Source: Thioalbus denitrificans (GTDB taxonomy: Bacteria > Pseudomonadota > Gammaproteobacteria > DSM-26407). Taken from it: DNA of 64,000 nt. Positions within the stretch are counted from its first letter, which is position 1; each line of letters begins with the position of its first letter. The notes under the pieces are model-generated. The model made no database searches and was not told where the DNA came from. It was given only the letters and a program-made list of their open reading frames with translations. Position numbers and translations under genes: made by a program. The stretch covers positions 80,265 to 144,264 of the forward strand of contig NZ_QPJY01000005.1 of NCBI RefSeq assembly GCF_003337735.1. The letters are read 5' to 3'. Below, piece after piece: positions 1 to 64,000 of the stretch.

Positions 1-1183
1 ACTGGATGGCGCCCAGCACCTCCGCCGCCCGCTCCGGATCGGAGAGGAATTTCCGCACCCCCCCGGCGATGGCGCCGGCCACCTCGTCGAAGGTCAGCCG
101 CCCCTCCCCGGCGGGGATGCCGTCGCGGGGGATGAAGATGTTCTGGGCGGTGGTGCACATCTGGCCCGAGTAGAGGGAGAGGGTGAAGGCGAGGTTGCGG
201 GCGACCGCCTTCATGTCCGCGACGCTGTCGATGACGATGCAGTTCACCCCCGCTTTCTCGGTGTAGACATCCGCCTGCCTGGCGTTCTCCTCCAGCCAGT
301 CGCCGAACCGGCTGGAGCCGGTGAAGTCGATGATTTTCACCTCCGGGCGCAGGGCCAGCTCCGCCGCCGCGCGCTGCTCGCCGACGGTCTCCGCGGCCAG
401 GGCGACCAGGTTGGGCTCGAAGCCGGCCTCGGCGAGCACCTCGCGGGCCACCTCCACGGTGATGGCCGCGGGCAGGATGGCGCCCGAGTGGGGCTTCATG
501 ACCACGGCGTTGCCGGTCACCAGGCTGGCGAACAGCCCGGGGTAGCTGTTCCAGGTGGGAAAGGTGGAACAGCCGATGACCAGGCCGACGCCGCGGGGCA
601 CCAGGTGGTAGGTCTTGGCCATGGCGATGGGTTCGGCCTTGCCCTGGGGCTTGGTCCACAGCGCCGTCTCCGGCACCCGCTTCATCTCCTCGTAGGCGTA
701 GGCCAGCGCCTCCAGGCCCCGATCCTGGGCGTGGGGGCCGCCGGCCTGGAAGGCCATCACGAAGCCCTGGCCGGTGGTGTGCATCACGGCATGGGCGAGC
801 TCGAAGCTGCGCCGGTTGAGCCGGTGGAGGATCTCCAGGCACACCCCCGCGCGGACGTCCGGCCCGGCCTCGCGCCAGGCGGGCATGGCCGCCTGCATGG
901 CCGGCAGGAGCGCCGCCGGGTCCACCTGCGGGTAGGTGATGCCGAGCGCCATGCCGTAGGGGGAGGTCTCGGCGCCCGCCTGGCCCACGGTGCCGGGCTG
1001 GTCGATGGGGAAGGGGCGGTTGAGCCGCGCCTCGAAGGCCGCCTGGCCATCGGCGTTGGCGGTCTCGCCGTAGATGCGGCCGCTCGGCGCCTCGGGATAG
1101 GCGCTCCAGTACTCCCGGGTGCGGATGGCCCGCAGCGCCTGTTCCAGGGTCTCGCGGTGACGGGCGAATAAATCGGTGCTCAT
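1..1183 (-). CDS. paaN: PaaN, phenylacetate-degradation aldehyde dehydrogenase (3' part beyond window)
   Basis: The minus-strand frame opens with ATG at 1183 and runs open to the window edge, giving the first 394 residues of a protein of the aldehyde dehydrogenase superfamily. Visible features are the N-terminal PaaN-type region (ARHRETLEQALRAI), a cofactor-binding stretch (VIGCSTFPTWNSYPG, NAVVMKPHS), the FTGSSRFG segment, and SGQMCTTAQNIF with the candidate catalytic cysteine. This is the PaaN subfamily (about 550 residues), not the PaaZ fusion, because there is no sign of a ring-hydrolase domain in the part seen. The family is tied to aerobic phenylacetyl-CoA catabolism, where it oxidises the semialdehyde produced after ring opening. 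It lies 17 nt from the flavodoxin stop and is divergent from the paaF-K run. The C-terminal part is outside the window, so completeness cannot be judged. Confidence 0.85.
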   Translation of the reverse strand, partial: MSTDLFARHRETLEQALRAIRTREYWSAYPEAPSGRIYGETANADGQAAFEARLNRPFPIDQPGTVGQAGAETSPYGMALGITYPQVDPAALLPAMQAAMPAWREAGPDVRAGVCLEILHRLNRRSFELAHAVMHTTGQGFVMAFQAGGPHAQDRGLEALAYAYEEMKRVPETALWTKPQGKAEPIAMAKTYHLVPRGVGLVIGCSTFPTWNSYPGLFASLVTGNAVVMKPHSGAILPAAITVEVAREVLAEAGFEPNLVALAAETVGEQRAAAELALRPEVKIIDFTGSSRFGDWLEENARQADVYTEKAGVNCIVIDSVADMKAVARNLAFTLSLYSGQMCTTAQNIFIPRDGIPAGEGRLTFDEVAGAIAGGVRKFLSDPERAAEVLGAIQ

Positions 1184-1200
1184 GTGCTCCTCCGGTTGTC

Positions 1201-1650
1201 CTATAACTGTTCGAGCCACTCCGCGGCCCAGGCCAGCGCCTCCTCGTCGGGCAGGGGCTGGGTACAGGCGTCGATCTCGAGCCGCTCGCCCACCTTGCCG
1301 GCGCCGAGCTCGCCGAACAGCCGGTCCATCAGCTTGCCGGCGTTGCAGAAGGTATCGGTGTAGGTCTGGTCGCCGAGGGCGATGACGCCGTAGCGGATGT
1401 GGGAGAGATCCGGCCGGCTCTCCTGCAGTCCCTCGTAGAGGGGGATGATGTTGTCCGGCAGCTCGCCCGAGCCGTGGGTGGAGGTGCAGATGAGCACGAT
1501 CTCCCGGGACTCCAGCGCCGCGCTGTCCGGATCGGGGTCGGCGATCACCTCGACCGTGTGCCCCTGGCGGCCCAGCTCGTCCTCGAGGCACTCGGCCACC
1601 ATCTGGGCGTTGCCGGACTCGGTGCCTACCAGTATCGCGATAGTCGTCAT
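1201..1650 (-). CDS. MioC-like flavodoxin, short-chain
   Basis: A 149-residue cytosolic flavodoxin. The N-terminal LVGTESGNAQMVAE is the FMN-phosphate loop (T/S-x-T/S-G-N type), STHGSGELPDN is the second FMN loop and LGDQTYTDTFCNAGK the third; this pattern matches MioC/sulfite-reductase-type flavodoxins. It should shuttle single electrons from a reductase to an oxidoreductase partner. It lies directly upstream of paaN on the same strand and 253 nt from the divergent PaaA-like gene, so it may supply electrons to a phenylacetate-pathway oxygenase; that link is inferred from position only. Start is the ATG at 1650; the stop is followed by the paaN start after 17 nt, so the two genes are likely co-transcribed. 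Confidence 0.85.
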   Translation of the reverse strand: MTTIAILVGTESGNAQMVAECLEDELGRQGHTVEVIADPDPDSAALESREIVLICTSTHGSGELPDNIIPLYEGLQESRPDLSHIRYGVIALGDQTYTDTFCNAGKLMDRLFGELGAGKVGERLEIDACTQPLPDEEALAWAAEWLEQL

Positions 1651-1903
1651 AGCCTGTCGGACCGATTCTCGTGTTGGAACCTGGCGGGCATGGGCCTTCG
1701 CGGCCGTTTCACGGACTCCGGAGCGGGCCGTGGGCAGCCGCTTTGTGATACCGGACTCCTAGTCATCCGCCGAATTTTGTGTTAGTAAAGATACAACAAC
1801 TTTTCTGATACTGGAAGGTGGAAGGCGCAAATCAATCTGTATCCCTTTGGGAAGGATTGGGACGGCCTCCGAAACAGCAGGCAACCGTTCACGGGAGTGT
1901 CAG

Positions 1904-2683
1904 ATGGACGACAAGGCATTGATCGCCCACGTGGGGGCGGGTGGCAAGGTGGGCGCCGAAGAGACGCTGCCGCCGGGGTACCGGGGCGAGCTGATGCGGC
2001 TCATGGTGGTGTTCGTGGACTCCGAGCTGGCCGGAGCCAGCGGCTTCGTGGGGCAGGTCAACCGGGGGCCGGGGCTCAAGGAGCGGATGGTGGCGGCGCG
2101 CATCGTCAGCGAGAAGTTCGGCCATGCCGAGCGGGTGCTGACGCTGCTGACCCCCTTCGGGGTCAATCCGCGGCTCTATGTCCGCTCCCACGCCTGGGAT
2201 GCCCGCCTGGACCGCGAGGCGGACCTGGGCGTGCGCCGCGTCGGCGGCGACAAGCGGTTGAACGTGTTCCACTATCCGCTGGAGGGGTGGAACGACGCGC
2301 TGGTCATGAACATGCTCATGGGCACCGCCTCCGCCGCCCAGCTGCGGGAGCTGCGGGAGTGCAGCTACGGGCCGCTCGCGGAGGCCATGGGCGCCATCGT
2401 TCCGCAGGAGTCCCGCCACGCCCAGCTGGGCGAGAACGGGCTGCGCGAGGCGCTGGAGCGCGGTACCTCGGTGAACGGCGTCCAGTCCCTGGTGGACTAC
2501 TGGTACCCGCGGGTGGCCGACACCTTCGGGCGCACCGATTCCGACCGCTTCGATCTCTACCGCCGCTACGGCCTGCGCCGCCACAGCAACGCCGGGCTGC
2601 TGGCGGCCTGGGAGGGGGAGATCGGGGACCGCCTGGGGCGGCTGGGGCTGACGGTGCCCGGCGACGCCGGGCCGGCCCAATAA
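1904..2683 (+). CDS. Orphan PaaA/PaaC-family protein with an altered di-iron site
   Basis: A 259-residue protein of the phenylacetate-CoA oxygenase PaaA/PaaC ferritin-like family. The start is ATG 1904, preceded by GGGAG at a usual distance; an upstream in-frame start at 1847 lacks a site. Aligned by eye to PaaA, most candidate di-iron ligands are present (Glu41 in VDSELAG, His74, Asp131 in GWND, Glu169 and His172 in QESRH), but the first ExxH motif reads K71-F-G-H74, with Glu70 displaced by one residue. The metal site may therefore be altered or lost, as in the non-catalytic PaaC subunit. It is shorter than PaaA (about 310). It sits between the flavodoxin and paaF, alone, without paaB/C/D/E next to it. 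It could be a divergent oxygenase, a structural subunit or a scaffold; the role is unknown. Confidence 0.75.
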   Translation: MDDKALIAHVGAGGKVGAEETLPPGYRGELMRLMVVFVDSELAGASGFVGQVNRGPGLKERMVAARIVSEKFGHAERVLTLLTPFGVNPRLYVRSHAWDARLDREADLGVRRVGGDKRLNVFHYPLEGWNDALVMNMLMGTASAAQLRELRECSYGPLAEAMGAIVPQESRHAQLGENGLREALERGTSVNGVQSLVDYWYPRVADTFGRTDSDRFDLYRRYGLRRHSNAGLLAAWEGEIGDRLGRLGLTVPGDAGPAQ

Positions 2684-2792
2684 CCCTACCCGTAAAAAGG
2701 CTTACAGTAAAATATTTGAATCATTAAATTGTGTGTCATATCCTCCGGGGTCATGTCGACCCGGATCAGCCCGCGTGGAAACATTGCCTGCC

Positions 2793-3587
2793 ATGAGTGA
2801 CGAAGGCGAAAACCGCTTCGAGGACATCCACGTCGGCCCTCCCGAGGCGGGGGTGCTGGAGGTGACGCTGGCGCGGCCCGAGGTGCGCAACGCCCTGCGC
2901 ACCCGGACGCTGGCGGAGCTGGCGGCCGTGCTGGAAGCGGCGGCGGCCGATGACGCCGTCCGGGTGGTGCTGATCGGGGGCGACGAGCGGGCCTTCGCCG
3001 CGGGGGCGGACGTGCGGGAGATGGCGGCCCTGGATGCAGTCGGCGCGCTGCTCGACGAGCGTCCCCGTCACTGGAAGGCCATCCGCGAGTTCCCCAAGCC
3101 GCTGGTGGCGGCGGTGCGCGGCTACGCGCTGGGCGGCGGCTGCGAGCTGATGATGCACGCCGACATCGTCGTGGCGGGGGCGGGGGCGCGGCTGGGCCAG
3201 CCGGAGATCAACCTCGGCGTCATCCCGGGCGCCGGCGGCACCCAGCGCCTGACCCGGGCGGTGGGCAAGGCGCTGGCGATGAAGCTGGTGCTGGGCGGCG
3301 AGATGCTGGGCGCCGCGGAGGCGCAGGCGGCGGGGCTGGTGAGCGAGGTGGTGGCCGACGCCGAGGTGCCGGAACGGGCCCGCGCGCTGGCGCGGAAGGT
3401 GGCGGAGAAGTCGCCGCTGGCGCTGCGGCTGGCCAAGGAGGCGGTGCTGGCGGCCTGGGAGACGCCGCTCTCCACCGGGCTCGACCTGGAGCGGCGGGCG
3501 TTCTGCCTGCTGGCGGCCAGCGACGACCGGCGCGAGGGCATCGCGGCCTTCCTGGAGAAGCGCGCTCCCGCGTTCAGCGGCCGCTGA
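2793..3587 (+). CDS. paaF: PaaF, 2,3-dehydroadipyl-CoA hydratase (enoyl-CoA hydratase)
   Basis: Crotonase-fold protein of 264 residues. The oxyanion-hole signature AFAAGADVREM, the GYALGGGCELMMHADI core and the glutamate-bearing GQPEINLGVIPGAGGTQR segment are all intact, so it should be an active enoyl-CoA hydratase. In the paa pathway PaaF hydrates 2,3-dehydroadipyl-CoA to 3-hydroxyadipyl-CoA. The chosen start is the ATG at 2793; an in-frame GTG at 2733 would add 20 residues that are not crotonase-like. It is 52 nt upstream of paaG and heads the F-G-H-I-J-K series. The assignment of F versus G rests on order and on the canonical hydratase glutamates here. Confidence 0.9.
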   Translation: MSDEGENRFEDIHVGPPEAGVLEVTLARPEVRNALRTRTLAELAAVLEAAAADDAVRVVLIGGDERAFAAGADVREMAALDAVGALLDERPRHWKAIREFPKPLVAAVRGYALGGGCELMMHADIVVAGAGARLGQPEINLGVIPGAGGTQRLTRAVGKALAMKLVLGGEMLGAAEAQAAGLVSEVVADAEVPERARALARKVAEKSPLALRLAKEAVLAAWETPLSTGLDLERRAFCLLAASDDRREGIAAFLEKRAPAFSGR

Positions 3588-3639
3588 ACCCGCCCCGCCC
3601 ACACCATCAAACACAAACGAACGGACAGCCGGACACACC

Positions 3640-4431
3640 ATGGACTACGAAACCATCGACTACGCCGTTGCCGGGGGGGTGGCGCGCATCACCCTCAACC
3701 GGCCGGAGCGGCTCAACAGCTTCAACACCCGCATGCACGAGGAGTTGCGCGACGCCCTGGCGGCGGTGCGCGCGGACGACTCGGTGCGGGTGCTGCTCAT
3801 CACCGGCGCCGGGCGCGGCTTCTGCGCCGGCCAGGACCTCTCCGACCGGGCCGTGGCGCCCGGGTCGGAGGCGCCGGACCTGGGCGCGTCCATCGAGCGC
3901 AACTACAACCCCCTCATCCGCGGCCTGCGCGACCTGGAGCTGCCGGTGGTGTGCGCGGTGAACGGGGTGGCGGCGGGCGCCGGCGCCAACCTGGCGCTGG
4001 CCTGCGACCTGGTGCTGGCGGCGCGTTCGGCGAGCTTCATCCAGGCCTTCTGCCGGATCGGCCTGATCCCCGACTCAGGCGGCACCTGGTTCCTGCCGCG
4101 GCGGGTGGGGGCGGCGCGGGCGGCGGGCCTGGCGCTGCTGGGCGACAAGCTGAGCGCCGAGCAGGCGGAGTCCTGGGGGCTCATCTGGCGCTGCGTGGAT
4201 GACGCGGCGCTGGAGAGCGAGACGGAGGCGCTGTGCGGCCACCTGGCGCAGCAGCCCACCCGGGGCCTGGCCCTCGTCAAGCGGGCCCTGCAGGCATCCT
4301 GGTCCAACGACCTGGACGCCCAGCTCGATCTCGAGCGGGATCTGCAGCGGGAGGCGGGCGGCACGGCCGACTACCGCGAGGGGGTCGCGGCCTTCCTGGA
4401 GAAGCGCCCGCCGCGCTTCGCGGGGCGCTGA
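3640..4431 (+). CDS. paaG: PaaG, 1,2-epoxyphenylacetyl-CoA isomerase
   Basis: Crotonase-fold protein of 263 residues. It carries the PaaG-type hallmark GFCAGQDLSDR, then VNGVAAGAGANLALACDLV and FCRIGLIPDSGGTWFLPR, where the usual second hydratase glutamate is replaced by Asp (PDSGG), as in PaaG isomerases. The enzyme converts the ring epoxide of phenylacetyl-CoA to the oxepin-CoA and later isomerises a double bond in the opened chain. It starts at the ATG 52 nt after paaF and its TGA lies one base before the paaH start codon, so F, G and H read as one operon. Confidence 0.92.
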   Translation: MDYETIDYAVAGGVARITLNRPERLNSFNTRMHEELRDALAAVRADDSVRVLLITGAGRGFCAGQDLSDRAVAPGSEAPDLGASIERNYNPLIRGLRDLELPVVCAVNGVAAGAGANLALACDLVLAARSASFIQAFCRIGLIPDSGGTWFLPRRVGAARAAGLALLGDKLSAEQAESWGLIWRCVDDAALESETEALCGHLAQQPTRGLALVKRALQASWSNDLDAQLDLERDLQREAGGTADYREGVAAFLEKRPPRFAGR

Positions 4432-4432
4432 G

Positions 4433-5974
4433 ATGGCGATCCCGACCGGAGCACTGCCGCCGGAGGCGGTCATCGGGGTGGCGGGGGCCGGCACCATGGG
4501 CGCGGGCATCGCCCAGGTGGCGGCTGCGGCTGGCCACCCGGTGCGGCTGTTCGACGCCCGCGAGGGGGCCGCGGAGGAGGGCATCGACCGCCTGCGCCGG
4601 GGGCTGGATCGCCAGGTGGCGCGGGGGAGGATGACGGCGGATGACCGCGACGCCCTGCTCGGGCGCATCACCGCCGTGGGCCGCCTGGAGCTGCTGGCGC
4701 CCTGCGCGCTGGTGGTGGAGGCCATCGTCGAGGACCTGGAGGTCAAGCGCGGGCTGCTGCGGGAGCTGGAGGGTATCTGCGCGGCGGAGACGATTCTCGC
4801 CAGCAACACCTCCTCGCTCTCCATCACCGCGCTGGCCGCCGGGCTCGACCACCCGGAGCGGGTGGTGGGGATGCACTTCTTCAACCCGGTGCCGGTGATG
4901 CGGCTGGTGGAGGTGGTGCGGGGGCTGGCAACCGATCCCGCCGCGGCCGGGTGCGTGCGCGCCACCGCCGCGGGCTGGGGCAAGGACGCGGTGGCGGTGA
5001 AATCCACGCCCGGCTTCATCGTCAACCGGGTGGCGCGGCCCTTCTACGCCGAGGCGCTGCGGGTGCTGGAGGAGGGCGGCGGCGCGCCGGAGACCCTCGA
5101 CGCCCTGCTGCGCGAGGCCGGCGGCTTCCGCATGGGCCCCTTCGAGCTGATGGATCTCATCGGCCACGACGTCAATTTCGCGGTGACCGGCTCGGTCTAT
5201 GCCGCCTACTACCAGGATCCGCGCTTCCTGCCCTCGCTGATCCAGCAGGAGCTGGTGGCCGGCGGCTTCCTGGGCCGTAAGAGCGGGCGCGGGTTCTACG
5301 ACTACGCCGAGGGGGCGGTGCGGCCGGAGCCGGCCACCCTGGCGCCGGGGCCGCGCCCGGAGAGCGTCACCGTGCACGGCGACCCCGGCCCGGCGGCGGG
5401 CCTGGTACAGCGGCTGGAGTCCGCCGGCCTGCGGCTGCGGCGCACCGGGTCGGCCGGCGCCGGCTGGCTGGAGGTGGACGGCGTGGCCGTGGCGCTCACC
5501 GACGGGCGCATGGCCACCCAGCGGGCGGTCGCCGAGGGTCGCCCGGCCCTGGTGCTGTTCGACCTGGCGCTGGACTACGGCCGGGCCACGCGCATCGGCA
5601 TCGCGACCGCGGACCAGGCCGACCCGGCGGCGCAGGCGCGGGCGGCCGGGCTGTTCCAGGCGGCGGGGCTCGCGGTGAGCGGGCTGGACGACGTGCCCGG
5701 GCTCATCGTGGCGCGTACGGTGGCGATGCTGGCCAACGAGGCGGCGGACACGGTGAACCAGGGGGTGGCGGACGCCGCGGGTGTGGACGCGGCCATGGGC
5801 GGCGGGGTCAACTATCCCCGCGGCCCGCTGGCGTGGTGCGACGCCCTGGGCGCGGACTGGGTGGTGCGGGTGCTGGAGCACCTGGGGGCCACCTACGGAC
5901 TGGATCGCTACCGGGTCTCGCCGCTGCTGCGGCGCAAGGTCTGGAGCAGGGGGAGCTTTCATGGACAACAGTGA
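4433..5974 (+). CDS. paaH: PaaH, 3-hydroxyadipyl-CoA dehydrogenase
   Basis: A 513-residue NAD-dependent 3-hydroxyacyl-CoA dehydrogenase. The N-terminal Rossmann motif is GVAGAGTMGAGIAQ, followed by SNTSSLSIT and HFFNPVPVM, which contains the catalytic histidine, then the FIVNRVARP hinge and a duplicated C-terminal helical domain (FELMDLIGHDVN and a second copy ending in NYPRGPLAWCDALG). PaaH-type enzymes oxidise 3-hydroxyadipyl-CoA to 3-oxoadipyl-CoA. The start ATG at 4433 falls one base after the paaG stop; the open frame continues upstream only as a shadow inside paaG. The final 14 bases overlap paaI, so translation is likely coupled. Confidence 0.92.
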   Translation: MAIPTGALPPEAVIGVAGAGTMGAGIAQVAAAAGHPVRLFDAREGAAEEGIDRLRRGLDRQVARGRMTADDRDALLGRITAVGRLELLAPCALVVEAIVEDLEVKRGLLRELEGICAAETILASNTSSLSITALAAGLDHPERVVGMHFFNPVPVMRLVEVVRGLATDPAAAGCVRATAAGWGKDAVAVKSTPGFIVNRVARPFYAEALRVLEEGGGAPETLDALLREAGGFRMGPFELMDLIGHDVNFAVTGSVYAAYYQDPRFLPSLIQQELVAGGFLGRKSGRGFYDYAEGAVRPEPATLAPGPRPESVTVHGDPGPAAGLVQRLESAGLRLRRTGSAGAGWLEVDGVAVALTDGRMATQRAVAEGRPALVLFDLALDYGRATRIGIATADQADPAAQARAAGLFQAAGLAVSGLDDVPGLIVARTVAMLANEAADTVNQGVADAAGVDAAMGGGVNYPRGPLAWCDALGADWVVRVLEHLGATYGLDRYRVSPLLRRKVWSRGSFHGQQ

Positions 5975-6440
5975 GATCAGGGAGCAGCACGACGCCCAGC
6001 AGCTGGCCGAGGCGTGCCGGGAGGCGATGTACCGCGACGACTACACCGCCCAGGCCATGGGAATCAGCATCGAGCGGGTGGGGCCGGGCTACGCCCTGGG
6101 CCGGATGGAGGTGCGCAAGGACATGGTGAACAGCCACCGCATCTGCCATGGCGGCATGACCTTCGCCCTGGCCGACACCCTGTTCGCCTACGCCTGCAAC
6201 GCCTACAACCGGGCCACCGTCGCCTCCGGCTGCAGCATCGAGTACCTGGCCCCGGCGTTCCTGGGCGACATCCTCACCGCCGAGGCGGTGGAGCGCTCCC
6301 TCAGCGGCCGCACCGGGGTCTACGACATCACCGTCTCGCGCCAGAACGGCGAGGTGGTGGCCCTGTTCCGGGGCAAGTCCTACCGCATCCGCGGCGAGGT
6401 GATCGGCGCCGCGACCGCGCCGGAAACGATGGCGGACTGA
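5961..6440 (+). CDS. paaI: PaaI, hotdog-fold acyl-CoA thioesterase
   Basis: A 159-residue hotdog-fold protein. The segment NSHRICHGGMTFALADTLFA is the PaaI signature, with the active-site aspartate in ALADT. PaaI hydrolyses CoA esters of aromatic or dead-end intermediates and is thought to free CoA when the pathway stalls. The ATG at 5961 lies inside the last codons of paaH, a 14-base overlap. About 150 nt separate it from paaJ, with no clear terminator between. Confidence 0.92.
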   Translation: MDNSEIREQHDAQQLAEACREAMYRDDYTAQAMGISIERVGPGYALGRMEVRKDMVNSHRICHGGMTFALADTLFAYACNAYNRATVASGCSIEYLAPAFLGDILTAEAVERSLSGRTGVYDITVSRQNGEVVALFRGKSYRIRGEVIGAATAPETMAD

Positions 6441-6588
6441 ATATGGCCGGGCGTTGTCGGCCACAGGGGGCGCAGGGGATGGGTGTGGCGGACCGCCCGG
6501 GCCGGGCGGCGCATCACCGTGCCCCGTCAGCACGGTCTGAACAGGCATGACGATGGCCGGCGGGAAACCCGGCCCGAGGACAGGAGCG

Positions 6589-7794
<1,206 letters not shown>

Positions 7795-7860
7795 AAAGGA
7801 CCGTTTAGCCGCATAGCCACGAAAATGATGCCGAAAAGATATGACCAAGGGGGAAGCGCC

Positions 7861-9177
7861 GTGAAACTCGATGCGCCACTGCGGGGAGATCTCGACCCGA
7901 TTGAAACCGCCAGCCGCGACGAGCTGGTCGCGCTGCAGATCGAGCGGCTGCGCTGGTCGCTCAACCACGCCTACCAGAACGTGGCCCACTACCGGCGCAA
8001 GTTCGACGCGGCGGGCGTCCACCCCCACGACCTGAATGAGCTGGCGGACCTGGCGAAGTTTCCCTTCACCACCAAGCAGGACCTGCGCGAGAACTATCCC
8101 TTCGGGATGTTCGCCGTGCCCATGAGCGAGGTGGTGCGCGTGCACGCCTCCTCGGGCACCACCGGCAAGCCCACCGTGGTGGGCTACACCCAGGGCGACA
8201 TCGACATGTGGGCGGACATGATGGCGCGCTCCATCCGCGCCGCCGGCGGCCACCGCAACGACAAGGTGCACGTCTCCTACGGCTACGGCCTGTTCACCGG
8301 CGGCCTGGGGGCCCATTACGGCGCCGAGCGCCTGGGCTGCACCGTGATTCCCATGTCCGGCGGCCAGACCGAGAAGCAGGTGCAGCTGATCCAGGACTTC
8401 GAGCCGGACATCATCATGGTCACCCCCTCCTACATGCTCAACATCGCCGACGAGTTCGAGCGCCAGGGCATCGACCCGCGCAACTGCTCGCTGCGCATCG
8501 GCATCTTCGGCGCCGAGCCCTGGACCGACTCCATGCGCCTGGAAATCGAGGAGCGGTTCGGCATCGACGCCATCGACATCTACGGCCTGTCGGAGGTGAT
8601 CGGCCCCGGCGTGGCCAACGAGTGCATCGAGACCAAGGACGGGCCCCACATCTGGGAGGACCACTTCTTCCCCGAGATCATCAATCCCGAGACCGGTGAG
8701 GTGGTGCCCGAGGGCGAGGAGGGCGAGCTGGTCTTCACCTCGCTCACCAAGGAGGCGATGCCGGTCATCCGCTACCGCACCCGGGACATCACCCGGCTGC
8801 TGCCCGGCTCCGCGCGCACCATGCGCCGCATGGGCAAGATCACCGGCCGCTCCGACGACATGCTCATCATCCGCGGCGTCAACGTCTTCCCGAGCCAGAT
8901 CGAGGAGCAGATCCTGCGGGTGGCGGGTCTCTCGCCCCACTACGTGCTGGAGGTCTACCGCGAGCGGCACCTGGACAGCATCGACGTGCTGGTGGAGATG
9001 CGCGCCGAGCAGTCCGGCGCCTCCGAGGCCACCAAGTCCCAGGCGGCGAAGGAGCTGCAGCACCACATCAAGTCCTACATCGGCATCACCACCAACGTGC
9101 GGGTGGTGGAGACGGGCGCCATCGAACGCTCCCAGGGCAAGGCCAGGCGCGTCATCGACAAGCGGCCGAAGTCCTGA
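7861..9177 (+). CDS. paaK: PaaK, phenylacetate-CoA ligase
   Basis: A 438-residue AMP-forming ligase of the PaaK subfamily. The phosphate loop is ASSGTTGKPTVVGYT (about residues 97-111), IYGLSEVIGPGV is the adenine-binding region and YRTRDITRLL holds the ribose-binding aspartate. The C-terminal domain ends with the conserved SQGKARRVIDKR. It activates phenylacetate to phenylacetyl-CoA, the entry step of the pathway, in the cytosol. The GTG at 7861 is chosen because GGGGGAA lies at the right distance and the resulting length matches the family; an ATG at 7825 has no comparable site. A strong terminator follows the stop. Confidence 0.93.
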   Translation: MKLDAPLRGDLDPIETASRDELVALQIERLRWSLNHAYQNVAHYRRKFDAAGVHPHDLNELADLAKFPFTTKQDLRENYPFGMFAVPMSEVVRVHASSGTTGKPTVVGYTQGDIDMWADMMARSIRAAGGHRNDKVHVSYGYGLFTGGLGAHYGAERLGCTVIPMSGGQTEKQVQLIQDFEPDIIMVTPSYMLNIADEFERQGIDPRNCSLRIGIFGAEPWTDSMRLEIEERFGIDAIDIYGLSEVIGPGVANECIETKDGPHIWEDHFFPEIINPETGEVVPEGEEGELVFTSLTKEAMPVIRYRTRDITRLLPGSARTMRRMGKITGRSDDMLIIRGVNVFPSQIEEQILRVAGLSPHYVLEVYRERHLDSIDVLVEMRAEQSGASEATKSQAAKELQHHIKSYIGITTNVRVVETGAIERSQGKARRVIDKRPKS

Positions 9178-9196
9178 CCGGGTCTGTCCCCGCCCA

Positions 9197-9226
9197 CGGC
9201 CCGCCACCTGGCGGGCCGTTCTTTTT
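9197..9226 (+). terminator. Rho-independent terminator after paaK
   Basis: The arm CGGCCCGCC (9197-9205) pairs perfectly with GGCGGGCCG (9210-9218) around a four-base loop, followed by TTCTTTTT. It sits 19 nt after the paaK stop and ends the paaF-K unit. The convergent anbu gene ends at 9226, so the T-run abuts its stop codon. Confidence 0.9.
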
Positions 9227-9945
9227 CAGGGCGGCGCGGGCAGGGTGGCGAACACGCCCCGCAGCCCCTCGCTCCACAGCCGGCGCAGGGTCTGGAAGTA
9301 GGGATCGTCCTCGGCGATGCGCAGCCGGCGATCCACCCGAACGGCGTTGTGCCGGTAGCAGAGCAGGTCGATGGGCGGCCCCACCGAGATGTTGCTGCGG
9401 ATGGTGGAGTCGAAGGAGATGAGGACGCACTTGACCGCGTCGTCCAGCGGGGTCTCGCGGGTGATGACCCGGTCCAGGATCGGCTTGCCGTACTTGCTCT
9501 CGCCGATCTGGAAGTAGGGGGTGTCGAGGGTGGCCTCGATGAAGTTGCCCTGGGAGTAGACGTTGAACAGCCGCGGCGCCTCGCCGGCAATCTGTCCGCC
9601 CACCAGGAACGAGGCGCCGTAGTCGATGTTGTACTGGGCCAGCACCTGGCCGTCGCGGCCCTGCATCTCGCGCAGCGCACCGCCCACCAGCAGGGCGGCG
9701 TCGTAGAGGCTCTCCACCTCCATCAGGTTGGGCGACTGGTCATGGATCCGGCGCTCCAGCAGCTCCATCACCCCCTGGGTGATGGCGAGATTGCCGGAGC
9801 TGAGGATCACGATGACCCGGTCGCCCGGGCGCTCGAACACCTTCATCTTGCTGAAGCTGGAGACGTAGTCCACGCCCGCGTTGGTACGCGAGTCGGACGC
9901 GAACACCATGCCCTGATCCAGTATCAGGGCGACGCAGTAGGTCAT
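9226..9945 (-). CDS. Anbu-type proteasome-like peptidase, copy 1
   Basis: A 239-residue Ntn-hydrolase related to the proteasome beta subunit. It begins MTYCVALILDQGMVFASDSR: Thr2 becomes the N-terminal nucleophile after Met removal, and DSRTNAGVDYVSSFSKM carries the conserved Asp and Lys of the active site. Later SFDSTIRSNISVGPPID is typical of the Anbu group. Anbu assembles into open helical or ring-like oligomers in the cytosol; its substrate is unsettled. The gene lies 42 nt downstream of the alpha-E gene, on the same strand as the ATP-grasp and transglutaminase genes, which is the well-known Anbu neighbourhood. A paralogue lies at 15888-16811. The alternative name BPH applies to a different group; the neighbourhood favours Anbu. 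Confidence 0.88.
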   Translation of the reverse strand: MTYCVALILDQGMVFASDSRTNAGVDYVSSFSKMKVFERPGDRVIVILSSGNLAITQGVMELLERRIHDQSPNLMEVESLYDAALLVGGALREMQGRDGQVLAQYNIDYGASFLVGGQIAGEAPRLFNVYSQGNFIEATLDTPYFQIGESKYGKPILDRVITRETPLDDAVKCVLISFDSTIRSNISVGPPIDLLCYRHNAVRVDRRLRIAEDDPYFQTLRRLWSEGLRGVFATLPAPP

Positions 9946-9987
9946 GGTTCCGGGGCTCCCCCTGCTCTGTGCCGGATGCGGCCGCGC

Positions 9988-10938
9988 TCAGGCCGACTGG
10001 GCCTGGACCTGCGCCTGCGGCAGGAACCAGGTGGTGGCGATTTCGCCGTGCAGATCCCCGAAGATCAGCTGCAGGGCATCGATGTAGGTGTGCAGATCGT
10101 CCTGCCGGAGGCTGCCCACGTCCGCCTCCTGGAGCTGGCGCTTGATGCGGCCGATGAGGCGCAGTGCGCTGTCGCTGCGCGGCAGCGGCGCGATGCTCGC
10201 CTCCACCGCCTCCATGCAGTGGTAGACCGCGCGCGGGAACTCGTCGCTCTGGAACAGGAAGCGCAGCACGTCGGGGCGGGTGACGCGCAACTGCCGGCTG
10301 CGGCGGTACATCTGGTAGGCGGTCAGGGATTTCAGCACGCTCACCCACTGGATGGTCTCGAAGGGCCGCAGCTCCGATTCGCCCGGCAGCAGGTCGGCGG
10401 AGCGCACGTCGATGATGCGGGTGGTCATGTCGGCGCGCTCCAGGTTGCGGCCGATGCGCAGGAAGTGGTAGCCCTGGTCGTGGTTCATGGTGCCGGCCAG
10501 CATGCCGGTCAGCCCCTGGCAGCCGTGGATGACGCTCTTCAGGTAGGCGTAGCGCCCGCCCTTGGTGAGCCCCTGCTGGAGGCTCGCGCGGGTGCCGAGC
10601 ACCAGGGCGTTGAGCTGCTCCCAGGACTCCCGCGGAATGATGTCGCGGATGGCGCGGGCGTTCTCCCGGGCCTGGCGCAGGTAGCTGATGATGGAACAGG
10701 CGCTGTCCTCGTCGCCGAGCAGGAACTTCACCACCTGGCGCTCGCCGTAGCTCTTGTAGCGGGCCTCGAACAGCTCGGTGGAGCCGGTGATCCAGATGAG
10801 CGGCTCCCAGCCGGGCGCCACGCCCCGGGGCAGATCCAGCAGCAGGTTGGCGTTCACCATCACCACCCGCGCGGTGTTCTCGGCCCGCTCCACGTAACGG
10901 GCCATCCAGTAGATGTTCTCAGCCACTCTCGAGAGCAT
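9988..10938 (-). CDS. Alpha-E domain protein (DUF403)
   Basis: A 316-residue, mostly helical protein starting MLSRVAENIYWMARYVERAE, which is the alpha-E (COG2307/DUF403) signature with its repeated Arg/Glu residues. GYHFLRIGRNLERADMTTRI in the middle is the second conserved block. No enzymatic activity has been established for the family; comparative work (Iyer, Aravind and colleagues) placed it with ATP-grasp amidoligases and transglutaminases in a predicted peptide-tagging system. The start codon lies two bases after the stop of the ATP-grasp gene, so the two are translationally coupled. Confidence 0.88.
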   Translation of the reverse strand: MLSRVAENIYWMARYVERAENTARVVMVNANLLLDLPRGVAPGWEPLIWITGSTELFEARYKSYGERQVVKFLLGDEDSACSIISYLRQARENARAIRDIIPRESWEQLNALVLGTRASLQQGLTKGGRYAYLKSVIHGCQGLTGMLAGTMNHDQGYHFLRIGRNLERADMTTRIIDVRSADLLPGESELRPFETIQWVSVLKSLTAYQMYRRSRQLRVTRPDVLRFLFQSDEFPRAVYHCMEAVEASIAPLPRSDSALRLIGRIKRQLQEADVGSLRQDDLHTYIDALQLIFGDLHGEIATTWFLPQAQVQAQSA

Positions 10939-10940
10939 GG

Positions 10941-12398
10941 TCACTCCTCCCCCTGGGGGACGATCCAGGTATCCTTGCTGCCGCCGCCCTGGGAGGAGTT
11001 CACCACCAGGGAGCCCCTGCGCAGGGCGACGCGGGTCAGGCCGCCGGTGGTCACGTACTGCCGGTCGGCGCTGAGGATGAAGGGCCGCAGGTCCACGTGG
11101 CGCGGTTCCACCTGGCTGTCCACCACGGTGGGCACCGTCGAGAGCCGCAGAGTGGGCTGGGCGATGTAGTTGCGCGGATCCTTGCGCAGCTGCACGGCGA
11201 AGGCCTCGCGCTCCTTCTGGGTGGAGGCGGGCCCGACGATCATGCCGTAGCCGCCCGACTCGTTGGCGGGCTTGACCACCAGCGTGTCCAGGTTGGTCAG
11301 CACGTGCTTCAGCACCTCCGGCTCCATGCAGCGCAGGGTCGGCACGTTGGGGATGACGGGATCCTGGTCCAGGTAGTAGCGGATGAGCTCGGGCACGTAG
11401 GAGTAGACCACCTTGTCGTCGGCCACGCCCGCGCCGGGGGCGTTGGCCAGCCCCACGTTGCCCGCCTTCCAGGCCCGCAGCAGCCCCGGCACGCCGAGCA
11501 TGGAGTCGGGCCGGAACGCCTCCGGGTCGAGGAACAGGTCGTCGACGCGGCGGTAGATGACGTCCACCCGGGCCGGGCCGTCGACGGTGCGCATGTAGAC
11601 GCAGTCGTCGTCGTCCACGAACAGGTCCCGTCCCTCCACCAGCTCGCAGCCCATCTGCTGGGCCAGGTAGGCGTGCTCGAAGTAGGCGGAGTTGTAGATG
11701 CCCGGGGTGAGCACCACCACCTCGGGATAGTCCGCCGGGCGCGGCGAGAGGGTGGCCAGGGTGTCGAACAGCTGGCTCGGGTAGTCGTCCACCGGCAGCG
11801 GCGCATAGTCCTCGAACAGCTCCGGGAAGACGCGCTTGGTCACCAGCCGGTTCTCCAGCATGTAGGAGACCCCCGAGGGGACCCGCAGGTTGTCCTCCAG
11901 CACGTAGAAGGTCCCGTCGGCGTCGCGCACCAGGTCGGAGCCGCAGATGTGGGCCCACACCCCGTAGGGCGGATCGACGCCCACGCACTGGGGCCGGAAG
12001 TTGCTGGAGCTCTTCAGCACCGCCTCGGGGAAGACCCCGTCCCGCACCACCTTCTGCTCGTGGTAGAGATCGTCGATGAACAGGTTCAGGGCGGTGACCC
12101 GCTGCTTCAGTCCCTCCTCCACCCGGCGCCACTCGGATTCCGGGATGATGCGGGGGATGATGTCGAAGGGCCAGGCCCGGTCGATGGCGCCGCCGCTCTC
12201 GTCGCAGTAGACGGTGAAGGTGATGCCCATCTCGGTGATGGCGAGATCGGCCGCCGCCTGGCGCGCGGTCAGCTCGGCGGCGTCCATCTGCGCCAGGTGC
12301 CGGGCCAGGTGCCGGGCGGAGCGCCGGGGTCCGCCGCGCGGTCCGATGATCTCGTCGTAGAACCCTTCGCTGCGGTACTGCTTCCAGTCGATCGGCAT
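10941..12398 (-). CDS. Circularly permuted ATP-grasp ligase (DUF404/DUF407)
   Basis: A 485-residue protein of the COG2308 type. Seen in order: an N-terminal helical region, GIYNSAYFEHAYLAQQMG, the VDVIYRRVDDLFLDP block, NAPGAGVADDKVVYSYVPEL, and LVVKPANESGGYGMIVG near the C-terminus, which is the ATP-phosphate lysine/glycine-rich loop out of its usual order. The family is predicted to make amide bonds between amino-acid or peptide substrates using ATP. Here it is placed between the transglutaminase and alpha-E genes. The start ATG at 12398 follows the stop of the transglutaminase gene by 11 nt; the long open frame upstream is only a shadow in that gene. Confidence 0.88.
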   Translation of the reverse strand: MPIDWKQYRSEGFYDEIIGPRGGPRRSARHLARHLAQMDAAELTARQAAADLAITEMGITFTVYCDESGGAIDRAWPFDIIPRIIPESEWRRVEEGLKQRVTALNLFIDDLYHEQKVVRDGVFPEAVLKSSSNFRPQCVGVDPPYGVWAHICGSDLVRDADGTFYVLEDNLRVPSGVSYMLENRLVTKRVFPELFEDYAPLPVDDYPSQLFDTLATLSPRPADYPEVVVLTPGIYNSAYFEHAYLAQQMGCELVEGRDLFVDDDDCVYMRTVDGPARVDVIYRRVDDLFLDPEAFRPDSMLGVPGLLRAWKAGNVGLANAPGAGVADDKVVYSYVPELIRYYLDQDPVIPNVPTLRCMEPEVLKHVLTNLDTLVVKPANESGGYGMIVGPASTQKEREAFAVQLRKDPRNYIAQPTLRLSTVPTVVDSQVEPRHVDLRPFILSADRQYVTTGGLTRVALRRGSLVVNSSQGGGSKDTWIVPQGEE

Positions 12399-12409
12399 GG
12401 GGGGCCTCG

Positions 12410-15400
12410 TCAGGCAGGCTCCGCACGGTGGCGGAGATCCAGGGTGTAGGGATGATCGCCGGCGGGCGTCTCGGGCGGCGGGTCGACGGGGCCGGGGGTG
12501 TGGCCGTGGTCCCAGAAGCGGGCCAGCCGCCGCGCCTCCGCCTCGTTGGCATTGACCGGGAAGGTCTCGTAGTTGCGTCCGCCGGGATGGGCCACGTGGT
12601 AGGTGCAGCCGCCGAGGGCGTGGCGGTTCCAGCTGTCCACCAGGTCGAACACCAGCGGGGCGTGCGCGGCGATGGTGGGATGCAGCCCGGAGGGGGGCGA
12701 CCAGGCCTTGTAGCGCACCCCGGCCACCTGCTCGCCGCGGGTGCCGGTGCGGCGCAGGGGGACGCGCCGGCCGTTGCAGGTGACCACGTGCCGGCCCTCG
12801 GTCAGGCCGCGCACCTTCAGCTGCAGCCGCTCCACCGAGCTGTCCACGAAGCGGGCGGTGCCCTGGGCGGTGACCTCCTCGCCGAGCACGTGCCAGGGCT
12901 CGATGGCGAAGCGCAGCTCGAGCTCCACGTCCCCCACCTGCACGGCGCCGTAGTGGGGGAAGCGGAACTCGAGGAAGGGATCGAACCACTCCGCCCGGAA
13001 CGGGTGGCCCCAGCGGTTCAGGTCGGCGATGACGCCGCGGAAGTCGGTCTCCACGAAGTGGGGCAGCATGAAGCGGTCGTGCAGCTCGGTGCCCCAGCGC
13101 ACCGGGGCGAGGTCGTAGGGATGGTCCCAGAAGCGCGCCACGAGGGCGCGGATCAGGAGCATCTGCACCGCGCTCATCTGCCAGTGGGGCGGCATCTCGA
13201 AGCCGCGGAACTCCACCAGTCCGCGGCGGCCGACCGGGGAGTCGGGCGAGTAGAGCTTGTCGATGCAGAACTCGGCGCGGTGGGTGTTGCCGGTCACGTC
13301 CACCAGCAGGTTGCGCAGCACCCGGTCCACCAGCCACGGGGCGGGCACCTCGCCGGAGGGCAGCTGCTGCAGGGCGATCTCCAGCTCGTACATGGCGTCG
13401 TCGCGGGCCTCGTCGGCGCGTGGCGCCTGGGAGGTGGGGCCGATGAACAGGCCGGAGAAGAGGTAGGAGAGGCTCGGGTGGTGCTGCCAGTAGGTCACCA
13501 GGCTGCCCAGCAGGTGGGGGCGGCGCAGGATCGGCGAGTCGGCCGGGGTGGCCCCGCCCAGGGTGACATGGTTGCCGCCGCCGGTGCCGGTGTGGCGGCC
13601 GTCGAGCATGAACTTCTCGGTGCCGAGGCGGGCCAGCCGCGCCTCCTCGTAGAGGCTCTCGGTCTGGCGGGTCAGCTCGTCCCAGCCCGTCACCGGCGGC
13701 ACGTTCACCTCGATGACGCCGGGGTCGGGGGTGATGTGCAGGCGCGTGAGCCGCTCGTCGTGGGGCGGCTCGTAGCCCTCCAGCACCACCGGCAGTTCCA
13801 GCTCCCGGGCCGTGGCCTCCACCGCGGCGATGAACTCCAGCCAGTGTTCCAGGTGGGTGAGCGGGGGAATGAACAGGTGCAGGTTGCCGCCGCGCGGCTC
13901 CACGCACAGGGCGGTGCGCACCAGGTAGCCCGGTTCGCCGCCCTCCAGGTCGGCGTAGCCCTGCTCGCGCAGATCCTCCCGCGGGGCCTGTTCCGCCACC
14001 GGCGCGGCGTAGCGGGCGTGCACCTCGCCGAATTCCGCCGGCAGCACCGGCTTCGGGGCGAAGGGGTCGCGGGCGATGAGCGGCTGGCGCCTCTCCACCG
14101 GCTCCCACTGCAGGGAGTCGAGGGGCAGGCGCAGCCCCATGGGCGAGTCGCCGGGCACCAGGAACAGGTGCTCGCGGCGGAAGCGCCAGCGGCTCGAGAC
14201 CCAGCGCCCGGCCTCCCCGTCCCGGGCCAGGGGCAGGGCGTAGCCCACCACCCGTTCCAGCCCGTGCTCGAACAGCCGCCGCAGGCGCGCCCGCTCCAGC
14301 GGGTGGCCCACCTTCGCGTCGAGCACGTTCACGTTCTCCGGCAGGGTGCCCTCCTTCCACAGGTAGTACTGGACGTCCTCGTAGGCGGGCAGGGCGTGAT
14401 CGGCGGGCAGGCCGAGCCGGCGCGCCAGCGCCCGGCTGAAGAGGCGCGCATCGGCCTCGCCCAGGCCGGCGTCCCGCACCGGGTCGGCCAGCCAGCGTGG
14501 GTCCTGCCAGACGGGCTGGCCGTCGCCGCGCCAGAAGCAGCCGAGCGCCCAGCGCGGCAGGGGCTCGCCGGGGTACCACTTGCCCTGGCCGTGATGCAGC
14601 AGCCCGCCGGGGGCGTGGCGCTGCCACAGCCGGCGCAGCAGCACTTCGGCCCGCTCGCGCTTGTGGGGGCCGAGGGCGGCGGTGTTCCACTCGGCGCCGT
14701 CCATGTCGTCGATGGAGACGAAGGTGGGCTCCCCGCCCAGGGTCAGGCGCACGTCGCCGGCCTCCAGCGCCGCGTCCACCCGGGCGCCCATGGCCATCAC
14801 CTCCGCCCACTGCGCCTCGGCGTAGGGGAAGGTGACCCGCGGGGTCTCGCGGATCCGGGTCACGCGGTTCTCGTAGCGGAAGCTCACCTCGCAGCGGTCG
14901 GTGGCGCCGGTGACCGGGGCGGCGCTGACCGCCTCGGGCGTGCAGGCGAGCGGGATGTGTCCCTCGCCGGCGAACAGGCCCGAGGTGGGGTCCAGGCCGA
15001 TCCAGCCCGCGCCCGGGACGAACACCTCGGCCCAGGCGTGCAGGTCGGTGAAGTCCTCCTCGGCGCCGGAGGGGCCGTCCAGGGACTTCATGTCCGGCCT
15101 GAGCTGCACCAGGTAGCCGGAGACGAAGCGGGCGGCCAGCCCCAGGTGGCGCAGGATCTGGACCAGCAGCCAGCCCGAGTCGCGGCACGAGCCCCGGGCC
15201 CGCTCGAGGGTCTCCTCGCAGGGCTGGATACCGGGCTCGAGGCGGATGACGTAGCCGATGTCCTGCTGCAGGCGCTGGTTCAGCGCCACCAGGAAGTTCA
15301 CCGTGTTCTTCGGCTCCCGCTCCACCCCGGCGAGCCACTCCCGCAGCCGCGGGCCGTCCTCGGTCACCGCGAAGTAGGGCGCCAGGTCCTTGCGCAGCTG

Positions 15401-15724
15401 GGCGTCGTACTCGAAGGGCCAGTCGTCGGCGTAGCTCTCGACGAAGAAGTCGAAGGGGTTGATGGTCACCAGCTCCGCCACCAGGTCCACCTCGATGACC
15501 AGCCGCTCGGTCTTGCCGGGGAAGACGAAGCGGGCCACGTGGTTGCCGAAGGCGTCCTGCTGCCAGTTCACGAAGTGATCCCCCGGCTCCACCCGCAGGC
15601 TGTAGCGGTGCACCGGCGTGCGGGTGTGGGGGGCGGGGCGCAGCCGCACCAGGTGGGGCGAGAGGGCAACCGGCCGATCGTAGTGGTACTCGGTGCGGTG
15701 GTGGATGGCGATCCGGATGGACAT
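12410..15724 (-). CDS. Transglutaminase-like / DUF2126 large protein
   Basis: A 1104-residue cytosolic protein. Residues 1-300 form a transglutaminase-like cysteine peptidase domain with Cys180 (ARGSCRDSGWL), His229 (TDLHAWAEVF) and Asp245 (WIGLDPTSG), so the triad is complete. The remaining about 800 residues are the DUF2126 region, including GTGGGNHVTLGG and a C-terminal part rich in aromatic residues. It is the first gene of the four-gene minus-strand unit with ATP-grasp, alpha-E and Anbu. A likely role is cleavage or cross-linking of a peptide made by the ATP-grasp partner; this is inference from family context. It has no signal peptide. The promoter must lie in the 163-nt divergent gap shared with the second anbu gene. 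Confidence 0.88.
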   Translation of the reverse strand: MSIRIAIHHRTEYHYDRPVALSPHLVRLRPAPHTRTPVHRYSLRVEPGDHFVNWQQDAFGNHVARFVFPGKTERLVIEVDLVAELVTINPFDFFVESYADDWPFEYDAQLRKDLAPYFAVTEDGPRLREWLAGVEREPKNTVNFLVALNQRLQQDIGYVIRLEPGIQPCEETLERARGSCRDSGWLLVQILRHLGLAARFVSGYLVQLRPDMKSLDGPSGAEEDFTDLHAWAEVFVPGAGWIGLDPTSGLFAGEGHIPLACTPEAVSAAPVTGATDRCEVSFRYENRVTRIRETPRVTFPYAEAQWAEVMAMGARVDAALEAGDVRLTLGGEPTFVSIDDMDGAEWNTAALGPHKRERAEVLLRRLWQRHAPGGLLHHGQGKWYPGEPLPRWALGCFWRGDGQPVWQDPRWLADPVRDAGLGEADARLFSRALARRLGLPADHALPAYEDVQYYLWKEGTLPENVNVLDAKVGHPLERARLRRLFEHGLERVVGYALPLARDGEAGRWVSSRWRFRREHLFLVPGDSPMGLRLPLDSLQWEPVERRQPLIARDPFAPKPVLPAEFGEVHARYAAPVAEQAPREDLREQGYADLEGGEPGYLVRTALCVEPRGGNLHLFIPPLTHLEHWLEFIAAVEATARELELPVVLEGYEPPHDERLTRLHITPDPGVIEVNVPPVTGWDELTRQTESLYEEARLARLGTEKFMLDGRHTGTGGGNHVTLGGATPADSPILRRPHLLGSLVTYWQHHPSLSYLFSGLFIGPTSQAPRADEARDDAMYELEIALQQLPSGEVPAPWLVDRVLRNLLVDVTGNTHRAEFCIDKLYSPDSPVGRRGLVEFRGFEMPPHWQMSAVQMLLIRALVARFWDHPYDLAPVRWGTELHDRFMLPHFVETDFRGVIADLNRWGHPFRAEWFDPFLEFRFPHYGAVQVGDVELELRFAIEPWHVLGEEVTAQGTARFVDSSVERLQLKVRGLTEGRHVVTCNGRRVPLRRTGTRGEQVAGVRYKAWSPPSGLHPTIAAHAPLVFDLVDSWNRHALGGCTYHVAHPGGRNYETFPVNANEAEARRLARFWDHGHTPGPVDPPPETPAGDHPYTLDLRHRAEPA

Positions 15725-15887
15725 GTGGGCCCCTAAGTCATTGAGCCCGTTGAGGACGGGTCGGCCTGTGCAATTCTTGTCGGTGGGTGCGGGCGGGGGG
15801 CGTACAATACCCTGTGCCTGGACCGCACCAGCGCTTACAATCCACTGTAAATGTAGCCGGTCGTTGGCTCCCCGGGGTTATCGCTTC

Positions 15888-16811
15888 ATGACATATTGTG
15901 TCGGTCTCGTACTCGAACATGGCCTGGTGATGGCCTCTGACTCGCGCACCAACGCGGGGGTGGACTACGTGACCACCTTCAGCAAGATGCACGTCTACAC
16001 CCCGGCCCCGGATCGGATCTTCATCCTGCTCTCCGCGGGCAACCTCGCCACGACCCAGGAGGTGATGAACCGCATTCAGCGGGATCTCGAGCACCCCTCC
16101 GAGGTGGGCAGCCTGCTCACCGCCCGCTACATGTTCGAGGCCGCCGACTACGTGGGCAAGATCAGCCTCAGCGTGCAGCGCGACCACGGCCCGGCCCTGC
16201 AGGCCAGCGGCGTGAACGCCGAGACCACCCTGATCCTGGGCGGCCAGATCCAGGGCCAGGATCCGGGCCTGTACATGATCTACCCCCAGGGCAACTATTT
16301 CGCCGCCACACCCGAGACCCCCTATCTCCAGATCGGCGAGAACAAGTACGGCAAGCCCTCCGTCGACCGCATCGTGGACACCCGCATGAGCCTCGACGAC
16401 GGCGCCCGCCTGCTGCTGGTCTCGCTGGATGCCACCACGCGCTCCAACCTCACCGTCGGCCCGCCCTTCGAACTGGCTATCTGCCCCCGGGACGCCATGC
16501 AGCTGAGCCACTACCGGAAGTACGAGGCCAACGATCCCTACCTCCAGTCCGTGCAGCAGAGCTGGAACCAGGGCATCCGCAACGCCTTCGACGGCCTGCC
16601 CCGGTTCGACTGGGAGCTGCTCCAGGCGCCTGCCGCGGGCGGTGAAACAGCCGCCGGGGCGCCTGCCGAGGCGACCCTGAAGGACCAGCAGCCCATGGCC
16701 GGCACGCCGGCGGCCCCCGAACCGCAGCAGGCGCTGTCCGCGGAGACCCCGGCGGACGGCGGCGGCCAGGCGCAGCCGGTCCCGGGCTGGACGGCCGGAG
16801 GGCAGGGCTGA
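15888..16811 (+). CDS. Anbu-type proteasome-like peptidase, copy 2 with C-terminal tail
   Basis: A 307-residue paralogue of the protein at 9226-9945. The N-terminus MTYCVGLVLEHGLVMASDSR keeps Thr2 and the DSRTNAGVDYVTTFSKM block, and LLVSLDATTRSNLTVGPPFE matches the other copy. The peptidase core ends near residue 247; the last 60 residues are Ala/Pro/Gln/Gly-rich and look disordered, a tail the first copy lacks. It is divergent from the transglutaminase gene, so the locus has one Anbu at the end of the minus-strand unit and one across its promoter. The chosen ATG at 15888 gives the required N-terminal threonine; the open frame upstream is non-coding. Whether the two form mixed assemblies cannot be seen from sequence. 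Confidence 0.87.
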   Translation: MTYCVGLVLEHGLVMASDSRTNAGVDYVTTFSKMHVYTPAPDRIFILLSAGNLATTQEVMNRIQRDLEHPSEVGSLLTARYMFEAADYVGKISLSVQRDHGPALQASGVNAETTLILGGQIQGQDPGLYMIYPQGNYFAATPETPYLQIGENKYGKPSVDRIVDTRMSLDDGARLLLVSLDATTRSNLTVGPPFELAICPRDAMQLSHYRKYEANDPYLQSVQQSWNQGIRNAFDGLPRFDWELLQAPAAGGETAAGAPAEATLKDQQPMAGTPAAPEPQQALSAETPADGGGQAQPVPGWTAGGQG

Positions 16812-17146
16812 GGCGCCGCCTCCGTTGCGCCCGGCTGCCCGCGATCGCGCTCCGGTTGCCGCGGTAAAGTCATAGCAATCCCGGTGCCAATCCCGGCAGC
16901 GGCCGAAATCCCCCCGCATTTCCCCGCCATGGCCGATCCGCCGGCCGGATGACGCACCAGCCTGGTGCGGGCGCGCCGGGTCACGGGCGTCCGTGGCGCA
17001 CACGCCGCGCCGGGATCGCCACGAAATGTGACAATCGTCGGGGCGGGCGTGCGGTTAAGGTATATAAGCAGCCAATTATCAATCTCGCTTTACCCGCGCC
17101 GGGCGTGTAGCTCCGCCACTGCGCGGCAGGCACCGAGGGGGGAGTC
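16812..17146. other. 335-bp intergenic region between anbu copy 2 and ppk2
   Basis: No credible gene. The first 200 bases are GC-rich with no clear terminator hairpin plus T-run. The AT-richer stretch around 17027-17090 (TGACAA near 17029 and TATATAAG near 17061) is the likely ppk2 promoter area, but spacing does not match a clean sigma-70 promoter. GAGGGGGGAG just before 17147 is the ppk2 ribosome binding site. Confidence 0.5.
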
Positions 17147-18145
17147 ATGGCCACGAAAACCAGACCGGGCGCCGGCCGGACCGCGGCGGCGAAACCCGCT
17201 GCGAAACGCACCACGGCGAAACGCACCGCGGCGAAGCGGGCCCCGGAGCAGGCAGGCGCGCTGGCGGAGGGTAGGAGACCGGAGGAGGGCAACAGCCCGG
17301 AGGAGCGTCTGCGGCGGCTGAGCGAGGAGAACCGCGCCCTCAAGGCCGCGCTGCGCAGGAGCGCGCGCAAGCTCCGCGCCGAGGAGATCCTCAAGCCCTA
17401 CCAGGCCGAGCTGATCCGGCTGCAGGAGCACCTGGAGCAGACCAAGACCCGGATGATCATCCTGTTCGAGGGCCGCGACGCGGCGGGCAAGGGCGGCACC
17501 ATCCGCCGGGTCACCCGCTACATGAACGAGAAGCACTACCGGGTGGTGGCGCTCGGCAGGCCCACCGAGGAGCAGCGCACCCAGTGGTTCTTCCAGAAGT
17601 ACGTCACCGCGTTTCCCCGCGGCGGGGAGATGGTCCTGTTCGACCGCAGCTGGTACAACCGCGCCATGGTGGAACCGGTGTTCGGTTTCTGCACCGACCG
17701 CGAATACCAGGATTTCATGCGCGGGGTGGTGGGCTTCGAGCGCGACCTGGTGCGCCAGGGCACGGTGCTGGTGAAGCTCTACTTCAGCGTGACCCGGGAG
17801 GAGCAGGCGCGCCGCTTCCAGCGCCGCAAGGACGACCCGCTGCGGCAGTGGAAACTCTCCGAGGTGGACCTGCAGGCCCAGGATCGCTGGGACGAGTTCA
17901 CCAACATGAAGTACGAGATGCTGAAGCGCACCAACTCCACCCATGCCCCCTGGACCATCATCCGCTCCGACGACAAGGTGAAGGCCCGGCTCAACGCCAT
18001 CAAGGCGATCCTCAACACCGTGCCCTACGAGCGCCGCGACCCGGGCCTCGATTTCGTGCCCGCAGCGGAGGTGGTGGTCTCCGGCGCCCGCGAGCTGGAG
18101 CTGATGGAGGCCCAGCGCCTGCAGAGCGGCAAGTTCATCATCTGA
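17147..18145 (+). CDS. ppk2: Polyphosphate kinase 2 (PPK2 family) with basic N-terminal tail
   Basis: A 332-residue PPK2. The kinase domain has Walker A FEGRDAAGKGGTI (about 107-119), the lid region GRPTEEQRTQWFFQKYV and Walker B VLFDRSWYNRA (163-173). It transfers phosphate between polyphosphate and nucleoside diphosphates or monophosphates in the cytosol. It is a single-domain member, so class I or III is more likely than the two-domain class II. Unusual is the first 35 residues, an Ala/Lys/Arg/Thr-rich repeat (AKRTTAKRTAAKRA) like histone H1 or AlgP tails, which may bind polyphosphate or DNA. The segment 50-105 is predicted helical. It is flanked by the Anbu paralogue and converges on the cytochrome c gene. 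Confidence 0.92.
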   Translation: MATKTRPGAGRTAAAKPAAKRTTAKRTAAKRAPEQAGALAEGRRPEEGNSPEERLRRLSEENRALKAALRRSARKLRAEEILKPYQAELIRLQEHLEQTKTRMIILFEGRDAAGKGGTIRRVTRYMNEKHYRVVALGRPTEEQRTQWFFQKYVTAFPRGGEMVLFDRSWYNRAMVEPVFGFCTDREYQDFMRGVVGFERDLVRQGTVLVKLYFSVTREEQARRFQRRKDDPLRQWKLSEVDLQAQDRWDEFTNMKYEMLKRTNSTHAPWTIIRSDDKVKARLNAIKAILNTVPYERRDPGLDFVPAAEVVVSGARELELMEAQRLQSGKFII

Positions 18146-18168
18146 GCCGAAGACGGCGACGGCCGGCT

Positions 18169-18981
18169 TCAGTCGTCGTCATCCTCCCCGTCATGGCCGT
18201 CCCGGCGACCCCGCTCCCGGCTCCCGTACCCGGTTGCCGGGCCCATACGGTCCCCGCCGTACCGCTTGGAGCGCCAGATGCGCTCGGCCTCGTCCTCGTC
18301 GCCGCTGCGATGGCACTCCACGCAGTTCTCGTAGTCGCGGATCCCCTCCTCCAGGTGCTCCTCGCGGATCTTCGAGCGGGAGTGCTCGTGACAGCCGTAG
18401 CAGGTGTAGCCGGCGTAGTCGTTGTCCACGTGGCAGGTTTCGCACGCGGTCTCGTGGTGGCGGTCGAAGCGGAAGTATTGGTCGTGATCGAAGGTCGCCG
18501 GCGACCAGCCCTGCTGGGTGTGGCACAGGCCGCAGTTGCCCCGGATCTTCCGGTGCAGGGAATCACCGGGATTCGCGTGGCAGCTGTCGCACTGCTCCTG
18601 CAGGGCAGGCCGCAGCAGGCCGTGGGAGAACTGGCTGATGGGACGGAAGGCCTGCACCCCCTTGTGGTCGCTGTGGCAGGCCACACAGTCATCCTCCAGC
18701 AGCTCCTGGTGGAAGGCCACGTTCTTCTTTTCGCCGGCGATGGGTTCGCCCTTGGTGGTCTTCAGTCCGATCTCAGCCACCTTGTGGCAGGCCATGCACT
18801 TCTCCGGGGAGCTGCCGATGAACGGGGTGTGGCAGGCGAAGCAGTCGCTGGAGAACCCGGCGTGGGCATCGATGTTCCTGCCCGGGCTGATCATCGGCTG
18901 TGGCATGAAGATCGCCAGCAGTACCAGGATGGCCAGGTTGACGGCAATGACGAGGGTGATCGCGCTTTTTTTCATTTCCAT
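18169..18981 (-). CDS. Octahaem c-type cytochrome, membrane-anchored
   Basis: About 270 residues with one N-terminal membrane segment (ITLVIAVNLAILVLLAIF) and eight CXXCH sites: CFACH, CMACH, CVACH, CDSCH, CGLCH, CETCH, CYGCH and CVECH. Extra histidines between them could serve as distal ligands, as in class III/NapC-like cytochromes. The C-terminal 35 residues are Arg/Asp/Gly-rich and end in DGEDDDD. The protein should be periplasmic and anchored in the inner membrane, passing electrons from the adjacent b-type cytochrome to an unknown acceptor. Start is ATG 18981 or ATG 18975; the latter overlaps the upstream stop as ATGA. It closes the unit reductase - cytochrome b - cytochrome c. It does not match a named octahaem family that I recognise (not Otr, not HAO). 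Confidence 0.85.
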   Translation of the reverse strand: MEMKKSAITLVIAVNLAILVLLAIFMPQPMISPGRNIDAHAGFSSDCFACHTPFIGSSPEKCMACHKVAEIGLKTTKGEPIAGEKKNVAFHQELLEDDCVACHSDHKGVQAFRPISQFSHGLLRPALQEQCDSCHANPGDSLHRKIRGNCGLCHTQQGWSPATFDHDQYFRFDRHHETACETCHVDNDYAGYTCYGCHEHSRSKIREEHLEEGIRDYENCVECHRSGDEDEAERIWRSKRYGGDRMGPATGYGSRERGRRDGHDGEDDDD

Positions 18982-19550
18982 TGCCAGAACAGGAAGATGC
19001 TGAGGATGTGAGTGATGCCGAGCACGGCGAAGGCCAGGGTGATCGGCAGGTGGACCGCGCGCCAGCGCTTCATCAGGTCGAAGGTGGTGGCGTCCCAGAA
19101 CAGGCGCCTGTCGATCTCGTCCCCGGCCAGGCCCTGGCTTGAATAGATCTCCTTCTTTGCGGCGATGAAGCGGCGCGAACGATCCAGGAGGTACTTTCCG
19201 GTCATGCCGCTGATGACGTTCACCAGCATGGCGATGAGCGCCAGCCATGGCAGGATGGCGTAGACATGGATGCCCGCGTGCACCAGGACCATAAGCGACC
19301 CCAGCCAGGTGAGGGTTTCGTGGAGGGTGAGCAGGGTTTTGGGCTTGCCGAAGCCGATCAGCTTGCGCTTGCGCATCGAGTAGAAGAACGACAGCAGGAT
19401 CAGGATCGCGCCGGGTATGCCCAGGTAGCGGCCGACCCAGACCAGGTCGAACTGGTGCAGCAGGGCATCGATGATGAAGGTAGCCACGATGAGCGAACCG
19501 AACATCACCAGGAACGGGACGACTTCTTTGCGGATGAGCGATCGTTGCAT
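18972..19550 (-). CDS. Membrane b-type cytochrome
   Basis: A 192-residue integral membrane protein with four to five hydrophobic helices. Histidines placed near helix ends (TLHETLTW, LVHAGIHVYA, RAVHLPIT, LGITHILS) suggest two b-haems, as in cytochrome b561 and ferric-reductase-like domains. Between helices 3 and 4 is a soluble loop (RSRRFIAAKKEIYS...). It sits between an FAD/[2Fe-2S] reductase gene and an octahaem cytochrome gene on one strand, with overlap to the latter, so it is probably the transmembrane link that carries electrons from the cytosolic reductase to the periplasm. Haem content is inferred, not shown. Confidence 0.7.
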   Translation of the reverse strand: MQRSLIRKEVVPFLVMFGSLIVATFIIDALLHQFDLVWVGRYLGIPGAILILLSFFYSMRKRKLIGFGKPKTLLTLHETLTWLGSLMVLVHAGIHVYAILPWLALIAMLVNVISGMTGKYLLDRSRRFIAAKKEIYSSQGLAGDEIDRRLFWDATTFDLMKRWRAVHLPITLAFAVLGITHILSIFLFWQWK

Positions 19551-19568
19551 GTACGTGTCTCCGGTACC

Positions 19569-20843
19569 CTATGCTTCCAGGGTGAGATCGCCCCTGGGCG
19601 TGGCGATGCATGGCAGGCAGTGCCCCGGTGCTATCTCGGCGTCGGGATCCTGGCTGTATTCCACCTCGCCGGCACTCAGCGCCGTCTGGCAGGAGCCGCA
19701 GCTTCCGACGCGGCAGCCGGACATCACCTCGATGCCGTTGGCCTCGGCCAGCCCCAGCAGGGAGCCGGCGGCCGGATCCCAGTCGATACGCCGGCCGGAG
19801 CGGCTGAAGGTGATGGTCGCGGGCCCGGCGGAGGGAGCCGCCACCGGTGCAGTTTTCCCGTGCTTCGGCAGTGCGGCGGGGCCGAAGGATTCGTAGTGGA
19901 TGTCGCCGCTGTCCACGCCCCACGCCTCCAGGGCCGGCACCAGGCTCTCCATCAGCGGCCTGGGACCGCAGACGTAGAACTGATAGCGCATGAGCTTGAG
20001 GGTGTTGCGCAGCAGCGCCATGTCGATCCGGCCGCAGTGCTGGTAGTCGACCCCCTCCACATCGTTTTCGCGGGGCGCGCTGTAGCAGACGTGCAGGTGA
20101 AATCCGGCGTGCGTCCCGGCCAGTCCCAGCAGCCGCTCCTTCATGATGTGCTCGTTGCCGTTGCGCACACCGTAGTAGAGCCACACCTCGCGCCTGTCGC
20201 CTTGCCCGAGCACGTAGTCGAGGATGCTCAGCATGGGGGTGATGCCGATGCCGCCCCCAATCAGCACGATGGGCAGCGGTTCGTCCTCCTGCAGGTGGAA
20301 ATGACCGGAGGGTGCCCTGACCAGGAGGCGGCTGCCCTCGTGCACCCGATCATGGAAGAATCCGGACGCCAGGCCGGGGGGAGCGTCGGGGTGGCCGGGG
20401 GGCGCGGGGACCCGCTTGATCGAGACCCGGTAGTGGTCCGGCCGGGGGGCGTCGGAGAGGGAGTAGCAGCGGATCACGGTTCCCAGCTCCCGGGTTTCCG
20501 GATCCTCGACGGACAGCCTGAAGGTCAGGAACTGTCCCGGCCGGAAGGGCGGCAGCGGCTTGCCGTCGACCGGGGCCAGGTAGAAGGAGCAGACGGTCCG
20601 GTTGGCGTCCTCGTACTCGCGGCGCTGGACCGTGAACTCCCTGAAGCCCTCCCAGGCGGGCAGGGCGGCAGGCGTCCGGGTGGCCGCCGTCGGGGGTGTG
20701 TGCGGAGAAATGGCCGGCGGTGCCCCGCGGACGCCAGGCTCCTGGTGCTCCTTCCGACGGCGGCGAAACCCTATCAGTACCGCGGCGGCGACCTGCGCGA
20801 GGATCGCGGCGAGGATGATCAACGCCAGGGTTCCGGTCGACAT
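19569..20843 (-). CDS. Membrane-anchored FAD/NAD(P)H:[2Fe-2S] oxidoreductase
   Basis: A 424-residue protein: N-terminal membrane helix (residues 5-26), a proline-rich linker, an FAD-binding domain with RCYSLSD, an NAD(P)-binding domain (IGGGIGITPMLSIL and FYVCGPRPLMESL), and a C-terminal plant-type [2Fe-2S] ferredoxin domain with Cys377, Cys382, Cys385 and Cys412. The order FAD-NAD-ferredoxin is that of phthalate dioxygenase reductase, PaaE and Hcr. It is the first gene of the unit with cytochrome b (18 nt downstream) and octahaem cytochrome c, so the likely flow is NAD(P)H to FAD to iron-sulfur to haem b to haem c. There is no oxygenase beside it, which argues against a dioxygenase partner. 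Confidence 0.85.
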   Translation of the reverse strand: MSTGTLALIILAAILAQVAAAVLIGFRRRRKEHQEPGVRGAPPAISPHTPPTAATRTPAALPAWEGFREFTVQRREYEDANRTVCSFYLAPVDGKPLPPFRPGQFLTFRLSVEDPETRELGTVIRCYSLSDAPRPDHYRVSIKRVPAPPGHPDAPPGLASGFFHDRVHEGSRLLVRAPSGHFHLQEDEPLPIVLIGGGIGITPMLSILDYVLGQGDRREVWLYYGVRNGNEHIMKERLLGLAGTHAGFHLHVCYSAPRENDVEGVDYQHCGRIDMALLRNTLKLMRYQFYVCGPRPLMESLVPALEAWGVDSGDIHYESFGPAALPKHGKTAPVAAPSAGPATITFSRSGRRIDWDPAAGSLLGLAEANGIEVMSGCRVGSCGSCQTALSAGEVEYSQDPDAEIAPGHCLPCIATPRGDLTLEA

Positions 20844-21214
20844 GATTGCTTTCTACTCCAATGCGGCGCACGGATCGGTGGGCGCCCCGATAACCATTCA
20901 CTTTGTACCAGATTGCGCTTAAATGAACCTGAAGAGGGGATGGTGATGCCGGAATCCGGCGGATACTTCACTTCCGTACCGTGTGCCCGCCTCCTGATCG
21001 GGCGCGCCGGCTTCGACGGCTCCGGAACGCAACTTCCGGCCCGGAAATATCACTCCCGGGTTTGCCTCGGCACCGGCCTGCGTCCACACTTTTCATTGAG
21101 ACCCGAACGGCCGCCTCCCGGCTTCACAACCCGTCGGCCGGGTATTGGTTCTGGTTTTGCCTGATACCGTGGAATGGCTGGGATTGCCCGCGCTTTCATC
21201 CGTTGGAGATTGCC
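20844..21214. other. 371-bp divergent region between the cytochrome module and the HMG-CoA reductase operon
   Basis: No gene is supported. It must hold promoters for two divergent units. A short inverted repeat GCCGG-AAT-CCGGC lies near 20948-20960. AT-richer spots occur near 20890-20930 and 21100-21110. TTGGAGA at 21204-21210 is the ribosome binding site of the reductase gene. I found no terminator, tRNA or riboswitch-like fold by eye. Confidence 0.5.
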
Positions 21215-22486
21215 ATGACGACTGGCTACCGGCGCGCCGCCGACTATCTCTCCAGCCTGCTGGCGGAGAGCGACCTGGACGAACTCGCCGCGCGCCTGAG
21301 GCCGGACACGGGCCCGCCGTCCCCCCATGTGCCGGGCGCCGCCCTCGTCACCCCGGAGGCGGTGGAGCGGCGCTGGCAGATCCTGCCCCCGTCCATCGAG
21401 CGGGAGGATCTGCTCGATGCCCGCACCCGGCAGCAGATGGCCCTCTACGGGCACAACATCGAGAACTTCATCGGCACCGTGAAGCTGCCGGTCGGCATCG
21501 CGGGGCCGCTACGCGTGCGTGGCCTGTTCGCCCAGGGCGACTTCTACGTGCCGCTGGCCACCACGGAGGCGGCGCTGGTCGCCTCCTACAGCCGCGGGGC
21601 CATGCTCATCAGCGAGGTGGGGGGCGCCAGCGCGATGCTGCTCAACGAGGGCGTCAGCCGCTCGCCCGCCTTCGCCTTCGCCTCCCTCGAGGAGCTGGGC
21701 CGGTTCGTGGCGTGGCTGCTCGGCGAGCAGGAGTCGATCCGCCAGGCGGCCGAGGCGACCACCCGCTTCGGCAGGCTGGTCGACCTCCGGATCAGCATCG
21801 AGGGCAACCACGTCTACCTGGTGCTGGTCTACACCACCGGGGACGCGGCCGGCCAGAACATGGCCACCATCGCCACCGAGGCGGCCGTCGCCTGGATCCG
21901 GGAGCACACGCCGGTGCCGCCGCGGGCGGCCTACATCGAGGCGAACTTCTCCGGGGACAAGAAGGCGAGCGTGCAGTCGCTGCAGTCGGTGCGGGGCAGG
22001 AAGGTGACCGCCGAGGTCCGGATCCCGGCCGAGCTGGTGCGCAGGCGCCTGCACACCAGCGTCGAGGCGATGGTCGACTACGGCCGCTTCGCCACCGTGG
22101 GCGGGGTCATGTCGGGCACGCTCGGCATCGAGGGCCACTACGCCAACGGGCTGGCGGCGATGTTCATCGCCTGCGGCCAGGACGCCGCCTGCGTGGCGGA
22201 GGCGGCCGTGGGCAACACCCGCATGGAGATGACCGGGGAGGGCGAGCTGTACGTCTCGGTCACCCTGCCGAACCTGATCGTCGGCAGCGTCGGCGGCGGC
22301 ACCCGGCTGCCCAGCCAGCAGGCCTGCCTCGGCCTCATGGGCCTCGCCGGCACGGGTCACGGGCGCGCCCTGGCCGAGGTGGCGGCGGCGCTGTGCCTCG
22401 CCGGCGAGATCTCCATCGTCGGCGCCATCTGCGCCGGCGAGTTCACCCGGGCCCATGCGCGCCTGGCGCGCGGCGCCCGGGAGTAG
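21215..22486 (+). CDS. HMG-CoA reductase, class I-like
   Basis: A 423-residue protein of the HMG-CoA reductase family. Conserved residues by alignment from memory: Glu118 in VPLATTEAALVAS, Lys249 in SGDKKAS, Asp323 in CGQDAA and His414 in TRAHARLARG; the NADP-binding DAAGQN (210-215) and ENFIGTVKLPVGIAGPL also fit. The complete set of catalytic residues suggests an active reductase making mevalonate, or a related reductase using a different acyl-CoA. No other mevalonate-pathway gene is visible in the window, and most proteobacteria use the DXP route, so its presence is unusual. It heads an eight-gene run; the next gene starts 4 nt after its stop. Start ATG 21215 has GGAGA upstream. Confidence 0.87.
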   Translation: MTTGYRRAADYLSSLLAESDLDELAARLRPDTGPPSPHVPGAALVTPEAVERRWQILPPSIEREDLLDARTRQQMALYGHNIENFIGTVKLPVGIAGPLRVRGLFAQGDFYVPLATTEAALVASYSRGAMLISEVGGASAMLLNEGVSRSPAFAFASLEELGRFVAWLLGEQESIRQAAEATTRFGRLVDLRISIEGNHVYLVLVYTTGDAAGQNMATIATEAAVAWIREHTPVPPRAAYIEANFSGDKKASVQSLQSVRGRKVTAEVRIPAELVRRRLHTSVEAMVDYGRFATVGGVMSGTLGIEGHYANGLAAMFIACGQDAACVAEAAVGNTRMEMTGEGELYVSVTLPNLIVGSVGGGTRLPSQQACLGLMGLAGTGHGRALAEVAAALCLAGEISIVGAICAGEFTRAHARLARGARE

Positions 22487-22490
22487 CGCG

Positions 22491-23435
22491 ATGGCCGGCG
22501 GGCTGGAGACGGAACCGGGCTTCACCGCACGCTGGCGCATCTACTTCTCCGAGCGTTTTCCGCCCCTGCAGCATGGCGTGCTGATCGCGGCCTACGTGAT
22601 CGGCGCGCTGGCCTTCAGCGCCCGCCTGCACGGCCGTCCCGATTTTCCCGGGCCGCTGCCCCTCCTGGGCGCCTTCGCCGTCACGTTCCTCCTCTTTCTG
22701 CAGCTGCGCATCCTGGACGAGTTCAAGGACTGCGGGGACGATGCCCGCTGGCGGCCCTACCGGCCGGTGCCGCGGGGGATCGTGACCCTGCGCGCCCTGG
22801 GCCGGCTGGGGGTGGGCGCGGCGGCGGTGCAGCTCGCGCTGGCGCTCCTGTTCGACCCGCGGCTGGCCCTGCCGCTGGTGGCGATCTGGATCTACGCCGG
22901 GCTGATGGGGGTGGAGTTCTTCGTCCGCGACTGGCTCAAGGCCCGCCCCGTGGCCTACATGGCCTCGCACATGGTCATCGTGCCCATGATCACCCTGTTC
23001 ATCACCGCCTTCGACTGGCTGCCCCGGGGCGCCCCGGACGGGCGGCTCGGCTGGCTGCTGGCGATGAGCTACTGCGGCTTCTGCGTCATCGAGATCGGGC
23101 GCAAGATCCGCGCGCCGGCGGACGAGGAGGCGGGCGTGGAGACCTACAGCGCCCTCTGGGGCCGGCGCGGCGCGGTCGGTGCCTGGCTGGCGGCCATGGC
23201 CCTGACGGGGGCGCTGGCGGTGGGCGCCGGCCGCGTGGTCGGCGTGCCGGGCCTCACCGCGGTTTTCGCCGCGCTGCTGCTGGCGGCGGCGCTGGGCGTC
23301 GGCGTGGCGTTCCTGCGCCATCCCCGGCCCGGACGGGGCGGGCGGTTCCAGCTCCTGTCCGGGATCTGGATGCTGGGCATGTTCCTGGTGCCGGGGCTCG
23401 CCCCCTGGCTGCCCGGCAGCGGGGTGGCGTCATGA
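22491..23435 (+). CDS. UbiA-superfamily prenyltransferase
   Basis: A 314-residue polytopic membrane protein with about eight hydrophobic helices. The first Asp-rich motif is RILDEFKDCGDD followed by RPYRPVPRG (about 72-95), and the second is KIRAPADEEAGVETYSAL (about 203-220); both are the Mg-diphosphate-binding loops of UbiA enzymes. It should transfer a prenyl group from a prenyl diphosphate to an acceptor at the membrane. Neither motif points to a specific subfamily (not clearly UbiA, MenA, COX10 or chlorophyll synthase). It lies 4 nt after the HMG-CoA reductase and overlaps the next start codon (ATGA), so it belongs to the same operon. The pairing suggests isoprenoid lipid or prenylated product synthesis. 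Confidence 0.8.
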   Translation: MAGGLETEPGFTARWRIYFSERFPPLQHGVLIAAYVIGALAFSARLHGRPDFPGPLPLLGAFAVTFLLFLQLRILDEFKDCGDDARWRPYRPVPRGIVTLRALGRLGVGAAAVQLALALLFDPRLALPLVAIWIYAGLMGVEFFVRDWLKARPVAYMASHMVIVPMITLFITAFDWLPRGAPDGRLGWLLAMSYCGFCVIEIGRKIRAPADEEAGVETYSALWGRRGAVGAWLAAMALTGALAVGAGRVVGVPGLTAVFAALLLAAALGVGVAFLRHPRPGRGGRFQLLSGIWMLGMFLVPGLAPWLPGSGVAS

Positions 23436-26131
23436 GCTGGCTGCTCCTGCCCGAGGCGATCGAGGCGGACAGCCCGGTGGGCGGCAAGGCCCGGGCGCTG
23501 GCCGGGCTGCAGCGGGCGGAGCTGCCCATTCCGCCGTGGCTGGTCGTCCTGCCGGAGGCCTTCGCCGCCAGCCTCACGCCGGCGCAGGCGGCCGCGCTTC
23601 ACGCCGCGAAGGACGCCGGGGAGGTGCGCGCGGTGGTGGGAGCGGTGGCGCCCTCCGCGCCGGTGGCGGAGGCGATCCGGCGGGCCGCGGCCGACATCGC
23701 CGGCGGCGGGGAGCTCGCCGTGCGCTCCTCGGCCAGCGGGGAGGACAGCGCCGAGCACTCCTTCGCCGGGCAGCTGGAGAGCTACCTCTTCGTCCGGCCC
23801 GAAGCGGCGGCGGAGTACGTGGCGCGGGTCTGGCGGTCCGGTTTCGGCGAGCGGCTGATCGCCTACCGGAAGGAGGCCGGCCTGCCGCTCCCGCCGCGGG
23901 CGCCGGCGGTGATCATCCAGGCGGTGATCGCGGGCTCGGCATCGGGGGTCGCCTTCAGCGCCGATCCCGTGTCGGGGCGGCGCGGCATCGCCGTGGTGAC
24001 GGCCGCGCCCGGCCTGGGCGGGGCGGTGGTGTCGGGCGCCACCGACGCGGACACCTGGCGGGTGGATCGCGCGGGGGCCATCGTGGAGGCGGCCATCGCC
24101 GTCAAGCAGGTCGTCCAGCGCCGCGACCCGGAGGCGCCGGATGGCGTGGCCACTGTCGCGCTGGAGGGGGAGGCGGCTTCACGGCCGACCCTCGACGCGG
24201 CGCAGGTGGCCGGGATCGCCGCGCTGGCGCGCCGGGCCGCCGCCTTCTTCGGCCGCCCCCAGGACATCGAGTGGACCCTCGGCGACGGCCGGCTCTACCT
24301 GCTGCAGAGCCGCCCCATCACCGGGCTCGCCGCGCGGCCGGATCCCGACGGGGTGCGGGCCATCTGGGACAACTCCAACATCGCCGAGAGCTACAGCGGG
24401 ATCACCACGCCGCTGACCTTCTCCTTCGCGCGGCGCGCCTACGAGCATGTCTACCGCCAGTTCTGCCGCCTGTTGCGGGTGGACGAGGCGGCCATCGAGT
24501 CCCGGGCCGACATGTTCTGCTGCATGCTGGGACTGATCCGCGGCCGGGTCTACTACAACCTGTTCAACTGGTACCGCCTGGTGGCGGTGCTGCCGGGCTA
24601 CGCCTTCAACCGGAAGTTCATGGAGCAGATGATGGGCGTGCCCGAGAGCCTGGCGGAGGAGACCGCCCGGGCCCTCGAGTCCGGATCGCCGCCGGCCCGT
24701 CCGGCGGCGGGGGCACGGCTGCGGGACGGACTGCGCCTGCTGGCGATGCTGTGGGGGCTGCTGCGCGCCTACGCCGGGATCAACCGCAGCGTCCGGCGCT
24801 TCCACCGCCGCATCGACGAGACCCTCGGGCCGGGCCGGCCGGATCTCTCCGGCCTGCGCCCCGAGGAGCTGGCGGCCTGTTACCGCCGCATCGAGCAGCG
24901 GCTGCTGCTGCACTGGGATGCGCCCATCGTCAACGATTTCGCCACCATGTTCTTCCACGGGCTGCTGCGCCGGCTCACCGGCGCCTGGGCGGGCGATCCC
25001 GGGGGTGCCCTGGTGAACGACCTGCTGGGCGCGGAGCGGGGCATGATCAGCAGCGAGCCGGCCGGGCGGGTACGGCGGATGGCCGCGCTCGCCATGGCTT
25101 CCGGGCCGCTCGTCGACGCCTTGTGCGAGGGCAGCCTGGCGGCCATCCGCCGCGGGATGTCCGCCCAGCCGCAGTTCGCGCGGGAGTACGAGGCCTATCT
25201 CGACCGGTTCGGCGACCGCTGCATGGAGGAGCTCAAGCTGGAGAGCCCGACGCTGTTCGACGACCCGCTGCCCCTGCTCCGCTCGGTCGGCCAGACCGCC
25301 CGGGTGCTGCGCGACGGGGGCGGGGCGCCGCCGGCCGCTACCGACGCCGGCCCGCGTGGCGAGGCGGAGGCGAAGGTCCGCGGCGCGCTGGCGGATCGGC
25401 CCCTCCGGCGGGTCCTCTTCGCCCGGGTCCTGGCGGCGGCGCGGGCGCGGGTGCGGGATCGGGAGAACCTGCGCTTCGAGCGCACCCGGGTGTTCGGCCG
25501 CGCGCGCCTGATCCTCGTGGAGATCGGCCGGCGCCTGGCGGCCCTGGATCGCCTCGACGATCCCCGGGATGTCTTCCAGCTCGAGCTGGACGAGATCCTC
25601 GCCTTCGTCGAGGGCCGCGCCACGACCACCGACCTGAAGGGGCTGGCGGCCCTGCGCCGGGCGGAGTTCGAGCGCCACCGCGCCGAACCCGCGCCCGCCG
25701 ATCGCTTCGAGACCCGGGGCGTGGCCTACGTGGGGCACGCGTTCGCGCCGGAAGCGCCGCGCCCCCCGCCCACGGGCGAGACCCTGCAGGGCCTCGGCTG
25801 CTGCGCCGGGGTGGTGCGGGGGCCGGTGCGGGTGATCCGCGATCCCCGCCGGGCCGTCCTCGCCCGCGGCGAAATCATCGTCACCGAGCGCACCGACCCG
25901 GGCTGGGTCATGATCTTCCCGGCCGCGGCCGGCCTGCTGGTGGAGCGCGGCAGCCTGCTGTCCCACTCCGCCATCGTCGCCCGGGAGATGGGGCTGCCCA
26001 CCATCGTGGCGCTGGCCGGGGTGACCCGGTGGCTCGCGGACGGCGACTGGGTGGAGATGGACGGCGCCAGCGGCCGGGTGACCCGCCTGCCCGCGCGCCC
26101 GCCGGGAGGTGCCGACGATGGCGGCGACTGA
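23432..26131 (+). CDS. PEP synthase/rifampin phosphotransferase-like dikinase
   Basis: A 899-residue three-part enzyme. Residues 1-300 are the ATP-grasp PPDK N-terminal domain (VGGKARALAGL, VRSSASGEDS, SGVAFSADPVSG, DIEWTLGDGRLYLLQSRPIT). Residues 310-790 resemble the substrate-binding middle domain of rifampin phosphotransferase (WDNSNIAESYSGITTPLTF). The end is the swivelling phosphohistidine domain with His845 in SLLSHSAIVAREMGLPT. Enzymes of this build phosphorylate an alcohol using ATP, giving AMP and phosphate. It lacks the C-terminal PEP/pyruvate barrel, so it is not a true PEP synthase. In this operon its substrate may be an isoprenoid or lipid alcohol; that is inference. It overlaps UbiA by 4 nt and the next gene by 14 nt. 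Confidence 0.82.
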   Translation: MSWLLLPEAIEADSPVGGKARALAGLQRAELPIPPWLVVLPEAFAASLTPAQAAALHAAKDAGEVRAVVGAVAPSAPVAEAIRRAAADIAGGGELAVRSSASGEDSAEHSFAGQLESYLFVRPEAAAEYVARVWRSGFGERLIAYRKEAGLPLPPRAPAVIIQAVIAGSASGVAFSADPVSGRRGIAVVTAAPGLGGAVVSGATDADTWRVDRAGAIVEAAIAVKQVVQRRDPEAPDGVATVALEGEAASRPTLDAAQVAGIAALARRAAAFFGRPQDIEWTLGDGRLYLLQSRPITGLAARPDPDGVRAIWDNSNIAESYSGITTPLTFSFARRAYEHVYRQFCRLLRVDEAAIESRADMFCCMLGLIRGRVYYNLFNWYRLVAVLPGYAFNRKFMEQMMGVPESLAEETARALESGSPPARPAAGARLRDGLRLLAMLWGLLRAYAGINRSVRRFHRRIDETLGPGRPDLSGLRPEELAACYRRIEQRLLLHWDAPIVNDFATMFFHGLLRRLTGAWAGDPGGALVNDLLGAERGMISSEPAGRVRRMAALAMASGPLVDALCEGSLAAIRRGMSAQPQFAREYEAYLDRFGDRCMEELKLESPTLFDDPLPLLRSVGQTARVLRDGGGAPPAATDAGPRGEAEAKVRGALADRPLRRVLFARVLAAARARVRDRENLRFERTRVFGRARLILVEIGRRLAALDRLDDPRDVFQLELDEILAFVEGRATTTDLKGLAALRRAEFERHRAEPAPADRFETRGVAYVGHAFAPEAPRPPPTGETLQGLGCCAGVVRGPVRVIRDPRRAVLARGEIIVTERTDPGWVMIFPAAAGLLVERGSLLSHSAIVAREMGLPTIVALAGVTRWLADGDWVEMDGASGRVTRLPARPPGGADDGGD

Positions 26132-27200
26132 AGCCTCCCTCATCCGCTACGCCCAGTGCTGGGAGGACGCCGACGTGCTGCTCGACGCCCTGGCGGTGCA
26201 GCCCGGCGAGGCCTGCCTCTCCATCGGCTCCGGGGGCGAGAACTCCCTCTCCCTGCTCACCCGCGACCCGGCGCGGGTGGTCGCGGTCGACATGGAGCCG
26301 GCCCAGATCGCCTGCCTGGAGCTCAAGGCGGCGGGCTTCCGGTGCCTGGCGCACCCGGAGCTGCTGGAACTGGTGGGGGCCGTGCCCAGCGACCGCAGGG
26401 CCGCCCTCTACGCCCGGGTGCGCGGGGCGCTCTCTTCCTCCGCTCGGGCGTTCTGGGACGCCCGGCCCGCCGCCATCGCGGGGGGCGTCGGTGGGGCCGG
26501 CCGCTTCGAGCGCTATTTCGCCCTGTTCCGGCGCCATGTCCTGCCGCTCATCCACTCCCGGGCCGCGACGGACGCCCTGTTCCAGCCCCGCGCGCCGGAG
26601 GCGCGGCGGCACTTCTACGACACGGTGTGGAACAACCGCCGTTGGCGCCTGCTGTTCCGGCTGTTCTTCTCCCGGGCGGTCATCAGCCGCCTCGGGCGCG
26701 ATCCCCGCTTCTTCCGCTACATCGAGGGCAGCGTCGCCCGGCGCATCATGGTGCAGGTCCGGCACGGGCTCGCGGAGCTCGATCCGGCGGACAATCCCTA
26801 CCTGCAGTGGATTGCCTACGGCCGCTTCGTCTCGGCGCTGCCCCATGCCCTGCGGGCGGAGAATTTCGAGCCCATCCGCGAGCGCATCGACCGCCTCGAG
26901 CCGCGCCTCGCGCCGGTGGAGCGGATCCTGGCCGAGGCCGGGCCGGGATCGTTCAGCCGCTTCAACCTCTCCGACGTGTTCGAATATCTCCCGCCGGCCG
27001 GCTCCGACGCCCTGTTCGAGGCCGTCGCCCGGGCGGGCCGGCCGGGGGGGCGGGTCGCCTACTGGAACATGCTGGCGCAGCGGCGCCCCCCCGCGCGGCT
27101 CGCGGCGCGCTTCCGGACCCTCGAGGTGCTGGGGCGGCAGCTGCACGAGCGGGACCGGGGCTGCTTCTACCGGGCGTTCTGGGTGGACGAGCTGACATGA
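26118..27200 (+). CDS. BtaA-like SAM:aminocarboxypropyl transferase (DUF3419)
   Basis: A 360-residue protein of the DUF3419 family. The SAM-binding region is CLSIGSGGENSLSLL followed by VVAVDMEPAQIACLELKA, matching BtaA; the C-terminal FSRFNLSDVFEYLPPAGSDA and VAYWNMLAQRR also fit. BtaA transfers the 3-amino-3-carboxypropyl group of SAM to the free hydroxyl of diacylglycerol, the first step of betaine lipid synthesis. There is no BtaB N-methyltransferase next to it, so the product here may remain a homoserine ether or the acceptor may be different. Start ATG 26118 has GGGAGG eight bases upstream and overlaps the dikinase gene. Its stop overlaps the next start (ATGA). Confidence 0.8.
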   Translation: MAATEASLIRYAQCWEDADVLLDALAVQPGEACLSIGSGGENSLSLLTRDPARVVAVDMEPAQIACLELKAAGFRCLAHPELLELVGAVPSDRRAALYARVRGALSSSARAFWDARPAAIAGGVGGAGRFERYFALFRRHVLPLIHSRAATDALFQPRAPEARRHFYDTVWNNRRWRLLFRLFFSRAVISRLGRDPRFFRYIEGSVARRIMVQVRHGLAELDPADNPYLQWIAYGRFVSALPHALRAENFEPIRERIDRLEPRLAPVERILAEAGPGSFSRFNLSDVFEYLPPAGSDALFEAVARAGRPGGRVAYWNMLAQRRPPARLAARFRTLEVLGRQLHERDRGCFYRAFWVDELT

Positions 27201-28567
27201 TCCTGTCCGCGGTGCTCAATCCCTGGCTGGTGGCGGCGCTCACCTTCGGCCTGGCGCTGGCGCTGCTCGGCGCGCTGCGGGTCTACCAGGTGCGCGCGCG
27301 CCCCCGGCCCGAGCTGGCGCGCAAGCTCTTCCACCTGTCAGGCGGCCTGTTCGGGCTGTCGCTGCCCTGGCTGTTCGACGCGCTGGCGCCGGTGCTGGCG
27401 CTGGCCGCCGCGATGACGGGCCTGTTCGCCGCCCTGCGGACCGTGCCCGCGCTCCGGGACGGGCCCGGCCAGGTGCTGGCCGGCGTCCGGCGCAGGAGCG
27501 TCGGCGAGTTCTGCTTCGTCGCCAGCTTCTGCCTGCTGTTCTGGCTGGCGCGGGGGGATCGCCTCCTCTACGCCGTGCCGTTGCTGGTGCTGGCGGTGGC
27601 CGACACCTTCGCCGCCCTGGTCGGTGCGGAGTACGGCATCTCCCGGTTCCGGACCTGGAAGGGCCGCAAGAGCCTGGAGGGCTCGGCGGCCTTCTTCCTG
27701 GCGGCCTTCCTGTGCGTCTGGCTCCCGCTGCGGCTGTTCACCGACACCCCGCGGCTGGAGAGCCTGTTCATCGGGGTGAACCTGGCCCTGATGGTGATGA
27801 TGGCCGAGGCTGCGGCCTGGTGGGGGCTGGACAATCTCGTCATCCCCCTGTTCGGCTTCGCCCTGCTGAAGATATTCCTGCCCATGGAGGCGGTGCAGCT
27901 GGCCGGGCACCTGGCCTTCCTGCTGGCCATCTCCCTGTTCGTCCGCCTCTGGCGCTCCCGGACCACGCTGGCCGACGACGCCCTGTTCGGCGTCTCGCTC
28001 TGGGGCTACGGGGCCTGGGCGCTGGCGGACTGGCGCTGGGTCGTCCCGCCGCTGCTGGTCATCCTGACCTACACGGCCGTCACCCGGCGCACCCCCCACG
28101 ACCACTTCCGGGCCTTCAACTTCCCCGTGGTGCTGGCCAACATCACCGCCGGCCTGCTGTGGCTGCTGCTCTACCGGGCCTCGGGGCTGGCGGACGGATT
28201 CTACTTCTACCCCTTCGCCACCGCCTTTGCCGCCAATCTCGCCATCATCGCCCTGGTGCGCAACCGTCACGCCGACCCCGGGGCGCCGTGGCCGTGGGCG
28301 CTGCTGGCCGCCATCGGCAAGGGCGCGCTGCTGCTCGCCCCCTCCCTGCTCCTGGTGGACGGCGTGACGCCGGCGGCGGCCGTCAACCTGCTGGTCGGCA
28401 CCGTGGCCGTGGTGATCTCGACGGCCGCCTTCGCGCTGCTGCAGCCCGCGCTCGCCGACTACCCCGTCGGCACCGCCCGCTGGCTGCGCCAGGCCCTGGT
28501 CACCACCGGCGGCTCGGCGCTCGTGCTGCTGCCCCACCTGGGACTGCCCTGGGAGCTGGGCCCGTGA
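27197..28567 (+). CDS. Dolichol/phytol kinase-like membrane protein with second membrane domain
   Basis: A 456-residue polytopic membrane protein. The first 240 residues match CTP-dependent polyprenol kinases and CDP-diglyceride synthetases (VTE5/SEC59 type): ARKLFHLSGG near 40, VADTFAALVGAEYG near 134 and KGRKSLEGSAAFF near 155. The second half, about residues 240-456, is another hydrophobic domain with HFRAFNFPVVLANITAGLL; it has a DUF92/VTE6-like feel but lacks a recognisable kinase motif, so I leave it open. The likely reaction is CTP-dependent phosphorylation of an isoprenoid alcohol. It is coupled by 4-nt overlaps to the BtaA-like and GNAT genes. A UbiA enzyme and a lipid kinase in one operon support isoprenoid metabolism. 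Confidence 0.72.
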   Translation: MILSAVLNPWLVAALTFGLALALLGALRVYQVRARPRPELARKLFHLSGGLFGLSLPWLFDALAPVLALAAAMTGLFAALRTVPALRDGPGQVLAGVRRRSVGEFCFVASFCLLFWLARGDRLLYAVPLLVLAVADTFAALVGAEYGISRFRTWKGRKSLEGSAAFFLAAFLCVWLPLRLFTDTPRLESLFIGVNLALMVMMAEAAAWWGLDNLVIPLFGFALLKIFLPMEAVQLAGHLAFLLAISLFVRLWRSRTTLADDALFGVSLWGYGAWALADWRWVVPPLLVILTYTAVTRRTPHDHFRAFNFPVVLANITAGLLWLLLYRASGLADGFYFYPFATAFAANLAIIALVRNRHADPGAPWPWALLAAIGKGALLLAPSLLLVDGVTPAAAVNLLVGTVAVVISTAAFALLQPALADYPVGTARWLRQALVTTGGSALVLLPHLGLPWELGP

Positions 28568-29535
28568 CCCTCACCCTGGCCAGCCTCCGTGACGCCGACC
28601 TGGCGCGGTTCTGTTCCCTGTCCGCGCCCGACGGGCCCGATCCCGGGCAGGTCCGCAGCCATGGGCCCGACGCCCTGATCCTGGCCGCCGGCGCGGGGGC
28701 GCCGGACGCCCGCGCCTCCCTGTGGTGGCGTCGCGTGCCGCCGTATCCCGGCGAGCGGATCGGGCTCATCGGCCACTACGCCGCGGCCGATGCGCAGGCC
28801 GCGGCGGCCGTCCTCGCCGCCGCCTGCGCCGAGCTCGCCCGCCGCGGCTGCACCCTGGCGGTGGGCCCCATGGATGGCAGCACCTGGCGGCGCTACCGCC
28901 TGCTCACCGATCGCGGCGGGGAGCCGCCCTTCTTCCTGGAGCCCGACAACCCGGACGACTGGCCGCGGCAGTTCGAGAGCCAGGGCTTCACCCCCCTGGC
29001 CCGCTACGTCTCCGCCCTGAACGGGGATCTCCGCCGGCCGTGGACGGCGTCCCCGGCCGCGGAGGCGTTCTCCTTCCGGCCGCTCGCGCCCGGGCGCATC
29101 GACCCGGAGCTGCGCCGGCTGTGGCGGGTGTCGATCCGCGCCTTCAGCGACAATTTTCTCTACACCCCCATCGGGGAGACGGAGTTCCACGCCATGTACC
29201 GGCGGCTGCTGCCGCTGGTGCGGCCCGAGCTGGTGCTGTTCGCGGAGCGCGACGGCGAGGCGGCCGGTTTCTGCTTCGCGCTCCCCGACCGGCTGCAGGC
29301 CCTGCGCGGCGAAGCGGTGGACACCGTCATCATCAAGACCGTGGCGGTGCTGCCCGAGTGGCGGGGTCGGGGTCTGGGGAGCGCGCTGATCGCCCGGGCC
29401 GGCGCGGCCGCGCTGCGGCTCGGCATGCGCCGGAGCATCCATGCGCTGATGCACGAGGACAACCCGTCCCGGAAAATCGGGAGCGGCCTGCTGCGGGACT
29501 TCCGCCGCTACACCCTCTACGGGAGGCGGCTGTGA
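28564..29535 (+). CDS. GNAT-family N-acetyltransferase
   Basis: A 323-residue protein starting with GTG at 28564, overlapping the preceding stop as GTGA. The C-terminal half has the acyl-CoA loop IIKTVAVLPEWRGRGLGSALIA (motif A with R-x-x-G-x-G) at about 256-277. The N-terminal half (GPMDGSTWRRYRLLTDRG, PPFFLEPDNPDDWPRQFES) occurs in two-domain GNATs. It would move an acyl group from acyl-CoA or acyl-ACP to an amine; the acceptor may be the amino group added by the BtaA-like enzyme, which is inference. It is tightly packed in the operon and overlaps the AMP-ligase start by 4 nt. Confidence 0.75.
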   Translation: MTLTLASLRDADLARFCSLSAPDGPDPGQVRSHGPDALILAAGAGAPDARASLWWRRVPPYPGERIGLIGHYAAADAQAAAAVLAAACAELARRGCTLAVGPMDGSTWRRYRLLTDRGGEPPFFLEPDNPDDWPRQFESQGFTPLARYVSALNGDLRRPWTASPAAEAFSFRPLAPGRIDPELRRLWRVSIRAFSDNFLYTPIGETEFHAMYRRLLPLVRPELVLFAERDGEAAGFCFALPDRLQALRGEAVDTVIIKTVAVLPEWRGRGLGSALIARAGAAALRLGMRRSIHALMHEDNPSRKIGSGLLRDFRRYTLYGRRL

Positions 29536-31118
29536 ACCTCGTGGAGCTGCTGGACCGGGCCGCCCGGGCCGCCCCCGGCACCCCGGCGTTCATCGACGGG
29601 CCCGCCGGCCGCGAGCGGGTCACCACCTACGCCGACCTCGAGCGCCGCTCGCGCCGCCTGGCGAGCCTCTTCGCCGCGGCCGGGCTGCGGGCCGGCGACG
29701 GAATGGCGGTCATGCTGCCCATGTCGGCGACGCTCTACACGGTCATCGCGGCGGCCTGGCGGCTGGGGCTGGTGCCCGTGTTCATGGACCCCGCGGCCGG
29801 CGGGAGGCGGCTGGCGGAGTGCGCCCGCCGCTATCCCCTGCGCGCCTTCGTGGGCACCCCCGCGGCCTGCCTGCTGCGGCTCGCCACCCGGGCGCTGCGG
29901 GAGATTCCCGCCGCCTTCGTCGCCGGCCCCTTTTTTCCGGGCGCGCGCTCCCTGGGCGCGGCGCGGCGCCTGCCGCCCCATGGGGAGACCCATCCCTGCA
30001 CGGACGACTCCCCGGCCATGGTCGCCTTCACCAGCGGCAGCACCGGCCGGCCCAAGGGGATGCTGCGCACCCACGGGCTGCTGCGGGCCACCCACGCGGT
30101 GCTCTCCGCCCATGTGCGCCCCGGGCGCGGCGAGGTCGCGCTGGCGACGCTGCCGGTGTTCACCCTGAGCAACCTCGCCCGCGGGGCGACGAGCCTGATC
30201 CCGGACGTGGACCTGCGCCGCCCGGGTGCGGTCGATCCCGGCCGCCTGACCGCACAGCTGGAGCGCTGGCAGGCGCGCAGCGCCGTCGCCTCGCCGGCCC
30301 TGCTGGAGCGGATCGCGGATTACTGCCTCCGGCGCGGCCACCGCATCGACGGGTTGCGGGAGATCTTCGTCGGCGGGGCGCCGGTCTTCCCGGGGCTGCT
30401 GGAGAAGCTGCGCCTGGCCGCGCCCCGGGCCGGGGTCCGGGTGCTCTACGGCTCCACCGAGGCCGAGCCCATCGCCCTGGTCCAGGACGTGGAGCTGGGG
30501 GAGGCGGAGATGGCGCAGATGGTGCGGGGTGGGGGACTGCTGGTGGGGCGTCCGATCCCGGAGATCGAACTGCGGATCCTGCGCGAAACCGGGGCCCGAT
30601 CCCCGCCCGGGGAGCCGGAGGAGGCGGCGCCCGGGCAGCCGGGCGAGATCGTGGTGGCGGGACCCCACGTGGTACCGGGCTATCTCGGCGGCGAGGGCGA
30701 CGGGGAGACCAAGCTCGCCATGGCGGGGCGCACGTGGCACCGCACCGGCGACGCCGGCCGGATCGACGGGCAGGGTCGGCTGTGGCTGCTGGGCCGCTGC
30801 TCCGCGCGCATCGAGGACAGCCGCGGTATCCTCTACCCCTACGCCGTGGAGGCGGGGCTGTCGCGCCATCCCGGCATCGCCCGCAGCGCCTTCCTCTCCC
30901 ACGGCGGCGAGCGGCTGCTGGTGCTGGAGCCGCGCCGGGGGGCGGTCGTGGACGTGCCCGATCTCCTCGGGCCGCTCGCCTGGGCCGGGGTGGAGGCCGT
31001 CGTGCTGGTGCGGCGCCTCCCGGTCGACGCGCGGCACAATGCGAAGGTGGATTATCCGGCGCTGCGCCGGGTCCTGGACCGGGGCGGATGGCTGCGCCGC
31101 GTCGAGGTCCGCGGCTGA
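29532..31118 (+). CDS. OleC-like AMP-dependent ligase
   Basis: A 528-residue ANL-superfamily enzyme. The phosphate loop is VAFTSGSTGRPKGMLRTH (about 163-180), YGSTEAEPIA is the adenine loop and WHRTGDAGRIDGQGRLWLLGR holds the ribose Asp. The C-terminal LPVDARHNAKVDYPAL resembles the PVDxRHNAK block that I associate with OleC, the beta-lactone synthetase of long-chain olefin synthesis. OleA, OleB and OleD are not next to it, so the substrate may differ. It would adenylate a carboxylic or beta-hydroxy acid. GTG 29532 overlaps the GNAT stop (GTGA). It is the seventh gene of the operon, 36 nt before DUF2238. Confidence 0.75.
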   Translation: MNLVELLDRAARAAPGTPAFIDGPAGRERVTTYADLERRSRRLASLFAAAGLRAGDGMAVMLPMSATLYTVIAAAWRLGLVPVFMDPAAGGRRLAECARRYPLRAFVGTPAACLLRLATRALREIPAAFVAGPFFPGARSLGAARRLPPHGETHPCTDDSPAMVAFTSGSTGRPKGMLRTHGLLRATHAVLSAHVRPGRGEVALATLPVFTLSNLARGATSLIPDVDLRRPGAVDPGRLTAQLERWQARSAVASPALLERIADYCLRRGHRIDGLREIFVGGAPVFPGLLEKLRLAAPRAGVRVLYGSTEAEPIALVQDVELGEAEMAQMVRGGGLLVGRPIPEIELRILRETGARSPPGEPEEAAPGQPGEIVVAGPHVVPGYLGGEGDGETKLAMAGRTWHRTGDAGRIDGQGRLWLLGRCSARIEDSRGILYPYAVEAGLSRHPGIARSAFLSHGGERLLVLEPRRGAVVDVPDLLGPLAWAGVEAVVLVRRLPVDARHNAKVDYPALRRVLDRGGWLRRVEVRG

Positions 31119-31154
31119 GGGCGGTACGACCACAACCACAGGGAGCCAGGTGCG

Positions 31155-31850
31155 ATGACCCGTTACCACAAGTTTCTGCTGCTGTTCTTCGCCGCGGTCT
31201 GGACCTGGGCCGCCATCGGTCCGAAGTATCCCCACGACTGGCTGCTGGAGAACTACCTGGTCTTCATCTTCGTCCCCCTCATCCTGCTGGTCAGCCGCTA
31301 TTTCCGCCTGTCCGATCTCTCCTACACCCTCATCACCCTGTTCATGGCGCTGCACGTGGTCGGCTCCCACTACACCTACGCCGAGGTGCCCTTCGGCTAC
31401 GACCTGCAGCAGTGGCTGGGGGCGGGCCGCAACATGTACGACCGGCTGGTCCACTTCTCCTTCGGGCTGCTGCTGGCCTATCCCCTGCGCGAGATGTTCC
31501 TGCGCATCGCCAGGACGCGGGGGGTGTGGGGCCTCTGGCTGCCCATCGAGCTGGTGCTGGCCTTCTCCGCCGGCTACGAGATCATCGAGTGGCTGGTGGC
31601 CGCCCGGGTGGACCCGGAGGCCGGCCTGGCGTTCCTGGGCACCCAGGGCGACATCTGGGATGCCCAGAAGGACATGCTGCTGGCGGGGGCGGGCGCCGTT
31701 CTGGCGATGGGAATCGTGGCCCTGGTGCACTGGCGCTACGATCCCGGCTTCGCCCGCGAGCTCCGGGAGAGCCTCTCCATCCGGGGCGGCGAGGCGCCGC
31801 TGGGCGAGGTGAAGCTGCGCGACCTGCTCGGGCGGCGGCGCAGGCCCTGA
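31155..31850 (+). CDS. DUF2238 (YjdF-like) membrane protein
   Basis: A 231-residue protein with about six hydrophobic helices. The conserved blocks FMALHVVGSHYTYAEVPFG, RNMYDRLVHFSFGLLLAYP and YEIIEWLVA with GTQGDIWDAQKDM define the DUF2238 family. Histidine, glutamate and aspartate in membrane-adjacent positions are strictly placed, suggesting an enzyme or metal site, but no activity is known. AGGGAGCC about ten bases before the ATG serves as ribosome binding site. It is the last gene of the eight-gene run; the convergent sulfatase gene ends 11 nt later, with no obvious terminator between. Confidence 0.85.
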   Translation: MTRYHKFLLLFFAAVWTWAAIGPKYPHDWLLENYLVFIFVPLILLVSRYFRLSDLSYTLITLFMALHVVGSHYTYAEVPFGYDLQQWLGAGRNMYDRLVHFSFGLLLAYPLREMFLRIARTRGVWGLWLPIELVLAFSAGYEIIEWLVAARVDPEAGLAFLGTQGDIWDAQKDMLLAGAGAVLAMGIVALVHWRYDPGFARELRESLSIRGGEAPLGEVKLRDLLGRRRRP

Positions 31851-31861
31851 GCGACGGGCTC

Positions 31862-33652
31862 CTACTGGCGCGTGTGCTGCCCGCCGACGAACAGATCGTC
31901 GTTGACCGTCAGCACGTCCCGCAGCCAGCGCGAGGATCGCTCGCAGGCGGGCGTGAAGGGCGGCTCCTTGCAGACCTCGACCCGGCCGTCGTCGAGCAGG
32001 TCGTAGTGCAGCCCCGGCAGGGGGCGCACCCGCATGCCCTCCGGGGCGCGGGTGTAGTCCATGATGGTCGGCTCGTCGTAGCCGAGCAGCCCGAGCAGCA
32101 GCGCCGGCACCTCGTAGATGGGCAGGTCGCCGGTCCGCACCGGCCCGCGCGGGCCGTCGATGACGATCATCGGCGTGCTGGCGTAGAACCGGAACATCTC
32201 CGCGGTGAAGTCGCTGCGCTTCGACGCGAGCACGCCCGAGTCCACGTAGCCGGAGAAGTTCTCGCCCATGTAGGGCAGGTGATCGCCGAACACCACGATG
32301 ATGCCGTCCGGATCGCGTTTCTGCAGCGCGTCGAGGAACTCCATCAGCTCGCGGGACTTGTAGTAGACCGCGTTGGCGTAGGTGCTCACCTCCTCGACCC
32401 GGGACGGCGAGGTGATGAGACCGGGGCGGGAGACGCTCAGGGGATAATTCCAGTGGCCGAAGTAGGTCACGATGTAGTCGAGCACGGGCTGCCCGGCCTC
32501 GAGCGGCGCGGCGATCTTCTCCAGCACCTGGCGGTAGAGGGAGGCGTCGGAGAGGAACTCGCGGTTCATGTCGTCGCGCCGGAAGTCCTGGATCGACCAG
32601 TAGGTCTGGAAACCAAGGCGCCGGTAGGCGTTGACGCGGTTCCAGAACACCGGCACGTTCGGGTGCGAGGCGATGGTGCGGTAGCCGCGCTCGGCCAGCA
32701 GGTGGGGCAGGCAGGGCGCGTCGTTCAGCAGCCGGCGCTCGAACTTCACGCTGTCCTTCACCACCGGGAAGCCGCACAGGATCTCGAACTCGGCGTTGGC
32801 CGTGTAGCCGCCGAACACCGGGCTCATGGCCTCGGCGTGGCCGGAGCGCTGCCAGAGCCGGCGGAACTCCGGTGTCAGCGGGTCCCGGCTGTAGTCGGCC
32901 TTCGCCAACAGGGTCGGGTCCCAGAACGACTCCAGCAGCACGATGTGCACGTTGCGCGGCGTGAAGCCGTCGTCCGCGGCGGCCGCCTGCGGGTCGTCGC
33001 CCAGCAGCCGGTTGGCGGCGGCCAGCGCGGCGTCCCGATCCGGCGGCTCGTCGGCATCGGCGAAGTAGCGCGCGCCCTCCTGCAGGGAGTAGAGGGTGGC
33101 GCCGCGGTACAGGTAGTTTGAGCGCTGGTCCCACACCGAGTTGCCGAAGCGCCGGTCCAGCGGCTCCAGTATGGCCGCGGGCTTGTAGACCAGCGTCACC
33201 CCCAGCAGTATCAGGACCATGCTGGCCAGGTAGGCGCTCCAGTGGCGCAGGGTGAAGTTGAACAGCAGCAGCGCCGTGATCATGGCCAGCGGCAGGGCCG
33301 CGGCCAGGAACTGCCAGCCCTCCAGGATCAGCAGCAGCGAACGCAGGGCATAGACATCGTCGGGCATGATGGGCCCGCCGAAGAAGGAAATCTTCACCGC
33401 GTTGCCCACGTAGAGCACCGCCATCAGCAGCCCCTGCAGGACCACGAACACCCACTTGCGGCGTGACAGCGCGAACAGCGCGTAGGCGACCAGCAGCTGC
33501 AGCAGGAAGTCGTAGGGCACCGCCCGGTAGGCGATGCTCACGTCGAACTGCAGTGCGCTGACCAGGTAGTAGATCGCGTAGAAGATTGCCGTGGAGGCGA
33601 CGGGAAGGAGCTTCGGCAGCAGGGATCCGAGCGCGGATCTGAGTCTGGACAT
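31862..33652 (-). CDS. LTA synthase-type membrane sulfatase/phosphoglycerol transferase
   Basis: A 596-residue protein with four to five N-terminal membrane helices and a periplasmic alkaline-phosphatase-fold domain. Metal and nucleophile residues are visible: VHIVLLESFWDP (Glu), PVFGGYTANAEFEILCG (Thr nucleophile in the TxxxEFE motif) and VVFGDHLPYMGENF (Asp and His). Family members move phosphoglycerol or phosphoethanolamine to glycans or lipids (LtaS, OpgB). In a Gram-negative cell an OpgB-like role on periplasmic glucans is likely, though the acceptor is not visible. It converges with the lipid operon and is followed at some distance by the glucan phosphorylase. Start ATG 33652. Confidence 0.85.
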   Translation of the reverse strand: MSRLRSALGSLLPKLLPVASTAIFYAIYYLVSALQFDVSIAYRAVPYDFLLQLLVAYALFALSRRKWVFVVLQGLLMAVLYVGNAVKISFFGGPIMPDDVYALRSLLLILEGWQFLAAALPLAMITALLLFNFTLRHWSAYLASMVLILLGVTLVYKPAAILEPLDRRFGNSVWDQRSNYLYRGATLYSLQEGARYFADADEPPDRDAALAAANRLLGDDPQAAAADDGFTPRNVHIVLLESFWDPTLLAKADYSRDPLTPEFRRLWQRSGHAEAMSPVFGGYTANAEFEILCGFPVVKDSVKFERRLLNDAPCLPHLLAERGYRTIASHPNVPVFWNRVNAYRRLGFQTYWSIQDFRRDDMNREFLSDASLYRQVLEKIAAPLEAGQPVLDYIVTYFGHWNYPLSVSRPGLITSPSRVEEVSTYANAVYYKSRELMEFLDALQKRDPDGIIVVFGDHLPYMGENFSGYVDSGVLASKRSDFTAEMFRFYASTPMIVIDGPRGPVRTGDLPIYEVPALLLGLLGYDEPTIMDYTRAPEGMRVRPLPGLHYDLLDDGRVEVCKEPPFTPACERSSRWLRDVLTVNDDLFVGGQHTRQ

Positions 33653-33800
33653 GGGCGGGCTCGCGGGGGGCGGGTGATTCCGTGGCTCAATGATACCCGA
33701 GTCCGGCGGCCGGGCAGGAGATGCGGGCGGGCGGCGGGGAGCTACCGGGACGCCCCTGGTGGTGCCGCATTTTGCCCGTCCACTGTCCGGTCGACGTGAC

Positions 33801-36323
33801 TCATTCCCGCCACCACAGCACCAGGCCCAGTTCCGCGGGTACCCGGGCGTCCGGGTGCCAGGGGACGACGCGGGGGGTGAAGTGTTCGGCGGGGCGGTCG
33901 GTGAGGATGCGCCCCCGGTAGCGGTAGCCGTTGCTCGCCCCCGGGATCTCGCCGTCGCGCTCCAGCGCCTGGCGCACCGCGGGGGCGCCGCGCTCCGGGT
34001 CGGGATCGGCGTAGATCTCCACCGCCACGGCGTCGGGCGGCAGGTCGCCCAGGTAGACCTGGATCTCCATCTCCCAGCCGTCCTCGACGTGGGTGACCCG
34101 GCGCTGGCCCCAGTGGATCTCGTCCCAGTCGTGGCGCAGCGCCGCGCTCCAGGCCTGGAGATTGCGCCCCGCAGCGCCGTTGTCGGCGCGGCGCCGGCCG
34201 ACTTCCCGCGCGGCGGGGAGGTAGTGGCGCTCCACGTACTCCTGCACCATGCGGTTGGTGCTGAAGCGGGGGGCGAGGCGGGCCATGCTGGCGCGCATCC
34301 GCGCCACCCAGGCCCGGGGGATGCCGGCCTCGTCGCGGTCGTAGAAGGCGGTGACGACCTCCGCCTCCAGCAGCCGGTAGAGGGCCTCGGCGTCGCGGGC
34401 GTCCTCCTCCTCGCCCACGTCGGGGCGGTTGTCGCCCAGGGCCCAGCCTACCTCCGGCTCCCACGCCTCGGCCCACCAGCCGTCCAGGGAGGAGAGGTTG
34501 AGGCCGCCGTTGACCAGCACCTTCATGCCGCTGGTGCCGCTCGCCTCCCAGGGGCGCCTCGGGGTATTGATCCAGACGTCCACCCCCTGCACCAGCTCCT
34601 GGGCCAGCGCGATGTCGTAGTCCTCCATGAACACCACCCGGCGGCGCACTTCCGGCTGCTGGGCGAAGCGGGCCCAGGCGCGCACGTAGCGCTTGCCGAG
34701 CGCGTCCTCCGGGTGGGCCTTGCCGGCCACGATGACCTGCACCGGACGGTCCGGGTCGTTGAGCAGCCGGGCGAGACGCTCCGGGTCGCGCAGCAGCAGG
34801 TTGGGGCGCTTGTAGTCGGTGAAGCGGCGGGCGAAGCCGATGGTGAGTATGTTGGGATCCAGCACCTCGCCGGCCACGGCCACGTCCGCCTCGCCGCGCT
34901 GGGCCAGCTGGCGGTGCAGGCGCCGCCGGGCCCGGTGGACCAGGTCGGCGCGCTGGCGTCCGCGCAGATCCCACAGGGTGGCGTCGTCCACCGCGGCCAT
35001 CGGCTCTTCCAGGGGCTCGTGGTGGCCGAGCCAGCGGTCCTTGCCGCAGGCCTCGGTCCACAGGGCGTCGGCCCAGGCCGAGTCCCAGGAGGGGACGTGG
35101 ACGCCGTTGGTGACATGCCCCACCGGCACCTCGGACCGGGGCCAGTCCGGGTAGAGGGGCTGGAAGATGGCGCGGCTGACCTCGCCGTGCAGCCGGCTGA
35201 CGCCGTTGATGGAGCCGCAGGTGCGCGCCGCCAACCAGGCCATGTTGAACAGCTCGCCGTCGTCGTCGCCGTCGATGCGGCCGAGCGCCGCCAGCTCGCC
35301 GGCGGGCACGCCGAGCCGCTCGGCGTAGTGGCGGGCGTACTTGTCCAGCAGCTCGTAGTCGTAGGTGTCGAAGGCGGCCGCCACCGGGGTGTGGGTGGTG
35401 AAGACGTTGCCGGGCCGGGTGGCCCACAGGGCCTCGCGCAGATCGACCCCGTGGCGCTCCATGAAGGCGCGCGCCCGCTCCAGGGTGACGAAGGCGGCAT
35501 GGCCCTCGTTCAGGTGGCAGACGTCCACCTCCAGCGCCAGGGCCTCGATGAGGCGCCAGCCGCCGATGCCGAGCGCGATCTCCTGCAGCAGCCGCTGCTC
35601 GGCGCCGCCGCCGTAGAGCTTGCCGGTGATGCCGCGGTCGGCGGGCATGTTCAGGGGGTCGTTGCTGTCGAGCAGGTAGAGGGGAATCCGCCCCACCTGC
35701 GCCTTCCAGGCCCGCAGCCGCAGGGTGCGCCCGGGCAGGTGGATGGGTACCCACAGCCAGGCGCCGTCCGGTCCCTCCACCGGCTCCACCGGCAGGGTGG
35801 TGGTGTCGTTGTAGGGGTAGAGCTCCAGCTGGCGGCCGTCGGCATCGAGCACCTGGTGGAAGTAGCCCTCCTGGTAGAGCAGGCCCACGCCCACCAGCGG
35901 CAGCCCCAGGTCGCTGGCGGACTTGAGGTGATCGCCGGCCAGCACGCCGAGCCCTCCCGCGTAGAGCGGCAGGGCCTCGCCGAGCCCGAACTCCATGCTG
36001 AAGTAGGCCACCCCCCGCAGCCCGGCGTCGCCGTGCTGGGCGCTGAACCAGCCGGGGCGCGCGCAGTAGGCGTCGCGGGCCTCGGTGAGGGAGCGCAGGT
36101 GCTCCAGGAACCGGGCATCCCCGGCCAGCGACTCGAGGCGGCCGCGGGGAAGGTTCTGGAGGATGACGTAGGGGTTCTCGGTGACCGCCCAGCTGTCCGG
36201 GTCCATGGCCTCCCACAGCCGGTCGCCGGCGTGGCTCCAGGTCCAGCGCAGATCGGTGATGAGGTCCACCAGCGGGGCCAGCGGCCCGGGCAGCTCCTCG
36301 GCCCGGGGGCGGTAGCGTCTCAT
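33801..36323 (-). CDS. glgP: Alpha-glucan (glycogen/maltodextrin) phosphorylase
   Basis: A 840-residue PLP enzyme of the TIGR02094-type phosphorylases, which carry an N-terminal DUF3417 region ([21 protein letters not shown]). Visible are [58 protein letters not shown] and the pyridoxal-phosphate lysine in [15 protein letters not shown]. It releases glucose 1-phosphate from storage glucan in the cytosol. The ATG at 36323 has GGGGAGAGA upstream and overlaps the phosphoketolase stop by 4 nt (ATGA), so the two are coupled; the open frame further upstream is a shadow of phosphoketolase. Together they would take glycogen into the acetyl-phosphate route. Confidence 0.9.
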
Positions 36324-38710
36324 GGCGTCTCTCCCCAGCGCCAGTTGCGCACCTCGGGCAGGTCCTCGCCGTGGCGGGCGATGTACTCGCGGTGCCCGGT
36401 GCGCTTGTCGCGCATGAGCTGCTTCACGTAGGCCGCCCGGACGCCGAGACCCGGCACCCGGTCGATGACGTCCCCCACCAGGTGGAAGCGGTCCAGATCG
36501 TTGCGCACCACCATGTCGAAGGGGGTGGTGGTGGTGCCCTCCTCCTTGTAGCCGCGCACGTGCAGGTTGCGGTGGTTGGTGCGGCGGTAGGTGAGGCGGT
36601 GGATGAGCCACGGGTAGCCGTGGTAGGCGAAGAGGATGGGCCGGTCGGTGGTGAACAGGCTGTCGAAGTCCCGGTCGGTGAGGCCGCTGGGGTGCTCCTC
36701 CCGCGGCTGCAGGGTCATGAGGTCCACCACGTTGACGACCCGCACCCTGAGCTCCGGCAGGTGCTCGCGCAGCAGCTGCGCGGCCGCCAGCACCTCCAGG
36801 GTGGGCACGTCGCCGGCGGCCGCCAGCACCACGTCGGGCTCGCCGCCGCGGTCGCTGCTGGCCCACTCCCAGATGCCGATGCCGGCGCTGCAGTGGTTGA
36901 TGGCCGCCTCCATGGAGAGCCACTGGGGCTCGGGCTGCTTGCCGGCGACGATGACGTTGATGAAGTCGCGGCTCCTCAGGCAGCGGTCGGCCACGTAGAG
37001 CAGGCAGTTGGCGTCCGGCGGCAGGTAGACGCGGATGGTGTCCGCCTTCTTGTTCACCACCAGGTCGATGAAGCCCGGGTCCTGGTGGGAGAAGCCGTTG
37101 TGGTCCTGGCGCCAGACGTGGGAGGTGAGCAGGTAGGTGAGGGAGGCGATGGGTCGCCGCCAGGGCACCTCCTTGCTCACCTTCAGCCACTTGGCGTGCT
37201 GGTTGAACATGGAGTCGACGATGTGGATGAAGGCCTCGTAGCAGGAGAAGAAGCCGTGGCGGCCGGTGAGCAGGTAGCCCTCCAGCCAGCCCTGGCAGGT
37301 GTGCTCGGAGAGGATCTCCATCACCCGGCCGTCGGCGGCGAGGTGGTCGTCGCCGGGCAGGCGCTCGGCCATCCAGCTGCGCCCGGTCACCTCGAACAGG
37401 GCGCCGAGGCGGTTGGAGGCGGTCTCGTCGGGCCCCATCACCCGGAAGTTGCGCGACTCCAGGTTGCGCCGCATCACCTCCCGCAGCCAGCCCCCCAGGA
37501 CCCGGGTGGATTCGGCCTCCGCGGCGCCGGGCACGGTGACCTCCACCGCGTGGTCGCGGAAGTCGGGCAGGCGCAGCTTGCGCAGCAGCAGCCCGCCGTT
37601 GGCCTGGGGATTGGCGCCCATGCGTCGTGCTCCGGCGGGAGCCAAGGCGGCCAGCTCCGGACGCAGCCGGCCCTCCGCGTCGAACAGCTCTCCGGGCCGG
37701 TAGCCGGCCAGCCACTGCTCCAGCTGGGCCAGGTGCTCCGGGTTGGTGTGGATCCCGGACAGCGGCACCTGGTGGGAGCGCCAGGTGCCCTCGGCGGGCA
37801 GTCCATCCACCACCTTCGGGCCGGTCCAGCCCTTGGGGGAGCGCAGCACGATCATGGGCCACGGCGGACGCGCGCCGGCCCCGCCGCCGCGGGCGGCGGC
37901 CTGGATCGCCGCGATCTCGTCGAACACCGCGTCCAGGGTGGCGGCCATGGCCTGGTGCATGAGCGCCGGGTCGTCGCCGGAGACGAAGCGCGGGGCGTAG
38001 CCGTAGCCGCGCAGGAGGCTCTCCAGCTCCGCCTCGGGGATGCGCGCGAGCAGCGTGGGATTGGCGATCTTGTAGCCGTTGAGGTGGAGGATGGGCAGCA
38101 CGGCGCCGTCGGTGGCGGGATTGAGGAACTTGTTGGAGTGCCAGGCGGTGGCCAGCGGGCCGGTCTCCGCCTCGCCGTCGCCCACCACGCAGCAGGCCAC
38201 GAGGCCGGGATTGTCGAACACCGCCCCGAAGGCGTGGGAAAGGGCGTAGCCCAGCTCGCCGCCCTCGTGAATGGATCCGGGCGTCTCGGGGGTGGCGTGG
38301 CTGCCCACCCCGCCGGGGAAGGAGAACTGCTTGAACAGCCGGCGCATCCCCTCGGCGTCGGCGCTCACGTCCGGGTAGAGCTCGCTGTAGCTGCCCTCGA
38401 GCCAGGTGTTGGCGGTCAGCGCCGGTCCGCCGTGGCCGGGCCCGGCGATGAAGATGAGGTCGAGATCGCGGGCGCGGATGATGCGGTTGAGGTGCAGGTA
38501 GAGGAAGTTGAGCCCGGGGGTGGTGCCCCAGTGGCCCAGCAGCCGCGGCTTCACGTGCCCGGCCCGCAGCGGCTCGCGCAGCAGCGGGTTGTCGAGCAGG
38601 TAGATCTGGCCCACGGAGAGGTAGTTGGCGGCCCGCCAGTAGGCGTCCATGCGGGCCAGTTCGTCGGGCGCGAGAGGCCCCGGGGCGGGGGCGGGGGTGT
38701 TCGCGGACAT
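36320..38710 (-). CDS. xfp: Phosphoketolase (xylulose-5-P/fructose-6-P)
   Basis: A 796-residue thiamine-diphosphate enzyme of full length. [20 protein letters not shown] near the N-terminus, [18 protein letters not shown], the ThDP/Mg motif [19 protein letters not shown] and the middle-domain block [12 protein letters not shown] are all diagnostic. It cleaves xylulose 5-phosphate or fructose 6-phosphate with phosphate to acetyl phosphate and a C3 or C4 sugar phosphate. It is the first gene of a two-gene minus-strand unit with glucan phosphorylase; an acetate kinase or phosphotransacetylase gene is not adjacent. Its promoter must lie in the 260-nt gap to maiA. Confidence 0.93.
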
Positions 38711-38922
38711 GTTCCGGCCTCCCTGCAGGCGGTGGAACGTCGGGCGCCCGGACGCGGGTGGGCGCGCCGGGCAGGTGTCCTATAAGGCTAAACCAGGGGC
38801 GGTTAAGCGCAAGTCGAGGTCAGGACAGGGGGCAGGGAACGTGGGCAGGGGATAAGGTTGGGCCGTGCTCTCACGCACCACGGTGATGGGTGATGCGTTA
38901 TGGGTGATGGGATGAACGGCAT

Positions 38923-38970
38923 CACGCATTCACGCATTCACGCATTCACGCATTCACGCATTCACGCAAT
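38923..38970. repeat. Octanucleotide tandem repeat (CACGCATT)5-6
   Basis: Five exact copies of CACGCATT (38923-38962) followed by one imperfect copy CACGCAAT. The last base of the array is the first base of the maiA stop codon complement (tca 38970-38972), so copy-number change could alter the distance to, or the very end of, maiA. Just upstream GTGATGC (38890-38896) can pair with GCATCAC (38919-38925). Such arrays often vary in number between strains. Confidence 0.85.
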
Positions 38971-39608
38971 CACCCCGCGTCGGGCTGGGCCTCGGGGCGG
39001 GCGGCGTGGAAGGCGGGGAGGGTGCGGCAGGTGGCGTCGATGCGGGTGATGTTGGGGAAGGGCTTGAGGTCGCAATCGAAGCGGCGGGCGTTGTAGACCT
39101 GGGGCACCAGGCAGAGGTCGGCGAGGGTGGGGCGGTCGCCGTGACAGAAGGTGGCGGTGTCGGGACTCTCCTCCAGCAGCCGCTCCAGGGCGGCGAAGCC
39201 CTCCAGGATCCAGTGCCGGTACCACTCCAGCTTCGCCTCTTCCGCCACCCCCAGCCGGCCGGTGAGGTAGCCGAGCACGCGCAGGTTGTTGAGGGGGTGG
39301 ATGTCGCAGGCCACCAGCAGGGCCAGGGCCCGCACCCGCGCCCGGCCGACCGGATCGGCGGGCAGCAGCGGCGGCCGGGGGTGGGTCTCCTCCAGGTACT
39401 CGCAGATGGCCAGCGACTGGGTCAGCAGCCGGCCGTCGTCCGCCAGCGCCGGGACCAGCCCCTGGGGGTTGAGGGCCCGGTAGGCCGGTTCGCGATCCCC
39501 GCCCTCGAGCAGGTTCACCCCGGCGTGTTCGTAGGGCAGCCCCTTGAGATTGAGGGCGATGCGCACCCGGTAGGCGGCGGAGGAGCGATGGTAGTCGTAG
39601 AGGCGCAT
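38970..39608 (-). CDS. maiA: Maleylacetoacetate isomerase (zeta-class GST)
   Basis: A 212-residue glutathione-S-transferase fold. The N-terminal RLYDYHRSSAAYRVRIALN carries the SSAxYRVRIALN motif of zeta GSTs, with LNPQGLVPAL and LTQSLAICEYLEE forming the glutathione site; the C-terminal DRPTLADLCLVPQVYNARR is also typical. It isomerises maleylacetoacetate to fumarylacetoacetate using glutathione. ATG 39608 has GGTGAG upstream; a GTG at 39617 would overlap the fahA stop but has no site. It is the last gene of the homogentisate operon, and its stop codon touches the CACGCATT tandem repeat. Confidence 0.92.
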   Translation of the reverse strand: MRLYDYHRSSAAYRVRIALNLKGLPYEHAGVNLLEGGDREPAYRALNPQGLVPALADDGRLLTQSLAICEYLEETHPRPPLLPADPVGRARVRALALLVACDIHPLNNLRVLGYLTGRLGVAEEAKLEWYRHWILEGFAALERLLEESPDTATFCHGDRPTLADLCLVPQVYNARRFDCDLKPFPNITRIDATCRTLPAFHAARPEAQPDAG

Positions 39609-39613
39609 GGCGC

Positions 39614-40633
39614 TCACCGTGGCGGCTGGTAGGGGGTGACGGTCTGGTCGATGGCGCCGAAGATGGAGTGGCCCGACTCATCCACCATCTCGATCCGGAT
39701 CCGGTCGCCGAAGCCCATGAACGGGGTCTCCGGCCCGCCGGAGTTGATGGTCTCGATCATGCGCAGCTCGGCGATGCAGGAGTAGCCCACCCCGCCGTCG
39801 CGGATGGCCGAGCCGTGGGCGGTGTCCTGCCGGTTGGAGACGGTGCCGGAGCCGACGATGGTGCCGGCGCCCAGGGGGCGGGTGCGGGCGGCGTGTGCCA
39901 CCAGCCGCGGGAAGCTGAAGGTCATGTCCTCGCCCGCCTCGGGACGGCCGAAGGGGACGCCGTTCAGGTAGCTGCGCAGGGGCAGGTGCACCTTGCCCTC
40001 CCGCCATGCCCCACCCAGCTCGTCGGGAGTCACCGCCACCGGCGAGAAGGCGGTCGAGGGCTTGGACTGGAAGAAGCCGAAGCCCTTGGCCAGCTCGCCC
40101 GGGATCAGGTTGCGCAGGGAGACGTCGTTCACCAGCAGCAGCAGCCGGATGTGCGCCGCCGCCCCCTCCGGGCTCACGCCCATGGGGACGTCGTCGGTGA
40201 TCACGGCCAGCTCGGCCTCGAAGTCGAGCCCCCACGCCTCGTCCTCCAGGGCGATGGGCGCGCGGGGGCCGAGGAAGGTGTCGGAGCCGCCCTGGTACAT
40301 GAGCGGGTCGGTCCAGAAGCTCTCCGGCAGCTCGGCGCCGCGGGCGCGGCGGACCAGTTCCACGTGGTTCACGTAGGCGCTGCCGTCGGCCCACTGGTAG
40401 GCGCGCGGCAGGGGGGCGGCCAGGCGCGCCGGGTCCAGGGCGAAGGCCTCGGGCAGCCCCCCGCTCTCCAGCGCCTCGGCCATCGCGCGCAGCTGGGGCG
40501 CGGCGCGATCCCAGTCGTCCAGGGCCGCCTGCAGGGTGGGGGCGATGTCGCGCACCGTCACCGCCCGGGTCAGGTCGCGGGAGACCACGACCAGCATGCC
40601 GTCGCGGCCGTGGCTGAGGGAAGCGAGCTTCAT
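39614..40633 (-). CDS. fahA: Fumarylacetoacetate hydrolase
   Basis: A 339-residue protein of the FAH superfamily. Metal-binding acidic residues are in WGLDFEAELAVITDDVP, with SKPSTAFSPVAVTPDEL and TIVGSGTVSNRQDTAHGSA as further family blocks. It splits fumarylacetoacetate to fumarate and acetoacetate, ending the homogentisate pathway. The length and the N-terminal MKLASLSHGRDGMLVVVSRD fit the bacterial FahA lineage rather than the short FAHD1 type. Its ATG overlaps the hmgA stop (ATGA) and maiA follows closely, so all three are one transcript. Confidence 0.93.
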   Translation of the reverse strand: MKLASLSHGRDGMLVVVSRDLTRAVTVRDIAPTLQAALDDWDRAAPQLRAMAEALESGGLPEAFALDPARLAAPLPRAYQWADGSAYVNHVELVRRARGAELPESFWTDPLMYQGGSDTFLGPRAPIALEDEAWGLDFEAELAVITDDVPMGVSPEGAAAHIRLLLLVNDVSLRNLIPGELAKGFGFFQSKPSTAFSPVAVTPDELGGAWREGKVHLPLRSYLNGVPFGRPEAGEDMTFSFPRLVAHAARTRPLGAGTIVGSGTVSNRQDTAHGSAIRDGGVGYSCIAELRMIETINSGGPETPFMGFGDRIRIEMVDESGHSIFGAIDQTVTPYQPPR

Positions 40634-41793
40634 CGGTTCGTTGTCCTTGTCGACTTGGAGGCGGCCCGTTCGCGCGGCGACCAGGAGTGGACGTAGTCGG
40701 GATTCTCCACGCCTGCGGGCATCTGCGCCACCTCCAGCGCGTCGCGGGTGTCGATCATCACCGCCACCTCGTCGGTCTCCTTGCGGGCGTGCTTCGCGCC
40801 GGCCTCGAAGGCCTTCGGATGGGGGCCGTGGGGGAAGCCGCAGGGGTGGAAGGTGAGCATGCCGGCATCGATGTTGTCGCGGCTGAAGAACTGCCCGCGG
40901 TGGTAGAAGATGACCTCGTCGTAGTCCTCGTTGCTGTGGAAGAAGGGCACCTTCAGGGCGCCCGGATCCGACTCGATGGGACGCGGGCAGAAGGTGCAGA
41001 CCACGAACCGCGAGGCGAGGAAGGTGGTGTGGGCCGAGGGCGGCAGGTGGTAGCGGTGGCTCATGAGCGGGCGGATGTCGCGCCAGTTCACCCGCACCAC
41101 GGTGAGATCGCCGTGCCAGCCCACCGCGTCCAGCGGGTTGAAGGGGTAGGTGACGGTGGAGAGCGCGCCGCGGGCCTTGATGACCACCCGCCACTCGGAT
41201 TCGCCCTGCTGGGCGCGGAACGCCTCGTCCAGCTCCGGGGTGTCGAGGATGGCCGGGTCGAAGATGGCGTGCGGCCCCGCCAGCCCCTTGTCGGGCAGCC
41301 GGTAGGCGTCGTTGGTGGCCTCCATGAGCAGCGCCGTCACCGGCTCCCGGGCCTCGATGCGCCAGGCGGTGCCGCGGGGCAGGCACAGGTAGTCGCCGTC
41401 GCGGAAGGCCAGGTGGCCGTAGTCGCAGTAGAGATCGCCGGCGCCGTGGTGGATGAACAGCAGCTCGTCGCCATCGGCGTTGCGCACCAGGTGGTCCATG
41501 CGCCCTTCCAGTCGCCACAGGCGCACCTTCAGCGCGGCATTGGCGAGCACCGGCGCCGCCGCCCAGGGCGACCCGGCGGCGGCGTCGAGGCGGTTGAGGT
41601 CGAAGGCGCGCGGGCGCAGCGGGCCCTCCCAGCCGATCCAGTCGGTGGGCTTGTGGGCGTGGTAGACATGGCTGGCGGGGCCGAAGAAGCCCTCGCGGCC
41701 GAGCTCGCGCTCGTAGGTGCCCGGTGGCAGGTCGCAGTGGGCCTGGCGGGAGGCCTGGCCCTTGACCAGGGGGTGGGTGATCCAGTGTTTCAT
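40630..41793 (-). CDS. hmgA: Homogentisate 1,2-dioxygenase
   Basis: A 387-residue cupin-type iron dioxygenase. Iron-ligand regions visible are VPFFHSNEDYDEVIFYHRG (with His/Glu) and TFHPCGFPHGPHPKAFE (His). The N-terminal part keeps LFIHHGAGDLYCDYGHL. It opens the ring of homogentisate to maleylacetoacetate, using O2. It is somewhat shorter than the approximately 430-residue Pseudomonas HmgA, which fits a second bacterial lineage. It lies after the small DUF2783 gene (71 nt) and overlaps fahA by 4 nt. Confidence 0.92.
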   Translation of the reverse strand: MKHWITHPLVKGQASRQAHCDLPPGTYERELGREGFFGPASHVYHAHKPTDWIGWEGPLRPRAFDLNRLDAAAGSPWAAAPVLANAALKVRLWRLEGRMDHLVRNADGDELLFIHHGAGDLYCDYGHLAFRDGDYLCLPRGTAWRIEAREPVTALLMEATNDAYRLPDKGLAGPHAIFDPAILDTPELDEAFRAQQGESEWRVVIKARGALSTVTYPFNPLDAVGWHGDLTVVRVNWRDIRPLMSHRYHLPPSAHTTFLASRFVVCTFCPRPIESDPGALKVPFFHSNEDYDEVIFYHRGQFFSRDNIDAGMLTFHPCGFPHGPHPKAFEAGAKHARKETDEVAVMIDTRDALEVAQMPAGVENPDYVHSWSPRERAASKSTRTTNR

Positions 41794-41864
41794 GGTGTCC
41801 GCTCCATCCGCTCGCGGCGGTTGGCCGCTGCTGTGGGTGTCTGGTTTGTGCGCAGCCGCGATCC

Positions 41865-42098
41865 CTACGCGGGCGGCGCCGGTTCCGGCCCGGCGGCGAC
41901 GTTGCCGCGGACGATGGCGATGGCCTCTTCCAGCACCGCCTCGTCGCCCACGTGGTTGGCCAGCAGCAGGATGAGCTGGGCGTTGGCCTGCGCGCTGCGC
42001 CCGGGGTCCAGGTCCCGGTGCAGATCCATCAGCGCCTGGTAGAAATCGTCGGGCCGCGCCAGGCGCGGCTCGACGCACAGCCGGTTCGTTTCGCTCAT
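41865..42098 (-). CDS. DUF2783 small protein, MhaB-like coupling protein
   Basis: A 77-residue soluble protein, mostly helical, with the core LARPDDFYQALMDLHRDLD and LILLLANHVGDEA. It matches the DUF2783 family, whose members sit beside FAD monooxygenase genes. In Burkholderia and Pseudomonas a small coupling protein (MhaB) is needed with MhaA to convert 3-hydroxyphenylacetate to homogentisate; by size and position this is the likely counterpart, but I cannot compare the sequences directly. ATG 42098 overlaps the monooxygenase stop (ATGA), so the two are translated together. Confidence 0.75.
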   Translation of the reverse strand: MSETNRLCVEPRLARPDDFYQALMDLHRDLDPGRSAQANAQLILLLANHVGDEAVLEEAIAIVRGNVAAGPEPAPPA

Positions 42099-43777
42099 GC
42101 TGTCTCCTCCTTGCCCAGGGCGCGCTCCAGCGCGCCGCGTACCCGCTTCCCGTCGAGCCGGCGCCAGCGGGCGCAGACATGCTGATCGGGGCGCAGCAGG
42201 TAGAAGCTGCCGGGCCGGGCGTCGTAGCGCCGGGCCGCCAGCCCCTCCGGGTCGCCGAGGGCGGTGACCCCGGCGGGCGGCGCGCTCCCGGGAAGCTCCG
42301 CGGCGATGACCCGGGTGTGCACCGGCACCGGGTCCGCCGCCAGCGCCGCCAGCAGCGCGTGGTCGGCCTCCGGGACCCCCTCCGGGCCGGCGAAGTAGAG
42401 GCCGTTGAAGACCCCGCCGAGCTGCGCCAGCAGCCAGCCCGGCCCGTCGGCGGTGATCACCGGGGCGTCGGCGGCCGGTGCCCCGGGCACCATGGCCCCG
42501 GTGAAGTCGTCGCGGTCCGGCGTGTTGAGGGGCGAGCCGTCGAGGACCGCCGGCACCGACAGCCGGCCGCTGTTGACCAGCCGGCGGGCGAAGGGGTAGT
42601 CCTCGGCCAGGGTCAGGGTGGCGTCGCGGAAGACCCGGCTCATCTCGTTCTTGGGCGTGATGAAATCGGTGGAACGGGTGGAGTTGAGGATGTTCTCGTC
42701 GGCGGCGGCGACCCGCTCGCTGTCGTAGCTGTCCAGCAGGCGCTCCGGGGCCTGCCCGCGCAGCACCAGGTCGAGCTTCCAGACCAGGTTGTCCACGTCC
42801 TGGATGCCGCTGTTGGCGCCGCGGGCGCCGAAGGGCGAGACCTGGTGGGCGGCGTCGCCCACGAACAGCACCCGGCCGTGGCGGAAGTGCTCCATGCGCC
42901 GGCACTGGAAGGTGTAGACGCTGGCCCACTCCAGCTCGAACTCGCGCTCCTCGCCGAGCATGGCGCGCACCCGCGGAATGACGCGCTCGGGCTTCTTCTC
43001 CTCCTCCGGGTCGGCGTCCCAGCCGAGCTGGAAGTCGATGCGCCAGACATTGTCGGCCTGGCGGTGGAGCAGGGTGGACTGGCCGCGGTGGAAGGGCGGG
43101 TCGAACCAGAACCAGCGCTCGGTGGGGTAGTCGGCCTTCATCACCACGTCGGCGATGAGGAAGCGGTCGCGGAACACCCGGCCCCTGCTCTCCAGGCCCA
43201 GCATGCCGCGCACGGAGCTGTTGGCGCCGTCGGCCACGATCAGGTAGTCGCAGGTGAGGGTGTAGGGGCCGTCCGGGGTCTCCACCTCCAGCTCCACCCG
43301 CTCGGGGCCCGGGCGCACTGCCGTGACCCGGTTCTTCCAGCGCAGGTCGAGGGGCTCCAGCTCCCGCGCCCGGTTCACCAGGTACTCCTCGAAGTAGTAC
43401 TGCTGCAGGTTGATGAAGGCGGGGCGGTGATGCCCCGCCTCGGGCAGCAGGTCGAACGCGTAGACCTGGTGGTCGCGGAAGAACACCCGGCCCACGTTCC
43501 AGGTGATGCCCTTGTCCACCATGGGCTGGGCGCAGCCGAGGCGGTCGAGGATCTCCAGGGCGCGCTTGGCGTAGCAGACCGCCCGGGAACCGACGCTCAC
43601 GGTGTTGTTGTCGTCCAGCACCACCGTGTCGATGCCGTGCAGGGCGGCATCGATCCCGGCGCTCAGTCCGACCGGGCCGGCCCCGACCACCACCACCGGG
43701 TGGTGGGCCGGCCCGGCGGCCCGCTGGTCCGGCGACGGTGCGTAGTCGTACACCGGGTTGGTGTAGGTGCTGTGCAT
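42095..43777 (-). CDS. FAD-dependent aromatic monooxygenase, MhaA/MhpA-like
   Basis: A 560-residue class A flavoprotein hydroxylase. The Rossmann motif VVVVGAGPVGLSAGIDAAL, the NAD(P)H/FAD motif DYLIVADGANSSVR and the second FAD motif VLFVGDAAHQVSPFGARGAN are intact; a thioredoxin-like C-terminal domain occupies about the last 150 residues, as in phenol and MhpA-type hydroxylases. In an operon with hmgA, fahA and maiA, the most likely reaction is hydroxylation of 3-hydroxyphenylacetate to homogentisate (MhaA). The substrate is inferred from context; 3-(3-hydroxyphenyl)propionate is the main alternative but no mhp genes are near. It lies 87 nt after the metallo-beta-lactamase-fold gene. Confidence 0.8.
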   Translation of the reverse strand: MHSTYTNPVYDYAPSPDQRAAGPAHHPVVVVGAGPVGLSAGIDAALHGIDTVVLDDNNTVSVGSRAVCYAKRALEILDRLGCAQPMVDKGITWNVGRVFFRDHQVYAFDLLPEAGHHRPAFINLQQYYFEEYLVNRARELEPLDLRWKNRVTAVRPGPERVELEVETPDGPYTLTCDYLIVADGANSSVRGMLGLESRGRVFRDRFLIADVVMKADYPTERWFWFDPPFHRGQSTLLHRQADNVWRIDFQLGWDADPEEEKKPERVIPRVRAMLGEEREFELEWASVYTFQCRRMEHFRHGRVLFVGDAAHQVSPFGARGANSGIQDVDNLVWKLDLVLRGQAPERLLDSYDSERVAAADENILNSTRSTDFITPKNEMSRVFRDATLTLAEDYPFARRLVNSGRLSVPAVLDGSPLNTPDRDDFTGAMVPGAPAADAPVITADGPGWLLAQLGGVFNGLYFAGPEGVPEADHALLAALAADPVPVHTRVIAAELPGSAPPAGVTALGDPEGLAARRYDARPGSFYLLRPDQHVCARWRRLDGKRVRGALERALGKEETA

Positions 43778-43864
43778 GACTCCTCCATCCTCGTCGACGG
43801 CGGCCTCTGCGTGCCGCTCATCCCGGCAGCCTGGGCATCCCCGCGGCCCGGCGGCGGGTGCGCC

Positions 43865-44818
43865 TCAGCCGTTCTGCAGGGAGTGCCACATCTCCGTGTC
43901 GCGCTCGGCGGTCCAGATGCGCGGGTCGGGGTAGTCGCCCGACTCGTCGTAGGCGCGGGTGATGTCGAAGGGCAGGCAGTGATCGAAGATCACCCACTCG
44001 CCGAACTGGGGCTGCAGCAGGGCGTAGGCCTCGTCGTAGGCCTCCTTGAGGCTGCGGCCGGCGGCGCGGGAGCCGGCCACCGATGCGTACATCTGGGTCA
44101 GGAAGGACTGGGTGCCGGCGATGGCCGCCTCCACCGTCTCGGGGGTGGTGAGGGCGTCGCCGCGACCGGGGACCAGCCGCTCCGCGCCCAGCCCGCGCAG
44201 CCGGGCCAGGGTCTCCGGCCACTCCTTCAGGTAGGCGTCGCCGGTGTAGGGGGTGGCGCCGTACTCCACCAGGTCGCCGGAGTAGAGCACCTTTTCCCCG
44301 GGCAGCCAGACCACCGTGTCGCCCTTGGTGTGGCCGCGGCCCAGGTGGCGGATCTCCACCCGGCGCCCGCCCATCCACAGGGTCATGCCCTGGTCGAACA
44401 CCAGGGTCGGCCAGGTCAGGCCGGGGACCGTGTCCACGCCCTGGAACAGGCGCGGGAAGCGCCCCACCTCCGACTCGTAGTCCTGCTGGCCGCGCTCCTC
44501 GATGAGATCCAGGGTGCCGCGGCTGGCGATGATGTGCTCGGCGCCGTAGGCCGAGGCGCCCAGCACCCGCACCGCGTGGTAGTGGGTGAGCACCACGTAC
44601 TTGACGGGCTTGTCGGTGACCTCGCGGATACGGCGGATGACGTCCTCGGCCATGGCCGGGGTGGCCTGGGTGTCGATGACCATCACGCCGTCGTCACCGA
44701 CGATGACGCCGGTGTTGGGATCGCCCTCGGCGGTGTAGGCATAGGCGCCCGGGGCCAGCTCAACGAAGCTGACCTGCTTCTCCTCGAGGTCGCCCTGGGA
44801 TGCGAAGACCTTGCTCAT
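43865..44818 (-). CDS. Metallo-beta-lactamase-fold hydrolase with altered metal motif
   Basis: A 317-residue MBL-fold protein. The usual HxHxDH is replaced by HYHAVR (His79, His81); other MBL elements are kept (VIDTQATPA, RHLGRGHTKGDTVVWLPG, VLYSGDLVEYGATPY). Missing the Asp and second His should remove the second metal, so a single metal or a different chemistry is likely. It is the first gene of the minus-strand homogentisate operon and has two copies of a MarR-type pseudopalindrome upstream, so it is controlled together with the aromatic genes. The substrate is unknown; a hydrolase acting on an aromatic ester, lactone or CoA thioester is possible. Confidence 0.8.
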   Translation of the reverse strand: MSKVFASQGDLEEKQVSFVELAPGAYAYTAEGDPNTGVIVGDDGVMVIDTQATPAMAEDVIRRIREVTDKPVKYVVLTHYHAVRVLGASAYGAEHIIASRGTLDLIEERGQQDYESEVGRFPRLFQGVDTVPGLTWPTLVFDQGMTLWMGGRRVEIRHLGRGHTKGDTVVWLPGEKVLYSGDLVEYGATPYTGDAYLKEWPETLARLRGLGAERLVPGRGDALTTPETVEAAIAGTQSFLTQMYASVAGSRAAGRSLKEAYDEAYALLQPQFGEWVIFDHCLPFDITRAYDESGDYPDPRIWTAERDTEMWHSLQNG

Positions 44819-44863
44819 GCTCTCACCTCCGGGATCGGCCGGCGCCACGGTCGGCGGCCGTTG

Positions 44864-44877
44864 GTTACGAATGCAAC
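44864..44877. promoter_or_regulatory. Candidate MarR operator O1 upstream of the homogentisate operon
   Basis: GTTAC-GAAT-GCAAC, an imperfect inverted repeat 46 nt upstream of the first operon gene. The same element occurs ahead of the MarR gene (45597-45610) and in degenerate form at 44924-44937, which makes a shared operator likely. Confidence 0.65.
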
Positions 44878-44901
44878 CGTAAAAAGTGGTGTTTTTTACG
44901 G
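44877..44901. repeat. AT-rich inverted repeat CCGTAAAAA/TTTTTACGG
   Basis: A nine-base perfect inverted repeat around a seven-base centre, directly abutting operator O1 on the upstream side of the homogentisate operon. It could be a second regulator site or part of the promoter. It is not a normal terminator because the stem is mostly A-T and no gene ends here. Confidence 0.6.
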
Positions 44902-44923
44902 GATGGGATGTGGGGAGATGATA

Positions 44924-44937
44924 GTTGCAAATGAAAC
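44924..44937. promoter_or_regulatory. Candidate MarR operator O2 (degenerate)
   Basis: GTTGC-AAAT-GAAAC, one mismatch per arm from the O1 pattern, 60 bp from O1 centre to centre. Two sites about six helical turns apart would allow cooperative binding or looping. Support is from similarity by eye only. Confidence 0.45.
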
Positions 44938-44987
44938 GAAAAGGCAAGGAGGCGTCCAGTGGCCGGTAGCCGGTGGCCAGCACGTAG

Positions 44988-45005
44988 GTGCAGATTTATC
45001 TGCAC
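44988..45005. repeat. Perfect 18-bp inverted repeat GTGCAGAT-TT-ATCTGCAC
   Basis: Eight-base arms around two bases, between the MarR gene end and the homogentisate operon promoter. It is followed by no T-run on either strand. It may be an operator for another regulator or an mRNA-end hairpin of the MarR transcript. Confidence 0.6.
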
Positions 45006-45033
45006 AAGCAGGTCGTGGTTTGATTGTCTGCCT

Positions 45034-45050
45034 GGCCGGAGGATCCGGCC
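45034..45050 (-). terminator. Hairpin downstream of MarR gene
   Basis: GGCCGGA-GGA-TCCGGCC, a seven-base perfect stem 14 nt after the MarR stop. There is no T-run, so it is at best a weak or Rho-assisted terminator. Confidence 0.4.
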
Positions 45051-45064
45051 CTGCATCCTGACCC

Positions 45065-45556
45065 CTACGCTTCCCCGCACAGGTCCCGGGCGCGGGCCTG
45101 GAGCTTGTGCAGGAGACGGTCGAGCTCGCTCTGCTCGGCGGGGGTGAGGGCGGAGAGCAGGCGCGCCTCGCAGGCCTTGGCCAGGGGGACGATGTCGCGG
45201 TAGATGCGCAGCCCCCGGGCGCTGAGGCGCAGGTTGGCCCGGCGGCGGTCGTTCCTGTCGGTCTGGCGCAGCAGCAGGCCGGCGCCCACCAGGCGGCCGA
45301 CGGCCCGGCTCACCTGCACCTTGTCCATGCTGGTGCGCTCGCAGATCTCGTTGGCGGTGAGGGGCTGGTAGTTGCCGAGCACGGCGATGGCGCGCCACTC
45401 GGGGATGGAGATGCCGAAGCGCTCCGAGTAGAGCCGGGCGATGGACTGGCTCACCGCCAGGCTGAGCACCGAGATCCGGTAGGGGAGGAACCGCTCCAGC
45501 TCGACGCGCGGTTCGTCGTCAGGGGCGGTGGCGGGGCTGTCCGGCGTGGCGGCCAT
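45065..45556 (-). CDS. MarR-family regulator of the homogentisate operon
   Basis: A 163-residue winged-helix repressor. The conserved core is FGISIPEWRAIAVLGNY, then TANEICERTSMDKVQVSRAVGRLVGAGLL (recognition helix) and the wing DRNDRRRANLRLSARG. MarR proteins of this type usually leave DNA on binding an aromatic acid. I use ATG 45556 because an in-frame TTG 63 nt upstream would place the candidate operator (45597-45610) inside the coding region. The gene lies 247 nt upstream of the homogentisate operon on the same strand, and the same pseudopalindrome is present ahead of both. The N-terminal 25 residues are Pro/Ala/Asp-rich. A role as homogentisate/hydroxyphenylacetate repressor is inferred. 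Confidence 0.82.
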   Translation of the reverse strand: MAATPDSPATAPDDEPRVELERFLPYRISVLSLAVSQSIARLYSERFGISIPEWRAIAVLGNYQPLTANEICERTSMDKVQVSRAVGRLVGAGLLLRQTDRNDRRRANLRLSARGLRIYRDIVPLAKACEARLLSALTPAEQSELDRLLHKLQARARDLCGEA

Positions 45557-45596
45557 GGCGTCGGTGGCGGGTGGCGAAGGGATTGCCGCCAATATA

Positions 45597-45610
45597 GTTG
45601 CATCCGTAAC
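45597..45610. promoter_or_regulatory. Candidate MarR operator ahead of the regulator
   Basis: GTTGC-ATCC-GTAAC, a perfect 5-4-5 inverted repeat 41 nt upstream of the MarR start. It shares the wider context TTGGTTACGRATGCAAC with O1 at 44864-44877 (read on the opposite strand), pointing to autoregulation. Confidence 0.7.
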
Positions 45611-45631
45611 CAATGACAACAGCGGGAAGGC

Positions 45632-45819
45632 GGTTTATCCGCAGATTACGCAGATTACGCAGATTGTTGTGAGTCGGATTGGTGGGCGTATCGAGACAAC
45701 CCCCGCGCCAACAGTACGACTGGGGCAGGCAGCTCGGCAGCGACAGCGTCCCATCAAGCTTTCGGGTTCCGGGTGGGACGCAGTATATCCGTGTAATCTG
45801 CGTAATCTGTGGATAAACC
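45632..45819. mobile_element. 188-bp MITE-like element with 34-bp terminal inverted repeats
   Basis: The left end (45632-45665) begins GGTTTATCCGCAGATTACGC and the right end (45786-45819), read in reverse, begins GGTTTATCCACAGATTACGC; the arms agree at 30 of 34 positions. Inside each arm the unit CAGATTACG is repeated in tandem. The 120-bp core has no gene. It lies between the end of the Liv operon and the MarR promoter, so the transcript would fold into a long hairpin that may end Liv transcription. No clear target duplication or transposase is seen, so it would be moved in trans. Confidence 0.75.
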
Positions 45820-45856
45820 AGATTTTTTCCTTTCCCCGACGAGTAGGGCGGCCGAC

Positions 45857-47182
45857 TCAGATGCCGAGGTAGGCTTCCTTGATCTTCTCGTTCTCGAGCA
45901 GGGCGCGGCCGGTGTCGGAGAGCACGATGTTGCCGGTCTCGATGACGTAGCCGCGGTCGGCGATGGCGAGCGCCGCGTTGGCGTTCTGCTCCACCAGGAA
46001 GATGGTCATGCCCTGGCGCTTGAGCTCGGAGACCGCGTTGAGGATCTCCTCCACCAGCAGCGGCGCCAGCCCCATGCTCGGTTCGTCGAGCAGCAGCAGG
46101 CGCGGCTTGCGCATCAGCGCCCTGGCCATGGCCAGCATCTGCTGCTGGCCGCCGGAGAGGGTGCCGGCGGCTTCCCGGCGCTTCTGGCGCAGGATCGGGA
46201 ACATCTCGTACATGCGGTCGAGATCCTCCCAGGCGGCGTCGCGGTCGCGCTTGTAGGCGCCCAGCAGCAGGTTGTCCTCCACCGACATGGGGCCGAACAC
46301 CTGCCGGCCCTCGGGCACCTGGCTGATGCCCATCAGCGTGCGCCGCTCGGCCGGGACCCGGGTGATGTCCTCGCCGTGGAAGCGGATGGTGCCGGCGCTG
46401 GCGGGGCGGATGCCCGAGAGGGTCATCAGCAGGGTGGTCTTGCCGGCGCCGTTGCCGCCCACCAGCGCCACCAGCTCCCCCTCGCGCACTTCGAGATCGA
46501 TGCCGTGCAGCGCCTGGATGCGTCCGTAGTGGGTGGTGAGGCCGCGGATCTCCAGCACCGGCGCGGTGACGGCCGCGGGGGCCGGGCGGGCGGACTCCGC
46601 GGCGTGGCGCAGCCCGAGGCCGAAGGGCTCGGGCAGGATGTTGACGATCTGCTTGTGCAGGGCCCGGAACTCCGCCTGCACCGACTCGCCGAACAGCGGG
46701 TCGCTGTTCTCTGAGAAGGCCGCGTCGATGACCCGCCAGTCCTCGTCGGTGAGGTGCTCCTCGGCCAGCGGCAGGACCCGCGTCTCCTCCTTCTGGCAGT
46801 GCTCGCGGGCCGCCTCTATGTAGCGTCCCAGGGCGTCGACGAAGGGGGCCCGCCCCGCGGCCGGATCGCGCTCGAAGGTCTCCAGCAGGTGGCCCAGCCG
46901 GCGCATGGACTCGGGCTCGCGGGCATGCTCGCGCTGCAGCTCGTCGAGGATCGCTTCCGCCTCCGGCGCCCGCCGGCGCAGGGCGCGGAACAGGAACGCG
47001 TCCTCCTTGGGGTGGTGGAAGCGGTTGGTGTAGGTGTCGATGTAGTGGAAGATGGACCGGAACAGCACCACGTCGGGCGGTGCGCTGCTCTCCGCCACCT
47101 CGCGGCGGAGCTGGTCCAGGGCGGAGACGAGCACGTCCAGACTGCGGTGCTCGGCGCGGATGATGTGTAGCGCTTCGGTCAT
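45857..47182 (-). CDS. livF: Haemerythrin-LivF fusion: ABC importer ATPase with O2/iron-binding domain
   Basis: A 441-residue single frame. Residues 1-185 are a haemerythrin HHE domain with His12, His46, His56, Glu60, His86, His128 and Glu132 in the expected order. A Pro/Ala linker (198-208) leads to a complete LivF-type ATPase: Walker A VGGNGAGKTT (241-250), signature LSGGQQQML, Walker B RLLLLDEPSMGL and the switch His in the FLVEQN block context. It powers the Liv-type importer with LivG. The added domain could let oxygen, iron or nitric oxide control uptake; that is inference. It lies 27 nt after livG and is the last gene of the importer operon. No frame break marks the joint, so this is a true fusion. 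Confidence 0.88.
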   Translation of the reverse strand: MTEALHIIRAEHRSLDVLVSALDQLRREVAESSAPPDVVLFRSIFHYIDTYTNRFHHPKEDAFLFRALRRRAPEAEAILDELQREHAREPESMRRLGHLLETFERDPAAGRAPFVDALGRYIEAAREHCQKEETRVLPLAEEHLTDEDWRVIDAAFSENSDPLFGESVQAEFRALHKQIVNILPEPFGLGLRHAAESARPAPAAVTAPVLEIRGLTTHYGRIQALHGIDLEVREGELVALVGGNGAGKTTLLMTLSGIRPASAGTIRFHGEDITRVPAERRTLMGISQVPEGRQVFGPMSVEDNLLLGAYKRDRDAAWEDLDRMYEMFPILRQKRREAAGTLSGGQQQMLAMARALMRKPRLLLLDEPSMGLAPLLVEEILNAVSELKRQGMTIFLVEQNANAALAIADRGYVIETGNIVLSDTGRALLENEKIKEAYLGI

Positions 47183-47209
47183 GGTCGGTTGCAGCCGTGT
47201 GGGATGCTC

Positions 47210-47965
47210 TCAGCCGCCCAGGTAGGCGGCGATGACGTCCGGGTTGTTGCGGATCTCCTCCGCGGTGCCCTCGGCCAGCTTCTTGCCGTAGTCGAGCACC
47301 AGGATGTGATCGGAGATGCCCATCACCAGCTTCATGTCGTGCTCCACCAGCATGATGGTCATGCCGGTGGAGGCGACCTTCTGGATCAGCTGGTCGATCT
47401 GCGCGGTCTCCCGCGGATTGAGCCCGGCGGCCGGCTCGTCGAGCAGCAGCAGGCGCGGCTCGGCCGCCAGCGCGCGGGCGATCTCCAGGCGCTTGAGCGC
47501 GCCGTAGGGCATGGAGTCGGCGTCGGCGTCCAGGTAGCTCTCCAGGCCCACGAAGGCCATCAGCTCGGCGGCCTTGTCGCGGCAGGCGCGATCGCCGCGG
47601 ACGATGCCGGGCAGGCGCAGCATGGCGGGGAGGAAACGGCTGTCGAGGTGCAGGTGGCGCCCCATCATCACGTTCTCCAGGGCCGACATGTTCTGGCAGA
47701 TCTGGAGATTCTGGAAGGTGCGGCTCACCCCGAGGCGCGCCAGGCGGAAGGGGGCGATGGCGGAGATGTCGCGCTCCTCCAGCAGGATCCGCCCCACCGT
47801 GGGCGTGTAGACTCCGGTGATGAGGTTGAACAGGGTGGTCTTGCCGGCCCCGTTGGGACCGATTACCGAGTGGATGGTGCCTTCCCGGATGCCGAAGCTG
47901 AGGTCCTTGATGGCGTGGATGCCGCCGAAGACCTTGCTCAGACCCTCGATGCGCAGCAGGCTCAT
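47210..47965 (-). CDS. livG: LivG-type ABC transporter ATP-binding protein
   Basis: A 251-residue ATPase. Walker A is IGPNGAGKTTLFN, the signature is MPYGALKRLEIARAL (degenerate, as usual in LivG), Walker B is RLLLLDEPAAGLNP and the switch region is MLVEHDMKLV. It partners with the LivF fusion on the cytosolic face of the importer. The ATG at 47965 overlaps the livM stop (ATGA). Neighbouring aromatic-catabolic genes suggest the cargo is an aromatic acid rather than a branched-chain amino acid. Confidence 0.92.
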   Translation of the reverse strand: MSLLRIEGLSKVFGGIHAIKDLSFGIREGTIHSVIGPNGAGKTTLFNLITGVYTPTVGRILLEERDISAIAPFRLARLGVSRTFQNLQICQNMSALENVMMGRHLHLDSRFLPAMLRLPGIVRGDRACRDKAAELMAFVGLESYLDADADSMPYGALKRLEIARALAAEPRLLLLDEPAAGLNPRETAQIDQLIQKVASTGMTIMLVEHDMKLVMGISDHILVLDYGKKLAEGTAEEIRNNPDVIAAYLGG

Positions 47966-48900
47966 GAGCGGGCCCTCCGCAGGCGCAGCAGGGTGGGCAG
48001 CAGGCCCTTGGGCATGAAGATCATGGTGACCATGAGGATGGCGCCGAAGATCATCATCTCGTAGTCCTCGAACCCGGCCAGCAGCTGTGGCAGCAGGGTG
48101 AGGATCAGCGCGCCCAGGATGGCGCCGAAGGTGGAGGCCATGCCGCCCAGCACCACCATGGTGACCAGCTCGATGGAGCGGAAGAAGCCCGATTCGCCGG
48201 GGGTGATGAAGCCGGCGTAGTGGGCCGCCAGGCTGCCGGCGATGCTGGCGATGATGGCCGAGACCACGAAGATCAGCACCTTGTAGTGGCTGGTGTTCAT
48301 GCCCGAGACCTGGGCCGCCACCTCCGAGCCGTGCACCCCGCGCAGGGCCCGTCCAACGGGCGAGTCGATGATGTTCAGCGCCAGCCAGGTCACCAGCACC
48401 AGCAGGCCGCCGAACACCCAGTACCAGCTCTTCTCCCCGTACAGGTTCCAGCCGAACAGGGTGAAGGCGGGGACCACCATCCCGTCGGGTCCGCCGGTGA
48501 GGGCCGACTCGGTGTTGAGCACGATGGAGATGATGATGCCGAAGCCCAGCGTGGCCATGGCCAGGTAGTGGCCCTTGAGCCGGAGGATCGGCTGGCCGAT
48601 GAGGAAGGCCAGCAGGCCCACCCCGACCGCCCCGGCGCCGAGGGCCGCCAGCGGCGGCCAGCCGTGGCTGGCGGTGAGGATGGCGGAGGTGTAGGCCCCG
48701 AGGCCGAAGAAGGCGGCATGGCCGAGGCTGATCTGCCCGGCGTAGCCGATGAGCAGGTTCAGGCCCACCACCACCGCGGCGTTGATGATGATGTGGATGG
48801 CCACGTCATAGTGGTAGTTGTTCCGGAACGCCAGCGGCAGCAGGGCGATGACCAGCGCGAGCGCCAGCAGGCCGCCGGTACGGGGTGTCGTCAGCCCCAT
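47962..48900 (-). CDS. livM: LivM-type ABC transporter permease
   Basis: A 312-residue integral membrane permease with about ten helices. GLNLLIGYAGQISLGHAAFFGLGAYTSA is the family hallmark in the first third and LATLGFGIIIS-type AMATLGFGIIISIVLN follows. The start ATG 48900 is two bases after the livH stop. It forms the transmembrane channel with LivH. There is no fused ATPase domain at the C-terminus. Confidence 0.92.
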   Translation of the reverse strand: MGLTTPRTGGLLALALVIALLPLAFRNNYHYDVAIHIIINAAVVVGLNLLIGYAGQISLGHAAFFGLGAYTSAILTASHGWPPLAALGAGAVGVGLLAFLIGQPILRLKGHYLAMATLGFGIIISIVLNTESALTGGPDGMVVPAFTLFGWNLYGEKSWYWVFGGLLVLVTWLALNIIDSPVGRALRGVHGSEVAAQVSGMNTSHYKVLIFVVSAIIASIAGSLAAHYAGFITPGESGFFRSIELVTMVVLGGMASTFGAILGALILTLLPQLLAGFEDYEMMIFGAILMVTMIFMPKGLLPTLLRLRRARS

Positions 48901-48902
48901 GG

Positions 48903-49778
48903 TCAGACCCTCTCCGTGCCGCGCCCGCCCAGCAGTCCGCGGGGCAGGAAGAACAGGATGAGCAGCATGATGATGAAGGGCACCGCATCCTTGTAGTCGG
49001 AGGAGAGGTAGCCGGCGGTCATGGTCTCGGCGATGCCGAGGATGAGCCCGCCGATGATGGCGCCCACCCCGCTGCCGAGCCCGCCCAGCACCGCGGCGGC
49101 GAAGCCCTTCAGCCCCAGCAGGATGCCCACGTCGTAGGAGGTGAGGCTGATGGGGGCGATGATGATGCCGGCGATGGCGCCGAGCATGGCCGAGAGGCCG
49201 AAGCTCATCAGCAGCACGAAACGGGTGTTGATGCCCACCAGCTGGGCGGCCACCTTGTTGTGGGAGGTGGCGAGGATGGCCCGTCCCAGCATGGTGCGGC
49301 TGAAGAAGTACCAGAGCACCGCCATGATCACCACGCTCACGCCGATGACCCACAGGCTCTGGGGCACGATGATTGCGCCGAGGATGTTGATGGGCTCCTC
49401 GCCGGAGAAGGCCTGCAGGGCGAAGAAGCCCTTGCCCCACAGCACCTGCGCCAGTCCGCGCAGGAACAGGGAGGCGCCGATGGTGATGATGATGAGGGTC
49501 ACCACCTCGGCATTGCCCGCGGGCTCCACGGCGAACTTCTCCAGCGCCATGCCCACCAGGCCGGTGGCGATGACCGCCAGCACGATGGCCAGCGGCAGCG
49601 GCAGGCCCGCCCCCACCAGGAACACGGTGGTCATGCCGCCGAGCATGATGAACTCGCCCTGGGCGAAGTTGATCACGTTGCTGGCGTTGAAAATGATGGA
49701 GAAACCGAGCCCCACCAGGGCGTAGGTGGTACCGAGGGTGATCCCGGTGAGGAGGAACTGCAGGAATTCAGAGAACAT
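48903..49778 (-). CDS. livH: LivH-type ABC transporter permease
   Basis: A 291-residue permease with about eight helices. GTTYALVGLGFSIIFNASNVINFAQGE is typical of LivH, as are GLKGFAAAVLGGLGSGVGAI and the C-terminal GLLGGRGTERV. ATG 49778 has GGAAA upstream; an ATG at 49796 is possible but less well supported. It is separated from livK by 194 nt that contain a strong stem-loop, after which expression may be lower than that of the binding protein. Confidence 0.92.
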   Translation of the reverse strand: MFSEFLQFLLTGITLGTTYALVGLGFSIIFNASNVINFAQGEFIMLGGMTTVFLVGAGLPLPLAIVLAVIATGLVGMALEKFAVEPAGNAEVVTLIIITIGASLFLRGLAQVLWGKGFFALQAFSGEEPINILGAIIVPQSLWVIGVSVVIMAVLWYFFSRTMLGRAILATSHNKVAAQLVGINTRFVLLMSFGLSAMLGAIAGIIIAPISLTSYDVGILLGLKGFAAAVLGGLGSGVGAIIGGLILGIAETMTAGYLSSDYKDAVPFIIMLLILFFLPRGLLGGRGTERV

Positions 49779-49925
49779 GGGAGTTTCCGCGGCCATCTGC
49801 AGGCTGGCCGGGTGGTCGGGGCGGGCGGGCGTCCGGGTGCGGAGCTCCGGTTGCGTTCACCCGCACCGGTGATCCACGGGCAGCGCGCCGCGGTCCCCCC
49901 TGGACCCGGGCAGTCTCTATACGGT

Positions 49926-49955
49926 GCCCGTCCCGCGCGGAGGCGCGGGACGGGC
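49926..49955 (-). terminator. Strong stem-loop between livK and livH
   Basis: GCCCGTCCCGCGC pairs perfectly with GCGCGGGACGGGC (13 bp) around GGAG, 17 nt after the livK stop. There is no T-run, so it is more likely a stabilising or attenuating hairpin that leaves the binding protein in excess of the permeases, as in other importer operons. Confidence 0.7.
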
Positions 49956-49972
49956 GACGCTGGGTGAAGGCC

Positions 49973-51136
49973 TTACTCGGCCAGGGCCCAGTTGCCGTTG
50001 CGCACTTCGAGCATGCGGAAGGCGGTGAGGTCCAGCCCCAGGTGATCCTCGGGCGACATGTTCACCACCCCGGCGGTGCCCATGAAGCCCCGGGTCTGCT
50101 CGATGGCGTCACGCACCTTGGCCTTGTCGGTGCTGCCGGCGCGCTTCATGGCGTCCACGGCGATCATCAGGCCGTCGTAGGCATGGCCGCCGAAGGTGGA
50201 GACATCGGAGCCGGTGGACTCCTCGTAGGTGGTCTTGTAGCCGACCACGACCGGCTTCTGGGGGTCGGAGTCCGGCAGGCTCTCGGCCACCAGCAGGGCC
50301 GCGGCGGGCAGGCGCACGCCCTCGGCGGCGCCGCCGGCCAGCTCCAGGTAGCTCTTGGAGGCCACGCCGTGGGACTGGTAGAGGGGCAGCTTGATGCCCA
50401 GCTGGGCGTAGTTCTTGGTGACGATGGCCGGACCCTGGCCGAAGTCGAAGTTCAGCACCGCCTCCACGCCCTCGGTGTTCTTGATCTTGGTGAGCTGGGT
50501 GGTCATGTCGGTGTCTTTCGGGCCGTAGGTCTCGTCGGCCACGATCTCGATGCCGTACTTGGGCGCCACCGCCAGGGACTGCTCGTGGCCGGACTTGCCG
50601 AAGCCGCCGGTGCCGGAGATGAGGGCCACCTTGGACAGTCCGCGCTTGCGCATGTCCTCGAAGATCTTCTCGGCGGCCATCTTGTCGGTATGGGGGGTCT
50701 TGAACACCCACTTCTTCACCGGGTCGATGATCACCACCGCGCCGGCCAGGGAGATGAAGGGGATCTCCGCCTGCTCGACCAGCGGTACGGCGGCCATGGT
50801 GGCGCCGGTGGTGCTGCCGCCGACGATGATGTCGACGCCGTCGGACTCGATGAGGCGCTTGACGAAGGTGCGGGCCTTCTGGGCATCGCCGCCGTCATCG
50901 TAGTGCACCAGCTCCAGCTGCTTGCCCAGGACGCCGCCCTCGGCATTGATGCGATCGATGTAGATCTGCAGGGTCTTGAGCTCGGGGTCGCCGAGGAAGG
51001 AGGCCGGCCCGGTGACCGAGAGGAAGGAGCCGACCTTGATGGTGTCGGCGGCCTGGACGGTACCGGCGGACAGCCCGAGGCTGGCGACGGCCAGGGTGGC
51101 GGCGGCCAGCCCCTTGCGCATGGTTTTATTGAACAT
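49973..51136 (-). CDS. livK: Periplasmic substrate-binding protein, Liv/HAAT family
   Basis: A 387-residue exported protein. Signal peptide MFNKTMRKGLAAATLAVASL and on, with cleavage near VQA-AD (residue 30). The mature part is a type I periplasmic binding fold: VGSFLSVTGPASFLG, GVDIIVGGSTTGATMA and VNFDFGQGPAIVTK-type blocks. The SVTGPASFLG loop is like that of binding proteins for aromatic or small organic acids as much as amino acids, so the ligand is not fixed. It heads the livKHMGF operon; GAGAG precedes ATG 51136. The terminator at 51253-51286 separates it from the PaaA-like unit upstream. Confidence 0.9.
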   Translation of the reverse strand: MFNKTMRKGLAAATLAVASLGLSAGTVQAADTIKVGSFLSVTGPASFLGDPELKTLQIYIDRINAEGGVLGKQLELVHYDDGGDAQKARTFVKRLIESDGVDIIVGGSTTGATMAAVPLVEQAEIPFISLAGAVVIIDPVKKWVFKTPHTDKMAAEKIFEDMRKRGLSKVALISGTGGFGKSGHEQSLAVAPKYGIEIVADETYGPKDTDMTTQLTKIKNTEGVEAVLNFDFGQGPAIVTKNYAQLGIKLPLYQSHGVASKSYLELAGGAAEGVRLPAAALLVAESLPDSDPQKPVVVGYKTTYEESTGSDVSTFGGHAYDGLMIAVDAMKRAGSTDKAKVRDAIEQTRGFMGTAGVVNMSPEDHLGLDLTAFRMLEVRNGNWALAE

Positions 51137-51252
51137 GACTCTCACTCTCCGATGATGTGCTTGGTGTTGTTGATATGGTTATATGGGTGCTTGTGATACC
51201 GGGTGATCTCGGCCACCCTTGCCGGCTGCAACATCTGCACCGGAAAACAATA

Positions 51253-51286
51253 ACAAAAATAGGGGCGGAGAACAGAGTCTCCGCCC
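51253..51286 (-). terminator. Rho-independent terminator after the PaaA-like unit
   Basis: On the minus strand, GGGCGGAGA pairs with TCTCCGCCC (9 bp, six-base loop, 51263-51286), then TATTTTTG follows. It begins five bases after the stop of the 126-residue gene and so ends the two-gene unit before livK. Confidence 0.85.
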
Positions 51287-51290
51287 AATG

Positions 51291-51671
51291 TCACAACAGC
51301 GCCTCGACCTGCTCGCGGGCGCGGCCGAAGTCCTCGACGCTCTCCTCGTAGGCTTCGCGGGCGATGGAATAGCGCTCCACCGCCTCGGTGTCGATGTGGC
51401 CGTAGAGGCCGGCCTGGGCCTTGCGGCACTCCTCCCACAGGCGGTCGGCGATCAGCCGCCGGCGCATGTAGACGCGGGCAGCCTCCTGCTGGCTGGGGCG
51501 CAGTTCCTCGTAGGCGGGGACCGCGGGCCGGCCGAGGGTGGCGAAGTCGCTCTGCAGGAGCAGCCACATCTCCGCCCAGTTCTCCTCCCCGCCCAGGTTC
51601 GGCCGGTAGCCGAACCGGGCGAGCACGCTGGCTCCCGATTCCACCCGCTGATCGGGCGAGGGGACGATCAT
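51291..51671 (-). CDS. Small partner protein of the PaaA-like di-iron protein (unknown)
   Basis: A 126-residue soluble protein without a recognisable domain. It is helical and acidic, with GYRPNLGGEENWAEMWLLLQ, YMRRRLIADRLWEECRKAQ and a C-terminal coiled-coil-like stretch rich in Glu and Arg (EAYEESVEDFGRAREQVEAL). It contains no cysteine pairs for metal or iron-sulfur binding (a single Cys). It starts 12 nt after the stop of the PaaA-like gene, so the two are co-transcribed and may form a complex, much as small subunits do in other di-iron oxygenases. Function is not known; no PaaB similarity is evident. Confidence 0.75.
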   Translation of the reverse strand: MIVPSPDQRVESGASVLARFGYRPNLGGEENWAEMWLLLQSDFATLGRPAVPAYEELRPSQQEAARVYMRRRLIADRLWEECRKAQAGLYGHIDTEAVERYSIAREAYEESVEDFGRAREQVEALL

Positions 51672-51683
51672 GTCGCGCTCCTC

Positions 51684-52496
51684 CTACTGGGGCCTGACTT
51701 CGTTCACGGACTCCTCGTCCAGCGTGTAGCCCACGCGCATCTCGTAGTCGGGCTGCACGTCGGCGGGCAACTCGAAGCCGATCTCCGTGAGGCGCGATTC
51801 GAGCAGTTCCAGGTACTCGGACTGAAGTTCTTCAGGACGCTTGGTCTTGAGCCCGTATTCGTAATACTTGTCGAACATCGCGGACTTGTTGCCGCCGGCG
51901 GACGGCCGGCCGTAGAACCCCAGCCCGATGCGCATGAATTTCGGGATCCGCGCCTGCATGAACTCGCGGGTCTTCTCGCCACCGAACTCGATACAGCGCT
52001 TGGAGGCCCAGACGCCGAAGGCGAGGTGGCCGTGCTCCTCCTTGTGGATGCGGACGTTGACCCGCGCCCAGGGCAGGTAGGAGCAGTCGCGGTACTGGCC
52101 CAGGAAGGCCACCGCCGCCGGGGTGACCACCGTGGAAAACAGGGCCACGTCCTCCCAGCACTCGAACCAGGTGGACCAGTTTTCCTTGCGGAACCCGTTG
52201 ATTACATTGACCTTGCTTCGATCCGGGTCGTCCGGGTGCCGGCACAGCTCCTGGAGCCTGGCATCCACGTCGACACCCAGGTCGCGCATCAGGTTCCAGA
52301 CGTAGTAGCCGTGGCCCATCTCCTCCATCACCTTCTTGGAGAGCCGGTAGGCCTCCTCGGGGCGGGGGGCGAAGCGGAGGTTTTCGGCGACCCGCTGGCC
52401 GCCGGCATATTCGGAATCGGCCTGGAAGGACATCAGGTTCAGCAGCGCCTGCTTGTAGTCCTCGGGCAGGATGTCGCCCTTGTCGTAAGTCTTCAT
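51684..52496 (-). CDS. PaaA-type di-iron oxygenase-like protein
   Basis: A 270-residue ferritin-like protein of the phenylacetate-CoA oxygenase PaaA/PaaC family. All six candidate di-iron ligands align with PaaA: Glu29 (ADSEYAG), Glu59 and His62 (EEMGHG), Asp116 (CWEDVA), Glu154 and His157 (EEHGH). It is therefore probably an active O2-activating enzyme rather than a PaaC-type structural subunit. It is divergent from paaX and followed by a small unknown gene and by the Liv importer, without paaB, C, D or E. The substrate may be a CoA-activated aromatic acid; phenylacetyl-CoA or a hydroxylated relative is plausible but unproven. Electrons might come from the FprA-like reductase next to paaX. 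Confidence 0.82.
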   Translation of the reverse strand: MKTYDKGDILPEDYKQALLNLMSFQADSEYAGGQRVAENLRFAPRPEEAYRLSKKVMEEMGHGYYVWNLMRDLGVDVDARLQELCRHPDDPDRSKVNVINGFRKENWSTWFECWEDVALFSTVVTPAAVAFLGQYRDCSYLPWARVNVRIHKEEHGHLAFGVWASKRCIEFGGEKTREFMQARIPKFMRIGLGFYGRPSAGGNKSAMFDKYYEYGLKTKRPEELQSEYLELLESRLTEIGFELPADVQPDYEMRVGYTLDEESVNEVRPQ

Positions 52497-52583
52497 CTCT
52501 TAGCCTCCGCAGCGTATTTGTGTTCCTGGCGCGGCGCGCCTCCATCGGGTTCTTAAAGCGACACAAAAAAGGTCGTTAAAGAA

Positions 52584-52593
52584 ACACTAGTGT
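52584..52593. promoter_or_regulatory. Palindrome in the paaX/PaaA-like divergent region
   Basis: ACACTAGTGT is a perfect ten-base palindrome in an AT-rich stretch, 87 nt from the PaaA-like start and 107 nt from the paaX start. It is a candidate PaaX operator controlling both units. It does not clearly match the published E. coli PaaX site, so the call rests on position and symmetry. Confidence 0.4.
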
Positions 52594-52700
52594 ATCAATA
52601 TTTTGCTGTCAACCGATTTTTGTGGCAGTCTCTGGGGGCGGTTCGAGCACCGGCCCGGGTGGCCGGGAATGCCCCGGCACGAGGAGGAAGGGATCGGGAT

Positions 52701-53651
52701 ATGACCAGAAGAAAAAGCCATCCCCAGGCGGAGGCGCTGGTGGAGTCGTTTCGCAGCAAGCGGCCCATCCGCGCCGGTTCGCTCATCATCACCGTCTATG
52801 GCGATGCCATCGCCCCGCACGGCGGCACCGTGTGGCTGGGCAGCCTGATCCGGCTGCTGGAGCCGCTGGGGCTGAGCCAGCGGCTGGTGCGCACCTCGGT
52901 GTTCCGCCTGGCCCGCGAGAGCTGGCTGGGCGCCGAGCAGATCGGCAGGCGCAGCTACTACAGCCTGACCGGCACCGGCCGGGCACGGATCGAGAGCGTG
53001 CACCGCCGCATCTATGCCCCCGTGCAGAGCGAGTGGGACGGCGGCTGGCACCTGATCATGCTGATTACCGACGACATCGGTCCCGAGGAGCGGCGCGCCG
53101 TGGGACGGGAGCTGGCCTGGCAGGGTTTCGGCATGATTGCCACCGGTGTCTTCGCTCATCCCTCGGCGGACATGGATGCCGCGCGCAAGGTCCTGGAGGA
53201 TCTCGGGATCATCGACAAGGCGGTGATACTGGCGGCCAGCTGCGAGCCGGGCGGGAGGGGCCGACCGCTGCGCTCGCTCATCGGCAACTGCTGGAACCTG
53301 GACGAGCTGGCCGATGAGTACCGCGAGTTCCTGGATCGCTTCCGTCCCGTGTGGCGGGAGCTCAACGGCGTCCGGCAGCTCGATCCTGAGGAGTGTTTTC
53401 TGATACGCACGCTCCTCATCCATGACTTTCGCCGTGTTCTTTTGCGCGATCCCCAGCTGCCGGCCCAGCTGCTCCCGGCGGACTGGGCGGGGACGGCGGC
53501 CAGGCTGCTGTGCCGTAACCTGTACCGCCTCGTCGAGGGACCCGCCGAGGCCCACCTGATGGCGACGCTGGAGACCGCGGACGGACCGCTGCCCGAGGCG
53601 TCGCCCTATTACTACCAGCGCTTCGGCGGGCTCGAATCCGCGCCGGCATGA
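52701..53651 (+). CDS. paaX: PaaX, phenylacetyl-CoA-responsive repressor
   Basis: A 316-residue GntR-like/PaaX-family regulator of the usual length. The N-terminal winged helix is RAGSLIITVYGDAIAPHGGTVW with LGLSQRLVRTSVFRLARES; the middle has WDGGWHLIMLI and the C-terminus LLIHDFRRVLLRDPQLP and LCRNLYRLVEGPAEAHL, all hallmark PaaX blocks. In known systems it represses paa genes until phenylacetyl-CoA binds. Here it is divergent from the PaaA-like gene, not from the paaF-K cluster 43 kb away. GGAGG lies somewhat far upstream of ATG 52701. Its stop overlaps the first possible start of the following reductase gene. Confidence 0.92.
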   Translation: MTRRKSHPQAEALVESFRSKRPIRAGSLIITVYGDAIAPHGGTVWLGSLIRLLEPLGLSQRLVRTSVFRLARESWLGAEQIGRRSYYSLTGTGRARIESVHRRIYAPVQSEWDGGWHLIMLITDDIGPEERRAVGRELAWQGFGMIATGVFAHPSADMDAARKVLEDLGIIDKAVILAASCEPGGRGRPLRSLIGNCWNLDELADEYREFLDRFRPVWRELNGVRQLDPEECFLIRTLLIHDFRRVLLRDPQLPAQLLPADWAGTAARLLCRNLYRLVEGPAEAHLMATLETADGPLPEASPYYYQRFGGLESAPA

Positions 53652-53674
53652 ACGAGGACGCAGGAGTGAGTTCC

Positions 53675-55009
53675 ATGCACAAGTCGGTGGCCGTGGTCGG
53701 TGCGGGGCCCGCGGGCCTGTACCTGGCGGAAGTCCTGGCCAAGAGGCTGGCCGGCGCCCAGGTGGACGTCATCGAGCGTCTGCCGACGCCCTTCGGCCTG
53801 GTCCGCGGCGGTGTCGCACCCGATCACCAGGGCACCAAGAACATCGTGCGCCAGTTCGAGCGGACCCTGCAGCGGGACAACGTCCGCTTCCACGGCAACG
53901 TGGAGGTGGGGCGGGATGTGGGCTACGAGGAGCTGAGGCAGGCCTACGATGCGGTGGTGTTCGCCACCGGCGCGCTGCAGGACCGCCGGCTCGGGATCCC
54001 GGGCGAGGCGCTGCCCGGCGTGTACGGTTCCGGAGCCTTCGTGGGCTGGTACAACGGGCTGCCCGATTTTCGCGATCTCGCCCCGGAGCTGCCGGGCGGC
54101 GCGGTGGCCATCATCGGCAACGGCAACGTGGCGCTGGACCTGGCGCGCATCCTGGCCAAGAGCGAGGCGGAGCTGGCGAGCTCCGATCTCTGTGCCCACG
54201 CCCGGGCGGTGCTGTTCTCCGCCCGGTTGACCGACATCTACCTCATCGGCCGGCGCGGCCCGCTCGAGGCCACCTTCACGCCCGAGTCCCTGGCCGAGCT
54301 GGGCGCCCTCGGCCGCGCGGTGCCCCTGGTGGATTCCACCCGGATTCCGGCCGCCGCCGAGGGTCTGGAGCCGAAGGAGCAGAAGATCAAGGAGCAGAAT
54401 CTCGAGCTGCTGCGCGGGTTCGCGGCCAACCGGCCGGAGCTGAAACCGCTGCGGATTCACCTGTTGTTCCAGGCCGCCCCGGTGGGTGTGCTCGGCACGG
54501 AACGGGTCGAGGGGTTGCGGCTGGAGCATACCCGGCTGGAGGGCGGGCGGGCCGAACCCACCGGCGAGACATTCGAACTGCCCGTGTCCACGGTGATCAC
54601 GGCCATCGGCTACCGGAGTGCGGCGATTCCCGGCCTGCCTTTCGATGAGCGGCGGGGGCGGGTGGCCAACGCCGGGGGGCGGGTGGAGCCGGGGGTCTAT
54701 GCCACCGGCTGGTGCCGGCGCGGTCCGCAGGGGGTCATCCCGGCGAACCGCACCGACGCCCTGGGCGTGGCGGAGCTGGTGCTGGAGGACCTGGCCGAAC
54801 GGCCCGCGGGGAACAGGCCCGGCCGGCCGGCGCTCGAGCGGCTGCTGGCGGAACGGGGAGCGGAGCCGGTCTCCTTCGCGGACTGGCAGGCGATCAATGG
54901 GGCGGAGTCCGGCCGCGCGGAGGCGGGCCGGCCGCGGGAGAAGTTCACCCGGGTGGAGGAGATGCTCGCCCTTCTCGGCCGCGAAAGGACCGCGGCGCGG
55001 ACCGGGTGA
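53675..55009 (+). CDS. FprA/adrenodoxin-reductase-type ferredoxin-NADP+ reductase
   Basis: A 444-residue FAD enzyme. FAD site VVGAGPAGLYLAEVLAK, PTPFGLVRGGVAPDH, NADP site IIGNGNVALDLARIL, and the C-terminal VYATGWCRRGPQGVIPANR are those of adrenodoxin reductase and mycobacterial FprA. It moves electrons from NADPH to a ferredoxin. ATG 53675 is favoured because AGGAG lies eight bases upstream; the ATG at 53648 overlaps the paaX stop but has no site. Co-transcription with paaX suggests it feeds the nearby PaaA-type oxygenase via a ferredoxin or flavodoxin not present here; this is inference. Confidence 0.87.
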   Translation: MHKSVAVVGAGPAGLYLAEVLAKRLAGAQVDVIERLPTPFGLVRGGVAPDHQGTKNIVRQFERTLQRDNVRFHGNVEVGRDVGYEELRQAYDAVVFATGALQDRRLGIPGEALPGVYGSGAFVGWYNGLPDFRDLAPELPGGAVAIIGNGNVALDLARILAKSEAELASSDLCAHARAVLFSARLTDIYLIGRRGPLEATFTPESLAELGALGRAVPLVDSTRIPAAAEGLEPKEQKIKEQNLELLRGFAANRPELKPLRIHLLFQAAPVGVLGTERVEGLRLEHTRLEGGRAEPTGETFELPVSTVITAIGYRSAAIPGLPFDERRGRVANAGGRVEPGVYATGWCRRGPQGVIPANRTDALGVAELVLEDLAERPAGNRPGRPALERLLAERGAEPVSFADWQAINGAESGRAEAGRPREKFTRVEEMLALLGRERTAARTG

Positions 55010-55147
55010 CAGGGTTCGTTGACGGAATTGCAAACCGGTGCACTGCGGGTGCCGTGGTATTTGATATAAGAGTGCCTGTACGCTCCGCGCCCCGGGATGG
55101 GTGTCGGGGCGCACGACTCTTGTCAATGCGGACCTGAGGGGTACTGG

Positions 55148-55828
55148 ATGAACAAGCTGTTACTGGGTACGGCCCTGTCCCTGTGCATGAGTGCTGCGCT
55201 GGCACAGCAGGGCGGGGTGGTGCCGCCGGATCTGCAGACGGTGGCCCAGGAGGAGCTGGCGTTGCGGCAGGAGATGCAGGCCCGCATCGAACGCTACGCA
55301 ACCGATGAGAATGGGCTCCGGCAGGCCGTCGCGGCGGCGCAGGAGCGCACGGTCTTCTGCGGTTACTGTCACGGGGAGGATGGCAACAGCACCCGGGAGT
55401 ACATCCCCAATCTCGCCGGCCAGAATCCGACCTATCTCCTGGACCAGTTCGACCGCTTCGGTGACGGACGGCGCAAGGACTTCGTCATGGCGGAACTGGC
55501 CAAGAGCTTCACCGACGAGGAGAAGGTGAACCTGGCCATCTACTACTCGACCCTGGAGATGCGCCCCGCGGGCGGGGATGCGGAGAAGGCGGTCGCAGGT
55601 CAGGTGATCTTCACCGAGCAGTGCGCCCAGTGCCACGGACCCGACGCCAAGGGCGAGGCGGGTTATGCCCGCCTGGCCGGGCAGCGTCCCACCTACGTGG
55701 TGAAGATGCTCCAGGAGTTCCGCGACAAGACCGGTCGGCGCGCCAACCCGTGGATGAGCGCCGTGGCGGTGCGCCTCAGCGATGCGGACATGGCGGCGGT
55801 GGCGGCCTACCTGGCCAACCTCAAGTAG
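55148..55828 (+). CDS. Cytochrome c4-type dihaem cytochrome c
   Basis: A 226-residue periplasmic protein. A signal peptide ends at ALA (residue 19). Two haem sites are CGYCH (71-75) and CAQCH (159-163), each followed by a methionine candidate (VMAEL and WMSAV), giving the two-domain c4 fold. It carries electrons between the bc1 complex or dehydrogenases and terminal oxidases. It has a 50-residue extension before the first haem rich in Gln and Glu. GAGGGG precedes ATG 55148. It follows the FprA gene by 138 nt and is probably separately transcribed. Confidence 0.87.
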   Translation: MNKLLLGTALSLCMSAALAQQGGVVPPDLQTVAQEELALRQEMQARIERYATDENGLRQAVAAAQERTVFCGYCHGEDGNSTREYIPNLAGQNPTYLLDQFDRFGDGRRKDFVMAELAKSFTDEEKVNLAIYYSTLEMRPAGGDAEKAVAGQVIFTEQCAQCHGPDAKGEAGYARLAGQRPTYVVKMLQEFRDKTGRRANPWMSAVAVRLSDADMAAVAAYLANLK

Positions 55829-55905
55829 TCACGTCCGTCCCGATTTCGCATAATGGGGCCGGCCTCGGGACGGTCCCAGGGGCCTGAACGACCAGGAGAG
55901 GTGTC

Positions 55906-55989
55906 ATGGCGAACAGGTCCTTGCGCTCCATTCACGTGCCTGCCCCCGGCCGGGGCGGCGCGGGTCCGGTCGGGGCGGATTGCCCATGA
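55906..55989 (+). CDS. Possible 27-residue leader ORF coupled to a GNAT gene
   Basis: ATG 55906 follows a strong AGGAGAGGTG site and the frame ends in TGA at 55987-55989, overlapping the GNAT ATG at 55986 as ATGA. The peptide is basic and Pro/Gly-rich (MANRSLRSIHVPAPG). It may be a leader that couples translation to the GNAT gene, which lacks its own site, or simply the remnant of an old start. I know no family for it. Confidence 0.4.
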   Translation: MANRSLRSIHVPAPGRGGAGPVGADCP

Positions 55990-56474
55990 GGCCCCTGCCC
56001 ACGGATATCCGCATCCGGCCGGCCCGGGCGGGGGACATGCCGGCGATGCTCGCGGTGCTCGAGCTCGTCAACATGCACCGCATTCCCTCCCCGGAGATGC
56101 CGGAGCTGGACTGGCGCTGCTGCTTCGTCGCCGAGAACGGCAGCGGCCGCGTGCTGGGCATGTCCGGCTACAAGGTCCTCTCGTCCACCGAGGGCAAGAC
56201 CACCCTGATGGCGGTGCATCCCGACTGCAAGGGGACGGGCATCGGCCATGCCCTGCAGGTCCGGCGCATGGAGGCGCTGCTGGAGCTGGGCGTCGAGTGG
56301 CTCACCACCAACGCCGACCGGCCCGAGACGATCGCCTGGTACAAGAAACACTTCGGCTACCGGGAGGTGGGTACCCTGGCCAAGGAGCACGAGTTCGGAC
56401 TGCCCGGGGTGGACCACTGGACCACCCTGCGCACCAACCTCCGGGACTGGCGCTCGCGGCGGAACGGTGGCTGA
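55986..56474 (+). CDS. GNAT-family N-acetyltransferase
   Basis: A 162-residue single-domain GNAT. IRIRPARAGDMPAMLAVLEL opens the fold, TTLMAVHPDCKGTGIGHALQV is the acetyl-CoA loop (motif A, with CKGTGIG), and TTNADRPETIAWYKKHFGYREV is motif B. The substrate is not predictable. There is no Shine-Dalgarno just upstream, but a 27-codon frame with a strong site overlaps its start. It overlaps the DUF849 gene by a few bases, so it may act on an amine related to the BKACE product; this is inference. Confidence 0.8.
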   Translation: MRPLPTDIRIRPARAGDMPAMLAVLELVNMHRIPSPEMPELDWRCCFVAENGSGRVLGMSGYKVLSSTEGKTTLMAVHPDCKGTGIGHALQVRRMEALLELGVEWLTTNADRPETIAWYKKHFGYREVGTLAKEHEFGLPGVDHWTTLRTNLRDWRSRRNGG

Positions 56475-57384
56475 GCGCGTGATCGGCTACCACGGGACGC
56501 TCGAGTCAACCGATGCCCTCTACGGCGGCGAGGGGATGCCGCCGCTCATCATCAACTGCTGCCTGACCGGCATCGTTCCCACCAAGTCGGTCAATCCCCA
56601 CGTGCCGGTCTCGGTGGAGGAGATCGTCGAGGACGCCTGCCGGGTGGCGGAAGCCGGGGCGAGCATGCTCCATATCCATGCCCGCGACGCCGAGGGCATC
56701 CATACCTGGCGCCCGGAACCCTACGCCCGCATCTTCAGCGCCATCCGCCGTCATCACCCGGAAGTGATCCTGGTGGCGACCACCAGCGGCCGCTCGGTGC
56801 CGTCGCTGGAGTGCCGCGCCGCGGTTCTCGACCTGGAGGGCGAGGCCCGGCCCGACATGGCCTCCCTCACGCTGGGGTCCCTGAACTTTCCCCGCACCGC
56901 CTCCTGCAATGACCCGGAAACCATCCAGGGGCTGGCCCGCTGCATGGCCGAGCGGGGCATCCGTCCCGAGCTGGAGGTGTTCGAGCCGGGGATGCTCAAC
57001 TACGCCTTCTACCTGCTGCGCAAGGGCTTGCTGCACGCCCCCTGCTACGTGAATTTCCTGCTTGGCTCGCTGGGCGCCATGGCCGGCCGGGTGGCGGATC
57101 TCGCCCACCTGGTCCGGGACGTGCCGGCGGACTGGACCTGGGCGGCCGCGGGCATCGGACGCTACCAGCTGCCCATCAATACCGCGGCCATCGTGATGGG
57201 CGGCCACGTGCGCGTGGGCCTGGAGGACAACCTGTTCCTGGATGCCGGCAAGCGCGAACCGGCCTCGAACGTGGCGCTGGTGGAACGGGTGGTGCGCATC
57301 GGCGGCGAGCTGGAGCGGCCGATCGCGACGCCCGCCCAGGCCCGGCGGCTGATCGGGCTGGCCTCCGGCGGCCGCGGCGCCTGA
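56467..57384 (+). CDS. BKACE-type beta-keto acid cleavage enzyme (DUF849)
   Basis: A 305-residue TIM-barrel protein if the GTG at 56467 is used; GTG 56479 and ATG 56536 are alternatives, the last giving the usual family beginning MPPLIINCCLTG. The upstream codons have strong GC third positions, which favours a longer protein. The zinc-binding block is SMLHIHARDAEG, followed by VATTSGRSVPSLECR and GIRPELEVFEPGML. BKACE enzymes cleave beta-keto acids with acetyl-CoA to acetoacetate and a new CoA ester; the founding member acts on 3-keto-5-aminohexanoate. The true substrate here is unknown. It converges with the first Crp/Fnr gene. Confidence 0.82.
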   Translation: MAERVIGYHGTLESTDALYGGEGMPPLIINCCLTGIVPTKSVNPHVPVSVEEIVEDACRVAEAGASMLHIHARDAEGIHTWRPEPYARIFSAIRRHHPEVILVATTSGRSVPSLECRAAVLDLEGEARPDMASLTLGSLNFPRTASCNDPETIQGLARCMAERGIRPELEVFEPGMLNYAFYLLRKGLLHAPCYVNFLLGSLGAMAGRVADLAHLVRDVPADWTWAAAGIGRYQLPINTAAIVMGGHVRVGLEDNLFLDAGKREPASNVALVERVVRIGGELERPIATPAQARRLIGLASGGRGA

Positions 57385-57389
57385 GGGCG

Positions 57390-58136
57390 TCAGGCGTCCG
57401 CCGGAGGGGGCTCCTGGCGCCGGTTCTCCCCGGCAATCTCCTCCAGGGCGGCGCGATTCGTGAAGCTGATGGCTCCTCGCTCCTCGAACATCAGGCCGCG
57501 CCGCTTGAAATCGTTCATGATGCGCGAGGTGGTCTCGAGGGTGATCCCCAGCGTGTTGGCAATCACCTCGCGGCTGAGCCGGGAGGTGTCCTCCTCGCCG
57601 TGCCGCTCGCCCAGATGCAGCATCAGCCGGGCCAGGCGCGCCGGGGCCGGACCGGTGGCGAAGCTGGTCAGGAAATGATCGGCCTCGTCGGCGCTCTTCT
57701 GCATGGACCTGAGCAGGGAGCCGGCCATGCCGGGGTGGCGCTGGCGCATGGCGTTGACGAGCACGATGGGGATGCGGCTGACCTCGGTCCGCCGCGCCGC
57801 GGCGGCGGTGTGGCGGTAGCGCCCGTCCACGAGCAGCTCCAGGCCCAGGGTGTCGCCGGGGTGGGCCAGCCGGACGATGCGCTCCCCGCCCCAACGGGTC
57901 TGCTGCACCAGGGCCACCAGGCCGGAGACAATGGTGAACACGGCGTTGCCCGCGGTGTCCTGCCTGTACAGGGTCGTGCGGGGGCGGTAGGCGAACCGGT
58001 CCACCGGGACCGGCAGCTCGTCGCCGCAGTTCGCGCACAGCTGCTCCAGCAGCTCGCCGGGCGGCACGGACGGCTGGCTGCATACCACCCGGCCGAGCCA
58101 CTGGATATCCTGCCGATGGTTGACGGTGTCCGACAT
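57390..58136 (-). CDS. Crp/Fnr-family regulator 1
   Basis: A 248-residue regulator: an N-terminal cNMP-like beta-roll (YRPRTTLYRQDTAGNAVFTIVSGL, GDTLGLELLVDGRYRHTA) and a C-terminal HTH (SREVIANTLGITLETTSRIMNDFKRRGL). Cys19, Cys34 and Cys37 lie near the N-terminus but do not form the four-cysteine FNR cluster, so a classical oxygen-sensing [4Fe-4S] is not assured. It is closely similar to the protein at 61612-62334. It converges with the BKACE gene and is 55 nt downstream of the histidine kinase gene on the same strand. Confidence 0.88.
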   Translation of the reverse strand: MSDTVNHRQDIQWLGRVVCSQPSVPPGELLEQLCANCGDELPVPVDRFAYRPRTTLYRQDTAGNAVFTIVSGLVALVQQTRWGGERIVRLAHPGDTLGLELLVDGRYRHTAAAARRTEVSRIPIVLVNAMRQRHPGMAGSLLRSMQKSADEADHFLTSFATGPAPARLARLMLHLGERHGEEDTSRLSREVIANTLGITLETTSRIMNDFKRRGLMFEERGAISFTNRAALEEIAGENRRQEPPPADA

Positions 58137-58191
58137 CAGTTCCGTGTTTTCCCCCCGGCGCCGGCGGCGCGGCGCCCCTTCCCCGCGGTCC

Positions 58192-59508
58192 TCACGGTTC
58201 CGCCTCCGTCGGTATCGGAATCCGGAGCCGGACTTCGAGTCCCTGGTGCTCCGGCGCGGTGAGCTCGATTTCCCAGCTGTAGAGCTCGCACAGCTGGCGG
58301 ACGATGGCGAGCCCCAGCCCGCTGCCGCCGGTGTCGCGGCTGCGGGAGTTCTCGAGCCGGTGAAAGGGCCTGAAGACGGCTTCGCGCTGCCCGGCCGGAA
58401 TGCCCGGGCCGCGGTCGATGATGCGCACCAGCGCCCGCCCGTCGCCGCAGCCGCAGGCGATGGTCACGGGCTGCTCGCCGCTGTAGCGCAGGGCGTTGTC
58501 CAGCAGGTTGCCCACGACCCGGCGAAACGCCTGGACGGGCAGCTCCAGCCGGCAGGGCGGGGCCGGCAGCAGCCGCAGCCGCTCGTTCCGGTACTCCTCC
58601 AGCAGCGCGCCGAGCTGGTCATTCAGCTCCACGCCCTGCAGCGCCTCCAGCCTGCTGCCGCGGGCCAGTTCCAGCGCCGCGGCGATGAGCCGGTCCATCT
58701 CCGCGATATCGCCGCGCATGCCGGCAACGAGGCCGGGATCGGAGTCGTGGAGCAGCTCGAGCGCCACCTCCATCCGTGCCAGCGGTGTGCGCAGATCATG
58801 GGAGATCCCCGCCAGCAGGGTCGTGCGGCTGGCGAGAAGGTCGCGCATCTCGCCCTGCATCCGGTTGAACGAGTGGGTGAGGTTGGCCAGCTCGCGCGGC
58901 CCGCCGACCGGCAGGGGCGGGACCGTCCGGCCGCGGCCCACCAGGCGGGTGGCGGATTCCAGCCGCTCCAGCGGCCGGATGATATGCCTGACCATCATCA
59001 GCGTGGTCAGCAGCAGGATGACGGCGCCGCCCGCGATGACGATGAGCAGGGCCAGGGGCAGGCGTTCACCGAGCCGGTCATCGGGGAAACCCACCTGCAG
59101 CGTCCGGCTGCCCATGGGAATGTCCACCCAGTACCACCCCGGGGTCGCGGGGTCGGCGCCTATCGGCGTGACGAAGCCCAGCCGATGCTCGAGCGCCTGC
59201 CGGAGCTGGCCCAGGTAGGGCTGCGTGGTGTCGGCGCCGGCGAGGGCGGAATCGGCGACGCGGATACGCAGGTGGTGGCGCCGATCGAGCTCCCGTTCGT
59301 AGTCGGGGCGGGTGGCGGGCGGCAGTTCGACCCAGGTCTGCGAAGAGAGCACCAGCAGGGCGGCGAGGTCATCGGCGGCCCGCTTGGCCACCGGCCGGAT
59401 GAGGTACTGGTAGCTGGTGGCGGCGCTCAGCAGGGCGAACAGCAACAGGGCCGCGCCGACGCTCAGGCCGGTGCGCGCGAACAGGGTGCTCGGCAGGGAC
59501 AGGCTCAC
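58192..59508 (-). CDS. EnvZ-like sensor histidine kinase
   Basis: A 438-residue membrane kinase: a first helix (15-35), a periplasmic domain of about 120 residues, a second helix (LPLALLIVIAGGAVILLLTTLMM), HAMP, then the H box GISHDLRTPLARMEVALELL, N box VVGNLLDNALRYS, and G boxes DRGPGIP and GGSGLGLAIVRQL. It autophosphorylates on the H-box histidine and passes phosphate to the neighbouring regulator. Its start ATG overlaps the stop of the response-regulator gene. The sensory input is not visible from sequence. Confidence 0.92.
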   Translation of the reverse strand: MSLSLPSTLFARTGLSVGAALLLFALLSAATSYQYLIRPVAKRAADDLAALLVLSSQTWVELPPATRPDYERELDRRHHLRIRVADSALAGADTTQPYLGQLRQALEHRLGFVTPIGADPATPGWYWVDIPMGSRTLQVGFPDDRLGERLPLALLIVIAGGAVILLLTTLMMVRHIIRPLERLESATRLVGRGRTVPPLPVGGPRELANLTHSFNRMQGEMRDLLASRTTLLAGISHDLRTPLARMEVALELLHDSDPGLVAGMRGDIAEMDRLIAAALELARGSRLEALQGVELNDQLGALLEEYRNERLRLLPAPPCRLELPVQAFRRVVGNLLDNALRYSGEQPVTIACGCGDGRALVRIIDRGPGIPAGQREAVFRPFHRLENSRSRDTGGSGLGLAIVRQLCELYSWEIELTAPEHQGLEVRLRIPIPTEAEP

Positions 59509-60230
59509 CGGGACAGGGGCTCCCCCTGGGGCGTGAACATGTAACCCTTGCCCCAGACCGTGCGGATGAACACCGGATTGGCGGGGTCTCTTTCGAGCTT
59601 GCGCCGCAGCCGGGTGACGCGCACGTCGATGCTGCGGTCGAAGGGGGAGCGATCGAAGCCCTTGATGAGATCCACCAGCATGTCCCGGGTCAGGACCCGG
59701 TTGGGATGGTGGACGAATGCATCCAGCAGCCCCAGTTCGCCGCTGGTCAGCGGGATGCGCTCCTGCGCCCGGGTGAGCTGCTGGCTGGCCGGATCGAAGC
59801 GGAATTCGCCGAAGCGGATCCCGTCGGACCGGGGGGTCTCGGCGGATTCCCCCGCGGGTCCGTGACGGCGCAGGACCGCGCGGATCCGGGCCAGCAGCTC
59901 GCGGGGATTGAACGGCTTGGGCAGATAGTCGTCGGCGCCCACCTCCAGGCCCACGATCCGGTCCACCTCCTCCCCCCGCGCCGAGAGCATGATGATGGGT
60001 ATGTCGGTGGCGCCCCGCAGGCGCCGGGCGATGCTGAGGCCGTCCTCGCCGGGCAGCATCAGGTCGAGGACGATGAGATCCGGCTGCGTCCCGACGAGCA
60101 GGCGATCCATCTCCACCGCGTCCGCCGCGCAGCGGACCTCGAACCCGTTCTCGCCCAGGTAGCGTTGCAGCAGGCTGCGCAGCCCGGCGTCGTCGTCTAC
60201 CACGAGTACATGGGGAGAATCCGTTTTCAT
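59505..60230 (-). CDS. OmpR-family response regulator
   Basis: A 241-residue regulator with an N-terminal receiver (VLVVDDDAGLRSLLQRYL; phosphorylated Asp in LIVLDLMLPGEDGL; Lys in YLPKPFNPRELLARI) and a C-terminal winged helix (SIDVRVTRLRRKLERD, IRTVWGKGYMF). The ATG at 60230 is used; upstream codons lack receiver sequence. It is the first gene of the two-component pair. It is divergent from the QDQT-repeat protein gene, so that gene is a likely target. Confidence 0.93.
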   Translation of the reverse strand: MKTDSPHVLVVDDDAGLRSLLQRYLGENGFEVRCAADAVEMDRLLVGTQPDLIVLDLMLPGEDGLSIARRLRGATDIPIIMLSARGEEVDRIVGLEVGADDYLPKPFNPRELLARIRAVLRRHGPAGESAETPRSDGIRFGEFRFDPASQQLTRAQERIPLTSGELGLLDAFVHHPNRVLTRDMLVDLIKGFDRSPFDRSIDVRVTRLRRKLERDPANPVFIRTVWGKGYMFTPQGEPLSR

Positions 60231-60408
60231 GAGCAAAGCGTACCAGATGGCGCCGCGGCGAGGGTTGACCGGAAAACGCAATGAAACAGCTTGAAACACT
60301 TTGCCGCGCCCGGGAAACACCCGGGAAACCGCCATCTCCTAGCCTGACAGCGCAGGTGAGGCCTCGCGGTGGGGCCTCTGTCAGTCAACTATGGAAGAGG
60401 TAACGGTA

Positions 60409-61050
<642 letters not shown>

Positions 61051-61085
61051 GCCCGGTTTCATGAGGTAGTTGGTCAGAGTCGAAG

Positions 61086-61586
61086 ATGAGAAGGTTGGAT
61101 GCATCCCTGGGAATACTGCTCCTGATGCTGGTCATCGGCATCGGGCCGGCGCTTGCCCAGGAAGAGACGCCACTCCCTGACACCGGCTTTCTGCCGCCGG
61201 GGTTGTCATCTGCCGATCTCGAACCGGCGGAATCCGGCTCATCGGATTCCGCCGGCTTCGGTTCGCCTTTCCAGTCCTCGCCCGAACGCAACGGCCGCGA
61301 CCTCCTGCGGCCGGATCCCGCCTACAGGCTGGGCGGGGATGCCTCTTCCTTCAGCCTTGGTCTCGATCTCAAGAAGGAACGGAAGGATGAAGGGGGCGCA
61401 GAATCAGGCAATCCCGCCGGCAGCGGCGGCACCTGGTTCGGCATGGGTTACGAGGCCCGCAGGCAACAGGGCGGAATCAGCGGCGGCGGTGGCGCTTCCA
61501 TTGGCCTGGATTCTGTTTCCGGCGCCGGAGGCGGCGCCGTGGGCGGTGCGGTAGGGGGCGCGAAGGGGGCGGCCAGGGGTCGCTGA
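61086..61586 (+). CDS. Exported glycine-rich protein (unknown)
   Basis: A 166-residue protein. Signal peptide LGILLLMLVIGIGPALA is cleaved before QEETPL. The mature part has PDTGFLPPGLSS, a Ser/Asp-rich segment, SFSLGLDLKKER and a C-terminal Gly/Ala-rich tail (GGGAVGGAVGGAKGAARGR). Both this and the preceding protein end in a Gly-rich tail closing with GR, suggesting related function or a shared partner. It has no recognised domain. It lies 35 nt after the QDQT protein and converges with the second Crp/Fnr gene. Confidence 0.7.
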   Translation: MRRLDASLGILLLMLVIGIGPALAQEETPLPDTGFLPPGLSSADLEPAESGSSDSAGFGSPFQSSPERNGRDLLRPDPAYRLGGDASSFSLGLDLKKERKDEGGAESGNPAGSGGTWFGMGYEARRQQGGISGGGGASIGLDSVSGAGGGAVGGAVGGAKGAARGR

Positions 61587-61611
61587 AGGCCGCTTCCGCA
61601 ACCGGCCTGGA

Positions 61612-62334
61612 TCAAGGATCCTGGGCCAACGCCTCCAGACCGGCGGGATCGACGCAACGGAAATGCCCTTCCTCTTCCTCCACCAGGCCGCGGCGCTTGA
61701 AATCCGCCATGATGCGTGAGGCCGTTTCGGTGGAGATCCCCAGTACCCCCGCCAGCACGTCGCGTCCGATCCGGGTGGAGCTCGGTGATGCGCTCCGATC
61801 ATCGCACAGCCTCAACAGCAGCCGCGCCATGCGTACCGGCGCCGCACCGGTGGCGAAGGCGGTGATGAAGCGATCGGCCTCGTCCACGCTCTCCTGCCAG
61901 CGGCGTATCAGCTCGCGATGCAGTTCCGTATGGCGCTGCTTGAGTTCGCTCAGGACCACGATGGGTATCCGGCACGCCTCGCTCTCCTGCACGGCCACCG
62001 CCGTGTGGTGGTAGCGGCCGTCCACGAGCAGTTCCAGGCCGGCCACGCCACCGGGCCGGACCAGGCGCACGATGCGCTCGACGCCCTTGGGCAGGTGGCG
62101 GACCAGCTTCACCAGGCCGGAACGCAGGGTGTAGATGGAGTCCCCGCGCTGGTCCAGTTCGTAGAGGGTGGTCTTGGGGCCGAAGCCGAAGCGGTCGATG
62201 GGGGCCGTCAGGGCCTCCAGGCTCTCATCCGGCACGGGCGAGAAAAGGGCGTGAACCCGGATCGGGCAGTTCGTGCAATCAGCACGCCCCAGCCAGTTCA
62301 CGTCGGTGGAGCGGATTTTGGAGTCCCGACTCAC
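61612..62334 (-). CDS. Crp/Fnr-family regulator 2
   Basis: A 240-residue regulator with the cNMP-like beta-roll (FGPKTTLYELDQRGDSIYTLRSGL, AGLELLVDGRYHHTAVAV) and HTH (GRDVLAGVLGISTETASRIMADFKRRGL). An N-terminal CTNCPIRVHALF looks like the beginning of an FNR cysteine cluster, but the third position is Phe rather than Cys. The GTG at 62334 is chosen because GGGAGG lies six to seven bases upstream; the TTG at 62355 has no better site. It is paralogous to 57390-58136 and converges with the Gly-rich exported proteins. Confidence 0.88.
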   Translation of the reverse strand: MSRDSKIRSTDVNWLGRADCTNCPIRVHALFSPVPDESLEALTAPIDRFGFGPKTTLYELDQRGDSIYTLRSGLVKLVRHLPKGVERIVRLVRPGGVAGLELLVDGRYHHTAVAVQESEACRIPIVVLSELKQRHTELHRELIRRWQESVDEADRFITAFATGAAPVRMARLLLRLCDDRSASPSSTRIGRDVLAGVLGISTETASRIMADFKRRGLVEEEEGHFRCVDPAGLEALAQDP

Positions 62335-62686
62335 CGGAAAACCTCCCTGCGTCAATCAATAACAGGTCCGCCTCCGGTGACAACGGGAGTTTCGAGACCG
62401 ATTTCCTTATCTTTTCAAAATCGCTGCTTGTTACGGCAAAGGGTACGGCATTGGGAAAAAAATGACAATCCGCACATATAGATAGGAAGTATTGACGATG
62501 CGCTGGATTATCTGTTGCTGAGGATGATAATTATCAAATAAATACGTTTTTTCTCGTGACTATCATCAGTGACAGGTCAGGGCGGATAAAGAATAATTTG
62601 CCCCATAATAACAAAATCCCGTTGCCTTCCCGATTCAATTCCACCCGGAAGGCGGGACAGAGACTGCCCGAGGAAGATGTCCGGCC
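62335..62686. other. AT-rich intergenic region upstream of Crp/Fnr regulator 2
   Basis: About 350 bp without a convincing gene, markedly richer in A and T than its surroundings between about 62380 and 62640. It holds the regulator's promoter and a 12-bp perfect palindrome (62525-62536). No terminator or RNA fold stands out by eye. Confidence 0.55.
62525..62536. promoter_or_regulatory. TGATAATTATCA palindrome, Fur-like half-site pair
   Basis: A 12-bp perfect palindrome, containing GATAATTATC, which resembles the inner part of a Fur box (GATAAT repeats). It is isolated from iron genes, so the reading is tentative. Confidence 0.35.
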
Positions 62687-62989
62687 ATGAATGGCTGTTA
62701 TACCCGCCGGGCACGCCGTGCCCGTGCCCTGTTGTTCATCGCGCTCGTGCTGGTTTCCACCCTGCTGGGTTGGCAATGGTTGCCGGTGCTGGATTGGGCC
62801 GAGGCGGTGGAGGGCATCAACATCCTGTTCGGATTCCAGGCGGCTCCCGTCAGGAAGGCGGACGCCCCATCGCTCCTGAATGATTCCGACATCCGCGCCG
62901 GAAGCGGTGTGGATTGCGCTGGTACCGCCGGGGTGGCGCCGGAGGCGGAGCTCAGGGTTCAGCCTTCAGCAGCACGGGACTCGCGATGA
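62687..62989 (+). CDS. Possible small membrane protein (unknown)
   Basis: A 100-residue frame with GAGGAAG about ten bases before ATG. The N-terminus is very basic (TRRARRARA) and is followed by one membrane helix (LLFIALVLVSTLLGWQWLPVL), then a soluble tail. The 3' end overlaps the EAL gene by 38 bases on the opposite strand, and the tail has no recognisable features, so the C-terminus or the whole gene may be spurious. No function can be assigned. Confidence 0.4.
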   Translation: MNGCYTRRARRARALLFIALVLVSTLLGWQWLPVLDWAEAVEGINILFGFQAAPVRKADAPSLLNDSDIRAGSGVDCAGTAGVAPEAELRVQPSAARDSR

Positions 62990-64000
62990 GCTCATGCCAG
63001 TGGGTTCCTGTCCTCAGCAGCGGGCTCATCTGGGCCTCGGACATGGGGCGGGTGAAGAGGAAGCCCTGGCCGTAGCGGCAGCCGTAGTCCTGCAGCAGGT
63101 TGATCTGGTCGCGGTGGTCGATGCCCTCGGCAATGACCTCCATGTGGTTGATCTGCGCCAGCTCGGTCAGTGCCCGGACGATGCCCTGGCTCTTGCGGTT
63201 CAGCAGCATGGAGCTGACGAAGGAGCGATCGACCTTGAGGACGTCGATGGGAAAGCGATGGAGGTAGTTCAGGCTGGAGTAGCCGGTGCCGAAATCGTCC
63301 ACCGCTACGCGCAGGCCGAGCTCCTTCAGCTTGTCCAGGGCGATGGCGGCCCGATCCGGGTCCTGCATCAGCACCCGCTCGGTGATTTCGACCACCACGT
63401 GACGGGGGTCCACGCCGCTGTCGTAGACCACGCTGCCAATCCGGCCGATGAAGTTCTGATCCAGGAACTGGCGGCTGGAGGTGTTGATGCTCATGTAGAG
63501 CGGTGGGCCCTTCCTCCCGTGCGGCAGGCTCTCCTGGAAGCGCAGCAGCGCCTGGCAGGCCTCCTCGAAGATCCATAACCCGATGGGGACGATGAGCCCG
63601 GTCTCCTCCATCACCCCGATGAACTCGTCGGGCGAGACCAGCCCCCGTACCGGATGATTCCAGCGGATCAGCACCTCGAGTCCGGCAATCTCGCCGGTCT
63701 CGAGAGAGACGATGGCCTGGTAGTAGGGACGGAACTCGCGGCGTTCGAAGGCGTTGAGCAGATCCTGCTGGAAACGCAGCTGGGTGAGCACGTAATCGCG
63801 GCTGTCCCAGGCCTGCTGGCGGTCGCGGTGCCGCTCGCCGTCGGGGTTGCGCTCGCTCTGGCTGCGGCGATCGTCGGTATCCAGCTCGCGCAGCCGCTTG
63901 AGGATGACGTGCAGGAACAGCTTCAGCAGGGGATCCGTTCCATCGAGCCGGTCGCGGACATATTCGCGGTTGATGACCAGGACCTCGGTGTCCTGGACGG
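62952..64000 (-). CDS. EAL-domain c-di-GMP phosphodiesterase, probably with a cNMP-binding domain (5' part beyond window)
   Basis: The frame is open from the window end to the TGA at 62952, giving 349 C-terminal residues. The last 265 are an EAL domain: GLEVLIRWNHP (EVL in place of EAL), MSINTSSRQF, VEITERVLM, VAVDDFGTGYSSLNYL, LKVDRSFV and VIAEGID are all present, so the phosphodiesterase is likely active. Before it lies a basic, charged linker and, at the window edge, a stretch (TEVLVINREYVRDRL, LKLFLHVILKRLREL) like the end of a cyclic-nucleotide-binding domain. The protein therefore probably joins a cNMP-like sensor to c-di-GMP breakdown. The true start lies outside the window. Confidence 0.88.
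   Translation of the reverse strand, partial: VQDTEVLVINREYVRDRLDGTDPLLKLFLHVILKRLRELDTDDRRSQSERNPDGERHRDRQQAWDSRDYVLTQLRFQQDLLNAFERREFRPYYQAIVSLETGEIAGLEVLIRWNHPVRGLVSPDEFIGVMEETGLIVPIGLWIFEEACQALLRFQESLPHGRKGPPLYMSINTSSRQFLDQNFIGRIGSVVYDSGVDPRHVVVEITERVLMQDPDRAAIALDKLKELGLRVAVDDFGTGYSSLNYLHRFPIDVLKVDRSFVSSMLLNRKSQGIVRALTELAQINHMEVIAEGIDHRDQINLLQDYGCRYGQGFLFTRPMSEAQMSPLLRTGTHWHELIASPVLLKAEP

Follow-up and report, generated by a model that had tools for sequence, protein, structure and literature searches.

The locus at positions 51291-55009 of the window, i.e. the whole analysed stretch of 64,000 nt (64 kb) from Thioalbus denitrificans (GCF_003337735.1, contig NZ_QPJY01000005.1, 80,265-144,264, forward strand), contains four intact genes, each with coding-type codon bias (table 1). 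The genes for U126 and PaaA2 are both located on the minus strand with a gap of 12 bp, and paaX and fprA run divergently from them on the plus strand. Such an arrangement, i.e. a pair divergent from paaX and a paaX-linked FprA-type reductase, had been described in an earlier note on this DNA, and profile scores and structure matches agree with it, with FprA being similar over its full length (about 430 residues) to 1cjc (339.5 bits) and to M. tuberculosis FprA 1lqt (303.5 bits). The paaX open reading frame opens at 52590, the TIGR02277 match starts at residue 64 of this long frame and an RBS-like GGAGGAA is found upstream of ATG 52701, which is the probable start of PaaX. A terminator-like hairpin with a stem of nine pairs (seven of them G-C) and a T-rich tail follows U126; by itself this is weak evidence, because the scanned region gave one such hairpin versus 1.2 expected. 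A flavodoxin, a second PaaA-like protein and a phenylacetate cluster, all encoded at 1-9177 of the same window, had been overlooked previously.

Table 1. Features of the PaaA2 locus and the phenylacetate cluster, in window coordinates.
Feature	Position	Strand	Remarks
PaaN, semialdehyde dehydrogenase	1..1170	-	runs off window
Fld, short-chain MioC/cindoxin-like flavodoxin	1201..1650	-	PF00258 100.4 bits; proposed electron donor
candidate PaaX operator, one mismatch	1746-1783		same Fld-PaaA1 promoter region
candidate PaaX operator TGATAC-N27-GTATC	1806..1843		between Fld and PaaA1; exact match
PaaA1	1904..2683	+	divergent PF05138 protein, 84.4 bits (cut-off 28.5)
PaaF-like enoyl-CoA hydratase	2793..3587	+	NF007239 346 bits, slightly below cut-off 371
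PaaG, 1,2-epoxyphenylacetyl-CoA isomerase	3640..4431	+	TIGR02280 431.5 bits (cut-off 345)
PaaH, 3-hydroxyacyl-CoA dehydrogenase	4433..5974	+	TIGR02279 683 bits (cut-off 669)
PaaI thioesterase	5961..6440	+	TIGR02286 159.6 bits (cut-off 119)
PaaJ/PcaF thiolase	6547..7794	+	TIGR02430 733.6 bits (cut-off 597)
PaaK phenylacetate-CoA ligase	7825..9177	+	TIGR02155 743.6 bits (cut-off 646)
LivJHMGF-type ABC transporter	45857..51145	-	adjoins U126
terminator-like hairpin	51263..51286	-	directly 3' of U126, closes PaaA2-U126 pair
U126	51291..51671	-	126 aa; predicted all-helical; without Pfam or NCBIfam family
PaaA2	51684..52496	-	270 aa; ferritin-like, divergent member of the PaaA family; candidate oxygenase subunit
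candidate PaaX operator TGATAC-N27-GTGTC	52560..52597		between PaaA2 and paaX; exact match
PaaX regulator	52701..53651	+	TIGR02277 320.5 bits (cut-off 264.6)
FprA, adrenodoxin-reductase/FprA-type NADPH reductase	53648..55009	+	4 bp overlap with paaX stop

PaaA2 belongs to the PaaA/PaaC superfamily (PF05138, 81.2 bits; cut-off 28.5) and its structure model finds its best match in PaaA (4ii4, Z 24.8 over 239 residues), but with 75.8 bits it stays below the cut-off of 280 for the canonical-PaaA equivalog TIGR02156 and in the tree it falls into a clade separate from canonical PaaA (support 99). This family, as collected here, comprises 48 carrier genomes of alpha-, beta- and gammaproteobacteria, with 41 in a main and seven in a sister clade, and has a mean column identity of 80%. 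The iron ligands of E. coli PaaA are Glu42, Glu72, His75, Asp126, Glu155 and His158 (PMC4498308). By alignment, PaaA2 has kept five of these (Glu29, Glu59, His62, Glu154 and His157) rather than all six as claimed in the earlier note, with Thr125 at the position of Asp126 and threonine there in all 48 family members. Also conserved is Lys68 of PaaA (Lys55 in PaaA2), whereas its partner in the lysine bridge, Glu49, is replaced by Val. Because of these two replacements, the PaaA2 centre may differ from a PaaA-type site or be inactive as such. If so, PaaA2 might be a structural, protective or epoxide-removing protein, with an unrelated oxygenase performing the epoxidation. We regard this as highly improbable, however, as the remaining five ligands and Lys68 do not vary across the 48 family members with their high overall identity, and a reductase and a flavodoxin accompany PaaA2, while PaaC, a protein that has truly lost its site, has dropped Glu42, Glu72, Glu155 and, in nearly all copies, also His75.

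The small partner, U126, matches no Pfam or NCBIfam profile and thus indeed is, as noted earlier, a 126-residue protein of no known family. Its AlphaFold2 model (pLDDT 83) consists of four helices (residues 6-19, 32-43, 59-87 and 95-125) and, with Foldseek and VIA-align, has no convincing counterpart in the PDB. For a PaaB-like or other known fold, these structure searches gave no support, producing only generic helical matches (best E 0.28); the PaaB/MmoB-like small subunits have an alpha/beta fold, and the model of U126 is all-helical. A U126 homologue is present in 46 of the 48 PaaA2 genomes, and loss of linkage does not entail loss of the gene, which in Tsuneonella, for instance, lies some 25 kb from PaaA2. 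Among 151 sampled related genomes of one family, exactly five contain PaaA2, and it is these five that also contain U126, with neither found in any of the others (p ~1.6e-9). U126 presumably binds PaaA2 physically.

Co-occurrence in other genomes, which the earlier note had proposed as a check, extends to the divergent genes, with paaX found at 39 and fprA at 42 of the 48 PaaA2 loci within the fetched stretch, and paaX, fprA and a flavodoxin are usual members of the conserved set. A LivJ homologue (at least 45%) occurs at 15 of these loci, with LivH/M/F alongside in about a dozen, and the LivJHMGF-type transporter beside U126 possibly serves the uptake of aromatic acids. A plasmid search with PaaA2 gave, among the matches listed, PaaA-type proteins only (24-28% identity), and one with U126 gave nothing.

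What could be the function of this conserved set? The window also encodes a phenylacetate hybrid pathway (PaaK, PaaG, PaaH, PaaJ and PaaN), with the truncated PaaN being assigned by its full-length copy from the same genus (TIGR02288, 900.6 bits; cut-off 579). The entire genome, which is 99.7% complete, contains just two PF05138 proteins, neither of which is a canonical PaaA or PaaC, no match to PaaB (PF06243) and no PaaE above the TIGR02160 cut-off, the best score being 133 versus 420.8 bits for a generic flavohemoprotein-like reductase (19569-20843) that was rejected as a PaaE candidate. Thus, PaaB, PaaC and PaaE, which had been reported as missing from the locus, are absent genome-wide and not merely nearby, and a canonical epoxidase located elsewhere in the genome could be dismissed by the PF05138, PaaB and PaaE searches. 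Because the pathway from PaaK to PaaN is present but canonical PaaA, PaaB, PaaC and PaaE are absent, some other protein has to supply the epoxidase, and the PaaA2 system probably fills this place in the full phenylacetate pathway that the window encodes.

Similarly, 40 of the 48 PaaA2 genomes are devoid of canonical PaaA/C as well as of PaaB, with the two profiles yielding the same eight exceptions. Many carriers are metagenome-assembled genomes, which makes these absences softer, but those without canonical PaaABC also include isolates (Terasakiella, Roseospira, Marinobacterium arenosum, Phenylobacterium and Tsuneonella). In the 151-genome sample, five genomes have PaaA2, 35 the canonical system and none both, which alone is not significant with about 1.2 expected to have both. 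The sister clade, with about 60% identity, keeps PaaA2, mostly together with U126, flavodoxin and FprA. In at least one of its members (L087), however, PaaA2 is encoded next to an epoxide-hydrolase-like protein, LigB and a Rieske oxygenase, with the phenylacetate genes not being there, and since this is another aromatic cluster, the substrate of the PaaA2 family as a whole is not fixed. Together with the eight carriers that also encode canonical PaaABC, this could mean that the system oxygenates another aryl-acyl-CoA, e.g. hydroxyphenylacetyl-CoA or phenylpropanoyl-CoA, and is merely co-regulated with phenylacetate genes. We consider this decidedly unlikely, as it would leave a PaaK-PaaG-PaaN pathway without an epoxidase here and, probably, in the majority of the 40 carriers lacking PaaABC.

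Common regulation of the two regions is suggested by their promoters. TGATAC-N27-GTRTC is matched exactly just twice in the 64 kb, at the divergent promoters PaaA2/paaX and Fld/PaaA1, and has the spacing of the published E. coli PaaX operator (TGATTC-N27-GAATCA; PMC9493321), which by sequence would place both promoters in a putative PaaX regulon. With at most one mismatch (N27-N29), such a PaaX-type dyad is found at 36 of 48 PaaA2 promoters (0.26 expected) and at 23 of 28 PaaA1 promoters of PaaA2-type genomes (0.2 expected), and at none of 28 PaaA1 promoters in canonical paa operons. The fixed spacing of 27-29 bp at two promoters argues against the dyad merely representing -10 elements; one half-site could still be such an element, and a strict sigma-70 scan found no promoter. 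A stand-alone four-gene system, as the earlier note had envisaged, does not hold, because the window also contains flavodoxin, PaaA1 and pathway genes, and these share the operator. By contrast, its notion of a simplified oxygenase with an unknown small partner, another type of reductase and PaaX control is, on comparative grounds, well supported by the near-obligate co-occurrence, by the absence of PaaA, PaaB, PaaC and PaaE and by the shared operator.

The immediate electron donor is likely to be a dedicated flavodoxin and not a ferredoxin. Although its gene lies 50 kb away from PaaA2-U126 in the window, facing PaaA1, a flavodoxin adjoins PaaA1 in PaaA2-type genomes and is also present in PaaA2 loci without PaaA1; beside PaaA1 in canonical paa loci, it was not detected. 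The FMN phosphate loop GT(E)SGNA is conserved across 36 homologues, and the nearest solved relatives are the 2m6r flavodoxin, mioC and cindoxin, the latter two belonging to the same short-chain family. With cindoxin, the flavodoxin partner of P450cin, there is already one case of an oxygenase supplied by a flavodoxin, even though its partner is a P450 and not a PaaA-type di-iron protein. Electrons would then flow from NADPH via FprA to flavodoxin.

PaaA1, the second PaaA-like protein, has Lys instead of Glu72 and Gly instead of Asp126, and occurs in 39 of 41 main-clade PaaA2 genomes. As it has lost two ligands and also occurs with complete PaaABCDE, it is unlikely to be the epoxidase itself. 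Could it be a structural subunit, with the epoxidase being a hetero-complex of PaaA2 and PaaA1 (as PaaA forms with PaaC), joined by U126, flavodoxin and FprA? Its near-universal presence in the main clade, the operator common to both loci and the lost ligands would fit, but all seven sister-clade genomes lack PaaA1 and yet keep PaaA2, and in alphaproteobacterial paaABCDE operons (Rhizobium, Microvirga, Paracoccus) PaaA1 is found 3' of paaE, where a PaaC already exists. We therefore think such a complex unlikely, and PaaA1 is probably accessory, given that canonical paa operons have it as well and that the sister clade has retained PaaA2 without it. As a side observation, 'TGA inside' flags on PaaA1 matches from Rhodocyclales resembled read-through beyond the match ends.

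Overall, we favour the interpretation that PaaA2-U126, fed from NADPH via FprA and flavodoxin, replaces PaaABC(D)E as a PaaX-controlled phenylacetyl-CoA epoxidase, which we consider reasonably probable; catalysis, metal content and substrate of PaaA2-U126 as well as the direction of electron flow are inferred here. Phenylacetyl-CoA made by PaaK would release PaaX from its TGATAC-N27-GTRTC operators at the two divergent promoters. FprA and flavodoxin would then pass electrons from NADPH to PaaA2, held by U126, and reduce a metal centre within its four-helix bundle, whereupon O2 would epoxidise the ring. PaaG would isomerise the epoxide, with PaaN, PaaF, PaaH and PaaJ completing the pathway.

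Such a system would share with the PaaABC(D)E epoxidase the PaaA fold, the PaaK/PaaG/PaaN/PaaH/PaaJ context, PaaX control, five of six ligands and Lys68, but would differ from it by operating without PaaB, PaaC and PaaE, by Asp126 being Thr, by the new helical U126 and by flavodoxin plus FprA taking the place of the FAD/[2Fe-2S] reductase PaaE. The benzoyl-CoA epoxidase BoxAB also has a PaaA-related di-iron fold (Z ~19 between PaaA2 and BoxB) and no PaaC-type subunit, but lacks U126 and a flavodoxin; BoxB has about 475 aa, and its reductase, BoxA, contains FAD and two [4Fe-4S] clusters (PMC4498308). The archaeal PaaA-like SSO1313 (4mud), likewise a divergent member of PF05138 (Z 22.1 to PaaA2) and the best sequence match of PaaA1, retains the Asp in its 'LVDGA' motif and has no known U126 or flavodoxin partner. 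In the literature searched, we found no description of an alternative phenylacetyl-CoA epoxidase with a flavodoxin. Whether PaaA2-U126 represents a new class of aryl-acyl-CoA oxygenase, i.e. a minimal, PaaA-derived one with a five-ligand centre driven by flavodoxin/FprA, which has replaced PaaABCDE in many proteobacterial lineages and in Phenylobacterium and related bacteria has come to serve a second aromatic pathway, is in our view evenly balanced.

About 16% of the sequenced bacterial genomes encode the phenylacetate pathway (PMC9493321), whose committed, oxygen-using step is the epoxidation of phenylacetyl-CoA. With PaaA and PaaC having been proposed as robust pathway markers (PMC13186573), surveys based on these would, if our interpretation is true, miss or misread dozens of degraders. 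Furthermore, U126, an unannotated family, would gain a concrete and testable role. If true, a PaaA fold would be functional in the absence of PaaB, PaaC and PaaE, and the PaaA2 family would provide a natural test of the roles played by the sixth ligand, by the lysine bridge and by the type of reductase.

The four genes of the divergent PaaA2 locus (51291-55009) all have intact reading frames with coding-type codon bias. Their content bears out what an earlier note had claimed, a 126-residue unknown partner and paaX linked to an FprA-type reductase: U126, which has no family match in Pfam or NCBIfam, is separated by 12 bp from the PF05138 protein PaaA2, PaaX scores above its equivalog cut-off in a profile search, and the reductase belongs to the adrenodoxin reductase/FprA type. 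PaaA2 itself reaches 75.8 bits with the PaaA equivalog (cut-off 280), and a terminator-like hairpin lies 3' of the PaaA2-U126 pair.

The second PF05138 protein, PaaA1, and the flavodoxin Fld are flanked by PaaN, a PaaF-like hydratase, PaaG, PaaH, PaaI, PaaJ and PaaK, most of them over curated equivalog cut-offs, with PaaY just beyond PaaN, outside the window. The window therefore encodes a phenylacetate pathway that lacks its epoxidase. The claimed absence of PaaB, PaaC and PaaE extends to the whole genome, in which PaaA1 and PaaA2 are the only PF05138 proteins and profile searches found no PaaB and no PaaE above cut-off.

Features of the window discussed in the text
Feature	Position	Remark
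Fld, flavodoxin	1201-1650 (-)	divergent from PaaA1
PaaA1, second PF05138 protein	1904-2683 (+)	divergent from Fld
HMG-CoA reductase region	20981-27200	adjoining prenyltransferase-like protein, PPDK/PEP-utilising protein, DUF3419
Hemerythrin-HHE domain fused N-terminal to LivG-type ABC ATPase	45857-47182	adjoining Liv genes
U126	51291-51671 (-)	126 residues
PaaA2	51684-52496 (-)	divergent PaaA-like protein
paaX	52701-53651 (+)	divergent from PaaA2-U126
fprA	53648-55009 (+)	follows paaX

In a single scan of 84,980 species genomes, 48 PaaA2 loci (60-96% identity) were found in alpha-, beta- and gammaproteobacteria. U126 adjoins PaaA2 or lies nearby in 44 of them and is encoded elsewhere in the genome in two more; the last two, which lack it, are metagenome-assembled genomes, in one of which the contig stops inside PaaA2. 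Conserved co-occurrence is thus borne out, with U126 in 46/48 genomes and, within the fetched stretches, fprA at 42/48 and paaX at 39/48 loci. Canonical PaaA/C is absent from 40 of the 48 carriers, T. denitrificans included, as is PaaB by an independent profile. In a sample of 151 genomes from a single family, the same five carry both PaaA2 and U126 and no other carries either (p ~1.6e-9); canonical PaaA occurs in 35 others and never together with PaaA2, a mutual exclusion that alone is not significant.

In PaaA2 carriers whose PaaA1 locus was fetched, the flavodoxin gene is the neighbour of PaaA1, accompanied by PaaN or PaaY and further paa genes. PaaA1 also follows paaE in ordinary paaABCDE operons of Rhizobium, Microvirga, Paracoccus and others, where neither flavodoxin nor PaaA2 was detected and whose genomes lack U126. 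In these alphaproteobacterial operons (L097-L128, e.g. L098:9920-10690, L102:13556-14380) PaaA1 is a regular member and the third PF05138 protein, its ligand positions conserved but altered; we know of no function assigned to it. Conversely, PaaA2 is retained without PaaA1 in a sister clade of seven genomes, among them Phenylobacterium, Tsuneonella and Cupriavidus, most of which also have U126, flavodoxin, FprA and PaaX. These two groups are natural contrasts that tell core parts from accessory ones: PaaA2, U126, flavodoxin and FprA travel together, and PaaA1 is separable from them. In a tree, each of the four proteins (PaaA1, PaaA2, canonical PaaA, PaaC) groups as a single clade with SH-aLRT support of 99-100, the long branches between the four being uncertain. 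An epoxide-hydrolase-like protein lies close to PaaA2 in at least two sister-clade loci (L087 and L089, to which L088, L090 and L092 are related), and the L087 neighbourhood also encodes CoA ligases, an acyl-CoA dehydrogenase, LigB and a Rieske oxygenase; such surroundings look like an unassigned aromatic acyl-CoA pathway.

The di-iron ligands of E. coli PaaA are Glu42, Glu72, His75, Asp126, Glu155 and His158 (PMC4498308). All six had been claimed for PaaA2; across its 48 sequences five are kept, and Thr invariably takes the Asp126 position. Lys68 is retained, and Val replaces Glu49 in every sequence. Because of the Thr, it cannot be assumed that the PaaA2 metal site works exactly as in PaaA. 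For the AlphaFold2 model of PaaA2 (pLDDT 85.7) the best structural match is E. coli PaaA (Z 24.8 across 239 residues), followed by SSO1313, PaaC and BoxB. U126 is predicted to be all-helical (pLDDT 83), and structure comparison gave its model no convincing match.

Upstream regions share an inverted repeat, TGATAC-N27-29-GTRTC, found with at most one mismatch at 36/48 PaaA2 loci (0.26 expected from shuffles) and 23/28 flavodoxin-type PaaA1 loci (0.2 expected), and at 0/28 canonical-operon PaaA1 loci. The 64-kb window has two exact copies, one at each promoter. The repeat resembles TGATTC-N27-GAATCA, the PaaX site of E. coli (PMC9493321). Since it is shared and paaX is divergently encoded, PaaX likely controls both loci through this candidate operator.

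An earlier survey described paaABCD as always together (PMC2653477). A 2026 survey treats PaaA/PaaC as robust markers and lists 'partial' (PaaA-PaaC only) and 'other' configurations; neither 'flavodoxin' nor 'ferredoxin' gave a text match in it, and no description of U126, flavodoxin or FprA was seen in the parts consulted (PMC13186573). A search covering few subscription journals and no preprints found no published description of a PaaA2-U126-flavodoxin-FprA system.

A DUF2889 (PF11136) gene, single-copy in T. denitrificans (G000:C2:779633), recurs in several lineages beside FprA (L051, L052, L053, L066, L068, L070, L073, L095), beside Fld (L086, L091) or near PaaY (L161, L162); its product is a possible further component of the PaaA2 system. 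PF05138 matches inside unusually long frames of 583-669 aa (G773:C75:1660-2313, G766:C275:17471-18130) may be fusions or merely long frames. Elsewhere in the window, the hemerythrin-HHE/LivG-type fusion has a similar full-length match in L053, and the gene set around HMG-CoA reductase is unusual for a proteobacterium.

In our best reading of the genomic evidence, from which we infer catalysis, metal, substrate and complex formation, electrons would pass from NADPH via FprA and flavodoxin to the metal site of PaaA2, with U126 as its putative partner subunit, and the system would epoxidise phenylacetyl-CoA, delivering the product for PaaG. The oxygenase step that the pathway is missing in the T. 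denitrificans genome would thereby be filled.
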